Shown here: positions 1 to 43,929 of the stretch, one piece after another
Numbering within the stretch: position 1 is the stretch's first letter
Layout of the letters: every line of letters begins with the position of its first letter
Origin: Verrucomicrobiaceae bacterium
GTDB taxonomy: Bacteria > Verrucomicrobiota > Verrucomicrobiia > Verrucomicrobiales > Verrucomicrobiaceae
NCBI GenBank assembly: GCA_027487315.1
Contig: JAIYDW010000214.1
Location: 1-43,929, forward strand
Length of the DNA stretch: 43,929 nucleotides
Direction: 5' to 3'
Notes under the pieces: generated by a model
What the model was told of the DNA's origin: nothing
What the model saw: the letters and a program-made list of their open reading frames with translations, nothing else
Databases searched by the model: none
Translations under genes and position numbers: made by a program

Positions 1-21
1 GTTATTCACCGAGTGCTCATC

Positions 22-39
22 CCGACCGAATAGGGTCGG
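22..39. other. Small hairpin at the window edge
   Basis: CCGACC (22-27) and GGTCGG (34-39) form a perfect 6-bp stem with a 6-base loop. No T-run follows on either side, so it is not a convincing terminator. It lies just upstream of the first gene, and the gene before it is outside the window. Confidence 0.25.
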
Positions 40-73
40 TTGGTCAGCCTGAATCACTATGACTGGCAAAGTA

Positions 74-811
74 ATGAACAAGAGGATGGGATGGGGTTTG
101 AGGGGAATGGGATTGATTGCCTTGATGACTCTTTCGAGTTGTGTGGTGCAGCCGGTGACGAAGCGGAGCAAGGGAGCGGTTTGGCTGCGCACGGATGCGG
201 GGACGCCGCAGTTGCTGGTAAGGGCCTACTATGGGACGCCGGAGGAAGTGCAGGCTATTTTGGCCGAATTGGGTGATGTGGTGAGACCTGTGAGGAGGTG
301 GGCGAGACAGGGGAACGGGGCGGTTTCCATGAAGTTTGTGGATGAGCGGGGTCGGGCGCTGCGAACGGTGGAGAGCGGGGGGCATTTGGTTGTCGAGGGC
401 CGGCCGGGACAGGTGTATGCGATTCGAATTCGGAACGAGACGGACGTGCTAATGGAAGTGCTGCCGATGGTGGATGGGTTGGATTTGGAGACGGGGCAGG
501 TGGCAGAGTTGGGGAGGGCGGGCAAGATGGTGGGGCCGAGGAAGGAAGTGGCGTTTGGGAGTCGCGCGGTGACAGGAGGGAAGGGTGAGGCTTTGCGTTT
601 TCGGGAGAATGAAGGCGCTGCGGCGCTGCATCGCTGGAGTCCGACGGGGACGGCCGGGAGTGTTTTGGTGGCTGTTTTTTTGGGGCAGGGGGATGACAGT
701 TTTGAGGACATGCCGGCGCGAGAAAGGGTGCGTCCGGTATCGGTTGGGAATCAGGGGACGTTTCCGCAGCCGCGGGCTGAACCGATGCGGTTGCCTTATC
801 AATATCGGTGA
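74..811 (+). CDS. Putative lipoprotein of unknown function
   Basis: About 245 residues, family not recognised. The N-terminus is a short Arg/Lys segment, a hydrophobic stretch and a lipobox-like LSSC, so export and lipid attachment are predicted. The mature part is mixed, with a 'VYAIRIRNET' segment that resembles a beta-strand region, and a proline-rich C-terminus. No catalytic motif was seen. ATG 74 is preferred because it gives a compact lipoprotein signal; ATG 59 in the same frame is also possible, and neither has a clear ribosome binding site. It ends 65 bases before the LysR-type regulator on the same strand, but nothing in the sequence ties their functions. Confidence 0.6.
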   Translation: MNKRMGWGLRGMGLIALMTLSSCVVQPVTKRSKGAVWLRTDAGTPQLLVRAYYGTPEEVQAILAELGDVVRPVRRWARQGNGAVSMKFVDERGRALRTVESGGHLVVEGRPGQVYAIRIRNETDVLMEVLPMVDGLDLETGQVAELGRAGKMVGPRKEVAFGSRAVTGGKGEALRFRENEGAAALHRWSPTGTAGSVLVAVFLGQGDDSFEDMPARERVRPVSVGNQGTFPQPRAEPMRLPYQYR

Positions 812-822
812 TTCGATTGTGT

Positions 823-858
823 TTTGAGTTTGACAATACCTTTGCTTTGAGGGACAAC
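823..858 (+). promoter_or_regulatory. Direct repeat with -35-like box upstream of the LysR gene
   Basis: TTTGAGTTTGACAA (823-836) and TTTGAGGGACAAC (846-858) are near-identical direct repeats about 23 bases apart, roughly two helical turns. A TTGACA hexamer at 830-835 matches a sigma70 -35 box, but no good -10 box follows at normal spacing. The spot is where an autoregulated LysR protein would bind. Assignment as an operator is inference. Confidence 0.25.
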
Positions 859-876
859 TTTGGAAAAAGCGAAGAT

Positions 877-1851
877 ATGTTGACGCAACAGCACCTCAAT
901 TACCATCATCTGAGATACTTTTGGGAGGTAGCCAGGCATGGCAGCCTTCGAGTGGCGGCGGCGAAGCTGGGGGTATCGCAGCCGACGATCAGTGCGCAGG
1001 TGAAGGCTCTGGAGGAGTCCTTGGACCGGCAGTTATTCAGTCGATCCGGGCGGGGGTTGAGGCTGACCATCGCAGGGCGCACGGTGATGGACCATGCGAC
1101 GGAGATTTTTGGGCTTGGGGGGAGGCTGGTGGAGGTATTGAACGGGGCGGAGTCGAAACAGCCTGCGAGATTGAATTTGGGGATTGCCGATTCGTTTGCG
1201 AAATTGTTTGCGTGGAACTTGATCAGGCCGGCTCTGAAGGAGCATCCGGGATTATTCGTGGCCTGCTACGAAGGGAAAGCGCCGGAGCTTTTGGGGCAAT
1301 TGGTGACGGGCAAGCTGGATGTGGTTTTGTCTGACGAACCTGCGTCTGCCTCCTTGCCGATCAAAGCCTTCAACCACCATTTGGGTGAGGTTCCGGTGGT
1401 TTTTTGCGCGTCTGAGGTGTTGGCGAAGGAGTTGAAGCCCGGGTTTCCGAAGAGTCTGAATGAGGCTCCGATCTTGTTGCCGGCAGCGCAGACGGCGTGG
1501 AGACATCACCTGGATCATTGGTTTGAAATGCAGGGGGTGAAGCCGCGGGTGGTCGCTGAGTTTGATGATTCGGCGTTGATGAAAACAGCAGCGGCGGATG
1601 GACTTGGTGTGGTTGCGGTTGCCGCGCCGGTGGTGGCCGAAGCGAAGGCCCGGTTCGATTTGCACTCAATCAGTGAAGCTTTGAATTGCGGATTCCCCAG
1701 TTACTTGATCACGGTGGAAAGGTCGTTGAAGCACCCGTCAGTGAGGACGATAGCCAAGGAAGCCCGGCGGTACTTCAAACCGAGTACGTCTGGAGTGCAG
1801 TCCGCGAGCCAAATTCAATTTTCCAGCAACTCTGACGATCATCGGGTTTGA
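877..1851 (+). CDS. LysR-family transcriptional regulator, NhaR-like
   Basis: About 324 residues, the usual LysR length. An N-terminal winged helix-turn-helix covers roughly residues 8-66, including 'NYHHLRYFWEVARHGSL' and 'AAAKLGVSQPTISAQVKALE'. The opening is typical of the NhaR branch, whose E. coli member activates a Na+/H+ antiporter gene in response to Na+. The remainder is a periplasmic-binding-protein-like effector domain. ATG 877 places the HTH at its normal distance from the start; an in-frame ATG at 808 would add 23 unrelated residues and overlap the lipoprotein gene. The TerC-family transporter gene begins 30 bases downstream, so a shared transcript is likely. The effector is unknown. 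Confidence 0.85.
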   Translation: MLTQQHLNYHHLRYFWEVARHGSLRVAAAKLGVSQPTISAQVKALEESLDRQLFSRSGRGLRLTIAGRTVMDHATEIFGLGGRLVEVLNGAESKQPARLNLGIADSFAKLFAWNLIRPALKEHPGLFVACYEGKAPELLGQLVTGKLDVVLSDEPASASLPIKAFNHHLGEVPVVFCASEVLAKELKPGFPKSLNEAPILLPAAQTAWRHHLDHWFEMQGVKPRVVAEFDDSALMKTAAADGLGVVAVAAPVVAEAKARFDLHSISEALNCGFPSYLITVERSLKHPSVRTIAKEARRYFKPSTSGVQSASQIQFSSNSDDHRV

Positions 1852-1881
1852 ATTCTGCCAGAACCGAATGATTGAAGTGGT

Positions 1882-2775
1882 ATGAGTTTTGATCTGCTAG
1901 GTTTGCTTGCCAGTTTTACGTTTCCAACTTCGCCTGAGTTGGTGGAGGCGATACCGGTGATTTTGGCGTTGATCGTGATCGAGGGCCTGCTGAGCGTGGA
2001 CAATGCTTTGGCGATCGCTGCGATGGCGAATCATTTGCCGGGGAAGCAAAAGTATTTGGCGCTGAAGTATGGCATTATCGGAGCCTACTTTTTCAGGGGG
2101 CTTTGTTTGGCGTTTGCGGCCTGGATCATTGAGAATCCATGGCTGAAGATTTGCGGTTCGGCCTATCTGATTTACCTCATGTGCGAGCACTTTACGGGTG
2201 GAGGTGACGAGAATAATGATGGTCAAGCGGACAGTCCGAACCAGCGGGGATTTTGGGCAACGATCCTGGCGATTGAGGTCATGGATTTGAGTTTGAGCGT
2301 GGACAATGTGGTGGCGGCGGTGGCGATGAGTCCGAAGCTGTGGGTGGTGTGCGTGGGGGTGTTTATCGGGATCTTAGCGCTGAGGTTTGTGGCGGGTGCG
2401 TGCATCAAGTTGTTGGAGCGTTTTCCGATTCTTGCTGACACGGCTTTTGTGTTGATCGGGTATGTGGGTGGAATTCTGCTTTATGAACTGCTGAGTAATC
2501 CGGCGAGTGGCTTTCAGGTTTTTCCGGGTCCGGTGCACGTCACAGCGGGGCAGAAGTTCATTGGGATTGTGATCATCATTGCCCTGTCGATTTTGTATTC
2601 GAAATCGAATGCGATTCAGAAGGCGCTATCACCGCTGCTGAAGGTATCGCAAGCACCCATGCGTGTGGTGGCGATTGTGGTGGGGCTCGTACTGAAAGTG
2701 GTGGTGCTGCCGTTCAAGCTGGTCTTCAAGGCTTTCAAGCCGAAGGTGGCGGGGTCGAATCCGCAGATTTCCTGA
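1882..2775 (+). CDS. TerC-family integral membrane protein, probable metal ion exporter
   Basis: 297 residues with about seven to eight hydrophobic segments. The family signature appears twice: 'LLSVDNALAIAAM' (Asp40-Asn41) and 'LSLSVDNVVAAVAM' (Asp141-Asn142). These paired SVDN motifs lie in membrane helices and are the presumed metal-coordinating positions. TerC-family proteins are linked to tellurite resistance and, in several bacteria, to Mn2+ or Ca2+ export. A charged loop near residues 106-122 separates the two halves. It lies 30 bases after the NhaR-like regulator and converges with the dCMP deaminase gene 5 bases away. The transported ion cannot be read from the sequence. Confidence 0.85.
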   Translation: MSFDLLGLLASFTFPTSPELVEAIPVILALIVIEGLLSVDNALAIAAMANHLPGKQKYLALKYGIIGAYFFRGLCLAFAAWIIENPWLKICGSAYLIYLMCEHFTGGGDENNDGQADSPNQRGFWATILAIEVMDLSLSVDNVVAAVAMSPKLWVVCVGVFIGILALRFVAGACIKLLERFPILADTAFVLIGYVGGILLYELLSNPASGFQVFPGPVHVTAGQKFIGIVIIIALSILYSKSNAIQKALSPLLKVSQAPMRVVAIVVGLVLKVVVLPFKLVFKAFKPKVAGSNPQIS

Positions 2776-2780
2776 CCCAG

Positions 2781-3248
2781 TCAGACTCCAGTGGGGAAGC
2801 GGAGTTCGGGGGAGTTGAGGATTTGGTGGAGATGGATGCCGTATTTGTCGCAGATGGCGCGGGCTTCGGAGCCGGGGTAGGCTTCGTGGAAGTAAACTTC
2901 GCGGACCCCGTAGGCGCAGAGCATTTGCATGCAACTGGTGCAGGGTTCGGTGGTGCAGGCGACGAGTTTGACGTTACCACGGGTGAAGAGGCTGCAGAGG
3001 TTGACCTCGGCATGGATCATGAAACTGCGGCGAGCGTCGCGATCCGCCCAGAATTCTGGGGAGGCGTTGTAGCCAGGGGCGAGGCCATTGTAGGCGGTGC
3101 CGATGACACGGTTGTCGAAGTCGAGGGCAACGGCGCCGACCTTGCGGAAGGGGTCCTCGGAGCGAAGGCTGGCGACATGGGCTAGGGCCATGGCGTATTC
3201 TGGGATGGCGAGGCGAGGGAGAGGAGCCGAGGGGTCTAGCAGAGACAT
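2781..3248 (-). CDS. Deoxycytidylate (dCMP) deaminase family protein
   Basis: 155 residues, normal for this zinc deaminase family. The HAE motif (His79-Ala80-Glu81) and 'EPCTSCMQML' (Cys103, Cys106) give the zinc ligands and the proton-shuttle glutamate. 'NGLAPGYNASPEFW' fits the substrate loop of dCMP deaminases, which make dUMP for thymidylate synthesis; action on another free nucleotide or base is not excluded. The gene follows the DUF2490 gene after 30 bases and may be last in a SulP-DUF2490-deaminase transcript. No functional link to anion transport is evident. Confidence 0.8.
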   Translation of the reverse strand: MSLLDPSAPLPRLAIPEYAMALAHVASLRSEDPFRKVGAVALDFDNRVIGTAYNGLAPGYNASPEFWADRDARRSFMIHAEVNLCSLFTRGNVKLVACTTEPCTSCMQMLCAYGVREVYFHEAYPGSEARAICDKYGIHLHQILNSPELRFPTGV

Positions 3249-3278
3249 GGTGCTCTTTTAGCAAGGGGGGAAACGTGG

Positions 3279-4085
3279 TCAACCTTTTGCGCCTGTGCCG
3301 ATGACTGCGGGAGCGGGGGATGCCTTACCAAAGAAGGGCCACTTGGACGTGAGCCAGACGGCGATGGTGTGGTTGTCTTCACGGATGGAGCCACCGCGGC
3401 GAAAGAGGGTTTGCTCCATGTAGCCGATTTCGAGGCGGGTGGTGGCGGTGAGTTTTTGGCCGATGCCGATGAAGGCGCGGTTTTGGTCGAAGTCGTTGCC
3501 TTGGACGTTGGAACCGAAATTGAAGAAAACTTCGTTCCAGAGGGCGATGTAGGTTTTGCCAGAGTCGGTCAGGGGAATGGAGGTGCGGAGCATGTAGCGG
3601 ATGCGGTTTTCGTAGCGCCAGTTGGCGAGGTCGTAGTCGTCGCCAGCGGTGTTCTTGGTCATCTCACCGATCCAGCGTTGTTCGAGGCGGAGGCGTTGGG
3701 TCCAGTCGAGGCCGAGGAACTTGAAGTTGTGCTGGATTTGCTCCCAGGCGCGGTGTTCAGGGAACTCGGCGAGAGCGGGGTAGTCGCCATAGGGGTAGGT
3801 GCGGACGTAGGCCCAGCCGGCGCTGATGCTGATGGTGGGGCTGATTTGGTAGTTGATGCCGGGGCGGACGAGGAGTTGCTGCCATTCGTCACCGAGATCG
3901 GCGCGGCGATTCTGGACTTCGAGGTGAAGGCCCCAAGGGGTGTTGCCGAGGGGGTGATCGCCGACGTAGTTCAGCCAGAGGTTGGCGTTGGAGTCGGTCT
4001 TTTCGATTTCTGCGGGAAGGTTTCCTGAGAGGGTGATCAAAGCGATGAAAACGGCCAGTAGAGAAAAGGGGCGATGGGTTTTCAT
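3279..4085 (-). CDS. DUF2490-family protein, predicted outer-membrane beta-barrel
   Basis: 268 residues with a signal peptide (MKTHRPFSLLAVFIALITLS, cleavage likely after the alanine in LPAE). The mature protein has the DUF2490 pattern: 'LWLNYVGDHPLG' near the start, then alternating aromatic/polar strands such as 'LRLEQRWIGEM', 'WRYENRIRYMLR' and 'YIALWNEVFFNFG', typical of small outer-membrane barrels. The family has no assigned biochemical role. The gene begins 27 bases after the SulP gene on the same strand, so co-transcription is likely, and a role in outer-membrane passage for that system is possible but unproven. Confidence 0.75.
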   Translation of the reverse strand: MKTHRPFSLLAVFIALITLSGNLPAEIEKTDSNANLWLNYVGDHPLGNTPWGLHLEVQNRRADLGDEWQQLLVRPGINYQISPTISISAGWAYVRTYPYGDYPALAEFPEHRAWEQIQHNFKFLGLDWTQRLRLEQRWIGEMTKNTAGDDYDLANWRYENRIRYMLRTSIPLTDSGKTYIALWNEVFFNFGSNVQGNDFDQNRAFIGIGQKLTATTRLEIGYMEQTLFRRGGSIREDNHTIAVWLTSKWPFFGKASPAPAVIGTGAKG

Positions 4086-4112
4086 CTGGGTCGAGAGTGG
4101 ATAGGGAAATGG

Positions 4113-5750
4113 TTAACGGAGCACGCGGGCTGCCTGAGGATGATTGGACACGGATTGGTGTTGTTCCAGTCCTGAGATGATGAGTTCGCGATTTTCAAGT
4201 TTCCAGTCCTGGACCATTTCCTCCAGCTTTTTCATGACGGAGTGATCGACCAACCTGGATTCGCTGAGGTCGACTGTGACCTTCGAATGATGAGTGAGGC
4301 CGAGCAAGCGTTTGCGAAGTGGGAGCCAGTTGCTGAAGACGGCGGCTTCTTTGACTCGGACCAAGGGTAGACCCTCGGAGCAGGTTTCAATATCGGCCTT
4401 GGGTTTGAGGAGACGTAGAGGATGAACGCCGCCAACGGCATGCATGATCATTTTGATGAGGATGCCGGCGGCGATGCCGATGAGAAGGTCGGTAGCGAGT
4501 GTCACGATCATGGTCGTGAGGAAGACGACGAGTTGCCCCTTACCCACTTCCCACATGTGGAAAAACTCTTTTGGGGAAGCGAGATTGTAGCCGGTAAAAA
4601 CGAGCATGGCGGCGAGGGCGGCGAGAGGGATTTGATTGAGTAGAGCGGGGACAGTGGCAACAAGAGCCAAGAGGAACAAACCGTGCCAGAAATTTGACCA
4701 GCGTGTTTTGGCGCCATTGTTTTTATTGGCCGAAGAGCGAACGATTTCGGAGATCATGGGGAGGCCACCGATGCCGGAGGCGAGGGTATTGGCAATGCCG
4801 ACGGCCATGAGGTCACGGTTCAGGTTTGTGCGCCGCTGATAAGGGTCGAGCAAATCAACTGCCTTGGCGCTGAGGAGTGATTCAAGGGTTCCGACCAGGG
4901 AGAACATGATGATCCACTTGATGCTTTCCATTGAGGTGATCACGGAGAAGTCGGGGTGGGTGATGGCGGTGAGCATGTTACCTGGAAGCTGGACGAGGTA
5001 CTTGGGGCTGATCTCATACTGGTGTCCGGCCCAGGTGTAGAGGTGAGAGTGTGAGATGTCGAAAACCAGAGCGAGGGGGGTAGCGACGAGCAAAACGAGC
5101 ATGGGGCCGGGAATGGCTTGGACCATTTTGTTTTTGATGAAGAGACGTCCGAAGAGGAGTGCTAGGCTGACCGCGCCGATCAGGGCGATCTCTGGATTCA
5201 TGTTGGCAAAGCTATGCGGCAGTTCGGCGAGGAGTTCGAGTGGTTCCTTGGCGTGGGGGGCGACACCGAGGGCGACGTGGGCCTGCTTGGAAATGATGAT
5301 GACACCGATGGCGGCAAGCATGCCATGGACGGCAGCGACGGGGAAGAACTCGCCCAAGGTGCCGAGTTTGAAGGCGCCGAACAAAATTTGGATGACACCG
5401 GAAACGACGCCAACAGCGATGGCTCGCTGATAACCTAGCATAGGGTCGCCCTCTCCAAGTCCTTGGACGGCACCAAGAACGATGACGATCATTCCTGCGG
5501 CGGGTCCTTTGATCGTGAGTTCGGAGTTGCTCAGGAAAGGGGTGACGAGACCTCCAAGAACGGCCGTGAAGATGCCTGCGATGGGTGGGAAGCCGGATGC
5601 GATGGAGATGCCGAGGCAAAGCGGCAGGGCGATGAGGAAGACGAGGAATCCTGAAATGAGATCTTGTTTCCAATGGGCTTTGAAGCCTGCGAGGTCGCCA
5701 CGTGGGATGGGGCCGGAAGGTATGGCGAAGTGGGAGGGCGATTGAGACAT
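4113..5750 (-). CDS. SulP-family inorganic anion transporter with C-terminal STAS domain (copy 1)
   Basis: 545 residues. About 10-12 membrane segments carry SulP hallmarks: '[20 protein letters not shown]', '[13 protein letters not shown]' and '[15 protein letters not shown]'. A C-terminal STAS domain follows, with '[19 protein letters not shown]'. SulP proteins move sulfate, bicarbonate or other anions; the cyanobacterial BicA bicarbonate transporter belongs here. ATG 5750 matches the N-terminus of the paralogue at 13773-15413 (both contain a PIPRG segment), so the longer in-frame start at 5792 is not favoured. The gene is divergent from dabA with 196 bases between start codons. Bicarbonate or a co-ion is the likely substrate by context only. 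Confidence 0.88.
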
Positions 5751-5835
5751 ATGGAGATGGAGTTCGAGTGACGCTGCAATGAACGCACACAAACCAGCAC
5801 TGCTGATATCCCGTTGGGAGGGTAAAGTTTTATCG

Positions 5836-5909
5836 GAATCAAGGGGGGAGAACCCTGATTCTTTGGGGGTATCCCCTGGTTGCTGGAGACAAATGCCCCT
5901 TCAAAGGGG
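5836..5909. promoter_or_regulatory. Cluster of palindromes in the SulP/dabA divergent promoter region
   Basis: Three inverted repeats lie between the divergent start codons. GAATCAAGGG (5836-5845) pairs with CCCTGATTC (5853-5861) with one bulged base. GGGG-TAT-CCCC occupies 5866-5876. CCCCTT-CA-AAGGGG occupies 5896-5909. Any could be an operator or leader hairpin controlling both transcription units. No clear -35/-10 pair was recognised, so the assignment is inference from symmetry and position. Confidence 0.35.
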
Positions 5910-5946
5910 ATGGTTTGAGGGAAGCGAGTGGAGTTAGGTAGCGGGG

Positions 5947-8877
5947 ATGACAGATACACATGCAATCAATGGACACGGTCTTGCTGAGGACCCAAAGGTG
6001 CATCTGGTGCATTTGGTTGATCATGCGGCGCATTTGCTGCCGACGCAGGGGCCGATTGGAGTGTTTGTGCATCACAACACGTTGCATGCATTTCAGCATA
6101 AGATGTTTGATGAGGCGGTGGCTGAAGCCTCGAAGTTGTATGGAAGGCAGCCGTATTTGACGGAGGCGGCGTTTCGGGCGGAGCTCAAGCGCGGGCGGAT
6201 TTTGCCGGCGGATGTGGAGGCGATCCTGGAGCGTGAAGAGGAAGGGGAGATCCTGCCGAACCGGCTTTCGCGGAGGCAGCTGCGTCGATTGCTGTTGGTG
6301 CCTGGACTGAGGGAGTTCGATGCACGAACGTTGCCCTGGTTGCTGGATGAGGGGGGATGGTTGGAGCGGTTTCGTGATGACTTGGGTTCGGAGGCGCGGC
6401 ATGCGTTGATGCATGACCGGCCCGGCGCGCTCTGGAAGGCCTGTTTGGCAAAGGTTCCCCCGGGGAGCGCGACGGTTCCGGTGATTGATCGGCCACGGGA
6501 TGCGGTCTTACTGGCGACGGGAGTGGACGTGGATGAGGTGGTGAATCCGGTTTTGATTCGGTTGTGCGGTGCCTTTTTGGATCAAGGGATCGCGTATTGG
6601 TCGATGCCGTTTCGGGAGGAGGGATTGCTGGCGGCGTCGCGGCGTTTGTTGTTGGCAAAGATGACGTTTTACCCGATGGGATTGGAAGGTTTGCACAAGG
6701 TCTTGAAGGACCATGAGAGCCGGAAGTTAAGCGCGGTCGAAGTGGTCATGGAGATGCTGGAGTGTTTGGATGTGCCGCGCGAGCGATGGGGCAAGGTGAT
6801 TGAGGCGAAGTTGCTGACGTTGCCGGGTTGGGCGGGATTGATTCGAATGCTGGAGAACCAGCCGCATTTGGCGCCCCATGAGCGGCTGCCGTGTTCGTTG
6901 ATGGAGTTTTTGGCGTTGCGATTGACGCTGGATGCGGCGGCGGTGATCAACGCGGTGAAGGGGCCTGAGTTGCTGAAGGAAATGAAGAATCATGTTGAGG
7001 ATCCGGCGAAGGTGAGGCTGGGGGAGGTGGCGGAGTTGTTTGAGGTGGCTCAACTGGTTGGGCTGCCGAGCCATGAGTTGAGGGAGATGGGTCCGGAGAT
7101 GTTTGAGCGGTTTATTGGCGAGGTGAAGGCGTGCAATGATTTGGAACGACGGCGGATTTTTCAGAAGGCGTATGAGAGGAGGCATGAGAGGCAAATTTTG
7201 ATACCTCTGAGGAAGCACCGAGCGATGCCTCCGCTGCGGGTGAAAGGGGACAGGGTGGCGGCGCAGGTCTTTTTTTGCATCGATGAGCGTGAAGAGAGCA
7301 TTCGGCGGCACCTTGAAGAAGTGGATCCCCTTGTTGAGACCTTTGGAGCTGCGGGATTTTTTGGGGTAGCCGTGGATTATTGCGGGTTGGATGATCCTCA
7401 TGGGGTGGCACTGTGTCCGGTGGTGGTGACGCCAGGGCATGAGGTGACGGAGCAACCGGTGGCGGAGCATGCGCATTTGCATGATGTGAGGCAGTCGCGG
7501 CGAAGGATCTGGGCGAAGATGGCGCACGGAAATTTCATTTCGACGCGAACCATGATGCGGGGTTGGGTCAGCACGGTGACACTGGGTTTCTTTTCGATCT
7601 TCCCGTTGGCGTTTCGGGTTCTGAGTCCACTGACTTATGCCAAATTGATGAAGGCATTGAACAAACAGTTTTTGCCTGAGCCAAGGACGGAGTTGACGTT
7701 CATGCGAGACGACGCGGAGGGTTTAGCGGCGACTGAAGGGCTGTTGAGAGGTTTTAGTATCCAGGAAAAGGTGGATCGTGTGGCGGGTGTTCTCGGAGGT
7801 GCGGGACTGAGCAAGGGCATGGCGAGGCTGGTGGTGTTTTTGGGACATGGATCGACGAGTTTGAACAATCCATATGAGTCGGCGTATTGTTGCGGGGCGT
7901 GCGGTGGTTACAGTGGAGGTCCCAATGCGCGCTTGTTTGCGACGATGGCGAATCATCCGCAGGTGCGGGCGGGATTGAAGGAACGGGGGGTGCTGATTCC
8001 TGAGGATACGTGGTTTGTTGGGGGATATCACGACACATGCAGTGACGAGGTGGAGCTGTTTGATTTGGACCGAATGCCGGAGGATCACGCAGCTGACTTG
8101 GCGAGGTTGAAGAGTTCGCTGGACAAGGCTAGGGCGCGTAGTGCTCATGAGCGGACTCGGCGTTTTGCAACGGCGGGATGGATTGCTGACGCTGAGGGCG
8201 GGTTGCGGCATGTGCAGGAGCGTTCTGAGCATTTGGGTGAACCGCGGCCTGAGTATGGGCACTGCACGAATGCGGTGGCGATTGTTGGGCGGCGCGAGAC
8301 GACACGGGGGTTGTTTTTGGATCGGCGGTCATTCCTGGTGTCTTATGATGCGGGTCAAGATCTGGAGAATCAGGCGCTGGCGAGGTTGTTGGGGGCGGTG
8401 ATTCCGGTGTGCGGGGGAATCAGTCTGGAGTACTATTTTTCAACGGTCGATAACACGGGTTATGGCAGTGGAACCAAGCTGCCGCATAACATCACGGGCT
8501 TGATGGGAGTGATGAATGGGTATCAGGGAGATATCCTGACGGGCTTGCCTCTCCAGACGGTGGAGATTCATGAGCCGGTGAGGATTTTGTTTGTGGTGGA
8601 GACCACGCCTGAGCGTTTGATGTCGGTGGTCCGAGCGAACCCTGAGTTGACGGAATTTGTGGAGAATCGTTGGATTCGGATCTCGTGTTTGGATCCCGAT
8701 GACGGAGAGATTCGGGTTTATCGTGGTCAAGGGGTGTTTGAGGTGCTGGAAGGAGAGGAGGAGCCGTTGCCGGTCGCGACTTCGTCGGTGGAGTGGTATC
8801 AAGGGCATCGCGAGCATTTGCCGTTAGCGCGCATTGACGGAAATCATCCCGTGCAGGTGGAGGTGAGGGTGGCGTGA
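5947..8877 (+). CDS. dabA: DabA-family (DUF2309) inorganic carbon transporter subunit
   Basis: 976 residues, within the family range. DabA is a peripheral membrane protein with a beta-carbonic-anhydrase-like zinc site. With a membrane partner it turns CO2 into bicarbonate inside the cell, driven by a cation gradient. The site is intact: 'FFCIDEREES' holds Cys444 and Asp446, 'GHGSTSLNNP' holds His634, and 'YCCGACGG' holds Cys649, 15 residues after the histidine. These match the Cys/Asp/His/Cys set described for Halothiobacillus DabA. Homologues also occur in heterotrophs such as Staphylococcus (MpsB). It opens a plus-strand operon with dabB 49 bases downstream. A carbon-fixing lifestyle need not follow, since anaplerotic bicarbonate supply is enough. 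Confidence 0.92.
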   Translation: MTDTHAINGHGLAEDPKVHLVHLVDHAAHLLPTQGPIGVFVHHNTLHAFQHKMFDEAVAEASKLYGRQPYLTEAAFRAELKRGRILPADVEAILEREEEGEILPNRLSRRQLRRLLLVPGLREFDARTLPWLLDEGGWLERFRDDLGSEARHALMHDRPGALWKACLAKVPPGSATVPVIDRPRDAVLLATGVDVDEVVNPVLIRLCGAFLDQGIAYWSMPFREEGLLAASRRLLLAKMTFYPMGLEGLHKVLKDHESRKLSAVEVVMEMLECLDVPRERWGKVIEAKLLTLPGWAGLIRMLENQPHLAPHERLPCSLMEFLALRLTLDAAAVINAVKGPELLKEMKNHVEDPAKVRLGEVAELFEVAQLVGLPSHELREMGPEMFERFIGEVKACNDLERRRIFQKAYERRHERQILIPLRKHRAMPPLRVKGDRVAAQVFFCIDEREESIRRHLEEVDPLVETFGAAGFFGVAVDYCGLDDPHGVALCPVVVTPGHEVTEQPVAEHAHLHDVRQSRRRIWAKMAHGNFISTRTMMRGWVSTVTLGFFSIFPLAFRVLSPLTYAKLMKALNKQFLPEPRTELTFMRDDAEGLAATEGLLRGFSIQEKVDRVAGVLGGAGLSKGMARLVVFLGHGSTSLNNPYESAYCCGACGGYSGGPNARLFATMANHPQVRAGLKERGVLIPEDTWFVGGYHDTCSDEVELFDLDRMPEDHAADLARLKSSLDKARARSAHERTRRFATAGWIADAEGGLRHVQERSEHLGEPRPEYGHCTNAVAIVGRRETTRGLFLDRRSFLVSYDAGQDLENQALARLLGAVIPVCGGISLEYYFSTVDNTGYGSGTKLPHNITGLMGVMNGYQGDILTGLPLQTVEIHEPVRILFVVETTPERLMSVVRANPELTEFVENRWIRISCLDPDDGEIRVYRGQGVFEVLEGEEEPLPVATSSVEWYQGHREHLPLARIDGNHPVQVEVRVA

Positions 8878-8926
8878 GTTGGAGTGGGATTGTGAACTGT
8901 CCGTTTTTATTGGGGAACCAAATCGT

Positions 8927-10306
8927 ATGAATGTTGAAACTTTAGCTGGATTGCTCGTGCTGGTGCCGGGAGTTGTGTTTTTGGGCTTGGCGGTCACTTG
9001 GTTGTTAGGTTGGAATGGGCAGGAGCGTATTCTGGCGAGGGTGACGATGATCACTTATTCGTTGCTGACGTTAGGAGTGGCGGCACTGACGGTGATTTTT
9101 TGGCAACGGGGATTGATGGTGCTGACGGTGTCGTTTGGGAACTGGTTTGAGGTGGGGCACTATGGGTTTCCGTTGGTGCTGTTGTTTGATCGACTGTCAT
9201 TGCCGCTGGCTGGGGTGACGATTTTTTTGGTCGGCATCGTGGGGTCGTTCTCAGTGCGATATTTGCATCGGGACCCGGGTTACTTTCGATTCTTTTTGCT
9301 GCTGCATTTGTTTGGGTTTGGCGCGCTTTTGTTGTTTACGGCAGCGTCGTTGGATTTGTTGGTGGCGGGGTGGGAGTTGGTGGGGATCACGTCGGTGTTA
9401 TTGATTGGTTTTTTCCAGCATCGAAAGGAGCCGGTGAGGAATGCGCTTCGAGTGTTTGGCACGTATCGGGTGGCGGATGTGTTCATGCTGACGGGCGTGT
9501 TTTTGACGCACCACTGGTTTGGCACCGGGCTATGGCAGGAGTTGTTTCCCGGGACTTGGCCGGATAATGGACATGCGCTGCATGGGGCCGGAGCGGGGGT
9601 GGTTTGTTTGCTTTTGATTCTGGCGGCGTGCGGGAAGTCGTCGCAGGGACCGTTTTCGGGTTGGTTGCCGCGGGCGATGGAGGGGCCGACGCCTTCGAGC
9701 GCGGTGTTTTACGGGGCGATTTCAGTGCATGCGGGGGCGTACCTTTTGCTGCGGATTCAGCCGTTGATCGCGGAGTCGTGGTTGGCGACGGGGTTTTTGA
9801 TTTTTGTGGGGGTGACGACAGCGTTTTTGGCGACGCTGATTCACAGGACGTGCGCGGATGCGAAGACGTCGTTAGCGTATGCTTCGATGACTCAGTTGGG
9901 CATTATCTTCACGGAAGTGGGTATGGGATGGACGACATTGGCGCTGGTTCATACGGTGGGTCACGCGGTGGCGCGGACGGCGCAGTTTTTGAGGGCACCG
10001 TCGATGTTGCATGATTACCATCGGCTACATTCGGCCGCAGGGGGCAAGTTGGCGGAGACGGGTTCGCATTACGATTCCTTTGTGCCGAAACCGCTGCAGC
10101 ATTGGATGTATACGCTGGGGGTTGAGAGAGGGTGCTATGATGCCCTGTTGGAGCGGTTCGTTTTGACGCCGGTTCGGTATCTGTCGAGTTTGATTGGACG
10201 GTTGGAGCCGGCGGACTGGGCAGAGAAGTGGCGGGCGAAGAAGGCGGAGCGCGAAGCGGGAGAGATTCGAGTGAACAAGTCAGGAAAGGATGAAGTGCAT
10301 GTTTGA
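8927..10306 (+). CDS. dabB: DabB-type NuoL-like proton/cation-conducting membrane subunit
   Basis: 459 residues, almost entirely hydrophobic, roughly 12-14 membrane helices. It has Complex I antiporter-subunit signatures: 'LVAGWELVGITSVLLIGFF' with the channel glutamate, 'GKSSQGPFSGWLPRAMEGP' with the conserved lysine, and 'HAVARTAQFLRAPSMLHD' near the end, where NuoL usually has a lysine and this protein has arginine. In DAB complexes this subunit supplies the ion flux that powers DabA. ATG 8927 is chosen over an upstream in-frame TTG at 8879 because it starts directly before the first helix. The gene directly follows dabA and overlaps the next gene by 8 bases. Confidence 0.88.
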   Translation: MNVETLAGLLVLVPGVVFLGLAVTWLLGWNGQERILARVTMITYSLLTLGVAALTVIFWQRGLMVLTVSFGNWFEVGHYGFPLVLLFDRLSLPLAGVTIFLVGIVGSFSVRYLHRDPGYFRFFLLLHLFGFGALLLFTAASLDLLVAGWELVGITSVLLIGFFQHRKEPVRNALRVFGTYRVADVFMLTGVFLTHHWFGTGLWQELFPGTWPDNGHALHGAGAGVVCLLLILAACGKSSQGPFSGWLPRAMEGPTPSSAVFYGAISVHAGAYLLLRIQPLIAESWLATGFLIFVGVTTAFLATLIHRTCADAKTSLAYASMTQLGIIFTEVGMGWTTLALVHTVGHAVARTAQFLRAPSMLHDYHRLHSAAGGKLAETGSHYDSFVPKPLQHWMYTLGVERGCYDALLERFVLTPVRYLSSLIGRLEPADWAEKWRAKKAEREAGEIRVNKSGKDEVHV

Positions 10307-11690
10307 GCTGAATTTTCCATTTTTGTTGATTGGATTGGCGTCGACGCTTGTGGCGGCCTTGGCCTTGTGGCGGGTGCGCTCGGTGGAGGTGGCGAGATGG
10401 TGGGGGTGTGTGGCAGCGGGTTTCGCGGCGGTGATGTTTGCGATTGCCGGACGGGTGAGTGCGATGAGCGGGCACATGATGTGGGATCCCATGGCGACTG
10501 GATGGCTTGAGGTGGATGCGCTTGATGCGTTGCCGTTGGTGGTGTTTTCGCTGCTGACCTTGGTAACGCTGATGGTGGCGCCGAAGAGGGATTTGGGAGG
10601 GGCGAGCGTGGCGGGGATGTTGTTGATTTTGGTTGGGACATCGCTGGCGTATTCGGCTGGGACGCTGGCGGGGATGGTGGTGGGATGGTGGGTGACGTGT
10701 GCGCCGGGAATGATGGGGGCGTTTGGGCCGAGAAAGGATCGATTAGCGTTGGGGATTCAGGTGATGGGTTGTGTGGCGTTGACGGGTGCGGCGGCATTGA
10801 CGGGATTTGGAGCGGCTGATTTTGAGAATTCTGAGGCGTTGGCGTTTGGGCTATTGATGTCGGCGGTCGCCTTGCGAAAGGGGATTTTTCCGGCGCATTC
10901 CTGGGTGTTGGATGCGTATGATCGGGGGCCGTTGTTGCCGAACGCGCTGCTTTTTAACGGGCATCTGGGAGCGATGATGCTGTTGCGGGCGGAGTCGACG
11001 CATTTGGCCGGGGCGGCGCAAAACATTCTGGAATGGGTCAGTCTGGGGGCTTTGGGGACGGCCTTGTTTGCTTCCGTGGCAGCGATTGCGCAAAGGCGGC
11101 CGCGTCGGATTCTGGCGCTGCTGACGGTGAGTCAGTCGGCCTTTATTCTGGCGGGGCTGGGAAGCCGGAATGTTGAGGGGATCACGGGGTCTTTGGTGCA
11201 CTGGTTGGTCGTTGCGGTAGCGACGACGGGGTTGGTTTGTATCTTGCGCGCGGTGGAGGCGAGGCGTGCGGATGCGATGGCTGGTGATGATTATTTGGGA
11301 TTGGCGGTGCGAGCGCCACGACTGGCGGTGTTTTTCCTGGTGTGTGGATTTGCGTTGGTCGGGCTGCCAGGAACATTGGGGTATTGCGCGGAAGATTTGC
11401 TATTCCATGGGGCGCTGGCGAGTCATCCGATCTTGGGGCTGTGCCTTTTGATAGCGACCGCGCTGAATGCGATTCACCTGGTGCGACTGTATTCGCAGTT
11501 GTTTTTGGGTCGTCGAATGGACGAGGTGCCGACGGTTCCTGATGCGATGTCGAGGGAGCGTTGGGCGCTTGCTGCGTGTGTGGTGTTTTTGGTGACGGCT
11601 GGAGTGATGCCGGGGAAGTTGGTGGGGTGGCGGGCTGCCTCGGCGGAGCGATTGATGGAAGCGTTCCAGGGCGCGGGCAAGGGGCATTGA
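10299..11690 (+). CDS. Second NuoL/M-like membrane subunit of the DAB operon
   Basis: About 463 residues and strongly hydrophobic, with roughly 12-14 predicted helices. 'LRKGIFPAHSWVLDAYDRGP' corresponds to the 'K..Q.P.H.WLPDAMEGP' signature of proton-pumping antiporter subunits, followed by 'NALLFNGHLGAMMLLR'. It is much more divergent than DabB. ATG 10299 has AGGAAAGG ending about nine bases upstream and overlaps the dabB stop by 8 bases, which suggests translational coupling; ATG 10290 in the same frame is an alternative. Characterised DAB systems need only one membrane subunit, so its role here, as extra channel, partner or regulatory half, is unknown. Its stop codon is one base from the convergent kinase gene. 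Confidence 0.8.
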   Translation: MFELNFPFLLIGLASTLVAALALWRVRSVEVARWWGCVAAGFAAVMFAIAGRVSAMSGHMMWDPMATGWLEVDALDALPLVVFSLLTLVTLMVAPKRDLGGASVAGMLLILVGTSLAYSAGTLAGMVVGWWVTCAPGMMGAFGPRKDRLALGIQVMGCVALTGAAALTGFGAADFENSEALAFGLLMSAVALRKGIFPAHSWVLDAYDRGPLLPNALLFNGHLGAMMLLRAESTHLAGAAQNILEWVSLGALGTALFASVAAIAQRRPRRILALLTVSQSAFILAGLGSRNVEGITGSLVHWLVVAVATTGLVCILRAVEARRADAMAGDDYLGLAVRAPRLAVFFLVCGFALVGLPGTLGYCAEDLLFHGALASHPILGLCLLIATALNAIHLVRLYSQLFLGRRMDEVPTVPDAMSRERWALAACVVFLVTAGVMPGKLVGWRAASAERLMEAFQGAGKGH

Positions 11691-11691
11691 G

Positions 11692-13032
11692 CTAGGTAAG
11701 AGGGTCCAGGTCGGGCTGTTCGAGGCGGATGGGGACTGTGACTGTCAAGGTGAGGCCTTTTTGGTTGCCTGAATCCAGGGTCAGGACGCCGCCGCACTCG
11801 CGGGCGCGGGCGCGCATGCCGATCAGGCCGAGGCTTTGGCGAGTGGGGACGGGTTGGGATGGGAGGCCGCGGCCGTTGTCCTGGATGCGAAAGTTTAGGT
11901 GCTTGCCTTGAGCGGTGAGGGTGATGAAGACTTCGGTGGCTTCAGCGTGGCGGGCGATATTGGTTAGGGCTTCCTGAGCGATGCGGAAGAGATGGGTTTC
12001 GAGTTCGCTGTGGAGGCGGTCTTGGAAACTGGATTCGTAGTTGACGGTGATTCGGGTGCGTTGGGCGAATTTTTCGGTGAGCCAGCGGAGGCCGGCGTCG
12101 AGGCCAAAGTCGTCCAGGATGACGGGGCGGAGAAGTTGGGAGAGTTCGCGGACGTTGGCGATGGCTTCGTCGACGAGATGGAGGTTATCAGCGCGCAGAG
12201 CTTCGGGATCTGAGACGCTTTTCCGGCTGATGTTGGCGCGAACGGCGGCGAGGGATTGGCCGAGTTCGTCATGGAGTTCGTGGGAGAAACGGCGGGCGGT
12301 TTCCTCCTGACTTTGGAGCATGTGCCAAGAGACGTGGTTGAGTTCGTCGGCTTGTGATTCGATGCGGTGAATGCTGTGCCGGACATAGGCGATGGTGCCG
12401 GCGGCGCAAAGAAGGGCGAGGATGAAACAGGCGCTGAGGAGGAGGGCGGATTCGCGGGAGAACTCCTGGAGTTGGAGGCCGATTTTTTGGTCGACTTGGG
12501 CCAGGTGCTCAGTGCTGTCGAGGATGAGGTCGTGGATGATTCGAACGACAGCGTCATGGCGGGAGAAGAGTTCGTCGAGGCGCTCCCGATTGAGAGGGCC
12601 GGGGGTGTCTTGATCCAGTGAGGTGCGAACTTGCCGGGTGAAGTTGCGAGTGGCTTCGGTGAGGTTTTGCCAGGGGATGGCCTGGGGCGTGGAGCTGGCT
12701 TCGGTGGCCAGGCGGGCGATGGTGCGGTCGGCTTGGTCGAGCGCGTCCAGCGGGATTTTTCGTTCGGTGATGTCGACGGTGCGGGCGAGACGGTGGAGGG
12801 CGAGAGCGAGGGCGTCTTCTTCGACCTGGGCTTCGTGGAGGAGGCGGGTGATAAGGATTTGTTCGCGGACGAGTTCTTCGGCGCTGGAGCGAATGTTGCG
12901 ACCTTCGCGGACGGAGACGAGGCCTGCGGCGCCGAGTAGGAGCATGACGAGGCCAAAGCCTGTGATCAGGGCGATCAAGACGGCCCGACCTGTGAAGTGG
13001 TCGCGGAAGGTGGACCAGGAGGAGATGGGCAT
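11692..13032 (-). CDS. NarX/DegS-type sensor histidine kinase
   Basis: 446 residues. A first membrane helix lies at about residues 17-40, an extracytoplasmic region of about 150 residues follows, and a second helix is at about 195-216. A HisKA_3 dimerisation domain has 'FSHELHDELGQSL' with the likely phosphorylated His254. A HATPase_c domain follows with 'FRIAQEALTNIARHA' (N box) and 'IQDNGRGLPS' (G box). The sensory region is mostly helical and has no recognised ligand pocket. It is encoded 18 bases after the response regulator, so the two form a pair. Convergence with the DAB operon and position behind SulP copy 2 suggest that it monitors a transported ion, carbon status or pH. That is inference. 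Confidence 0.88.
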   Translation of the reverse strand: MPISSWSTFRDHFTGRAVLIALITGFGLVMLLLGAAGLVSVREGRNIRSSAEELVREQILITRLLHEAQVEEDALALALHRLARTVDITERKIPLDALDQADRTIARLATEASSTPQAIPWQNLTEATRNFTRQVRTSLDQDTPGPLNRERLDELFSRHDAVVRIIHDLILDSTEHLAQVDQKIGLQLQEFSRESALLLSACFILALLCAAGTIAYVRHSIHRIESQADELNHVSWHMLQSQEETARRFSHELHDELGQSLAAVRANISRKSVSDPEALRADNLHLVDEAIANVRELSQLLRPVILDDFGLDAGLRWLTEKFAQRTRITVNYESSFQDRLHSELETHLFRIAQEALTNIARHAEATEVFITLTAQGKHLNFRIQDNGRGLPSQPVPTRQSLGLIGMRARARECGGVLTLDSGNQKGLTLTVTVPIRLEQPDLDPLT

Positions 13033-13050
13033 GGGAGGGTGGAGGGCGCG

Positions 13051-13701
13051 TTAGTCGATGAGGCCGTTGCGCATGGCGAAGCGGACGAGTTCACCGATGG
13101 AATGCAGATTGAGCTTTTCCATGATGCGACCGCGATGGGCTTCGACGGTGTAGACGCTGAGGTTGAGCGTGGTGGCGATCTCCTTGTTGGTCTTGCTTTC
13201 GGCGATCATTTGGAGGACTTCGCGCTCACGGGAGGAGAGGAGGTCGATGGGATTGGTGACGTGCTTGCGGTAGTCTTCGAGGACGGCGTCACTGACTTCG
13301 GGGCTGAGCCAACCTTTGCCGACGGCGACGGCGCGAACAGCGGCGAGGAAGTCCTGATGGCTGGAGTCTTTGAGGAGGTAACCGCGGGCGCCTGCACGGA
13401 GGATTTCGCGGACGTAGACGCTGTCCTTGTGCATGGATAGGGCGAGGATGCGGATTTTGGGGCAGGACTTTAGGATGCGGCGGGTGGCTTCGATGCCGTT
13501 GAGTTCGGGCATGGTGACGTCCATGACGATGACGTCGGGGAGAAGGGACTCGGCGAGTTCGAGGGCTTCGCGGCCGTTTGAGGCTTCACCGACCACTTTG
13601 AAATCCCATTCGGCTTCGAGGATGTGGCGGAAGCCATTGCGGACGACGGCGTGGTCGTCGGCGAGGAGGATGGAAGTGGTCGTTGCCGGAGAGGTAGCCA
13701 T
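13051..13701 (-). CDS. NarL/FixJ-family response regulator
   Basis: 216 residues, the standard two-domain length. The receiver domain has acidic residues Asp15-Asp16, phosphoacceptor Asp61 in 'VIVMDVTMPELNGIEA', and the conserved lysine in 'YLLKDSS'. A LuxR-type HTH follows: 'LSSREREVLQMIAESKTNKE' and 'LSVYTVEAHRGRIMEKLNLH'. It is the cognate partner of the kinase gene 18 bases downstream, and it starts 71 bases after the stop of SulP copy 2 on the same strand. Possible targets are the adjacent SulP and dab promoters, but no shared operator was identified. Confidence 0.9.
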   Translation of the reverse strand: MATSPATTTSILLADDHAVVRNGFRHILEAEWDFKVVGEASNGREALELAESLLPDVIVMDVTMPELNGIEATRRILKSCPKIRILALSMHKDSVYVREILRAGARGYLLKDSSHQDFLAAVRAVAVGKGWLSPEVSDAVLEDYRKHVTNPIDLLSSREREVLQMIAESKTNKEIATTLNLSVYTVEAHRGRIMEKLNLHSIGELVRFAMRNGLID

Positions 13702-13772
13702 CGTGAAGAAAGGGTAGGACTCAGGGTGGGGAAGTCAAGCCGCTGACCCTGAGGAGAGGGACTCTAGACGGG

Positions 13773-15413
13773 TCAGGATTTGCTGCGCAAGCGCGCGGCC
13801 TGGGGGTGAAGGGAAACGGGTTTGAGGGACTGGAGGCCTTCGATGATGAGTTGGCGGTTTTTGAGTTGCCAGTCCTGGGCCATTTCCTGGAGCTTTTTGA
13901 TGACGCTGTGGTCCACAAAGTGGGTAGCGGAGAGGTCCACGGTGACCTTTGGGTGGGAGGAGAGGGATCTCAGTTTGCGCCTAAGTCCGAGCCAATTGGT
14001 GAAGACGACGGCTTTTTGAACTTTGACGACGGGGTGGCCGGAGGATTCGTCGATGGAGGCCTCATGCCGAAAGAGGTTGGTGAAGGAGACCTTGCCGACG
14101 AACATGTGAAGGAAGATTTTCATGACGATGCCAGCGGCGACACCGATGAGGAGGTCGGTGGCGAGGGTGGCGAGGATGGTGGTGATGAAAACGGTGAGTT
14201 GGCCTCTACCGATCTCGAGCATCTTTTTGAATTCTTTGGGTGAGGAGAGGTTGTAGCCAGTGAAGACGAGCATGGCGGCCAAAGCGGGCAGGGGAATTTG
14301 GTTGAGGAGCTCTGGAACGCTGGCGACCATGATGAGGAGGAAGGTTCCGTGCCAGAAATTGGACCAGCGGGTACATGCGCCGTTGCTTCGGTTGGCGGAG
14401 GAGCGAACGATTTCGGAGATCATTGGGAGGCCACCGATGCAGGCAACGAGGGTATTGGCGGTGCCGACGGCGAAGACATCCCGGCTGAGGTCGGTGCGGC
14501 GCTGCCAGGGGTCGGTCAAGTCGATGGCTTTGGCGCTGAGGAGGGATTCGAGGCTGCCAATGAGGGCGAAGATGGTGATCCAGTAGAGGCCAGTGGTGGA
14601 GGCGATGTTTGAGAAGTCGGGGAAGGCGATGCCATCGAGCATGTTCAGGGGTAGGGAGACGAGGTAGGTGCTGTCGAGCTTGAGGTAGAGGCTCATGGGG
14701 ATGCCATAGAGCAAGGCCCAGACGGGGCCGGGGATGAGTTGGACGAGCTTCAGTTTGAATAAGGGGCGGACGAAAAGGATGACGAGGCAACCGACGCCGA
14801 CGATGGCGGCGCTGGGGTTGGTGTGGCTGAGGCTTTCCGGGATGCGTCCGATGAGTTCGAATGCCTCGCCATGCAGGTGGCGGGCTTTGATGGACTGTCC
14901 GAGCAGCATGACGTGGATCTGCTTGGAGATGATGATGATGCCGATGGAAGCGAGCATGCCATGAACGGCAGCGACGGGGAAGAATTCGGCCAGTTTGCCG
15001 AGCTTGAAGACGCCAAAAAGAATCTGGATGATGCCAGCGATGACGCCCACGGCCAACATGCTTCGGTAGCCGATCATGCCGGCTTGTTCGGCGCTCATGC
15101 CAGCGGAGACTTCCGGAGTGAATGCGGCGACTGTTCCAAAGACGGCTGCAATCATGCCGGCGGCGGGGCCTTTGATGGTCAATTCCGAGTTGCTTAAAAA
15201 AACCGTGAGCATGCCGCCGACGACAGCTGTGAAAATGCCTGCGATGGGGGGGCAGCCACTCGCCTTTGAGATGGCGAGGCACAGGGGCATAGCGATCAAG
15301 AAGACCAAGAAGCCGGAGAGGATATCCTTGCCAAAGCAGGCTTTGAATCCGGCGAAGTTACCGCGGGGGATGGGGCTTTGGAGTGCCGGATCGGGAGTGG
15401 TATCCAATGACAT
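13773..15413 (-). CDS. SulP-family inorganic anion transporter with C-terminal STAS domain (copy 2)
   Basis: 546 residues, one longer than copy 1 and clearly its paralogue: '[20 protein letters not shown]', '[15 protein letters not shown]', '[17 protein letters not shown]' and '[15 protein letters not shown]' all have near-identical counterparts. The STAS domain keeps '[19 protein letters not shown]'. Differences cluster in the loop after the third helix pair and in a longer segment near '[18 protein letters not shown]', so the copies may differ in affinity, ion or regulation. It lies upstream of the response regulator and kinase genes and may share their transcript. Bicarbonate transport is plausible from the DAB context; sulfate is the alternative. 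Confidence 0.88.
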
Positions 15414-15675
15414 GGAGAGGGGCGGATTTAGACGGCCTTGCTGGCTTCAGAATTAGAGGGGTATGGGATGGACGGGGAGTTCGATCAAGTCGCTGAACTG
15501 CTACCCTAAGCTGATCTCTTGATGAAAGTCCACCGCGACTTGCGGCAAGCCTGAACGGGTGATGGTGGGCCGCTTCTGAAAAGCAGCGTGCTTTGCCGAA
15601 TGGCCCTGCGCGTTTCGAGATGGCACCGGCCTTGTGACCGGGAACTTTCGAGATGTCGTGCGAGGATTTTCGAGG

Positions 15676-17652
15676 CTAGGTTTCGAAGTAGGTGTAACCG
15701 CGCATGCCGGCTTCGAAGGCGTCCATGATTTCGCGGCGTTCGCGGGCGGTGATGCGGTTGCTGTGGACGGCGCTTTCGGCGAGTTGGCGGAAGCGGCTGA
15801 GCATGTCTTTGGGCTCGTATTCGCAGTAGGTGAGGACTTCGGAGACGGTGTCGCCTTCGATTTCCTGGGTGTATTTGAGTTTGCCGTTCTCGATGCGGAC
15901 GGAGACGACATTGGTGTCACCGAGGAGGTTGTGGAGGTCACCGAGGGTCTCTTGATAGGCACCGACGAGGAAGATGCCGACGACGTAGTCTTCGTTGGTG
16001 TTTTCGAAGTCGATGTCGTGGAGGGGAAGGCTGTGGTTGAGTTCGCCGGAGTGGGCGAACTTGTCGATTTTGCCATCGGAGTCGCAAGTGATGTCGGAGA
16101 GGACGGCGTTGCGGGTGGGTTTGTCTTTAAGGTGGTGGATGGGCATGACCGGGAAGATTTGGTCGATGGCCCAGAGGTCGGGGAGGCTTTGGAAGACGCT
16201 GAAGTTGCCGTAATAGTAGTCGGTCATGACCGTCCGGACGCGTTCCATTTGAGCACTGTCGACGCCCATGGCTTCCTGGCATTTGGCGACCCAGGAGAGG
16301 AGTTCCCAGTAGAGTTCCTCGCCTTGAGAGCGCTCGCGGAGGGAGACTTTGCCGTAGCTGAACTCGCTGCGGAGTTTGTCGCGGTAGTAGCAGGCGTCAT
16401 TGTAGATTTCCTGGAGGCGATCCATGTCGGTGGAGGCTTTGAGGCCTTTGCCGTTGCGGGTGTCTTCCTGGAGTTCGTAGAGGTTGCGGACGAGGGGCGG
16501 GGCGTTTTCGGGGACGCTGACCTGGCGGTGGGGTTCGAAGCGGTTGACGTCGAGGATGTTGACGAGGAGGACGGAGTAGTAGGCGACGATGGCGCGGCCG
16601 GACTCGGTGATGATGTCGGGGTGGGGGACACCGGCTTCACCGGTGACTTCGGAGACGGCTTCGATGATGTCGGCGCAGTATTCCTGGGTGCCGTAGTTGC
16701 TGCTGGCTTCGGTGGTGCCTTTGAAGCCGTCGTAGCTGATGGCGAGACCGCCACCGAGGTCGAGGATGCCCATGCGAGCGCCTTCCTGGACGAGGCCGAC
16801 GTAGACGCGGGTGGCTTCGGTGACGGCTTGGCGGATGGCGCGGATGTTGGGGATCTGGGAGCCTTGATGGTAGTGGAGCATGCGGAGGCAGTCGAGCATG
16901 CCTTCTTCACGAAGGTGGTCGACGACGTGCATGAGTTGGGAGATGTTCAGGCCGAAGACGGAGGAGTCACCGCCGGAGCCAGCCCAGTGGCCGGCGCTTT
17001 CGGTGGAGAGGCGGAAGCGGACGCCGAGGGTGGGGCGGACGCCCATTTTTTTGCAGCGCTCGAGGATGAGTTTGAGTTCGCTGGGCATTTCCAAGACCAT
17101 GATGACTTGGAGGCCCATTTTTTGGGCGTACAGGGCGAGGTCGATGAACTCTTCGTCCTTGTAACCGTTGCAGACGATGTAGGCCTGCGGGTCGTGCATG
17201 TAGGAGAGAGCGGCGATGAGTTCGGGCTTGCTGCCGGCTTCGAGGCCGTAGTGGTATTTGCGGCCGTAGCGGGTGATTTCCTCGATGACTTCCTGTTGTT
17301 GATTGACCTTGATGGGGTAAACGCCGCGATAGACGCCCTGGTATTTGGCTTCTTTGATGGCGGCGTTGAAGCCTTCGTTGAGTTCATCGATGCGCCAGCG
17401 GAGGAGGTCGCCGAAGCGGAGGAGGACGGGGAGTTGGGTGCCGCGTTCGCGGAGGCCGCGGGCGACCTGGATGAGGCTGACGGGTTTGGTGGAGTTACCG
17501 TCTTTGAGGTTCACGACGACCTCGCCTTTGGCGTTTATGTCAAAGTAGCGATGGCCCCACTCGCGCACGCCATACATGTGGGCGCTTTCTTCGACGCTCC
17601 AAGGGGGGGCGGCGGCTTTCGAACGGGTGGTGGAGCGGGGGCGTTTTTCCAT
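15676..17652 (-). CDS. speA: Biosynthetic arginine decarboxylase
   Basis: 658 residues, the usual size of SpeA. It converts arginine to agmatine and CO2, the first step of the agmatine route to putrescine, using pyridoxal phosphate and Mg2+. The likely PLP lysine is Lys115 in 'GVYPIKVNQQQEV'. Other conserved blocks are 'LGVRFRLSTESAGHW', 'LHYHQGSQIPNI', 'LDLGGGLAISYDG' and 'PDIITESGRAIVAYY'. The C-terminal half holds the extra helical domains of this decarboxylase class. It appears monocistronic: a terminator of the next upstream gene lies before it and a 262-base gap follows it. The 262 bases downstream hold no gene that I can support. Confidence 0.93.
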   Translation of the reverse strand: MEKRPRSTTRSKAAAPPWSVEESAHMYGVREWGHRYFDINAKGEVVVNLKDGNSTKPVSLIQVARGLRERGTQLPVLLRFGDLLRWRIDELNEGFNAAIKEAKYQGVYRGVYPIKVNQQQEVIEEITRYGRKYHYGLEAGSKPELIAALSYMHDPQAYIVCNGYKDEEFIDLALYAQKMGLQVIMVLEMPSELKLILERCKKMGVRPTLGVRFRLSTESAGHWAGSGGDSSVFGLNISQLMHVVDHLREEGMLDCLRMLHYHQGSQIPNIRAIRQAVTEATRVYVGLVQEGARMGILDLGGGLAISYDGFKGTTEASSNYGTQEYCADIIEAVSEVTGEAGVPHPDIITESGRAIVAYYSVLLVNILDVNRFEPHRQVSVPENAPPLVRNLYELQEDTRNGKGLKASTDMDRLQEIYNDACYYRDKLRSEFSYGKVSLRERSQGEELYWELLSWVAKCQEAMGVDSAQMERVRTVMTDYYYGNFSVFQSLPDLWAIDQIFPVMPIHHLKDKPTRNAVLSDITCDSDGKIDKFAHSGELNHSLPLHDIDFENTNEDYVVGIFLVGAYQETLGDLHNLLGDTNVVSVRIENGKLKYTQEIEGDTVSEVLTYCEYEPKDMLSRFRQLAESAVHSNRITARERREIMDAFEAGMRGYTYFET

Positions 17653-17737
17653 TGAGGTCAGGGGGCGGGGATGGGGCGCGCAGTATGCCTTTTATGGGGA
17701 GGGATGCAATGGGAATGAGAGGGGGGCGATGAAGGGA

Positions 17738-17780
17738 AGAAAAAACGCCCGCTGAACCGGGTGACGGCTCAGCGGGCGTT
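17738..17780 (-). terminator. Rho-independent terminator of the isomerase/epimerase gene
   Basis: Read on the minus strand, AACGCCCGCTGA (17780-17769) pairs perfectly with TCAGCGGGCGTT (17755-17744), giving a 12-bp GC-rich stem with a 13-base loop, followed by a T-run. It lies just downstream of the stop at 17804 and separates that gene from speA. Confidence 0.85.
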
Positions 17781-17803
17781 TGGGAGGGATCCGGATGAGA
17801 GGA

Positions 17804-18667
17804 TTACGCGACGAGCGGGTGCAGGTTGTCTTTGCACCACTGGCCGTTTTGGAGGGTGACGCCATCGGGGTCTTCGACGGCGATGTGGGCTTCATCTTCG
17901 CAGATGATCCAGCCTTCGTAATTGCGTGCGACGAGCCACTCGGTGATTTTGTGGAAGTCGAGCTTGCCGGTGCCCATTTGCGCCCAAGGCTCCGGGCCGT
18001 TGCCGGAGTAGTCCTTGTAGTGAATGTGGTTTACGAGGTGCTGGAATTTGTTGAGGGTGGCGATGACGTCCATGCCGCCGCGGATGATGTGGCCAACGTC
18101 GGGGGTCCAGCCGGTGACTTTGGGGTCGAGGCTGGAGAGGACGACGTCATAGTCTTCCTGGGTGCGGACGAGGGAGGGTGGCGGGCTGTTGGGGTGGTAG
18201 GAGCACTTGAGGCCGGCGTCGTGGGCGCGCTTGGAGACGGCGTTGACGTTGCGGGCGACGTTGAGGCGGCGGCGCTGGAGGTCGTTGGTGCGGCCGCTGG
18301 GGAGGGTGACGGTGCCGAGCATGGCGCCGGGGAAGTGCTTCAAGAGGTCGATGGTGAAATCGGCGGCGGCGCGTTCGTTGGGTGCTTCTTCATCGCCATC
18401 CCAAGCGCAGACGAGGGCGAGGCCGGCGAGTTGGACGTTGTGCTCCTGGAGGGCGTCTTTGAGTCGGATGGGGTCGCAGAAGTCGCCGAGCCAGTATTTG
18501 CCGCAGCCGAGGGCGCTTTCGGAGATTTCGAGGACCATGGGCTCGATGCCGGTGAAGCCGGCCTGGCCCGCGATTTTGATCATGTGATCGAGTTTGTTGT
18601 CGTAGCCTTTGCCGGTGCCCTGCATGAACCAGGTGTAGACCTGTGAGCCGAATTGGATTTTTGCCAT
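17804..18667 (-). CDS. Sugar-phosphate isomerase/epimerase family protein (AP-endonuclease-2 TIM barrel)
   Basis: 287 residues, no signal peptide, so cytoplasmic. The TIM-barrel pattern of the xylose-isomerase-like family is clear. 'GQAGFTGIEPMVLE' has the first conserved glutamate. 'GWTPDVGHIIRGGMD', 'NHIHYKDYSGNG' and 'WIICEDEAHIAVEDP' give further Asp, His and Glu residues expected at the divalent-metal site. The family contains inosose dehydratases, hydroxypyruvate isomerases and sugar epimerases; the exact substrate cannot be chosen. It has its own terminator and is followed upstream by a 165-base gap that should hold its promoter, though no convincing -35/-10 pair was seen. Confidence 0.8.
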   Translation of the reverse strand: MAKIQFGSQVYTWFMQGTGKGYDNKLDHMIKIAGQAGFTGIEPMVLEISESALGCGKYWLGDFCDPIRLKDALQEHNVQLAGLALVCAWDGDEEAPNERAAADFTIDLLKHFPGAMLGTVTLPSGRTNDLQRRRLNVARNVNAVSKRAHDAGLKCSYHPNSPPPSLVRTQEDYDVVLSSLDPKVTGWTPDVGHIIRGGMDVIATLNKFQHLVNHIHYKDYSGNGPEPWAQMGTGKLDFHKITEWLVARNYEGWIICEDEAHIAVEDPDGVTLQNGQWCKDNLHPLVA

Positions 18668-18832
18668 GGGTTGTTGGGGTGGATTGAGGTTAAGGAATGG
18701 TGACCCGTGTGAATTGGGGACTGAAGAAGAGCACAGGGGTGATTGTTTTGTCTAGAAAGAAAGTGGGGAATGCGGGAGGAATTGCGGGATAGGACACAAG
18801 TTGATGAAAGGCGTGGTACATTTGAACCGAGA

Positions 18833-19318
18833 TCATGGCTTCTTGGGGTTGCGCCGGGTTCCGAGGGGGTGGTGGGTGTGGTAGTGGTCGAAGAGTGATA
18901 GGAACCACCAGCGGCCTTGGGGGTCTTGGAAGCAGCCGCAGGTTTGCCAGAGGAGGAGCTTGCCTTGTTTTTGGTCTTTGAAGTGGAGGGTGCACTCGAC
19001 TTCGGGGATGGTGAGGACTTGGGACCAGATTTGGAAGGTGTAGGTGGCGGTGGTAGTGTCGGTGAGGAGGCCGAGGATGTATTTGTTTAGCTCGTCGTTT
19101 GTCCAGTCTTTGGAGGCGTAATGGACGGTGATGGTTTGGACTGAGTCACCGAGATGCTTGGTGAGGGTGCCTTGGTCGTGCGGGCCGGTTTTGGTTTGAT
19201 TTTTGGCTTCTTTTGGGATGCCGCGAGTGGTGGGTTCGGGGTGTTTTGCGAACTCGATTTTGGGGTCTGCCGCGTGGGTGGCTGTGACGAACATGAGTGC
19301 GGCGAGTGTGGGTCTCAT
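18833..19318 (-). CDS. Small secreted protein of unknown function
   Basis: 161 residues. An N-terminal signal peptide (MRPTLAALMFVTATHA, cleavage before ADPK) predicts export. The mature part has a Lys/Pro-rich linker and then a compact region with 'YTFQIWSQVLTIPEVECTLH', two nearby cysteines (one in EVEC, one in TCGC) and 'QGRWWFLSLFDHYH'. The C-terminus is basic. No family was recognised. It begins 32 bases after the PfkB kinase gene on the same strand and could share its transcript. Confidence 0.6.
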   Translation of the reverse strand: MRPTLAALMFVTATHAADPKIEFAKHPEPTTRGIPKEAKNQTKTGPHDQGTLTKHLGDSVQTITVHYASKDWTNDELNKYILGLLTDTTTATYTFQIWSQVLTIPEVECTLHFKDQKQGKLLLWQTCGCFQDPQGRWWFLSLFDHYHTHHPLGTRRNPKKP

Positions 19319-19350
19319 GTCGATTGGTGCTGGGTGATGGGAGAGGGCTT

Positions 19351-20415
19351 TTAGCGTTGTACTTTGGCGTCGGCGCCGGCGATGAGGGATTGGACTTCGG
19401 GGAGGGTGGCCATGCTGGTGTCGCCGGGGGTAGTCATGGCGAGGGCGCCGTGGGCGGCGCCGAGGTCAAGGGCTTGTTGGGGGTCGCCGGAGGTGAGGAG
19501 GCCGTGGATGAGGCCGGCGACGAAGCTGTCGCCTGCGCCGATGCGGTCGAGGATGTCGAAGCGGGGGTAGTTTCGGCTGCGGTAGAATTCGCCCTGATGC
19601 CAGGCGAGGGCGCCCCAGTCGTTGATGCTGGCGGTGTGGACGCGGCGGAGAGTGGCGGCGATCGTTTGCAGGTTGGGATACTCTTTGGCGAGTTGGGTCA
19701 TGAGGGGGCGGAGGGCGGCGCACTCGTTGTGGAAGAGGTCGGCGGCGTGGGGATCGGCGGGGCCGGCTTTGGGTGGGGTGTCGGTGAGGACGCCGATCAT
19801 GACGTCGACGTAGGGGGCGAGGCGGTGGTTGAGGTCTTGGGCGGCGGCGAACCCGCCGCGTTCCTGCCAGAGGGAGGGGCGGTAGTTGAGGTCGTAGGAG
19901 ACGGTGATGCCGTGGCGTTTGGCGGCTTCGCAGGCTTCGATGGTGAGTTCGGCGGTGCTTTCGGAGAGGCCAGCGAAGATGCCGCCGGTGTGGAGCCATT
20001 TGCAGCCGGTGGCGGTGAAGAGGGTGTCCCAGTCGATGTCGCCGGGCTGCATCTGGGAGGCGGCGCTGTGGCCGCGGTCGACGCTGCCTTTGGCGCCGCG
20101 GACGCCGAAGCCGCGCTCGGTGAAGTTGATGGGGTTGCGGACGCGTTTGCCCATGCCGTCGTAGGGGACCCACTGGATGTGGGAGGTGTCGACGCCGCCC
20201 TGGAGGATGAGGTCTTCGATGAGGCGGCCGATTTCGTTGTCGGCGAGGGCGGTCAGAATGCCGGTGGGATGGCCGAAGCAGCGGCGGAGGCCGCGGGCGA
20301 CGTTGTATTCGCCGCCGCCTTCCCAGGTGGTGAAGTGGCGGGAGGTGCGAATGCGGCCTTCACCGGGGTCGAGACGGAGGAGGACTTCACCGAGGGAGAG
20401 GAGATCGAGGGGCAT
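19351..20415 (-). CDS. PfkB-family sugar kinase, 2-keto-3-deoxygluconate kinase-like
   Basis: 354 residues from ATG 20415. The N-terminal 'LLSLGEVLLRLDPGEGRIR' followed by 'WEGGGEYNVARGLRRCFG' is the first PfkB motif. 'DILDRIGAGDSFVAGLIHGL' is the second, holding the catalytic aspartate and the anion hole. The N-terminal form is close to 2-dehydro-3-deoxygluconate kinases of the Entner-Doudoroff and uronate pathways, but fructokinase-like activity is possible. An in-frame ATG at 20454 would add 13 residues without family support. The 5' flank carries ACAGGATT-type repeats. The SDR enzymes at 33155 and 35515 could act on related sugar acids but are not linked here. Confidence 0.82.
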   Translation of the reverse strand: MPLDLLSLGEVLLRLDPGEGRIRTSRHFTTWEGGGEYNVARGLRRCFGHPTGILTALADNEIGRLIEDLILQGGVDTSHIQWVPYDGMGKRVRNPINFTERGFGVRGAKGSVDRGHSAASQMQPGDIDWDTLFTATGCKWLHTGGIFAGLSESTAELTIEACEAAKRHGITVSYDLNYRPSLWQERGGFAAAQDLNHRLAPYVDVMIGVLTDTPPKAGPADPHAADLFHNECAALRPLMTQLAKEYPNLQTIAATLRRVHTASINDWGALAWHQGEFYRSRNYPRFDILDRIGAGDSFVAGLIHGLLTSGDPQQALDLGAAHGALAMTTPGDTSMATLPEVQSLIAGADAKVQR

Positions 20416-20497
20416 GGTTGGGGGAATGGTGGCGAGGAGGTGGGGGGAGATCAATTGGAGATTGGGGGAGTGGGAGAGCTGGGCGGGGGCTTTTTTT

Positions 20498-20552
20498 GGA
20501 CAGGATTAACAGGATTTTGGGGGATTAACCGGATTGGTGGGGTGACGGGATT
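20498..20552. repeat. ACAGGATT-family dispersed repeat, copy 1
   Basis: Units GGACAGGATTAACAGGATTT and GGGGATTAACCGGATT follow a T-run, with a weaker GACGGGATTTTTTGGGAT after them. Copies with the same order of units occur at 33945, 39167 and 40546. All four lie close upstream of a minus-strand start codon. Confidence 0.75.
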
Positions 20553-20608
20553 TTTTGGGATGGGTGCGCTTTGCGTCGCTTTGGTTGGCTTGTGGGATTG
20601 AGGGGAGG

Positions 20609-20622
20609 CACGCTAAAGCGTG
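20609..20622. repeat. CACGCTAAAGCGTG hairpin
   Basis: A perfect 6-bp palindrome arm pair (CACGCT/AGCGTG) around AA. It resembles short palindromic repeats dispersed in some bacterial genomes. Only one copy is present in this window. Confidence 0.45.
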
Positions 20623-20728
20623 AACAACGTGCGGGGGATGCTGGGAGAGGGGCGCTGAGGGGTGGGCGGGCTGGGGAGGGTAAATAAGGGCTGGAAATGT
20701 GGTGGGTTTCGGCTGAGATAGGCGGCTT

Positions 20729-22993
20729 ATGTGGGTTGAGAATGCTGCAAAAGGACGAAAGGGTCGCGTTTTGGCGATGGTGTGGGCGCTTGCCTGGGGC
20801 TGGGTGTGCTGTGGGGTGGTGGTGGCGCAAGAGAAGGGGAAGGGGTCTGAGGCGGCGCCGGTGGTGGCAGGGGCGGTGGAGGCGGTGAAGGAGGGGGTGA
20901 ATTTTGAGCGGGATTTGAGTTTTGATCTGACGCCGGAGCAGATTGCGAGTTTCAAGGCGAAACTGCCGAAGGCGTACCAGAAGCTGTCCCAGCGGAAGCC
21001 GTTTCATGTGGTGGCGATGGGGGACTCGATTGTGGAGATGTTCGGGTATGACGAGGACGATCAGAATTGGATCAAGGGGTATCCGGCGCGGTTTGCGGAG
21101 CAGTTAGCGCGGCAGTTTTTTTACACGGGCGGGGTGCGGCTGATCAAGCCGTCGAAGGGTAAGGAGGAGAAGAACATGCCGCACCGGGGGAAGGAGATCA
21201 CGCTGCGGAACCTGGGGCGCGGGGGGAAGCTGAGCATTCATGCGATGCAGGCGCTTTCGACGTATGGTTTGGAGACGCCGCCGGATTTGGTGCTGGTGAG
21301 TTTTGGGATTAATGATGCGACGCTGGGGCTGGACTTGGGGGTGTATGCGAAGGCGTTTCAGGATGTGGTGGCGACAGTGCGGGCGTCGGGCGGGGAAGTG
21401 ATTTTGCTGGGTCCGACATTGATTGTGGGGGATCCGGCGGAGATGGAATTGGCGAAGACGCGGGCTTATTGCGATACGCTGAGGGAGGTGGCGGAGGATA
21501 GTGGGGCGTTTTTTGTGGATCTGGGGGATTTGACGAATCTGGTGAAGGTGCCGGAGGAGGCGCCGGGGCCGGCGGGGGTGTTTGCGAGTCTGGTGGAGAA
21601 CTATCGGCGGTATTTTGATCACACGAAGGCGGTGGACTGGGTGCACCCGAGGCCTGCGCTGCATGAGAAACTGGGGCGGCAGATTTACCGGGAATTGATC
21701 GATGGGCGGACGGTGGTGCCGTGGGAATTGAGCAAGGGGGAAATCATGATGGTGGATGGGAAGACGATGGAGATGAAGGTGACGCTGAAAAACGGGGGCA
21801 AGGAGAAGGCGACGACGGTTGTTTTGCCGTTGGTGACGGCGGCGTGGAAGCCGACGGATGCGACGGCGGAGATGGAGTTGGCGCCCGGGGAGGTGAAGGA
21901 GCTGCTGATTCACTATGCGAGGCGGGATGAAGTCGGTGGGGCGAATCCGATGCCGAGTCATGAGCCGATGCTGCGCATGCCGCTGATGGTCAATATGGGG
22001 GAGTTGGTGCGGATCGAGGATGTGCGGGCGACGCTGAAGCCGGTGGTGCTGCTTTGGAAGGTGGAGACCCTATTCAACCAGGAGAAGGCGTATCTGCCGG
22101 CGAATCTGCTGTCGAATACGAGTGGGGCGGCGATTGCCGGGGTGTGGCAGGCGGCGTGGATGGGACAGGAGATAAAGGGGGAGTTCAAGCTGGAGGCGGG
22201 GGGGCAGATGGAGCTGCCTTTGAAGTTCAAGTTGCCGGATGCGCATGCGGGGCAGCCATTCAATCAGAAGACGGGATTGAGTGTGCTCATCACGGTGGAC
22301 GGGAAGGTGCTGAGGTTTGATCGGGGGGTGGATTTGACGCAGAATTTCGGGCTGAAGGAGGCGGTGGCGATGCGGCCGAGCGATGCCAAGCAGTCGCCGA
22401 TGACGCCAGAGCTGGGGGCGCGGGGGCGGTCGGTGACGCTGAAGGCGGATGCGGACAATGAGATGCTGTTTTTGACCTTTGATTTGAGGGGGGTGGATTT
22501 GAAGGATGATCCGAAGACGGGGATGAGCTGGGCGGCGACGGTGAATTTGGATGCGCGTTCGTATGGGAAGCGGTTGAACCGTGGGGTGACGGATACTTTG
22601 CGGATCAGTGGGAAGGCGGCGGATGGGCCGGCGACGGTGGGGTCGATCCCGCCATGGGCGTTTGGGACGGGGTATGCGGCGGTGTTTGATGAGGCGCAGG
22701 TGAAGGCGGTGGTTTCGAGCGGGAGTGAGGGGTCGAGGCGGCTGACGATCAGTCTGCCGCGGTCGTATTTGTATTTGCATGAGTGGGCGCTGGGGAACGG
22801 CAACAGTGAGTTGGGGATCAATGCGACGTTTTCATTTTGGCAGGAGCCAGTGCCGGGGGTGAGTGAAGGTGGATTTGGCGGGGATGGGCAGTACAACTTG
22901 TTGTTCAATCGGCATCGGGATGATGCGGAGGGATGCGCGGCACTGGAGTTGACGGCGGAGCCGACGCAGCGGTGGACGGTGTCGTTGTATTAA
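20729..22993 (+). CDS. Secreted SGNH/GDSL-family hydrolase with large C-terminal extension
   Basis: 754 residues. An N-terminal signal sequence ends near 'CCGVVVAQ'. The SGNH catalytic set is present: Ser100 in 'VVAMGDSIVEMFG', Gly193-Asn195 in 'VSFGINDATLG', and Asp303/His306 in 'DWVHPRP'. Such enzymes cleave ester groups in lipids or acetylated polysaccharides. Residues beyond about 340 have no motif I recognise; they look beta-rich and include 'VTLKNGGKEKATTVVLPL', resembling Ig-like repeats, and a second beta-rich block near the C-terminus that may bind carbohydrate. ATG 20729 gives a long basic n-region; an in-frame ATG at 20777 is an alternative. The ABC exporter gene begins 46 bases later. 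Confidence 0.8.
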   Translation: MWVENAAKGRKGRVLAMVWALAWGWVCCGVVVAQEKGKGSEAAPVVAGAVEAVKEGVNFERDLSFDLTPEQIASFKAKLPKAYQKLSQRKPFHVVAMGDSIVEMFGYDEDDQNWIKGYPARFAEQLARQFFYTGGVRLIKPSKGKEEKNMPHRGKEITLRNLGRGGKLSIHAMQALSTYGLETPPDLVLVSFGINDATLGLDLGVYAKAFQDVVATVRASGGEVILLGPTLIVGDPAEMELAKTRAYCDTLREVAEDSGAFFVDLGDLTNLVKVPEEAPGPAGVFASLVENYRRYFDHTKAVDWVHPRPALHEKLGRQIYRELIDGRTVVPWELSKGEIMMVDGKTMEMKVTLKNGGKEKATTVVLPLVTAAWKPTDATAEMELAPGEVKELLIHYARRDEVGGANPMPSHEPMLRMPLMVNMGELVRIEDVRATLKPVVLLWKVETLFNQEKAYLPANLLSNTSGAAIAGVWQAAWMGQEIKGEFKLEAGGQMELPLKFKLPDAHAGQPFNQKTGLSVLITVDGKVLRFDRGVDLTQNFGLKEAVAMRPSDAKQSPMTPELGARGRSVTLKADADNEMLFLTFDLRGVDLKDDPKTGMSWAATVNLDARSYGKRLNRGVTDTLRISGKAADGPATVGSIPPWAFGTGYAAVFDEAQVKAVVSSGSEGSRRLTISLPRSYLYLHEWALGNGNSELGINATFSFWQEPVPGVSEGGFGGDGQYNLLFNRHRDDAEGCAALELTAEPTQRWTVSLY

Positions 22994-23039
22994 AATGAGA
23001 GCGCGGGGATCGAATCGGGCGTAAGAGAGCAAACATTTT

Positions 23040-24818
23040 ATGGATCAAGACAGACCGGGAAAAAAGTTGTGGGATAAGGCGGCATGGCGTGACGCGGCTT
23101 TCTTCTGGAAGTATCTGAAGCCGCATCGTGGGGTGTTCATCGCGGCGATGATCGCGCTGGTGGCGACGGCGGGGATGATGCTGATGTTTTTTCGGGAGCT
23201 GGGAGATTGGATCGGGTATGCTTTGAATGGGGCGAAGGGGCAGGAGTTGATCGATCGGTCGAACCGGTCGGCGGTGTTTTTGGTGGGGTTGGTGGCGCTG
23301 CAGGCGTTCATTGCGTTTTGGCGGATTTTGCTGTTTGCGAAGGCTTCGGAGCGGGCGTTGGCGTCGCTGAGGCGGGAGACGTTCAGCCGGATCATTCGGC
23401 TGCCGATGGCGACGCTGGGAGCGCGGCGGGTGGGGGAGTTGGCGTCGCGTTTGGCGAATGATGTGGAGTCGATGCGGGAGACGCTGGTGGTGACAATTCC
23501 GCAGGCGATCCGGCATTCGGTGATTTTGGTGGGGGGGACGGTGGTGGTGTTCTTTTTGTCGGTGAAGCTGGCGCTGTTCATGATGGCGACGATTCCGGTG
23601 GTGCTGGTCTTAATTGCGGTGTTTGGGACGCGGATTCGGAAGCTGACGCGGAAGGCGCAGGATGATCTGGCGGCGTCGCAGGTGGTGGTGGATGAGAGTC
23701 TGCAGGGGATCATCAGTGTGAAGGCGTTTTGCAATGAGGCGTATGAGATTGCGCGGTATGACCGGCGATTGGGGAGTTATTTGGGGGCGGCGATCAAGGC
23801 GGCTTTGCCGAGGGCGTCGTTCATTGCGTTCATCATTTTTTGTTTCAGTGTGGCGCTGGTGGCGGTGACGTGGTTTGCGGCGAAGATGGTGGCGAGCGGG
23901 GAGATGGATCACCGGCGGTTGGCGAACTTTGGGATTTTTTCGGGGCTGATTGGCGCGTCGTTCATGCAGATGTCGGAGCTGATCACGCAGATTCAGCGGA
24001 CGCTGGGGGCGACGGAGCGGGTGCGGGAGATTTTGGCGGATGAGTGCGAGGAGACGGCGTCGGATGCGGCGGTGGAGCGGTTGCACGGGGACATTGCGAT
24101 GGAGGGGGTGTCGTTTTCGTATCCGACGCGGCCGGATGCGCTGGTGCTGCAGGATTTTAATTTGTCGATGAAGGCGGGGCAGCGGGTTGCGCTGGTGGGG
24201 CCGAGTGGGTCGGGGAAGACGACGACGGTTTCGCTTTTGTTCCGGTTTTATGAGCCGACGGCGGGGCGGATTTTGTTTGATGGGAAGCCGGCGGGTGAGA
24301 TGCGGCTGCAGACGCTACGGAAGAATCTGGCGCTGGTGCCGCAGGAGGTGCTGCTGTTTGGGGACAGCATCCGGGAGAATATTGCGTATGGGCGTCCGGG
24401 GGCGAGCGATGAGGAGATTCGGGAGGCGGCGAGGCAGGCGAATGCGCATGAATTCATCGAGAAACTGCCGAACGGGTATGAGACGCAGGTGGGGGACCGG
24501 GGGACGCAGCTTTCGGGGGGGCAGCGGCAGCGGATTGCGATTGCGCGGGCGATTCTGGCGGACCCGGCGATTTTGATTTTGGATGAGGCGACGAGCAGTC
24601 TGGATGCGGAGAGTGAGCGGTTGGTGCAGGGGGCATTGGACAAGCTGATGGAGAATCGGACGTCGATCATCATTGCGCATCGGTTGTCGACGGTGCGGCG
24701 GTGTGACCAGATTTTGGTGCTGTCAGCGGGGACGGTGATTGAGCGGGGGACGCATGAGGAGCTGGTGGGGAATGCGGGGAGTTTGTATGCGACGTTGGCG
24801 CGGTTGCAGTTGGAGTAG
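23040..24818 (+). CDS. ABC exporter, fused permease-ATPase (MsbA/LmrA-like half transporter)
   Basis: 592 residues, the normal length of a homodimeric ABCB-type exporter. About six membrane helices occupy residues 30-330. The nucleotide-binding domain follows with Walker A 'GPSGSGKTTT' (387 onward), signature 'LSGGQRQRIAIARA' (491 onward), Walker B 'ILILDEATSSLD' (Asp515-Glu516) and the H-loop in 'IIAHRLSTV'. All catalytic residues are present. The family exports lipids, lipid A precursors, peptides or drugs; no substrate can be assigned. It lies downstream of the SGNH hydrolase gene, and a 351-base gap separates it from the ClpX-like gene. Confidence 0.9.
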   Translation: MDQDRPGKKLWDKAAWRDAAFFWKYLKPHRGVFIAAMIALVATAGMMLMFFRELGDWIGYALNGAKGQELIDRSNRSAVFLVGLVALQAFIAFWRILLFAKASERALASLRRETFSRIIRLPMATLGARRVGELASRLANDVESMRETLVVTIPQAIRHSVILVGGTVVVFFLSVKLALFMMATIPVVLVLIAVFGTRIRKLTRKAQDDLAASQVVVDESLQGIISVKAFCNEAYEIARYDRRLGSYLGAAIKAALPRASFIAFIIFCFSVALVAVTWFAAKMVASGEMDHRRLANFGIFSGLIGASFMQMSELITQIQRTLGATERVREILADECEETASDAAVERLHGDIAMEGVSFSYPTRPDALVLQDFNLSMKAGQRVALVGPSGSGKTTTVSLLFRFYEPTAGRILFDGKPAGEMRLQTLRKNLALVPQEVLLFGDSIRENIAYGRPGASDEEIREAARQANAHEFIEKLPNGYETQVGDRGTQLSGGQRQRIAIARAILADPAILILDEATSSLDAESERLVQGALDKLMENRTSIIIAHRLSTVRRCDQILVLSAGTVIERGTHEELVGNAGSLYATLARLQLE

Positions 24819-25169
24819 GGGTTGCGGGAATTGGGGGGAGGCTCACACGAAGGCACTAAGCCTAAAAACGGAAATGGCTGAGGGCGAATCTGCCGCCGTC
24901 ATTGGCCCCACAAGGCATCCCGCTTCTCGGGTGGCATCATCTTATCGATGCAACCGCTGCGAACCGGAAAGCCTAGTGGAACCAAGCACGACGCCATCTT
25001 CATCCCTTTCCATTCCCGTTTCCAGGCTAAGGCACGAAGGCGTGGGCGCGGCGAAAGCTTGGATGGCTGCAGTGGGGGTGTCTTGCGGAGCGGTGGCGGG
25101 TGGATTTTGGGGGTGAATGGGGATGATCTGGGGCTTGTCAGAGGGGAGGGATGGGGGGAAGGTGTGGGG
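24819..25169. other. Intergenic region with a long imperfect inverted repeat
   Basis: 351 bases with no supported gene. TAAGCCTAAAAACGGAAATG starts at 24857, and an inverted counterpart lies at 25010-25030; 17 of 21 positions match. ACGAAGGC occurs next to each arm (24847 and 25034, same orientation). The arms enclose about 130 bases of mixed sequence. It may be a decayed mobile element or a structured leader of the ClpX-like operon. The last 80 bases are G-rich and lead into the ATG at 25170. Confidence 0.5.
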
Positions 25170-26846
25170 ATGAGTGACATTCCAGATGAGAAATCCCAGG
25201 AGGGATCGCCGCCTCCTCCGCCTTCGCCGGAGGAGGTGACGCGGAAGTTGGAGGATTTCATCAAGAACACGCTGGGTGGGCAGGTGCTGTTTACGCGGAT
25301 GGATGGGAGCGGGATTTCGCAGCCGGGGAATGATGGGGGTGAGGAGGCTGTGGAGGTGGAGGAGGAGAAGGAGCCGAGTTTTGAGTTCAGCCATAAACCG
25401 AGGGACATTAAGGCTTATCTGGATCGGTTCGTGATTCGGCAGGATGAGGCGAAGAAGGTGCTGGCGACGGCGGTGTGCGATCACTACAATCATGCGCGGA
25501 TGATGTCTGAGGCAAGGAGCCAGGGGCAGGTGCTGGAGTTTACGAAGCAGAATGTGTTGATCGCGGGTCCGACAGGGGTGGGGAAGACTTACTTGGTGAA
25601 GCACATTGCGGAGCTGATCGGGGTGCCGTTTGTGAAGGCGGATGCGACGAAGTTCAGTGAGACGGGTTATGTGGGGGGAGATGTGGATGATTTGGTGCGG
25701 GACTTGGTGGCGAAGGCGAATGGGGATCTGAAGTTGGCGGAGCATGGAATCATTTATTTGGATGAGATCGATAAGCTGGCGTCCGGCGGGGGTGAGCGGA
25801 TGGGGCGGGATGTGAGCGGGCGGGGGGTGCAGACGGCGCTGTTGAAGCTGATGGAGGAGACGGAGGTGTCGCTGTATGCGCCGAATGACATGCGGTCGCA
25901 GATGCAGATGATGTTTGATTCGCGGAAGGGTCGGACAGGGCGGGAGGTGATCAACACGCGGAACATCCTTTTTATTGTTAGCGGCGCGTTTTCGGGGTTG
26001 GAGAAGATCATCAAGAAGCGGCAGAACACGGCGTCAATCGGGTTTGGTGCGGGGTCGGGATTGATTGAAGAAAGTGAAGAGGGGCTTTTGAAGGCGTCGG
26101 GGACGCGGGACTTCATTGACTATGGCTTTGAGGCGGAGTTCATCGGGCGGTTGCCGGTGCGGGTGGTGTGCGAGCCGTTGGATGCGGGGGATTTGTATCA
26201 GATCATGACGAGTTCGGAGGGGAGTCTGATCCGGCAATTTGAGCGTGAGTTTGCGGCGTATGGGATTCGGGCGACGTTTGAGGACGGGGCGTTGAAGTTG
26301 GTGGCGGAGAAAGCGGCGGAGGAGAAGACGGGGGCGCGAGGGTTGGTGACGGCGTGGGAGCGGATTTTGCGGGAGTTCAAGTTTGAGCTGCCAAGTTTGG
26401 GTCCGGTGGAATGGGTGGTGAGTGAGGCGGTGGTGAGGGATCCGGCGGCGGCTTTGGCGAGTTGTCTGGCGAAGGCGAAGACGGTGTCGATTGATCCGCG
26501 GAGTGAGGAGGTGGCGGCGTTTGCGCGGGGGTTTGCGCAGGAGCATGGGCAGCGGTTGGTGTTTGATGAGGAGGCAGTGGCGGCGTTGGTGGCGAGGGCG
26601 CAGCGGGAGGGCAAGGGAGTGGCGGAGTTGTGTGGACGGTTGTTTGAGAATTTTCCGTTTGGGTTGCGATTGGTGACGGGGGCGGAGGCCGGGGGTGTAT
26701 TTGAAATGGGAGCGAAGGAGGTGGGGGATCCGGATCGGTTTTTGAGTGATTTGGTGGTGAAAAGTCATCGGCCAGCGGCGGCGGTGACGGTGACGGAGGA
26801 GGAGACGCGGGGGATCGAAGTGAGGGAGGAGGGGAATGAGGGTTAG
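25170..26846 (+). CDS. ClpX-like AAA+ ATPase without zinc-binding domain, with C-terminal extension
   Basis: 558 residues. The AAA+ core has Walker A 'GPTGVGKT' (133-140), Walker B 'IIYLDEIDK' (Asp198-Glu199), the pore-loop 'GYVGGDVDDL', the ClpP-docking-type 'IGFGAG' loop (290 onward), 'EFIGRLPV' and the sensor-2 arginine in 'TGARGL' (Arg390). The Cys4 zinc domain that starts normal ClpX is absent; a Pro/Glu-rich segment replaces it. About 140 residues follow the lid, and part of them ('LVFDEEAVAALVARAQREGK', from about 463) resembles a second lid without the arginine. ATG 25170 is chosen because upstream in-frame sequence is low-complexity and repeat-derived. The next gene overlaps by 11 bases. 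Protein unfolding with ClpP or alone is likely; substrates are unknown. Confidence 0.82.
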   Translation: MSDIPDEKSQEGSPPPPPSPEEVTRKLEDFIKNTLGGQVLFTRMDGSGISQPGNDGGEEAVEVEEEKEPSFEFSHKPRDIKAYLDRFVIRQDEAKKVLATAVCDHYNHARMMSEARSQGQVLEFTKQNVLIAGPTGVGKTYLVKHIAELIGVPFVKADATKFSETGYVGGDVDDLVRDLVAKANGDLKLAEHGIIYLDEIDKLASGGGERMGRDVSGRGVQTALLKLMEETEVSLYAPNDMRSQMQMMFDSRKGRTGREVINTRNILFIVSGAFSGLEKIIKKRQNTASIGFGAGSGLIEESEEGLLKASGTRDFIDYGFEAEFIGRLPVRVVCEPLDAGDLYQIMTSSEGSLIRQFEREFAAYGIRATFEDGALKLVAEKAAEEKTGARGLVTAWERILREFKFELPSLGPVEWVVSEAVVRDPAAALASCLAKAKTVSIDPRSEEVAAFARGFAQEHGQRLVFDEEAVAALVARAQREGKGVAELCGRLFENFPFGLRLVTGAEAGGVFEMGAKEVGDPDRFLSDLVVKSHRPAAAVTVTEEETRGIEVREEGNEG

Positions 26847-28170
26847 AAAGGTGGTGGCGTTGGGGATTGGGCTGGCGGTGGCTGGCGGGTTGTTCGCGTT
26901 TGAGCGGGCGGGTTTGGGGGTGCCGCTGGAGCGGGGGGTGGAGTCGGTTTTGCGGTCGTGGTTGAAGGCGGATGCGCTGGTGGTGGTGCCTTGGTTGAAG
27001 CTGGGGTATGCGACGCTGGCGGCGGTGCTGGCGGCATGGTTTTGTTTGGATTTGCCGCATGCTTCACGCCGGGCGGGTTTTTTGCTGGGGCTGGCGTTTT
27101 TGACGCTGACACTGTGTCCGGTGCTGGGGCTGCGCGGGGTGTTGTTTGAGCCGTTTACGAGTTTGTTTGGGCTCTTGATTTCGGGGCTGGCGGCGATGGC
27201 GCTGGCGGGGGCGAGTGGGGAGCGGCGGCGGCATGAGTTGCGGCGGTTTTTTGTGGGGCGACTGGGCGAGGAGGGGTTTCGGGAGGTGCTGAAGGCGGGG
27301 GATGGGCGGCAGTTGACGGGGCGGCGGGAGGTGAGTGCGGTGACCTGCCAGATGCTGAATCATGCGGCGCTTTCGCGGGAGATGGAGGCGGAGGAGTTGG
27401 AAGATTTTTCGTCGAGTTTCTTGAAGGTGGTGGCGGAGTTTTTGGTATCGAAGGGGGGATACCTGGATGAGTGCGATGTGCATCGGGTGCGGGTGCTGTT
27501 CGGGTTTCCGAATGCGGATGAGAATCATGCGGTGTCGGCGGCGCGAGCGGCGCTGGAGTTGCGGCAGCGGGCGGGGAATCTGGTGCAGGAGTTGGAGCAT
27601 CGCTGGCACAAGCGGGCGATGATCGGGGCGGCGATTAGCAGTGGGGAGGTGACGACCGGGTTGTTTGGGTTTCGGGAGTTTGAGTTTTTTAGCGCGGTCG
27701 GTGAGGCGCTGGATTTTGGGGAGCAGTTGTGTCTTTTGAATGGGGAGTATGGGAGTGTGCTGCTGGTGAGTTCGGAGACGCTGGCGGCGGCGCAGGACGG
27801 GCTGGAGGTGCGGCCTCTGGAGATGATTCGGCGTGGGGAGGGAGGCCGGATGGTGGAGATCTACGAGTTGCTGGCGTTGAAGCATGGTTTGACGGAGGAG
27901 GCGGCGGTGGCGAGGGATGCGTTCTGGCAGGGGATTATCCTGTTGAGGAAAGGGGATGCAGCGGGGGCGAGGAAGCAGTTTGCGAAGGCGGCGATGGAAG
28001 GGGTGTCGGATCCGACGCTGAGCTATTTTGAGGCGAAGGTTCGGGGCGCGGAGGAACGCGTGGTTGAGCGGGCGTCGGTCAAGCTTGAGAAAGAAGTGGA
28101 GGTCAAGCAGGATAAGGAAGTGGTGGCCAAACCGGAGAAGGTGGGGCGGGGGAAGAAGGCGAAGTCGTGA
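26836..28170 (+). CDS. Membrane protein with degenerate class III nucleotide cyclase domain
   Basis: 444 residues. Four or so hydrophobic segments lie in residues 5-130, then a cyclase homology domain at about 160-320, then a Lys/Glu-rich tail. The fold is recognisable, but the catalytic positions are changed. 'VSAVTCQML' has Gln172 where the first metal aspartate belongs. 'DECDVHRVRVLFGFP' has His216 at the second. 'GEALDFGEQLCLL' has Asp293 and Gln297 in place of the transition-state Asn and Arg. Cyclase activity is therefore unlikely; a binding or regulatory role is inferred. Its start overlaps the ClpX-like gene by 11 bases, suggesting coupled translation, and recR begins 33 bases downstream. 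Confidence 0.75.
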   Translation: MRVRKVVALGIGLAVAGGLFAFERAGLGVPLERGVESVLRSWLKADALVVVPWLKLGYATLAAVLAAWFCLDLPHASRRAGFLLGLAFLTLTLCPVLGLRGVLFEPFTSLFGLLISGLAAMALAGASGERRRHELRRFFVGRLGEEGFREVLKAGDGRQLTGRREVSAVTCQMLNHAALSREMEAEELEDFSSSFLKVVAEFLVSKGGYLDECDVHRVRVLFGFPNADENHAVSAARAALELRQRAGNLVQELEHRWHKRAMIGAAISSGEVTTGLFGFREFEFFSAVGEALDFGEQLCLLNGEYGSVLLVSSETLAAAQDGLEVRPLEMIRRGEGGRMVEIYELLALKHGLTEEAAVARDAFWQGIILLRKGDAAGARKQFAKAAMEGVSDPTLSYFEAKVRGAEERVVERASVKLEKEVEVKQDKEVVAKPEKVGRGKKAKS

Positions 28171-28203
28171 GGTGGGTTGGGGAGATGTTGATGGGAGTTT
28201 TTT

Positions 28204-28815
28204 ATGGCGAACGCTGACTATCCGGGACCGATTTTGAAGTTGATCACGCTGCTGCGGGGGTTACCGGGATTGGGTCCGCGAAGTGCGGAGCGGATGGCGC
28301 TTTGGTTGATGGAGCAAGGGCCGTCACGAAGCGGGCCGTTGGCGCAGGCTTTGGGTGCGCTGGCGCATGAGGTGGCGGCGTGTGACGAGTGCGGGTTTTT
28401 TATTGAGCGGGCGCAGGCGTGTGAGTTGTGCGACGGGACGCGGCGGGATCGGAGTTTGATCTGTGTGGTGGAGCGGGCGGCGGATGTGTTGCGGTTGGAG
28501 CGGTCGGGGGCGTACAAGGGGCTTTATCATGTGTTGGGGGGGAAGTTGTCGCCTTTGGACAATGTGACGCCGGAGGATTTGAGGATTGAGGCGTTGCGGG
28601 TGCGGGTGGCGCAGGGGGCGGCGCGGGAGGTGATTTTGGCGGTGGGATCGGATGTGGAGGGGGAGGCGACGGCGGGGTATTTGGCGGATGTGTTGTCGGG
28701 GAGCGGGGTGGCGGTGAGTCGGTTGGCTCAGGGATTGCCGGCGGGTGGGGCGTTGGATCATGTGGATGAGTTGACGTTGTATCAGGCGATGAATGGGCGG
28801 CGGCCGTTGAGGTGA
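28204..28815 (+). CDS. recR: Recombination mediator protein RecR
   Basis: 203 residues, the usual length. An N-terminal helix-hairpin-helix contains 'LRGLPGLGPRSAERMALWL'. A zinc finger uses Cys60, Cys63, Cys73 and Cys76 ('CDECGFFIERAQACELC'). The TOPRIM domain follows with 'LICVVERAADVLRLERSG' and 'LAVGSDVEGEATAGYLAD', and the C-terminus has the 'VSRLAQGLPAGGALDHVDEL' segment. RecR acts with RecO and RecF to load RecA at single-strand gaps. It is the last of three closely spaced genes after the ClpX-like and pseudocyclase genes. In many bacteria recR follows dnaX, which is not the case here. Confidence 0.95.
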   Translation: MANADYPGPILKLITLLRGLPGLGPRSAERMALWLMEQGPSRSGPLAQALGALAHEVAACDECGFFIERAQACELCDGTRRDRSLICVVERAADVLRLERSGAYKGLYHVLGGKLSPLDNVTPEDLRIEALRVRVAQGAAREVILAVGSDVEGEATAGYLADVLSGSGVAVSRLAQGLPAGGALDHVDELTLYQAMNGRRPLR

Positions 28816-28896
28816 GGGGGATTTTTTTCGGGTGGAGAAAGTGGTTGAAGCATTTGGGGTTCTGCCGACGTTTCATTTCGATCGTTTTCCAACCCC

Positions 28897-31164
28897 ATGA
28901 CTACTGCCCCCTTGTTCCGTTTGTCCCTTTCGTTGGCGCTTTTTGGTGCCGCAGTGCAGGCCAATGACTGGCCATCCTGGCGGGGACCATTGCAGACGGG
29001 GGTGAGTTTGGAGCATTATGAGGGTGCGGCGGGCAAGGTGGATGAGACGCCGGTGTGGACGCATGAAACGCGCAGCCGGGGTTGTCCGGTGGTGTTTGAT
29101 GGTCGGGTGTTTAGTTTTGGGTATAAGGGCGAAAAAGAGGAGTTGATCGAGTTGCTGACCTGTCTGGACGAGAAGACGGGCACGAAACTTTGGGAGGTGG
29201 AGATCAAGGACTTCATTTCGGACACGGTGTACAATCGGTATGCGATCGGGTCGGCGACGGTGGATCCTGAGACGCGGTTGGTTTATGTGATCACGGCGTA
29301 TGGGGTATTTGGGTGTTGGGACCTGGATGGAAAAGAGATTTTCCGGCACTCGATGATGGAAGATTTCGGGCGTTTGACGTTTCCGAACTCGAAGGTGGGA
29401 TGTGTGGCGATTGAGGGGGACTTGGTGATTGTGCGGGGGATTACGGCGAACTGGGGAGCGGATGGCCCTGCGGCGGATCGGTTTTACGGGTTCGACAAGA
29501 AGACGGGAGAGATGGTGTGGTCGTGCACGCCGGGGACGATTCCACCGACGGACAGTTCGTTTTCGACACCGTATTTTGAGACTCGCGACGGGCAGCGGGT
29601 GTTTTATGCGACGACGGGTTGCGGAAACATTGTGTGCATCAATGCGCGGAACGGGAAGCCGTTGTGGCGGTTCAAGGCTTGCAAGGTGGGGATCAATGCT
29701 TCGGTGCTGATTCACAATGGGGACAAGCTGATTTCGATTCACGGGGATGAGAACGTGGACACGACGGAGCGTGGCCGGATGATTGCGGTGAAATTGCCGG
29801 AGAAGTTTGGCAAGGAGCAGATCATGGTGGACCCTGAGGTGATGGGGGGACTGGAGCCGTGGAAGGCGCAGGAATTGTGGCGGAATGATCTGGGCGCGGC
29901 GTCGAGTTCGCCGGTGTTGGTGGGAGACAAGGTTTATCAGATCACCGACGGGGGAGCGGTGCAGGCGGTGAACGTAATGACGGGAGCGCTTGAGTGGACG
30001 GCGAAGGTTTCCAACGGGAACACGCACTCCAGTTTGGTTTATGCGGATGGTTACCTGTATGCGCCGCTGATGGAAGGGAAGCTGTTTGTGCTGAAGGCGG
30101 AGAACGGCGAGGTGGTGCAGAGTTTGCAGTTGAAAGGGAATTGCATTGGAGCCGCGATGGTGGTGAACGGGCATGTTTTGGTGCACACGACGGAGAGCCT
30201 TTATCGCTTTAAGATTCAGCACACGGGGATGAAGGTGGATGCGGCACCGGTGGCAAATATTCCGGCAGCGGGTGCTCCGGCGGCGTTGCAGGTGATTCCG
30301 GCGGAGTTTGTGGTGTTCCCTGGTGAGAAGAAGGCTTTCCGGATTCGGAGTGTGGATGCGGTTGGGATGCCGATTGCGGAGGTCAAGGGCGCGAAGATTG
30401 AAACGTTCATTCCGCCGACGGCGAAGGTGAAAGCGACGATGGACGCGACGATCAGCGAAGCGGGTGAAGTGGTGGCGAATGTCAAGCCTTCGGCTGGGGC
30501 GTTCAAGGCGACGGCGGACGGGATCAGCGGAACATTCCGGGGCCGGTTGCTGATGAAGCCGCCATTCAAGCAGGATTTCAATGCGTTTGAGTTGAACGAG
30601 ACGCAGCCGGATGAGGGGGTGAAGTTTGCTTATCCGCCGCTGGCTTGGAATGGTGCGCGGTTCAAGTTCGATGTGCGTGAGCTGGATGGGGAGAAGGTGT
30701 TTGCGAAGACGTTCGACAAGTTGATTTTTCAGCGTGCAACAGTGTTCCTTGGGACAGCGGACATGAAGGATTACACGCTGCAAGCGGACGTGATGACGGA
30801 TGGGAATCGCCGGGTGAAGTCGGACGTGGGATTGATCAATCAGCGGTATGCGATTGTGTTGAAGGGGAACGCGAACCAGTTGGAGATCAGCTCGAACTTT
30901 GAACGATTTGTGCGGTTTGTGCCGATGAAGATTGAGCCGAAGAAATGGTATACGCTGAAGACTTCGGTGAAAGACAATGGTGGTGGCAAGGGGGTGGTGT
31001 ATGCCAAGGTGTGGGAGAAGGGGCAAGCGGAGCCGGAGGCTTGGACGCTGGAGGCGCCGACTGATATTGTGCATCAATCGGGATCGCCCGGGATTTTTGG
31101 ATTCACGCCGCAAAACCAGCAGCGTGTTTATCTGGACAACCTGTCAGTCACGCCGAATCCGTAA
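28897..31164 (+). CDS. Exported PQQ-type beta-propeller protein with C-terminal LamG-like domain
   Basis: 755 residues. The signal peptide (MTTAPLFRLSLSLALFGAAV) is followed by 'DWPSWRGPLQTG', the usual opening of this verrucomicrobial/planctomycete family. PQQ-like repeats appear as 'TCLDEKTGTKLWEVEI', 'YGFDKKTGEMVWSC', 'VCINARNGKPLWRF' and 'QAVNVMTGALEWTA', forming an eight-bladed-type propeller over roughly residues 25-450. A linker and a beta-sandwich of about 200 residues follow, ending 'VYLDNLSVTPNP', like concanavalin-type LamG or DUF1080 domains that bind glycans. No residues clearly show PQQ binding, so a structural or scaffold role is possible. The next propeller gene is 40 bases downstream. 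Confidence 0.78.
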   Translation: MTTAPLFRLSLSLALFGAAVQANDWPSWRGPLQTGVSLEHYEGAAGKVDETPVWTHETRSRGCPVVFDGRVFSFGYKGEKEELIELLTCLDEKTGTKLWEVEIKDFISDTVYNRYAIGSATVDPETRLVYVITAYGVFGCWDLDGKEIFRHSMMEDFGRLTFPNSKVGCVAIEGDLVIVRGITANWGADGPAADRFYGFDKKTGEMVWSCTPGTIPPTDSSFSTPYFETRDGQRVFYATTGCGNIVCINARNGKPLWRFKACKVGINASVLIHNGDKLISIHGDENVDTTERGRMIAVKLPEKFGKEQIMVDPEVMGGLEPWKAQELWRNDLGAASSSPVLVGDKVYQITDGGAVQAVNVMTGALEWTAKVSNGNTHSSLVYADGYLYAPLMEGKLFVLKAENGEVVQSLQLKGNCIGAAMVVNGHVLVHTTESLYRFKIQHTGMKVDAAPVANIPAAGAPAALQVIPAEFVVFPGEKKAFRIRSVDAVGMPIAEVKGAKIETFIPPTAKVKATMDATISEAGEVVANVKPSAGAFKATADGISGTFRGRLLMKPPFKQDFNAFELNETQPDEGVKFAYPPLAWNGARFKFDVRELDGEKVFAKTFDKLIFQRATVFLGTADMKDYTLQADVMTDGNRRVKSDVGLINQRYAIVLKGNANQLEISSNFERFVRFVPMKIEPKKWYTLKTSVKDNGGGKGVVYAKVWEKGQAEPEAWTLEAPTDIVHQSGSPGIFGFTPQNQQRVYLDNLSVTPNP

Positions 31165-31204
31165 CGTTTCTCTCATACTTACCCGCCTTTTGAATCGAAT
31201 TATT

Positions 31205-32785
31205 ATGACTATGTTTACCTCGAAAAAAGTTGCATTGGCCGCTGTGTTGGCTGCCTCGTCCGTTTGTGTTCAGGCTGCTGACTGGCCGACTTGGGGCGGG
31301 ACTCCGGCGCGGAACATGATCTCGGAAGAGAAGGGTTTGCCTGTGGAGTTGGAGCCAGGGAAGAAGAAGGCGGGTTCGGATGAGATTGATTTGGCGACGA
31401 CGAAGAATGTGGCGTGGGTGGCGAAGTTGGGTGGGCAGAGTTATGGCACGCCGAGCATTGCGGGTGGGAAGGTTTTTGTGGGAACGAACAATGAGTTTCC
31501 GCGCGATGAAAAGCACATTGGTGACCGTGGGGTGGTGATGTCGTTCGACGAATACACCGGGAAGTTTTTGTGGCAGCTTTGCTCGCCGAAGCTGGGTGCG
31601 GGGAAGGTGTCGGACTGGGAGTTTTTGGGGATGTGCTCGGCGCCGACGATTGTGGGCAATCGGGGCTATGTGATCACGAACCGGTGCGAAGTGCTTTGTC
31701 TGGACGTCAATGGATTGGCGGACGGCAATCAGGGGATGACGGATGAGGCGAAGTATTTGGCTTCACCAGGGAAAGACGGGACGATCAAGCCGGTGGAACC
31801 GGGTGAGAAGGATGCGGATGTGATCTGGGTGTATGACCTGCGCAAGGAGTTGGGGGTGTTTCCTCACAACATCGCTTCCAGCTATGCGCTGGTGGTGGAT
31901 GGGAAGGTGTATGTTTCGACTTCAAACGGGGTTGACTACAGCCACATCAACATTCCGGCTCCGACAGCACCGAGTTTTGTTTGTTTGGATGCTGAGACGG
32001 GTGAGTATGAAGCTGAGATGGCGCCGGTGGTGAGTGAGCGGGTGCTGCATTGTTCCTGGTCATCGCCCGGTTACGGGATGGTAGGTGACAAGCCGATGGT
32101 GTTTTTTGCGGCGGGAGACGGCTTTGCTTACGGGTTGGGTGCGGCGGCGGAGAAGGAGAAGATTGATGACGATATTTACGAGTTGCCGATCAAGTGGACG
32201 TATGACGCGAATCCGCCGGAGTATCGGAAGAACGAGGCGGGGGAGAAGATGAAGTATGCGGAGTTTGACGGGCCGAGTGAGTGCATTGCGACGCCGGTGT
32301 ATCATGACGGGTTGCTGTATGTGGCGATCGGTCAGGACCCTGAGCATGGTGAAGGGGTGGGGATGCTGTCCTGCATTGATCCTTCGAAAGCGGACGGCGA
32401 CATTACGGGCAAGGCGCTGTGGACGTTCAAGGACATCGAGCGGAGCATCAGCACTCCAGCGGTGAAGGACGGGCTGCTTTACACGGCGGACTACACGGGG
32501 CGGGTGTTCTGCCTGGATGCAAAGACGGGCAAGGAGTATTGGAGGCATGACACGCTGGGTCACATCTGGGCGAACCCGCTGCTGGCGGATGGCAAGATTT
32601 ACATCGGGAATGAAGAGGGTGAGTTGTTCATTCTGGCTGAGGGCAAGGAGAAGAAGTTGCTGGGGCAGGTTGAGTTTTCGGCGCCATTGAAGGGATCTGT
32701 GGTGGCGGCGAACGGGGCGTTGTTCATTGCGACGGAGACTCACTTGTATTGCTTCAAGGAAGGGGCGAAGCCGGTGGCGGAGTAG
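31205..32785 (+). CDS. Exported PQQ-type beta-propeller protein
   Basis: 526 residues with a signal peptide (MTMFTSKKVALAAVLAASSV, ending near VQAADW). It opens with 'DWPTWGGTPARNM' like its neighbour. Blades include 'MSFDEYTGKFLWQLCSPK', 'EVLCLDVNG', 'GVDYSHINIPAP', 'FVCLDAETGEYEAEM', 'LSCIDPSKADGDITGKALW' and 'FCLDAKTGKEYWRHD'. There is no C-terminal sandwich. ATG 31205 sits directly before the signal peptide; an earlier in-frame start at 30977 would overlap the preceding gene and add unrelated sequence. The two propeller genes probably form one transcript ending at the terminator at 32804. Substrate and cofactor are unknown. Confidence 0.8.
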   Translation: MTMFTSKKVALAAVLAASSVCVQAADWPTWGGTPARNMISEEKGLPVELEPGKKKAGSDEIDLATTKNVAWVAKLGGQSYGTPSIAGGKVFVGTNNEFPRDEKHIGDRGVVMSFDEYTGKFLWQLCSPKLGAGKVSDWEFLGMCSAPTIVGNRGYVITNRCEVLCLDVNGLADGNQGMTDEAKYLASPGKDGTIKPVEPGEKDADVIWVYDLRKELGVFPHNIASSYALVVDGKVYVSTSNGVDYSHINIPAPTAPSFVCLDAETGEYEAEMAPVVSERVLHCSWSSPGYGMVGDKPMVFFAAGDGFAYGLGAAAEKEKIDDDIYELPIKWTYDANPPEYRKNEAGEKMKYAEFDGPSECIATPVYHDGLLYVAIGQDPEHGEGVGMLSCIDPSKADGDITGKALWTFKDIERSISTPAVKDGLLYTADYTGRVFCLDAKTGKEYWRHDTLGHIWANPLLADGKIYIGNEEGELFILAEGKEKKLLGQVEFSAPLKGSVVAANGALFIATETHLYCFKEGAKPVAE

Positions 32786-32803
32786 AGATAGAGGTTTTGA
32801 AGG

Positions 32804-32838
32804 GGCCCGGATGCTTTTTGCATCCGGGCCTTTTTTTT
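32804..32838 (+). terminator. Rho-independent terminator after the propeller genes
   Basis: GGCCCGGATGC (32804-32814) pairs perfectly with GCATCCGGGCC (32820-32830) around a TTTTT loop, followed by eight T residues (32831-32838). It lies 18 bases after the stop codon. Confidence 0.95.
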
Positions 32839-32923
32839 GAATGGATTGGATCTCGACACTCCACCTTCAAAGTTACGCTTGAGTTGGTGTCTAGCGGAAC
32901 CCTTTGGGCAGTTTTTTCGTGGT

Positions 32924-33092
32924 TAGACCGGCTCTCGAAATTCTTGTCACCTTGCCCGGCGGCGGAGCGGCCTCATTGGTAGTGTCAGCCGCTCGCCCGC
33001 TATTGGTTTAATAGCGGGCTGCGCGACTTCCTTGCCTCTGAGGCAGCTGCGCTCGCCAGATCAAAATGACAATCTTTTCGAGAACCGGTCTA
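32924..33092. mobile_element. MITE-like element with TA-bounded terminal inverted repeats
   Basis: The left end GACCGGCTCTCGAAATTCTT (from 32926) and the reverse complement of the right end, GACCGGTTCTCGAAAAGATT (from 33090 inward), match at about 20 of 24 positions. Both ends are bordered by TA (32924-32925 and 33091-33092), as expected for IS630/Tc1-type target duplication. The 165-base interior has no ORF. It holds a 10-bp perfect stem GCCCGCTATT/AATAGCGGGC (32995-33004, 33010-33019) and a TGCCTC/GAGGCA palindrome. It fills most of the gap between the propeller terminator and the SDR gene. No parent transposase is in the window. Confidence 0.6.
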
Positions 33093-33154
33093 TGCTTCCG
33101 ATGCAGGCACGGGCTTTGCAGCGTTTTTGCAACGAAGTTCGTGAATCTTCCTGG

Positions 33155-33934
33155 CTAGATGGTCATGGAGGAGTAGCCGCCGTCGACGACTAGTTCGTGG
33201 CCGTTGATGAAGGAGCTGGCGCCGTTGGCGGCGAGGAGGAGGGCGGCGCCGATGAGTTCGTTGGAGTTGCCGAAGCGCGCGGCGGGGGTGTGGCGCATGA
33301 TGGAGGCGACGCGGTCTTCGGTGAGGACTTTGCGATTTTGTTCGGCGGGGAAGAAGCCGGGGACGAGGGTGTTGACGCGGATGCCGATGGGGGCCCATTC
33401 ACGGGCGAGATTTTTGCTGAGGTTGTGAACGGCTGCCTTTGACATGGAGTAGGTGAAGACGCGGCTGAGCGGGGTGAGGCCGGACATGGAGCCGAGGTTG
33501 ATGATGGAGGCGGCGACTTTGTTTTTGACGAAGTAGCGACCGAAGACCTGGCAGGCGAGGACGACGGCTTTCGCGTTGATGTTCATGATGCGGTCGTACT
33601 CTTCCTCGGTGATGTCGAGGAAGGGGGTGGGGGAGTTGACGCCAGCTCCGTTGACGAGGATGTCGCACTGGCCGGAGCGTTCGATGACTTGATCGAGGAG
33701 GAGTTGGAGGTCGGTGGCTTTGGAGGCGTCGGCGGCGACGAAGTAGCCGGTGCCGCCGGCGCTGTGGATGGCGTCGAGGCGTTTTTCGGCTTTGGCGGGG
33801 TCGCGTCCGACGAGGACGACTTCGGCTCCGGCGGAGGCGTAGCCTTCGGCGATGGCGCCGCAGAGTTCACCGGTGCCGCCGATGACGACGGCGGTTTTGC
33901 CTTGGAGGGAGAAGAGTTCGAAAATAGAAGACAT
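33155..33934 (-). CDS. SDR-family oxidoreductase (sugar-acid dehydrogenase-like)
   Basis: 259 residues, classical SDR. The dinucleotide motif is '[16 protein letters not shown]', '[10 protein letters not shown]' is the NAG-type motif, and the catalytic set is the serine in 'NLGSMSGL' with Tyr and Lys in '[10 protein letters not shown]'. '[15 protein letters not shown]' closes the protein. The sequence is close in style to D-mannonate or gluconate oxidoreductases of uronate breakdown, but the substrate is inferred. It lies 88 bases downstream of the Gfo/Idh/MocA gene on the same strand; that gap holds a repeat and a strong hairpin, so co-transcription is uncertain. Confidence 0.82.
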
Positions 33935-33944
33935 GGGGATTTTT

Positions 33945-33966
33945 GACAGGATTGACAGGATTGGGG
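33945..33966. repeat. ACAGGATT-family dispersed repeat, copy 2 (short)
   Basis: Two tandem 9-base units, ACAGGATTG ACAGGATTG, preceded by TTTTTG and followed by a G-run. It lies 10 bases upstream of the SDR start codon at 33934. Confidence 0.7.
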
Positions 33967-33982
33967 GGAGGACTGGAAAGGT

Positions 33983-34013
33983 GCGTGGTGCAAGCCAGCG
34001 GCTTGCACCACGC
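33983..34013. repeat. Perfect 14-bp hairpin between SDR and Gfo/Idh genes
   Basis: GCGTGGTGCAAGCC (33983-33996) and GGCTTGCACCACGC (34000-34013) pair perfectly around a 3-base loop AGC. No T-run follows on the minus strand, so it is an unusual terminator at best. It resembles a REP-type palindrome. Confidence 0.6.
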
Positions 34014-34022
34014 GAGGGCGAG

Positions 34023-35384
34023 TTAGATGAGTTTCCAGTCGCCTCGGAAGGGGCGGCCGAGGAGTTTGGTGGCTTCGGGGTCGTTGAGGATTTCCTCTTT
34101 TACTGGATCCCATTTGATGGGGCGGTTCAGCATCAAGGCGATGAGGGAGAGGTGGCCCGGGATGGCGCTGCGGTGAGCGGTTTCGACGGGGGTGACGGTG
34201 GGCTTGCGGGATTTGACGCAGTCGAGGAAATTGCGGTGGTGGCCGGGGGTTTCGTAGAGGCGCGTTTTGATGATGTCGTCGCCGAGTTTGGGGAAGGTGG
34301 CGGCTTCGACGACTTTGTCGCCTTCGCGTTTTTTGATCACCTTCTTAAACTCGGGGATGGAGCAGTCGTAGGAGCCGCGGTTGACGTGGAGCCAGCCTTT
34401 TTCGCCGATCCATTTGGTGCCGAGTTGGATGTCCGGGTGGCCGCCGGCGATGACCATGGTGATGTCTCCGGCGTAGGAGGCTTCGGTGCGGTATTTGGTG
34501 GCGGTGTTCCAGATGTCGGTGCGGGGTGGCATGTCGACCTGGATGGGGCGGACTTCGGAGGGGCCGCTGCTGTCCATGTCGAGACCCCAGTGGGCGATGT
34601 CGCCGTGGTGGCCGATCCAGTCGAGGAGTTGGCCGCCGCCGATGTTGTAGTTCCAGCGCCAGTTTTTGTGGACGCGAGCTTCGATGTAGGGCTCCATTTG
34701 GGAGGGGCCGATCCACATTTCGTAGTCGAGGTGGGCGGGAGGTTCGGTGATTTGAGTTTTGTCGCCGGTTTTAGCGAAGTCGTTGTGGCCGGCGGGGAGT
34801 CCGACTTCGACGCGGGTGATTTTGCCGAGGAGGCCGTTGCGGACGATTTCGGCGCCGATGCGGAAGTTGTCTTCGCTGCGCTGCCAGGAACCGGTCTGCC
34901 AGATGCGCTGGTGTTTTTGGACGGCGGCGACGATGGCTTGTTGTTCGGTGATGGTGCGGGCGAGGGGTTTTTCGCCGTAGATGTCTTTGCCATTTTTGGC
35001 GGCTTCAACGGAGACGACGCCGTGCCAGTTGTCGGGGATGGCGAGCATGACGGTGTCGATGTCTTTAGCGGCCATCATTTCGCGATAGTCGTGGTAGGAG
35101 CGGCAGTCGGTGTTTTTGTAGTAGCCGTTGATGGTCTTGAGGGCGGACTCGAGGTGTTGTTTGTCGATGTCACAGGCGGCGACGATTTGGCAGTCGGATT
35201 CGGCGAGGAATTTGTTGGTGTTGCCGGGGCCCATCATGCCCCAGCCGACGACGCCCATGGTGATGCGATTGGAGGGGGCGTTTTGGCCGAAGACGGAGGC
35301 GGGGACAATGGTGGGGAAGCCGATGGCGGCGGCGGTGCGTCCGAGGAACTGGCGGCGTGAGGAGGTGAGAGGGTGGCGTTTCAT
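34023..35384 (-). CDS. Gfo/Idh/MocA-family oxidoreductase with Tat signal
   Basis: 453 residues from ATG 35384. The N-terminus has a twin-arginine signal, '[19 protein letters not shown]', so it is probably exported folded with its cofactor. A Rossmann segment '[15 protein letters not shown]' follows, then 'ADIDKQH'-like and '[20 protein letters not shown]' and '[12 protein letters not shown]', the family's lysine-containing EKP motif. The C-terminal half is the dimerisation and substrate domain. Substrates of this family are sugars or inositols. A longer in-frame start at 35468 gives no family match. It diverges from the SDR gene at 35515, with 130 bases between starts. Confidence 0.85.
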
Positions 35385-35514
35385 GGTGGTGATGAGATGG
35401 GGTAAGGCGTGGGCTCGACAAGGTTGGGCCGAATTTGGCATTTTGCAGGGAAGTTGCGCTGGCGTCAAAGGTTTCCGCTAGCGTGGGGCGGCGTGCGGTG
35501 GTAACCGATGGGCC

Positions 35515-36285
35515 ATGGTGAAGGAACTTTTTGATCTCTCGGGGAAGGTGGCGCTGGTCACTGGAGGCAGCAAAGGGCTGGGGAAGGCGATGGCGCGTGG
35601 CTTGGCGGAGGCGGGGGCGGATGTGATGATTGCGAGTCGGAGCGAGGGGGAGCTCAAGAAGGCGGCGGATGAGATTGGGGAAGGGTTGGGGGTGCGAGTG
35701 ATTTATCGGGTGACGGACATGGGGGTTCGCGGTGAGGTGGTGGCGCTGGCGGAGGAGACGTGCGCGAGGCTGGGGAAGGTGGATATCTTGATTAACAATG
35801 CGGGGAGCAATCAGCCGCAGGCGATCGACGAGGTGACGGATGAGGCTTGGGATCGGATCCTTGAGTTGAATCTGACGAGCTGCATGAGTTTGTCGCGGGC
35901 GGTGGTGCCGGGGATGAAGCAGCGCGGGTGGGGGAGGATCATTCACATATCGTCGGTGCTGGGCGTGGGGTCGAAGGAGAAGCGGAATGCGTATTCGGCG
36001 ACGAAGGCGGGGTTGATTGGATTGACGAAGGCGAGTGCGCTGGACCTGGGGCCGTACAACATCACGGTGAATTGTTTGTGTCCGGGGCCGTTTTTGACGG
36101 ACTTGCCGATGAGTCTGCTGAGTGAGGTGGAGAAGCAGGCGTTTGCGAACCGGACGGCGTTGAATCGGTGGGGGCAGACGAAGGAGTTGGTGGGGCCGGC
36201 GTTGATGCTGGCGAGTGATGCGGGGAGTTACATCACGGGGGAGGCGCTGCTGGTGGATGGGGGCGCGTTTGCGCGGGCGCTTTAG
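35515..36285 (+). CDS. SDR-family oxidoreductase (gluconate 5-dehydrogenase/FabG-like)
   Basis: 256 residues. The motif order is classical: 'LVTGGSKGLGKAMARGLAEA', 'DILINNAGSNQPQ', a serine in 'IHISSVLGVGS', then Tyr-x3-Lys in 'NAYSATKAGLIGLT', and 'YITGEALLVDGGAFARA'. The pattern suits oxidation or reduction of sugar acids or of 3-oxoacyl chains, without a decisive feature. It is transcribed away from the Gfo/Idh/MocA gene and converges on the heptose epimerase gene 8 bases downstream. Confidence 0.85.
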   Translation: MVKELFDLSGKVALVTGGSKGLGKAMARGLAEAGADVMIASRSEGELKKAADEIGEGLGVRVIYRVTDMGVRGEVVALAEETCARLGKVDILINNAGSNQPQAIDEVTDEAWDRILELNLTSCMSLSRAVVPGMKQRGWGRIIHISSVLGVGSKEKRNAYSATKAGLIGLTKASALDLGPYNITVNCLCPGPFLTDLPMSLLSEVEKQAFANRTALNRWGQTKELVGPALMLASDAGSYITGEALLVDGGAFARAL

Positions 36286-36293
36286 GCCTGGGG

Positions 36294-37304
36294 TCAGTTT
36301 GCGAGTTCGTCGCCGAGGCGGCGGTCGTGTTGGAGGTAGTTGGTGACGTAGTCGCGGACGGAGTCGGTGAGAGGTGTGAGGGCGTCGGCGTAGCCGGATT
36401 GGCGGAGGCGGGCGATGTCGGCGCAGGTGAAGTATTGGTATTTTTCGCGGAGGGTTTCTGGCATGTCGATGAAGTCGATGGCGGGAGCGCGACCGAGGGC
36501 GGCGAAGATGGCGTTGGCGAGGTCGACCCAGGTTTGGGCGGTGCCGGAGCCGAGGTTGTAGAGGCCGGCGGCGAGTGGGGCCTGGGCGAGTTGGAGGGTC
36601 ATGCGGACGGCGTCTTTGACGTAGAGGAAGTCGCGTTTTTGTTCGCCGTCGCGGTAATCGGGGCGATGGGATTTGAAGAGGCTGAGGCGGCCGGTGGAGG
36701 TGATTTGGCCGAAGGCTTTGTGGACGACGCTGCGCATGTCGGCCTTGTGGTCTTCGTTGGGGCCGAAGACGTTGAAGTATTTGAGGCCGACGATGCGGCG
36801 GAGCCAGCCCTGGCGTTTGGCGTGGAGGTCGAAGAGGTGCTTCGAGTAGCCGTACATGTTGAGGGGGCGGAGGCGTTGAATATCGTCGTTGGTGTCGTCC
36901 ATGCCGAGGGAGCCGTCGCCGTAGGTGGCGGCGGAGGAGGCGTAGACGAAGCGGGCGCGCTGGGCCATGGCCCACTGGCAGAGTTGGCGGGTGTAGTCGA
37001 AGTTGTTGCGCATCAAGAAGTCGCTGTCCTTCTCGGTGGTGGCGGAGCAGGCGCCGAGGTGGAGGACGACGTCGAAGCGGCCGAGGGCGTCGGGGTTGGT
37101 GGTGATTTTGTTCAGGAGGTCGATGCCGTCGATGTAGTCGGCGAACTTGAGGGGGACGAGATTGCGCCATTTTTCATCGGTGCCGAGGCGGTCGGCGATG
37201 ACGATGTTTTCGGAGCCGCGGCGGTTGAGTTCCCAGGCGAGGGCGGAGCCGATGAAACCGGCGCCACCGGTGATGAGGATGCGGCTGTCGTGGGATTTGA
37301 GCAT
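36294..37304 (-). CDS. hldD: ADP-L-glycero-D-manno-heptose 6-epimerase
   Basis: 336 residues, extended SDR fold. 'ILITGGAGFIGSALAWELNR' is the NAD(P) motif. 'LHLGACSATTEKDSDFLM' is the characteristic HldD segment (GA.S.TTE). 'FVYASSAATYGDG' and 'NMYGYSKHLFDLHA' hold the Ser and Tyr/Lys catalytic residues. 'GLKYFNVFGPNEDHKADMRS' is also typical. The enzyme converts ADP-D-glycero- to ADP-L-glycero-manno-heptose for the LPS inner core, consistent with a Gram-negative envelope. It starts 15 bases after murI, so the two probably share a transcript at the end of the arg operon. Confidence 0.92.
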   Translation of the reverse strand: MLKSHDSRILITGGAGFIGSALAWELNRRGSENIVIADRLGTDEKWRNLVPLKFADYIDGIDLLNKITTNPDALGRFDVVLHLGACSATTEKDSDFLMRNNFDYTRQLCQWAMAQRARFVYASSAATYGDGSLGMDDTNDDIQRLRPLNMYGYSKHLFDLHAKRQGWLRRIVGLKYFNVFGPNEDHKADMRSVVHKAFGQITSTGRLSLFKSHRPDYRDGEQKRDFLYVKDAVRMTLQLAQAPLAAGLYNLGSGTAQTWVDLANAIFAALGRAPAIDFIDMPETLREKYQYFTCADIARLRQSGYADALTPLTDSVRDYVTNYLQHDRRLGDELAN

Positions 37305-37319
37305 GGTGAAAAGGGGGGG

Positions 37320-38162
37320 TTAGAGGGAGGCGTGGTGGATGGCGTCGAGGTCGAGGCCGAGGAATTGGCGGGCCTGGTCTTCGGCTTGTTGGGAGAGGTC
37401 GGTGAGGTGGATGTGGAGTGTAGGCGGAGTGTCCGAGTTGGAGGCGAGGAGCTGGTGAGCGGCGAGTTCGTTGCGGACGTGGGAGGCGCAGGTGGAGGCG
37501 GAGTCGATGAGGCGGACTTTGTCGCCGACGAGTTCCTGGAGGACGGGGATGAGAAGGGGGTAGTGGGTGCAGCCGAGGAGGAGGGTGTCGATGTTGCGTT
37601 GCAGCATCGGCTGGAGGTACTCTTTGAGGACGAGTTTGAGGGCGGGGTGATCGAGCCAGCCTTGCTCGACGAAGGGGACGAGGAGGGGGGTGGCGCGGGC
37701 GTGGATTTGGAGGTCGGGTCGGCGAAGAGCGAGGTGGTGCTGGTAGGCGTGGCTCTTGATGGTGCCCTCAGTGCCGATGATGCCGACGCGCTGGCAGTTG
37801 GGGGAGGCGAGGGTGGCGGCGATGCCGGGTTCGAGGACGCCGAAGATGGGGATGCGGAAGGTGGCGCGGAGGGCGTCGAGAGCGTGGGCGGTGGCGGTGT
37901 TGCAGGCGACGACGACGGCTTTGACGCCCTTATTGATCAGGAACTGGGTGTCTTCGAGGGCGAAGCGGCGGATGGTTTCGGGGGACTTGGAGCCGTAGGG
38001 GACGCGGGCGGTGTCGCCGAGGTAGATGATGGATTCGTGGGGGAGGAGTTGGCGGAGGGCGCGGACGACGGTGAGGCCGCCAACGCCGGAGTCGAAGACG
38101 CCGAGGGGGGCGGCTTTGCCGCCGGAGATGGGAGATGGGAGATGGGAGATGGGGGAGGGCAA
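37320..38162 (-). CDS. murI: Glutamate racemase, with N-terminus encoded by a tandem repeat
   Basis: 280 residues. It makes D-glutamate for peptidoglycan. Signatures are 'GVFDSGVGGLTVVR', 'GDTARVPYGSKS', Cys87 in 'VACNTATA' and Cys198 in 'LLGCTHYPLL', the two catalytic cysteines. The only in-frame start before the core is TTG 38162; the first 13 or so residues are Pro/Ser/Ile-rich and come from four GGAGATG units at 38124-38151. No Shine-Dalgarno sequence was seen. Translation may be weak or coupled to argF, whose stop is 77 bases upstream across a repeat array. Confidence 0.9.
   Translation of the reverse strand: MPSPISHLPSPISGGKAAPLGVFDSGVGGLTVVRALRQLLPHESIIYLGDTARVPYGSKSPETIRRFALEDTQFLINKGVKAVVVACNTATAHALDALRATFRIPIFGVLEPGIAATLASPNCQRVGIIGTEGTIKSHAYQHHLALRRPDLQIHARATPLLVPFVEQGWLDHPALKLVLKEYLQPMLQRNIDTLLLGCTHYPLLIPVLQELVGDKVRLIDSASTCASHVRNELAAHQLLASNSDTPPTLHIHLTDLSQQAEDQARQFLGLDLDAIHHASL
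38124..38151. repeat. (GGAGATG)4 heptamer tandem repeat inside the murI start
   Basis: Four exact 7-base units occupy 38124-38130, 38131-38137, 38138-38144 and 38145-38151. They lie inside the murI 5' coding end. Unit loss or gain would shift the frame, since 28 is not a multiple of three, unless translation starts elsewhere. Confidence 0.9.
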
Positions 38163-38166
38163 GGGG

Positions 38167-38229
38167 GACTTCGGATTGCGGATTGCGGATTTCGGAATGT
38201 GGATTTCGGAATGTGGATTTCGGAATGTG
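38167..38229. repeat. GATTGCG-type heptamer array filling the argF-murI gap
   Basis: Nine consecutive 7-base units: GACTTCG, GATTGCG twice, GATTTCG, then GAATGTG and GATTTCG alternating to the end at 38229. It occupies most of the 77-base gap. Two shorter arrays of the same type lie at 39667 and 41460. Confidence 0.9.
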
Positions 38230-38239
38230 AGTTGGGGAG

Positions 38240-39145
38240 TTAGGAGCGTTGGGAGAGGGAGACTAGGATGGCTTTTTGGGCGTGGAGGCGGTTTTCGGCT
38301 TGGTCGAAGATGGTTTGAGCGTGGGCTTCCATGACTTCGTTGGTGATTTCTTTGCCGCGATAGGCGGGGAGGCAGTGCATGACGAGGGCGCCGGGTTTGG
38401 CGTGGGTCATGAGGGTGTCGTTGATTTGCCAGGGGCGGAGGATTTCGATGCGCTCGGCGGCCTCCTCTTCTTTGCCCATGCTGACCCAGACGTCGGTGTA
38501 GATGGCGTCGGCATCTGTCACAGCGGCGATGGGATCGTCGGTGATGGTGAGGTTGGATTGGTCCGGGAGGGTGGCGAGGAAGCTGGCGGCGGGTTGGAAT
38601 GCTTTGGGGGCGCCGATGACGATGTGGAAGCCGCCGCGGACGGCGGCCCAGATCCAGGAGCGGGCGACGTTGCAGTCGCCATCGCCCATGAAGACGACGC
38701 GTTTGTTTTTCCAGGAGCCGAGGCGTTCCTGAATGGTGAGGAGGTCGGCGAGGATTTGACAGGGGTGTTCGTCATCGGTGAGGGCGTTGACGGTGGGGAT
38801 GCAGGAGTAATGGGCGAAGTCGACGACGTCCTGCTGGGCGAAGGTGCGGATGACGGCGCCGTGGATCATCCGGCCGAGGACGCGAGCGGTGTCTTTGATG
38901 GGTTCACCACGGCCGAGTTGGATATCGGCCCCGGAGAGGAACATGGGGGTGCCGCCGAGTTCGCGGATGCCGACTTCGAAGCTGACGCGGGTGCGGGTGG
39001 AGGACTTGGTGAAGATGAGGGCCCACTGCTGACCGGCGAGGACTTGGGGGGAGGTGGTGCGATCCTTTTTCAGGGTGGCACCGAGGTTGACGAGGGATTC
39101 GATTTGCTGGCCGGTGAGGGCTTCGATGGAGAGGAGGTGGTCCAT
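38240..39145 (-). CDS. argF: Ornithine carbamoyltransferase
   Basis: 301 residues. It joins carbamoyl phosphate and ornithine into citrulline. The carbamoyl-phosphate loop is 'KSSTRTRVSFE' (47-57), 'EHPCQILADLL' is at 126-136, and the ornithine-binding 'HCLPAYRGKEI' is at 257-267. Sequences match the anabolic enzyme. It is the fifth gene of the argC-J-B-D-F cluster. The 48-base gap from argD is occupied by an ACAGGATT repeat, which therefore forms the leader directly upstream of its start codon. Confidence 0.94.
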   Translation of the reverse strand: MDHLLSIEALTGQQIESLVNLGATLKKDRTTSPQVLAGQQWALIFTKSSTRTRVSFEVGIRELGGTPMFLSGADIQLGRGEPIKDTARVLGRMIHGAVIRTFAQQDVVDFAHYSCIPTVNALTDDEHPCQILADLLTIQERLGSWKNKRVVFMGDGDCNVARSWIWAAVRGGFHIVIGAPKAFQPAASFLATLPDQSNLTITDDPIAAVTDADAIYTDVWVSMGKEEEAAERIEILRPWQINDTLMTHAKPGALVMHCLPAYRGKEITNEVMEAHAQTIFDQAENRLHAQKAILVSLSQRS

Positions 39146-39166
39146 GAGGGGGGCGGGCTTTTTTTT

Positions 39167-39204
39167 GGACAGGATTTACAGGATTTTTTTGGATTAACAG
39201 GATT
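39167..39204. repeat. ACAGGATT-family dispersed repeat, copy 3, overlapping the argD stop codon
   Basis: Units GGACAGGATTTACAGGATTT and GGATTAACAGGATT flank a T-run. On the minus strand the unit AATCCTGTTAATCC supplies the last residues (Glu-Ser-Cys) and the TAA stop of argD at 39194-39196. The flanking GGGCGGGCTTTTTTTT sequence is shared with copy 1. Confidence 0.85.
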
Positions 39205-40540
39205 CCTTATTTGGGAGGATTTTTGATTTATGGGATGATTGGAGGATCCTGTTGAGGGTGTTGTGGAAGATTTGGAGGGCTTCGGAGGCGTGCGCTTCGG
39301 TGAGGTTCATGGGGGGGAGCCAGCGGACGACTTTGGGGCCGGCGGGGACGACGAGGAGGCCGTCTTGGATGAGTTGGGCAGCGAGCCAGATGGAGGCGGG
39401 TTTGCCGGAGGCTTGGACGGCGGGGAGGGCATTGAGTTGGGCTTCGTCGAGTTCGAAGCCGATCATCATGCCGAAGGCGCGGATGTCCGTGATGAGGGGG
39501 TGTTTCCAGGCGGCGACTTCGCCTGCGATGCGTTTGCCGAGGGCGGCGGAGTGGGAGGCGAGGTGGTCGCGTTTGATGACACCGAGGGTGACGAGTCCGG
39601 CGGCGCAGGCGAGGGGGCTGCCGCCGTAGGTGGTGCCGTGGGTGCCGGGTCCGAGGAGGTGGATCAGATTGCGGATGGGGGATTGCGGATTGCGGACTTC
39701 GGCATCGCGCACCCAGAAGGCGCCGAGGGGGAAGCCGGAGCCGATGGATTTGGCCCAACTGATGGCGGAGGGTTGGATTTCATCGCCGGGGACGATGCTG
39801 CGCCAGCCGCAGGTGTCGCCGGTGCGACCGAAGCCGCATTGGACTTCGTCGAGGAGGAGGAGGAGGTCGTGCTGGTCGCAGAGGGACTGGACGGCGCGGA
39901 GGAACTCGGGAGTGGCGGGGTGGACGCCGCTTTCTCCCTGGATGGGTTCGAGCATGATGGCGACGGTGCGCTCGGTGATGGCGGAGCGGAGGGCGTCGAT
40001 GTCGTTGAAGGCGGAGTAGACGAAGCCTGGGACGATGGGGCCGAAGCCACCGTGGATTTTTTCCTGGGCGGTGGCGCTCATGGCGCCGAAGGTACGGCCA
40101 TGGAAGCTGCCTGAGAAGGTGATGATCTCGTAGCGGGGGGAGCCGTCGGGGAGAGGAGTGTTGACGCCGTATTTGCGGGCGAGTTTGATCATGCCTTCGT
40201 TGGCTTCGGCGCCGCTGTTAGAGAAGAAGCAGCGGCCGGGGATGTGGACGAAATCTTCGACGATGAGGCGGGCGAGTTGGGCCTGCTGTTTGATGCAGTA
40301 CCAGTTGGAGACGTGGATGAGTGTGCGGGCCTGGTGGGCGATGGCGTCGGCGACTTCGGGGTGGGCGTGGCCGAGAGGGCAGACGGCGACACCGCCGGCG
40401 AAGTCGAGGTATTTTTTGCCGGTGCTGTCCCAGAGGTAGGGGCCTTCACCGCGCTCAGGCCAGATGGGAAAGCGGCCGTAATTGGGGAGGACGTATTGGT
40501 CCAACCAGGCGGGGTCGAAGTCGAGATCAGCGGAGGGCAT
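39194..40540 (-). CDS. argD: Acetylornithine aminotransferase with in-frame repeat insertion
   Basis: 448 residues, somewhat longer than the usual 390-400. It is a PLP-dependent class III aminotransferase of arginine synthesis. Conserved blocks are 'FFSNSGAEANEGMIK', 'LLLDEVQCGFGRTG' (Asp231) and the PLP lysine Lys264 in 'SWAKSIGSGFPLGAFW'. Between 'GAFWVR' and 'GPGTHGTTYGGSPLAC', normally nearly adjacent, lie about 15 residues including 'EVRNPQSPIRN', encoded by five heptamers at 39667-39701. The frame stays open across it. The insertion is near the active-site entrance, so activity may be altered but is probably kept. The C-terminal residues and stop come from an ACAGGATT repeat. Confidence 0.9.
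   Translation of the reverse strand: MPSADLDFDPAWLDQYVLPNYGRFPIWPERGEGPYLWDSTGKKYLDFAGGVAVCPLGHAHPEVADAIAHQARTLIHVSNWYCIKQQAQLARLIVEDFVHIPGRCFFSNSGAEANEGMIKLARKYGVNTPLPDGSPRYEIITFSGSFHGRTFGAMSATAQEKIHGGFGPIVPGFVYSAFNDIDALRSAITERTVAIMLEPIQGESGVHPATPEFLRAVQSLCDQHDLLLLLDEVQCGFGRTGDTCGWRSIVPGDEIQPSAISWAKSIGSGFPLGAFWVRDAEVRNPQSPIRNLIHLLGPGTHGTTYGGSPLACAAGLVTLGVIKRDHLASHSAALGKRIAGEVAAWKHPLITDIRAFGMMIGFELDEAQLNALPAVQASGKPASIWLAAQLIQDGLLVVPAGPKVVRWLPPMNLTEAHASEALQIFHNTLNRILQSSHKSKILPNKESC
39667..39701. repeat. GATTGCG-type heptamer array inside argD
   Basis: Five units: GATTGCG, GATGGGG, GATTGCG, GATTGCG, GACTTCG. The same unit type forms the intergenic arrays at 38167 and 41460. It keeps the argD reading frame open. 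Confidence 0.88.
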
Positions 40541-40545
40541 CTTTT

Positions 40546-40585
40546 GGGACAGGAGTGACGGAATTTTTGGGGATTAACAGGATGG
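40546..40585. repeat. ACAGGATT-family dispersed repeat, copy 4
   Basis: GGACAGGAGTGACGGAATTT and GGGGATTAACAGGAT lie in the argB-argD gap, upstream of the argD start at 40540. The copy is more diverged than copies 1 and 3 but keeps unit order. Confidence 0.7.
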
Positions 40586-40601
40586 GATACGTGGGGAACG
40601 C

Positions 40602-41456
40602 TTAGAGGGTGATTTCGGTGCCGATGCCGATGTCGGTGAAGATTTCGAGGATGAGGGCGTGGGGGATGCGTCCGTCGATGAGGTGGACTTTGCCGACGCC
40701 GCCGCGGAGGGAGGCGAGGGAGGAGTCGACTTTGGGGATCATGCCGCCGGAGATGACACCCTGGTTTTTGAGGTCGGTGATGTAGGCTGGGTTGAGGGAG
40801 GGGATGAGGGTGGACTCGTCTTTGGGGTCGCGCAGGACGCCACGGACGTCGCTGAGGAAGATGAGTTTGCGGGCCTGGAGGCGGGTGGCGAGAGCGCAGG
40901 CAGCGAGGTCGGCGTTGACGTTGAGGGTGCGGCCGCTTTCGACTTCGCGGGCGACGGGGGAGACGACTGGGACGAATTCACCGGCGACGGCGGCTTGGAT
41001 GAGGCCGAGTTTGCAGTCGTTGACTTCGCCGACCCAACCGAGGTCGCCTTTCATTTTATCGCCGAGGAAGACTTCGGTGCCTGGGATGCCGACGGCTTTG
41101 CCACCGAAGGAGTTCAGTTTGTTGACGATGTCGGGGTTGATGATGCGGGCGAGGGTTTGTTCGACGATTTTAATTGTCTCTTCGTCGGTGACGCGCATGC
41201 CGTTGATGAAGCGGGCTTCGAGGCCGCTGTCCTGCATGGCTTTGGAGATGGCTTTGCCGCCGCCGTGGACGATGACGGGGTTGATGCCGACGGCTTCAAG
41301 GAAGACGACGTCTTTGAGGAAAGTATCGACGACGGCGGGGTCTTCCATGGCACTGCCACCGACCTTGATGAGAAAGGTGCAGCCGCGATAGGCCTGCATG
41401 TAGGGCAGGGCTTCGAGGAGGACGGCGGCTTTGGTGGTGTGTTCGGGGGAGGGCAT
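40602..41456 (-). CDS. argB: Acetylglutamate kinase
   Basis: 284 residues from ATG 41456, the usual length. It phosphorylates N-acetylglutamate, the second step of arginine synthesis and often the feedback-controlled one. 'FLIKVGGSAMED' is the nucleotide-binding lysine/glycine motif, 'PVIVHGGGKAISKAM' and 'RFINGMRVTDEETI' bind acetylglutamate, and 'NVNADLAACALA' is also typical. A longer in-frame reading up to 41822 runs through the heptamer array into argJ and is rejected. The gap from argJ is 44 bases and consists mostly of repeat. Confidence 0.94.
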   Translation of the reverse strand: MPSPEHTTKAAVLLEALPYMQAYRGCTFLIKVGGSAMEDPAVVDTFLKDVVFLEAVGINPVIVHGGGKAISKAMQDSGLEARFINGMRVTDEETIKIVEQTLARIINPDIVNKLNSFGGKAVGIPGTEVFLGDKMKGDLGWVGEVNDCKLGLIQAAVAGEFVPVVSPVAREVESGRTLNVNADLAACALATRLQARKLIFLSDVRGVLRDPKDESTLIPSLNPAYITDLKNQGVISGGMIPKVDSSLASLRGGVGKVHLIDGRIPHALILEIFTDIGIGTEITL

Positions 41457-41459
41457 TTC

Positions 41460-41494
41460 GATTGCGGACTGCGGATTGCGGATTTCGGATTGGG
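41460..41494. repeat. GATTGCG-type heptamer array in the argJ-argB gap
   Basis: Five units: GATTGCG, GACTGCG, GATTGCG, GATTTCG, GATTGGG. It begins four bases upstream of the argB start codon and ends six bases before the argJ stop, so it replaces the normal ribosome-binding region of argB. Confidence 0.9.
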
Positions 41495-41500
41495 GAGGGG

Positions 41501-42787
41501 TTAGGCTAGGCCTTTTTGGCGTTTGGCGTGGATGGCGGCGGAGTATTCGCTGGCGTTGAAGTCGACGTATTCTTTGGAGAGGTCGCTGGTGTAGACGACG
41601 TATTCGGCGGAGCCGAGGTTGAGGTCGATGGTGACGGTGAAGCGGGGTTCTTTGACGATTTTTTCGAGTTGGGCGATGGGGGTGCCGGTGGAGAGGCCGC
41701 CTTTGCAGGCGATGAGGCCGCCGAAGTAGATGTCGATGAGTTCCTCGCGGAGGCGAGTGCCGGAGTAGCCGACGGCGTGGATGATGCGGCCCCAGTTGGG
41801 GTCGGAGCCGTGGAAGGAGCATTTGACGAGGAGGGACTTGCCGACGGCTTCGGCGGCGCGGCGGGCGTCGTCTTGAGTGCGGGCGTTGCGGACACGGATC
41901 TCGACGAATTTGGTGACGCGTTCGCCATCGGCGACGATCATTTTGGCGAGTTCGAGCATGACCTTGTGGAGGGCGCAGCGGAAGATGCGGGATTCCTCGG
42001 AGCCGGAGCGGATGAGGGGAGCGTCGGACTGGCCGTTGCTCATGACGATGACGGTGTCGTTGGTGCTGGTGTCGCCATCGACGGTGATGCGATTGAAGGA
42101 GAGATCGACGGCGTAGCGGACGGCGCGTTTGATTTCATCTTTGGCGACGCGGGCGTCGGTGGTGATGAAGCAGAGCATGGTGGCCATGTTGGGGCAGATC
42201 ATGCCGGCGCCTTTGGCGATGCCGCCGATGCGGAAAGAGCCGTTGCCGCAGGGGACTTCGATGGCGAAGGATTTGGGGCGGGTGTCGCTGGTCATGATGG
42301 CCTGAGCGGCTTCTTCGGACCCTTTGGCGTGGAGTTTTTTGCTGAGCGGTTCGATGTAAGGTGTGACGCGCTCCATGGGCATGGGCATGCCGATGATGCC
42401 GGTGGAGCAGACGAGGACTTGGCGCATGCGGATGCCGAGGGCTTCGGCCGTGGCCTTGGTCATGAGTTTGGCGTCCTGGATGCCGCGAGGTCCGGTGCAG
42501 GCGTTGGCGTTGCCGCTGTTGGCGATGATGGCGCGGGTGTCGGTTTCGCTCATGTGTTGAGCGGAGACGCGGACGCAGGCGGCCTTGACCTGGTTGGTGG
42601 TGAAGACGGCTTCGGTGTGGGTGGGGTAATCGGAGACGATGAGGGTGAGGTCGAGTCGTTTGACCTCAGGATTCTTGATGCCGCAGGCGATGGCACCGGC
42701 GCGGAAGCCCTTGGGGGCGGTGACACCTCCGTTGATTTTTTTGAAGGGGATGCGTGGTTCGCTATCGGAGGAGTCAGGCTTGCTCAT
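41501..42787 (-). CDS. argJ: Bifunctional glutamate N-acetyltransferase/amino-acid acetyltransferase (ornithine acetyltransferase)
   Basis: 428 residues from ATG 42787, normal for ArgJ. It transfers the acetyl group from acetylornithine to glutamate and recycles it; bifunctional forms also use acetyl-CoA. The self-cleavage site is the threonine in 'KGAGMICPNMATMLCF' (Ala-Thr-Met-Leu), which yields alpha and beta chains. 'FNRITVDGDTSTNDTV' is the other conserved block. No argA or argE is seen nearby, so this enzyme probably starts the acetyl cycle. It starts 44 bases after argC. A longer in-frame start at 43021 is unrelated sequence and is rejected. Confidence 0.94.
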   Translation of the reverse strand: MSKPDSSDSEPRIPFKKINGGVTAPKGFRAGAIACGIKNPEVKRLDLTLIVSDYPTHTEAVFTTNQVKAACVRVSAQHMSETDTRAIIANSGNANACTGPRGIQDAKLMTKATAEALGIRMRQVLVCSTGIIGMPMPMERVTPYIEPLSKKLHAKGSEEAAQAIMTSDTRPKSFAIEVPCGNGSFRIGGIAKGAGMICPNMATMLCFITTDARVAKDEIKRAVRYAVDLSFNRITVDGDTSTNDTVIVMSNGQSDAPLIRSGSEESRIFRCALHKVMLELAKMIVADGERVTKFVEIRVRNARTQDDARRAAEAVGKSLLVKCSFHGSDPNWGRIIHAVGYSGTRLREELIDIYFGGLIACKGGLSTGTPIAQLEKIVKEPRFTVTIDLNLGSAEYVVYTSDLSKEYVDFNASEYSAAIHAKRQKGLA

Positions 42788-42831
42788 GACGGTACGGGAG
42801 AGAGAGATTGAGGGACTGTTGGGAGGACGAA

Positions 42832-43884
42832 TCAGACCTGCATGAGACCGGTGGTGGCGGGATAACCGAAGGCGATGTTGAAGTTCTGAACGGCCTGACT
42901 GGAAGCGCCTTTGCCGATATTGTCCTCGGCGCTCATTAAGATGATTTGGTTGGTGCGAGAGTCGTGGGCCCAGCCGATGTCGATGAAGTTGGTGCCGACG
43001 ACGTGTTTGGTGTCGGGGCAATGGTTTTGACCGAGGAGACGGACGAAGGGTTCGTCAGCGTAGGCTTGTTCGAGAGTGGCGTTGATTTGCTCTGGAGCGA
43101 CGTCTGGGGCGAGTTTGACGAACGTGGTGGTGCAGATGCCGGCGTGGACGGGCACGAGGTGGGGGACGAAGGTGAGGGGGACGGATTGGCCAGCGGCGAG
43201 ATCGAGTTCCTGGCCGACTTCGCTGAGATGGCGATGGCGGGGGACGCTGTAGGGGCGGAGGGAGCCATTGACCTCACAGAAGAGGAGGGGGACGCTGGCG
43301 TTGCGTCCGGCACCGCTTGCGCCGCTCATGCTGGAGACATTGATCGGTTGATTGAGGTCGATGAGACTGGCGCGAAGGAGCGGGATGAGGGGCAGGAGGA
43401 TGCTGGTGGGGTAGCAACCTGGGCAGGCGATGAGGCGTGCGGATTGGATTTCCTGGGCGCGGATTTCTGGAAGCGCGTAGACGGCTTCGGCGAGGAGTTC
43501 GGGGTGCGGATGTGCGTGATCGTAGAACTCGGCGTAGGTTTCGGGAGAACGGAGGCGGAAGTCGGCGCTGAGGTCTATGACGCGGAGGCCCTGGTCGAGC
43601 AGAGGTTTGGCAAAGGTGGCGGAGACGCCATGAGGGAGGGCGAGGAAAGCGACCTGGGCGCCGGATTGTTTGACGAGTTCGACATCGGGTTCGATGAAGG
43701 AGAGCGTATCCGCTGGTGGGATGCTGCGGAGGCGGGGGAACTCGGTGCTGAGGAGCTTGCCGGCAAGGGCGCGGGAGGTGACGGCGACGAGTTCGATGCC
43801 GGGGTGGCGCAGGATGAGGCGAAGCAACTCGATGCCTGAGTAGCCGCTGGCTCCGATGACTGCTGCTTTGACGGGTGCGCTCAT
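42832..43884 (-). CDS. argC: N-acetyl-gamma-glutamyl-phosphate reductase
   Basis: 350 residues, type-1 ArgC length. It reduces acetylglutamyl phosphate to the semialdehyde with NADPH. 'AVIGASGYSGIELLRLI' is the nucleotide-binding start, 'VIDLSADFRLR' is conserved, and the catalytic cysteine is Cys157 in 'ACPGCYPTSI'. 'VSSMSGASGAGRNAS' and 'LVPVHAGICTTTFV' are also typical. It is the first gene of the argC-J-B-D-F cluster. Only 45 bases upstream are in the window; they are A/G-rich on the + strand and show no ARG-box-like palindrome that I can recognise. Confidence 0.95.
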   Translation of the reverse strand: MSAPVKAAVIGASGYSGIELLRLILRHPGIELVAVTSRALAGKLLSTEFPRLRSIPPADTLSFIEPDVELVKQSGAQVAFLALPHGVSATFAKPLLDQGLRVIDLSADFRLRSPETYAEFYDHAHPHPELLAEAVYALPEIRAQEIQSARLIACPGCYPTSILLPLIPLLRASLIDLNQPINVSSMSGASGAGRNASVPLLFCEVNGSLRPYSVPRHRHLSEVGQELDLAAGQSVPLTFVPHLVPVHAGICTTTFVKLAPDVAPEQINATLEQAYADEPFVRLLGQNHCPDTKHVVGTNFIDIGWAHDSRTNQIILMSAEDNIGKGASSQAVQNFNIAFGYPATTGLMQV

Positions 43885-43929
43885 GAGACCTGTTTTGGGA
43901 AAAGGGGAAAGGGGCGAAGTATGGATGGA

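Follow-up and report, generated by a model that had tools for sequence, protein, structure and literature searches.

The structure of the two-subunit DAB2, published in 2026 (PMC13144422), shows an outer proton half-channel formed by a finger helix of DabA together with TM12-13 of DabB, a protein of 15 transmembrane (TM) helices. Glu444 of this DabA is essential, as both E444A and E444Q are without activity, and the authors read Ile151 of the DabB as a loss of the regulatory Glu144 of NuoL (PMC13144422). As to how ion flow is coupled to CO2 hydration in DAB, the sole structure places the essential glutamate on the DabA finger. A gene arrangement named clade C, with ybcC upstream of nuoL and accompanied by a sulfate permease (COG0659) and a NuoM (COG1008), was described with COGNAT in 2017, according to the accessible part of that paper (PMC5700660); the function of DAB was established after this description. 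Among SulP transporters, the sodium ligands of BicA are D258, T262, G300 and T302 (PMC13249358).

The window analysed here is a stretch of 43,929 nt from a Verrucomicrobiaceae bacterium (contig JAIYDW010000214.1), whose genome of 5.87 Mb in 256 contigs is 98.7% complete and carries one DabA and three SulP genes. The forward strand holds dabA (5947..8877), dabB1 (8879..10306) and dabB2 (10290..11690). Divergent from dabA, sulP1 occupies 4113..5750 of the reverse strand with an ATG start at 5750, and encodes an SLC26/SulP anion transporter (PF00916, 207.7 bits). A DUF2490 gene lies 27 bp downstream of it (3279..4085, reverse; PF10677, 168.9 bits); its product is a predicted outer-membrane beta-barrel, and we count it as part of a unit spanning 3279-15413. 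On the other side, a sensor histidine kinase gene (11692..13032, reverse) converges on dabB2 with a gap of 1 bp, preceded on its own strand by the gene of a NarL/LuxR-type response regulator (13051..13701) and, upstream of both, by sulP2 (13773..15413), a paralogue of sulP1. Profile matches and alignments located all gene identities, orientations and zinc residues that the first-pass annotation had claimed for this island where it had put them.

The Pfam model PF10070 spans the whole of DabA (model positions 1-747 of 747, 779.5 bits). Cys444, Asp446, His634 and Cys649 align with the zinc ligands C351, D353, H524 and C539 of Halothiobacillus neapolitanus DabA2, and the ligands C, D, H and C are kept in 105/105 DabA sequences, that of the window included. 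With this full-length match, the zinc ligands and an adjoining PF00361 subunit that has the conserved channel residues, the locus belongs to the DAB/DAC family. The finger is different. In the alignment the column of Glu444 (H. neapolitanus numbering) holds E or D in 22/22 two-subunit DABs and is acidic in 0/83 clade-C DabA proteins; in the DabA of the window this position is non-acidic. An acid anywhere in the wider finger segment was found in only 2 of the 83. The locus is hence not of the two-subunit DAB2 type, as it has neither an acid at finger position 444 nor a NuoL-like subunit of 15 TM helices.

The first-pass annotation had listed two NuoL-like subunits; both are present, but they are of different kinds: DabB1 is a NuoL that stops after TM11, and DabB2 has a complete fold of the NuoM type. 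By sequence and in the AF2 model DabB1 aligns with NuoL up to about residue 380. It has about 11 TM helices, none of them past residue 376, and ends where TM11 of NuoL ends, so that TM12-15 are missing and a soluble helical tail follows. We compared 11 positions of DabB1 with H. neapolitanus DabB2 as reference (n=86). K235, S256, K310 and H339 are kept in 86/86, and R182, D185 and H343 in 85/86. The remaining four are switched, I151 to E, H260 to Y and K347 to R in 86/86 each, and S316 to A in 79/86. Judged from this alignment, the Glu at 151 of the clade-C DabB1 restores the interface glutamate of NuoL.

The predicted structure of DabB2 (pLDDT 92) matches the NuoM fold along 453 residues, with an rmsd of 2.3 and a Z of 44, and the protein is NuoM/N-like. 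Its Glu368-Asp369 fall within the latter half of a discontinuous helix (363-378), where they align with Glu405 of NuoM at the TM12 position; across sequences the Glu is present in 58/67 and the Asp in 61/67. The solved DabB2 chain of DAB2 (9rd0_B) was not among the matches listed by the fold searches, which says nothing on likeness. L061 is the only locus without a separate second subunit, and the finger acid is absent there too; its DabB is longer than usual and may contain a fused remnant of the second subunit. At L058 we found no match to DabB2.

As the finger acid is absent and DabB1 lacks TM12-15, the outer half-channel comes most likely from DabB2, and we suggest, from sequence and predicted structures, that the proton path has probably shifted into this extra NuoM-type subunit. 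The complex would then be a three-subunit DAB of DabA, a truncated NuoL-like DabB1 and a NuoM-like DabB2, in which DabA would turn CO2 into bicarbonate by hydration in the cytoplasm, with protons (or sodium) that cross the membrane subunits as the driving force. DabB2 would provide the outer half-channel with its TM12 glutamate, and DabB1 and DabB2 may hand charge to one another as in complex I, a relay suggested by single-chain models and sequence. Further, we speculate that the DABs of clade C form a class of their own among energised CO2 hydrases, distinct in mechanism. Each would be a heterotrimer with a charge relay, as in complex I, between half a NuoL and a whole NuoM that replaces the DabA finger; this is quite possible, and we hold it tentatively. 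If it is true, the coupling is unlike that of DAB2 in how many ions, or which ones, are used per CO2. A large clade that has lost the finger acid and four NuoL-like TM helices and gained a NuoM amounts to a natural swap experiment, and it opens the coupling model to tests by mutation.

The same subunits have also been read in the reverse direction. The COGNAT authors put forward, in the accessible part of their paper (PMC5700660), that an exergonic DabA reaction drives ions out of the cell and generates membrane potential, the ion count depending on how many antiporter subunits there are. Two antiporter-like subunits at the locus and the restored NuoL-type ion-pair glutamate, a coupling element of complex I, would suit such a pump, and MpsABC was originally named a membrane-potential-generating system. 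We nevertheless regard outward pumping as very unlikely, for the biochemistry of DAB2 is that of an uptake driven by membrane potential (PMC13144422), the zinc site and its surroundings are DAB-like, and the cluster holds no gene for a redox or other cofactor.

A scan of species genomes gave 57 loci in Verrucomicrobiota, Acidobacteriota, Elusimicrobiota, Armatimonadota, Bacteroidota and others, in which dabA, dabB1 and dabB2 follow one another in this order with few exceptions and dabA usually has a SulP gene as its neighbour; loci from the window's own family give the same gene picture. Neighbourhoods were counted at 79 loci of the window's DabA clade, 45 of them with wide flanks. DabB1 follows dabA in 70/72 and DabB2 is present in 62/64 of the loci long enough to tell. 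In the 45 well-flanked loci a SulP lies within 7 kb in 36, a regulator is found in 25, a kinase in 26, DUF2490 beside the same SulP in 15 (from two phyla), and the full set of SulP, regulator, kinase, DabB1 and DabB2 in 23. Among 240 sampled genomes of the phylum, the DabA type of the window occurs only in the window's own family. The order SulP-DAB-SulP-kinase, for which conservation had been in question, thus divides: a SulP-DAB core extends across phyla, often with kinase and regulator, but two SulP-type genes occur at only 5/79 loci, so the twin-SulP layout is not a conserved arrangement. Like COGNAT clade C in the accessible part of its description, the window combines a ybcC that precedes nuoL with genes for NuoM and SulP, and since the core order SulP-DabA-NuoL-NuoM was reported there in 2017 (PMC5700660) the core arrangement is not new. 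What is new here is the loss of the finger acid, the residue switches and early ending of DabB1, the NuoM with its TM12 glutamate, and a paired box. In the main texts of the open literature and of a few subscription journals we found no paper linking the kinase pair, the box or the residue changes to clade C.

SulP1 and SulP2 are 59% identical, and a quick tree without bootstrap places both in one clade of DAB-linked SulPs. The closest orthologues of SulP1 occupy the same slot in relatives. In the same quick, unbootstrapped tree the nearest relatives of SulP2 are SulPs that stand divergent from dabA in other genomes, a grouping on which we rejected an origin by tandem duplication; the window therefore has two versions of one transporter and no fresh tandem copy. 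Where two SulP-type genes do occur, they are usually one plain SulP and one SulP-carbonic anhydrase (CA) fusion, as in two Verrucomicrobiaceae where the second gene is such a fusion. Fusions of this kind lie within or beside the regulator-kinase operon at L095, L096, L097 and L126, and they cluster with unfused DAB-adjacent SulPs (again in the quick tree without bootstrap), which supports bicarbonate as the substrate of the CA-fused type. For SulP1 and SulP2 themselves bicarbonate is a candidate substrate, on the grounds of linkage and apparent co-regulation. SulP1 (and SulP2) would transport bicarbonate or swap it against another anion.

That the substrate of SulP1 and SulP2 is instead sulfate or an organic anion, with shared regulation as their only tie to DAB, for instance for charge or pH balance, we consider unlikely. 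It would agree with the replacement of the BicA sodium ligands in SulP1, where a phmmer alignment gives D258 to E, T262 to S, G300 to S and T302 to I, along with A301 to E. The best solved relative is SLC26Dg, and family-model scores stay below the BicA and SulP cut-offs (126.5 and 108.9 bits for the two proteins against 880 for the BicA model, NCBIfam NF050096). The tight DAB linkage over several phyla and the common box speak against another anion, as do the fusion of CA domains to related SulPs at loci of this kind and L049, where a SulP and then two beta-CA genes directly follow the DAB genes. We retain bicarbonate as the candidate substrate.

The regulator has a receiver and a GerE domain, and the kinase HisKA_3 and HATPase domains with two TM helices flanking a periplasmic domain some 160 residues long; the pair is of the NarL type. 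Related DAB loci have regulators that share 60-86% identity with the one in the window. MctS and MctR are the nearest named models for the pair, but the scores (150.8 of 700 bits for MctS and 198.1 of 300 for MctR, NCBIfam cut-offs) do not place it in MctSR.

The intergenic regions between sulP1 and dabA hold two inverted copies of ATCCC-N7-9-GGGTA, which often run into a TAWAAT-like hexamer. In the window the exact copy, box A (ATCCCGTTGGGAGGGTA, 5808..5824, forward), is the candidate operator of the sulP1 side, and the inverted copy closer to dabA, box B (5894..5911, reverse, one mismatch), is the candidate dabA operator; neither box figures in the first-pass annotation. Exact copies number 25 in 21 intergenic regions, against 0.11 expected from dinucleotide shuffles. 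Locus DNA amounting to 492 kb holds 41 exact copies. Of these, 38 stand ahead of dabA at a distance below 350 bp, and two of the remaining three just upstream of sulP1 where an insertion parts it from dabA. In Acidobacteriota the loci carry single-mismatch copies. It should be noted that close relatives share the box in part through common descent. Some boxes stand at loci without kinase or regulator on the stretch examined. In the window the operon of SulP2 and the regulator has no exact match, and in the host genome there is none in the vicinity of the exported CA or of the third SulP. A wide box regulon was rejected, as the host genome has 7 exact matches against 6 for the reversed pattern, which is background.

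From these sequence patterns we propose the box as a candidate operator of sulP and dabA, and we infer that the linked NarL-type regulator binds it; TACCCCT agrees with TACYYMT, the NarL heptamer. The kinase would sense a periplasmic signal and phosphorylate the regulator, which would bind the paired boxes and switch on sulP and dab jointly. Because the box stays with sulP and with dabA even where the genes are separated, the single regulated module of the first-pass annotation is supported: SulP, DabA, DabB1 and DabB2 are linked across phyla, kinase and regulator often adjoin, and the box is common to sulP and dabA. The candidate operator gives a route to finding the signal of the module.

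RuBisCO was found in 0/68 genomes of the window's family, the host genome included. With RuBisCO missing from genome and family, the description of the bacterium as heterotrophic-looking stands, and an autotrophic CO2-concentrating role was rejected. Among the 42 genomes behind other clade-C loci, 12 have PF00016 matches of 52-235 bits, from RuBisCO or RuBisCO-like proteins.

The only beta-CA of the host starts with a lipoprotein signal, and no alpha-CA was found in its genome; an iota-class CA was rejected, as it consisted of a single weak match (22 bits) to an exported SnoaL-like protein. In the family, a soluble cytosolic beta-CA occurs in 1/34 genomes with the window's DabA type vs 17/34 without it (18/34 when G013 is included; Fisher p = 1.3e-5, kinship ignored). 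These counts, together with the precedent of S. aureus, which has MpsAB and no CA (PMC8567241), speak for a stand-in of the MpsAB/DAB type for a missing cytosolic CA, its role being solely cytoplasmic bicarbonate supply. The association weakens to p = 0.12 within the largest genus alone, however, and the host has a gamma-CA-like gene, many genomes have a SulP-CA fusion or a signal-less CA regardless, and the sister genome G007 lacks both DabA and a soluble beta-CA. Further, of the 42 genomes that carry the other clade-C loci, 35 possess a beta-CA, so CA replacement as a general rule, fitting the window's family, fails in Acidobacteriota and others. For the window such a sole role is possible, if rather doubtful. 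We consider it rather likely that the locus is the inorganic-carbon supply module of a heterotroph, in which a three-subunit DAB makes bicarbonate from CO2 alongside SulP anion transport. By analogy with MpsAB (PMC6689103, PMC8567241), the bicarbonate likely serves ordinary carboxylases under scarce CO2, and it would supply these and not RuBisCO. Energised carbon uptake would then be a conserved, probably regulated trait in RuBisCO-free Verrucomicrobiota heterotrophs.

Compared with known systems, the locus shares its zinc ligands and PF10070 fold with DAB2/DAC of H. neapolitanus (DabA2-DabB2, PDB 9rd0, PMC13144422), whose NuoL-like partner has K235, S256, K310, H339, H343, R182 and D185 like DabB1 of the window. 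It differs from this two-subunit system in having three genes, no finger Glu444, a DabB1 without TM12-15 and with Glu, Tyr and Arg in place of I151, H260 and K347, and further in the position of dabA as first gene, the linked SulP and the two-component system. DAB1 of H. neapolitanus is a three-gene DAC with a third membrane protein, as in the window, but that protein is a small hypothetical TM protein and not a complete NuoM (PMC13144422). MpsAB of Staphylococcus aureus is a DAB homologue in a heterotroph that rescues CA loss (PMC6689103); the accessible part of its description proposes a sodium-bicarbonate symporter and mentions no linked SulP, kinase or NuoM. With the cyanobacterial BicA the window SulPs have the SulP/SLC26 fold in common, without the sodium ligands and far under the BicA cut-off. 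COGNAT clade C has the same core gene content and order; its account, in the accessible part (PMC5700660), proposes an outward ion pump of unknown substrate and is without the kinase/regulator pair, the box, the residue switches and the SulP-CA fusion.

In the window's family, fusions of a SulP transporter to a carbonic anhydrase are frequent (about 760-800 aa; for instance in the compared loci L095, L096, L097, L126, L116 and L123), and in several of these loci the fusion lies within the operon that encodes the regulator and kinase beside DAB. A different kind of fusion was found in L164 (genome G048), L168 (G059) and L172 (G020), where a beta-carbonic anhydrase follows, in one protein, an N-terminal region similar to a small P-II-like regulatory domain; a signal peptide was not found on these three proteins. 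In L049 (11803-14828), from a MAG labelled Bacteroidetes, the DAB genes are followed by SulP and then by two neighbouring beta-carbonic anhydrase-like genes.

The DUF2490 protein encoded at 3279-4085 of the window is a predicted outer-membrane barrel that adjoins the SulP of the DAB locus repeatedly, in two phyla, and it could be an anion pore of the DAB module.

In the family genome G023 (L114-L116, C1:986000-1035000), three distinct types of DAB occur in the space of about 30 kb, and SulP genes and a SulP-carbonic anhydrase fusion lie between them. L061 is the sole locus without a separate second subunit; its DabB (2198-4015) is longer, at 606 aa, and the additional membrane portion at its C-terminus may be what remains of the NuoM-like DabB2 after a fusion. 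The record of L055 is titled Bordetella parapertussis, probably wrongly; this locus of the window's DabA clade (clade C) resembles Bryobacterales ones, and its SulP and regulator are 74% and 77% identical to those of the window.

GC skew is positive all along 1-43000 of the window (0.21-0.54 per kb window), whichever strand the genes occupy, and its strength is unusual. An arginine decarboxylase gene (15676-17652) adjoins the SulP2 gene (13773-15413, minus strand). Further along, 38240-43884 holds genes for OTCase, a class-III aminotransferase, an amino acid kinase and a semialdehyde dehydrogenase, as in arginine synthesis.
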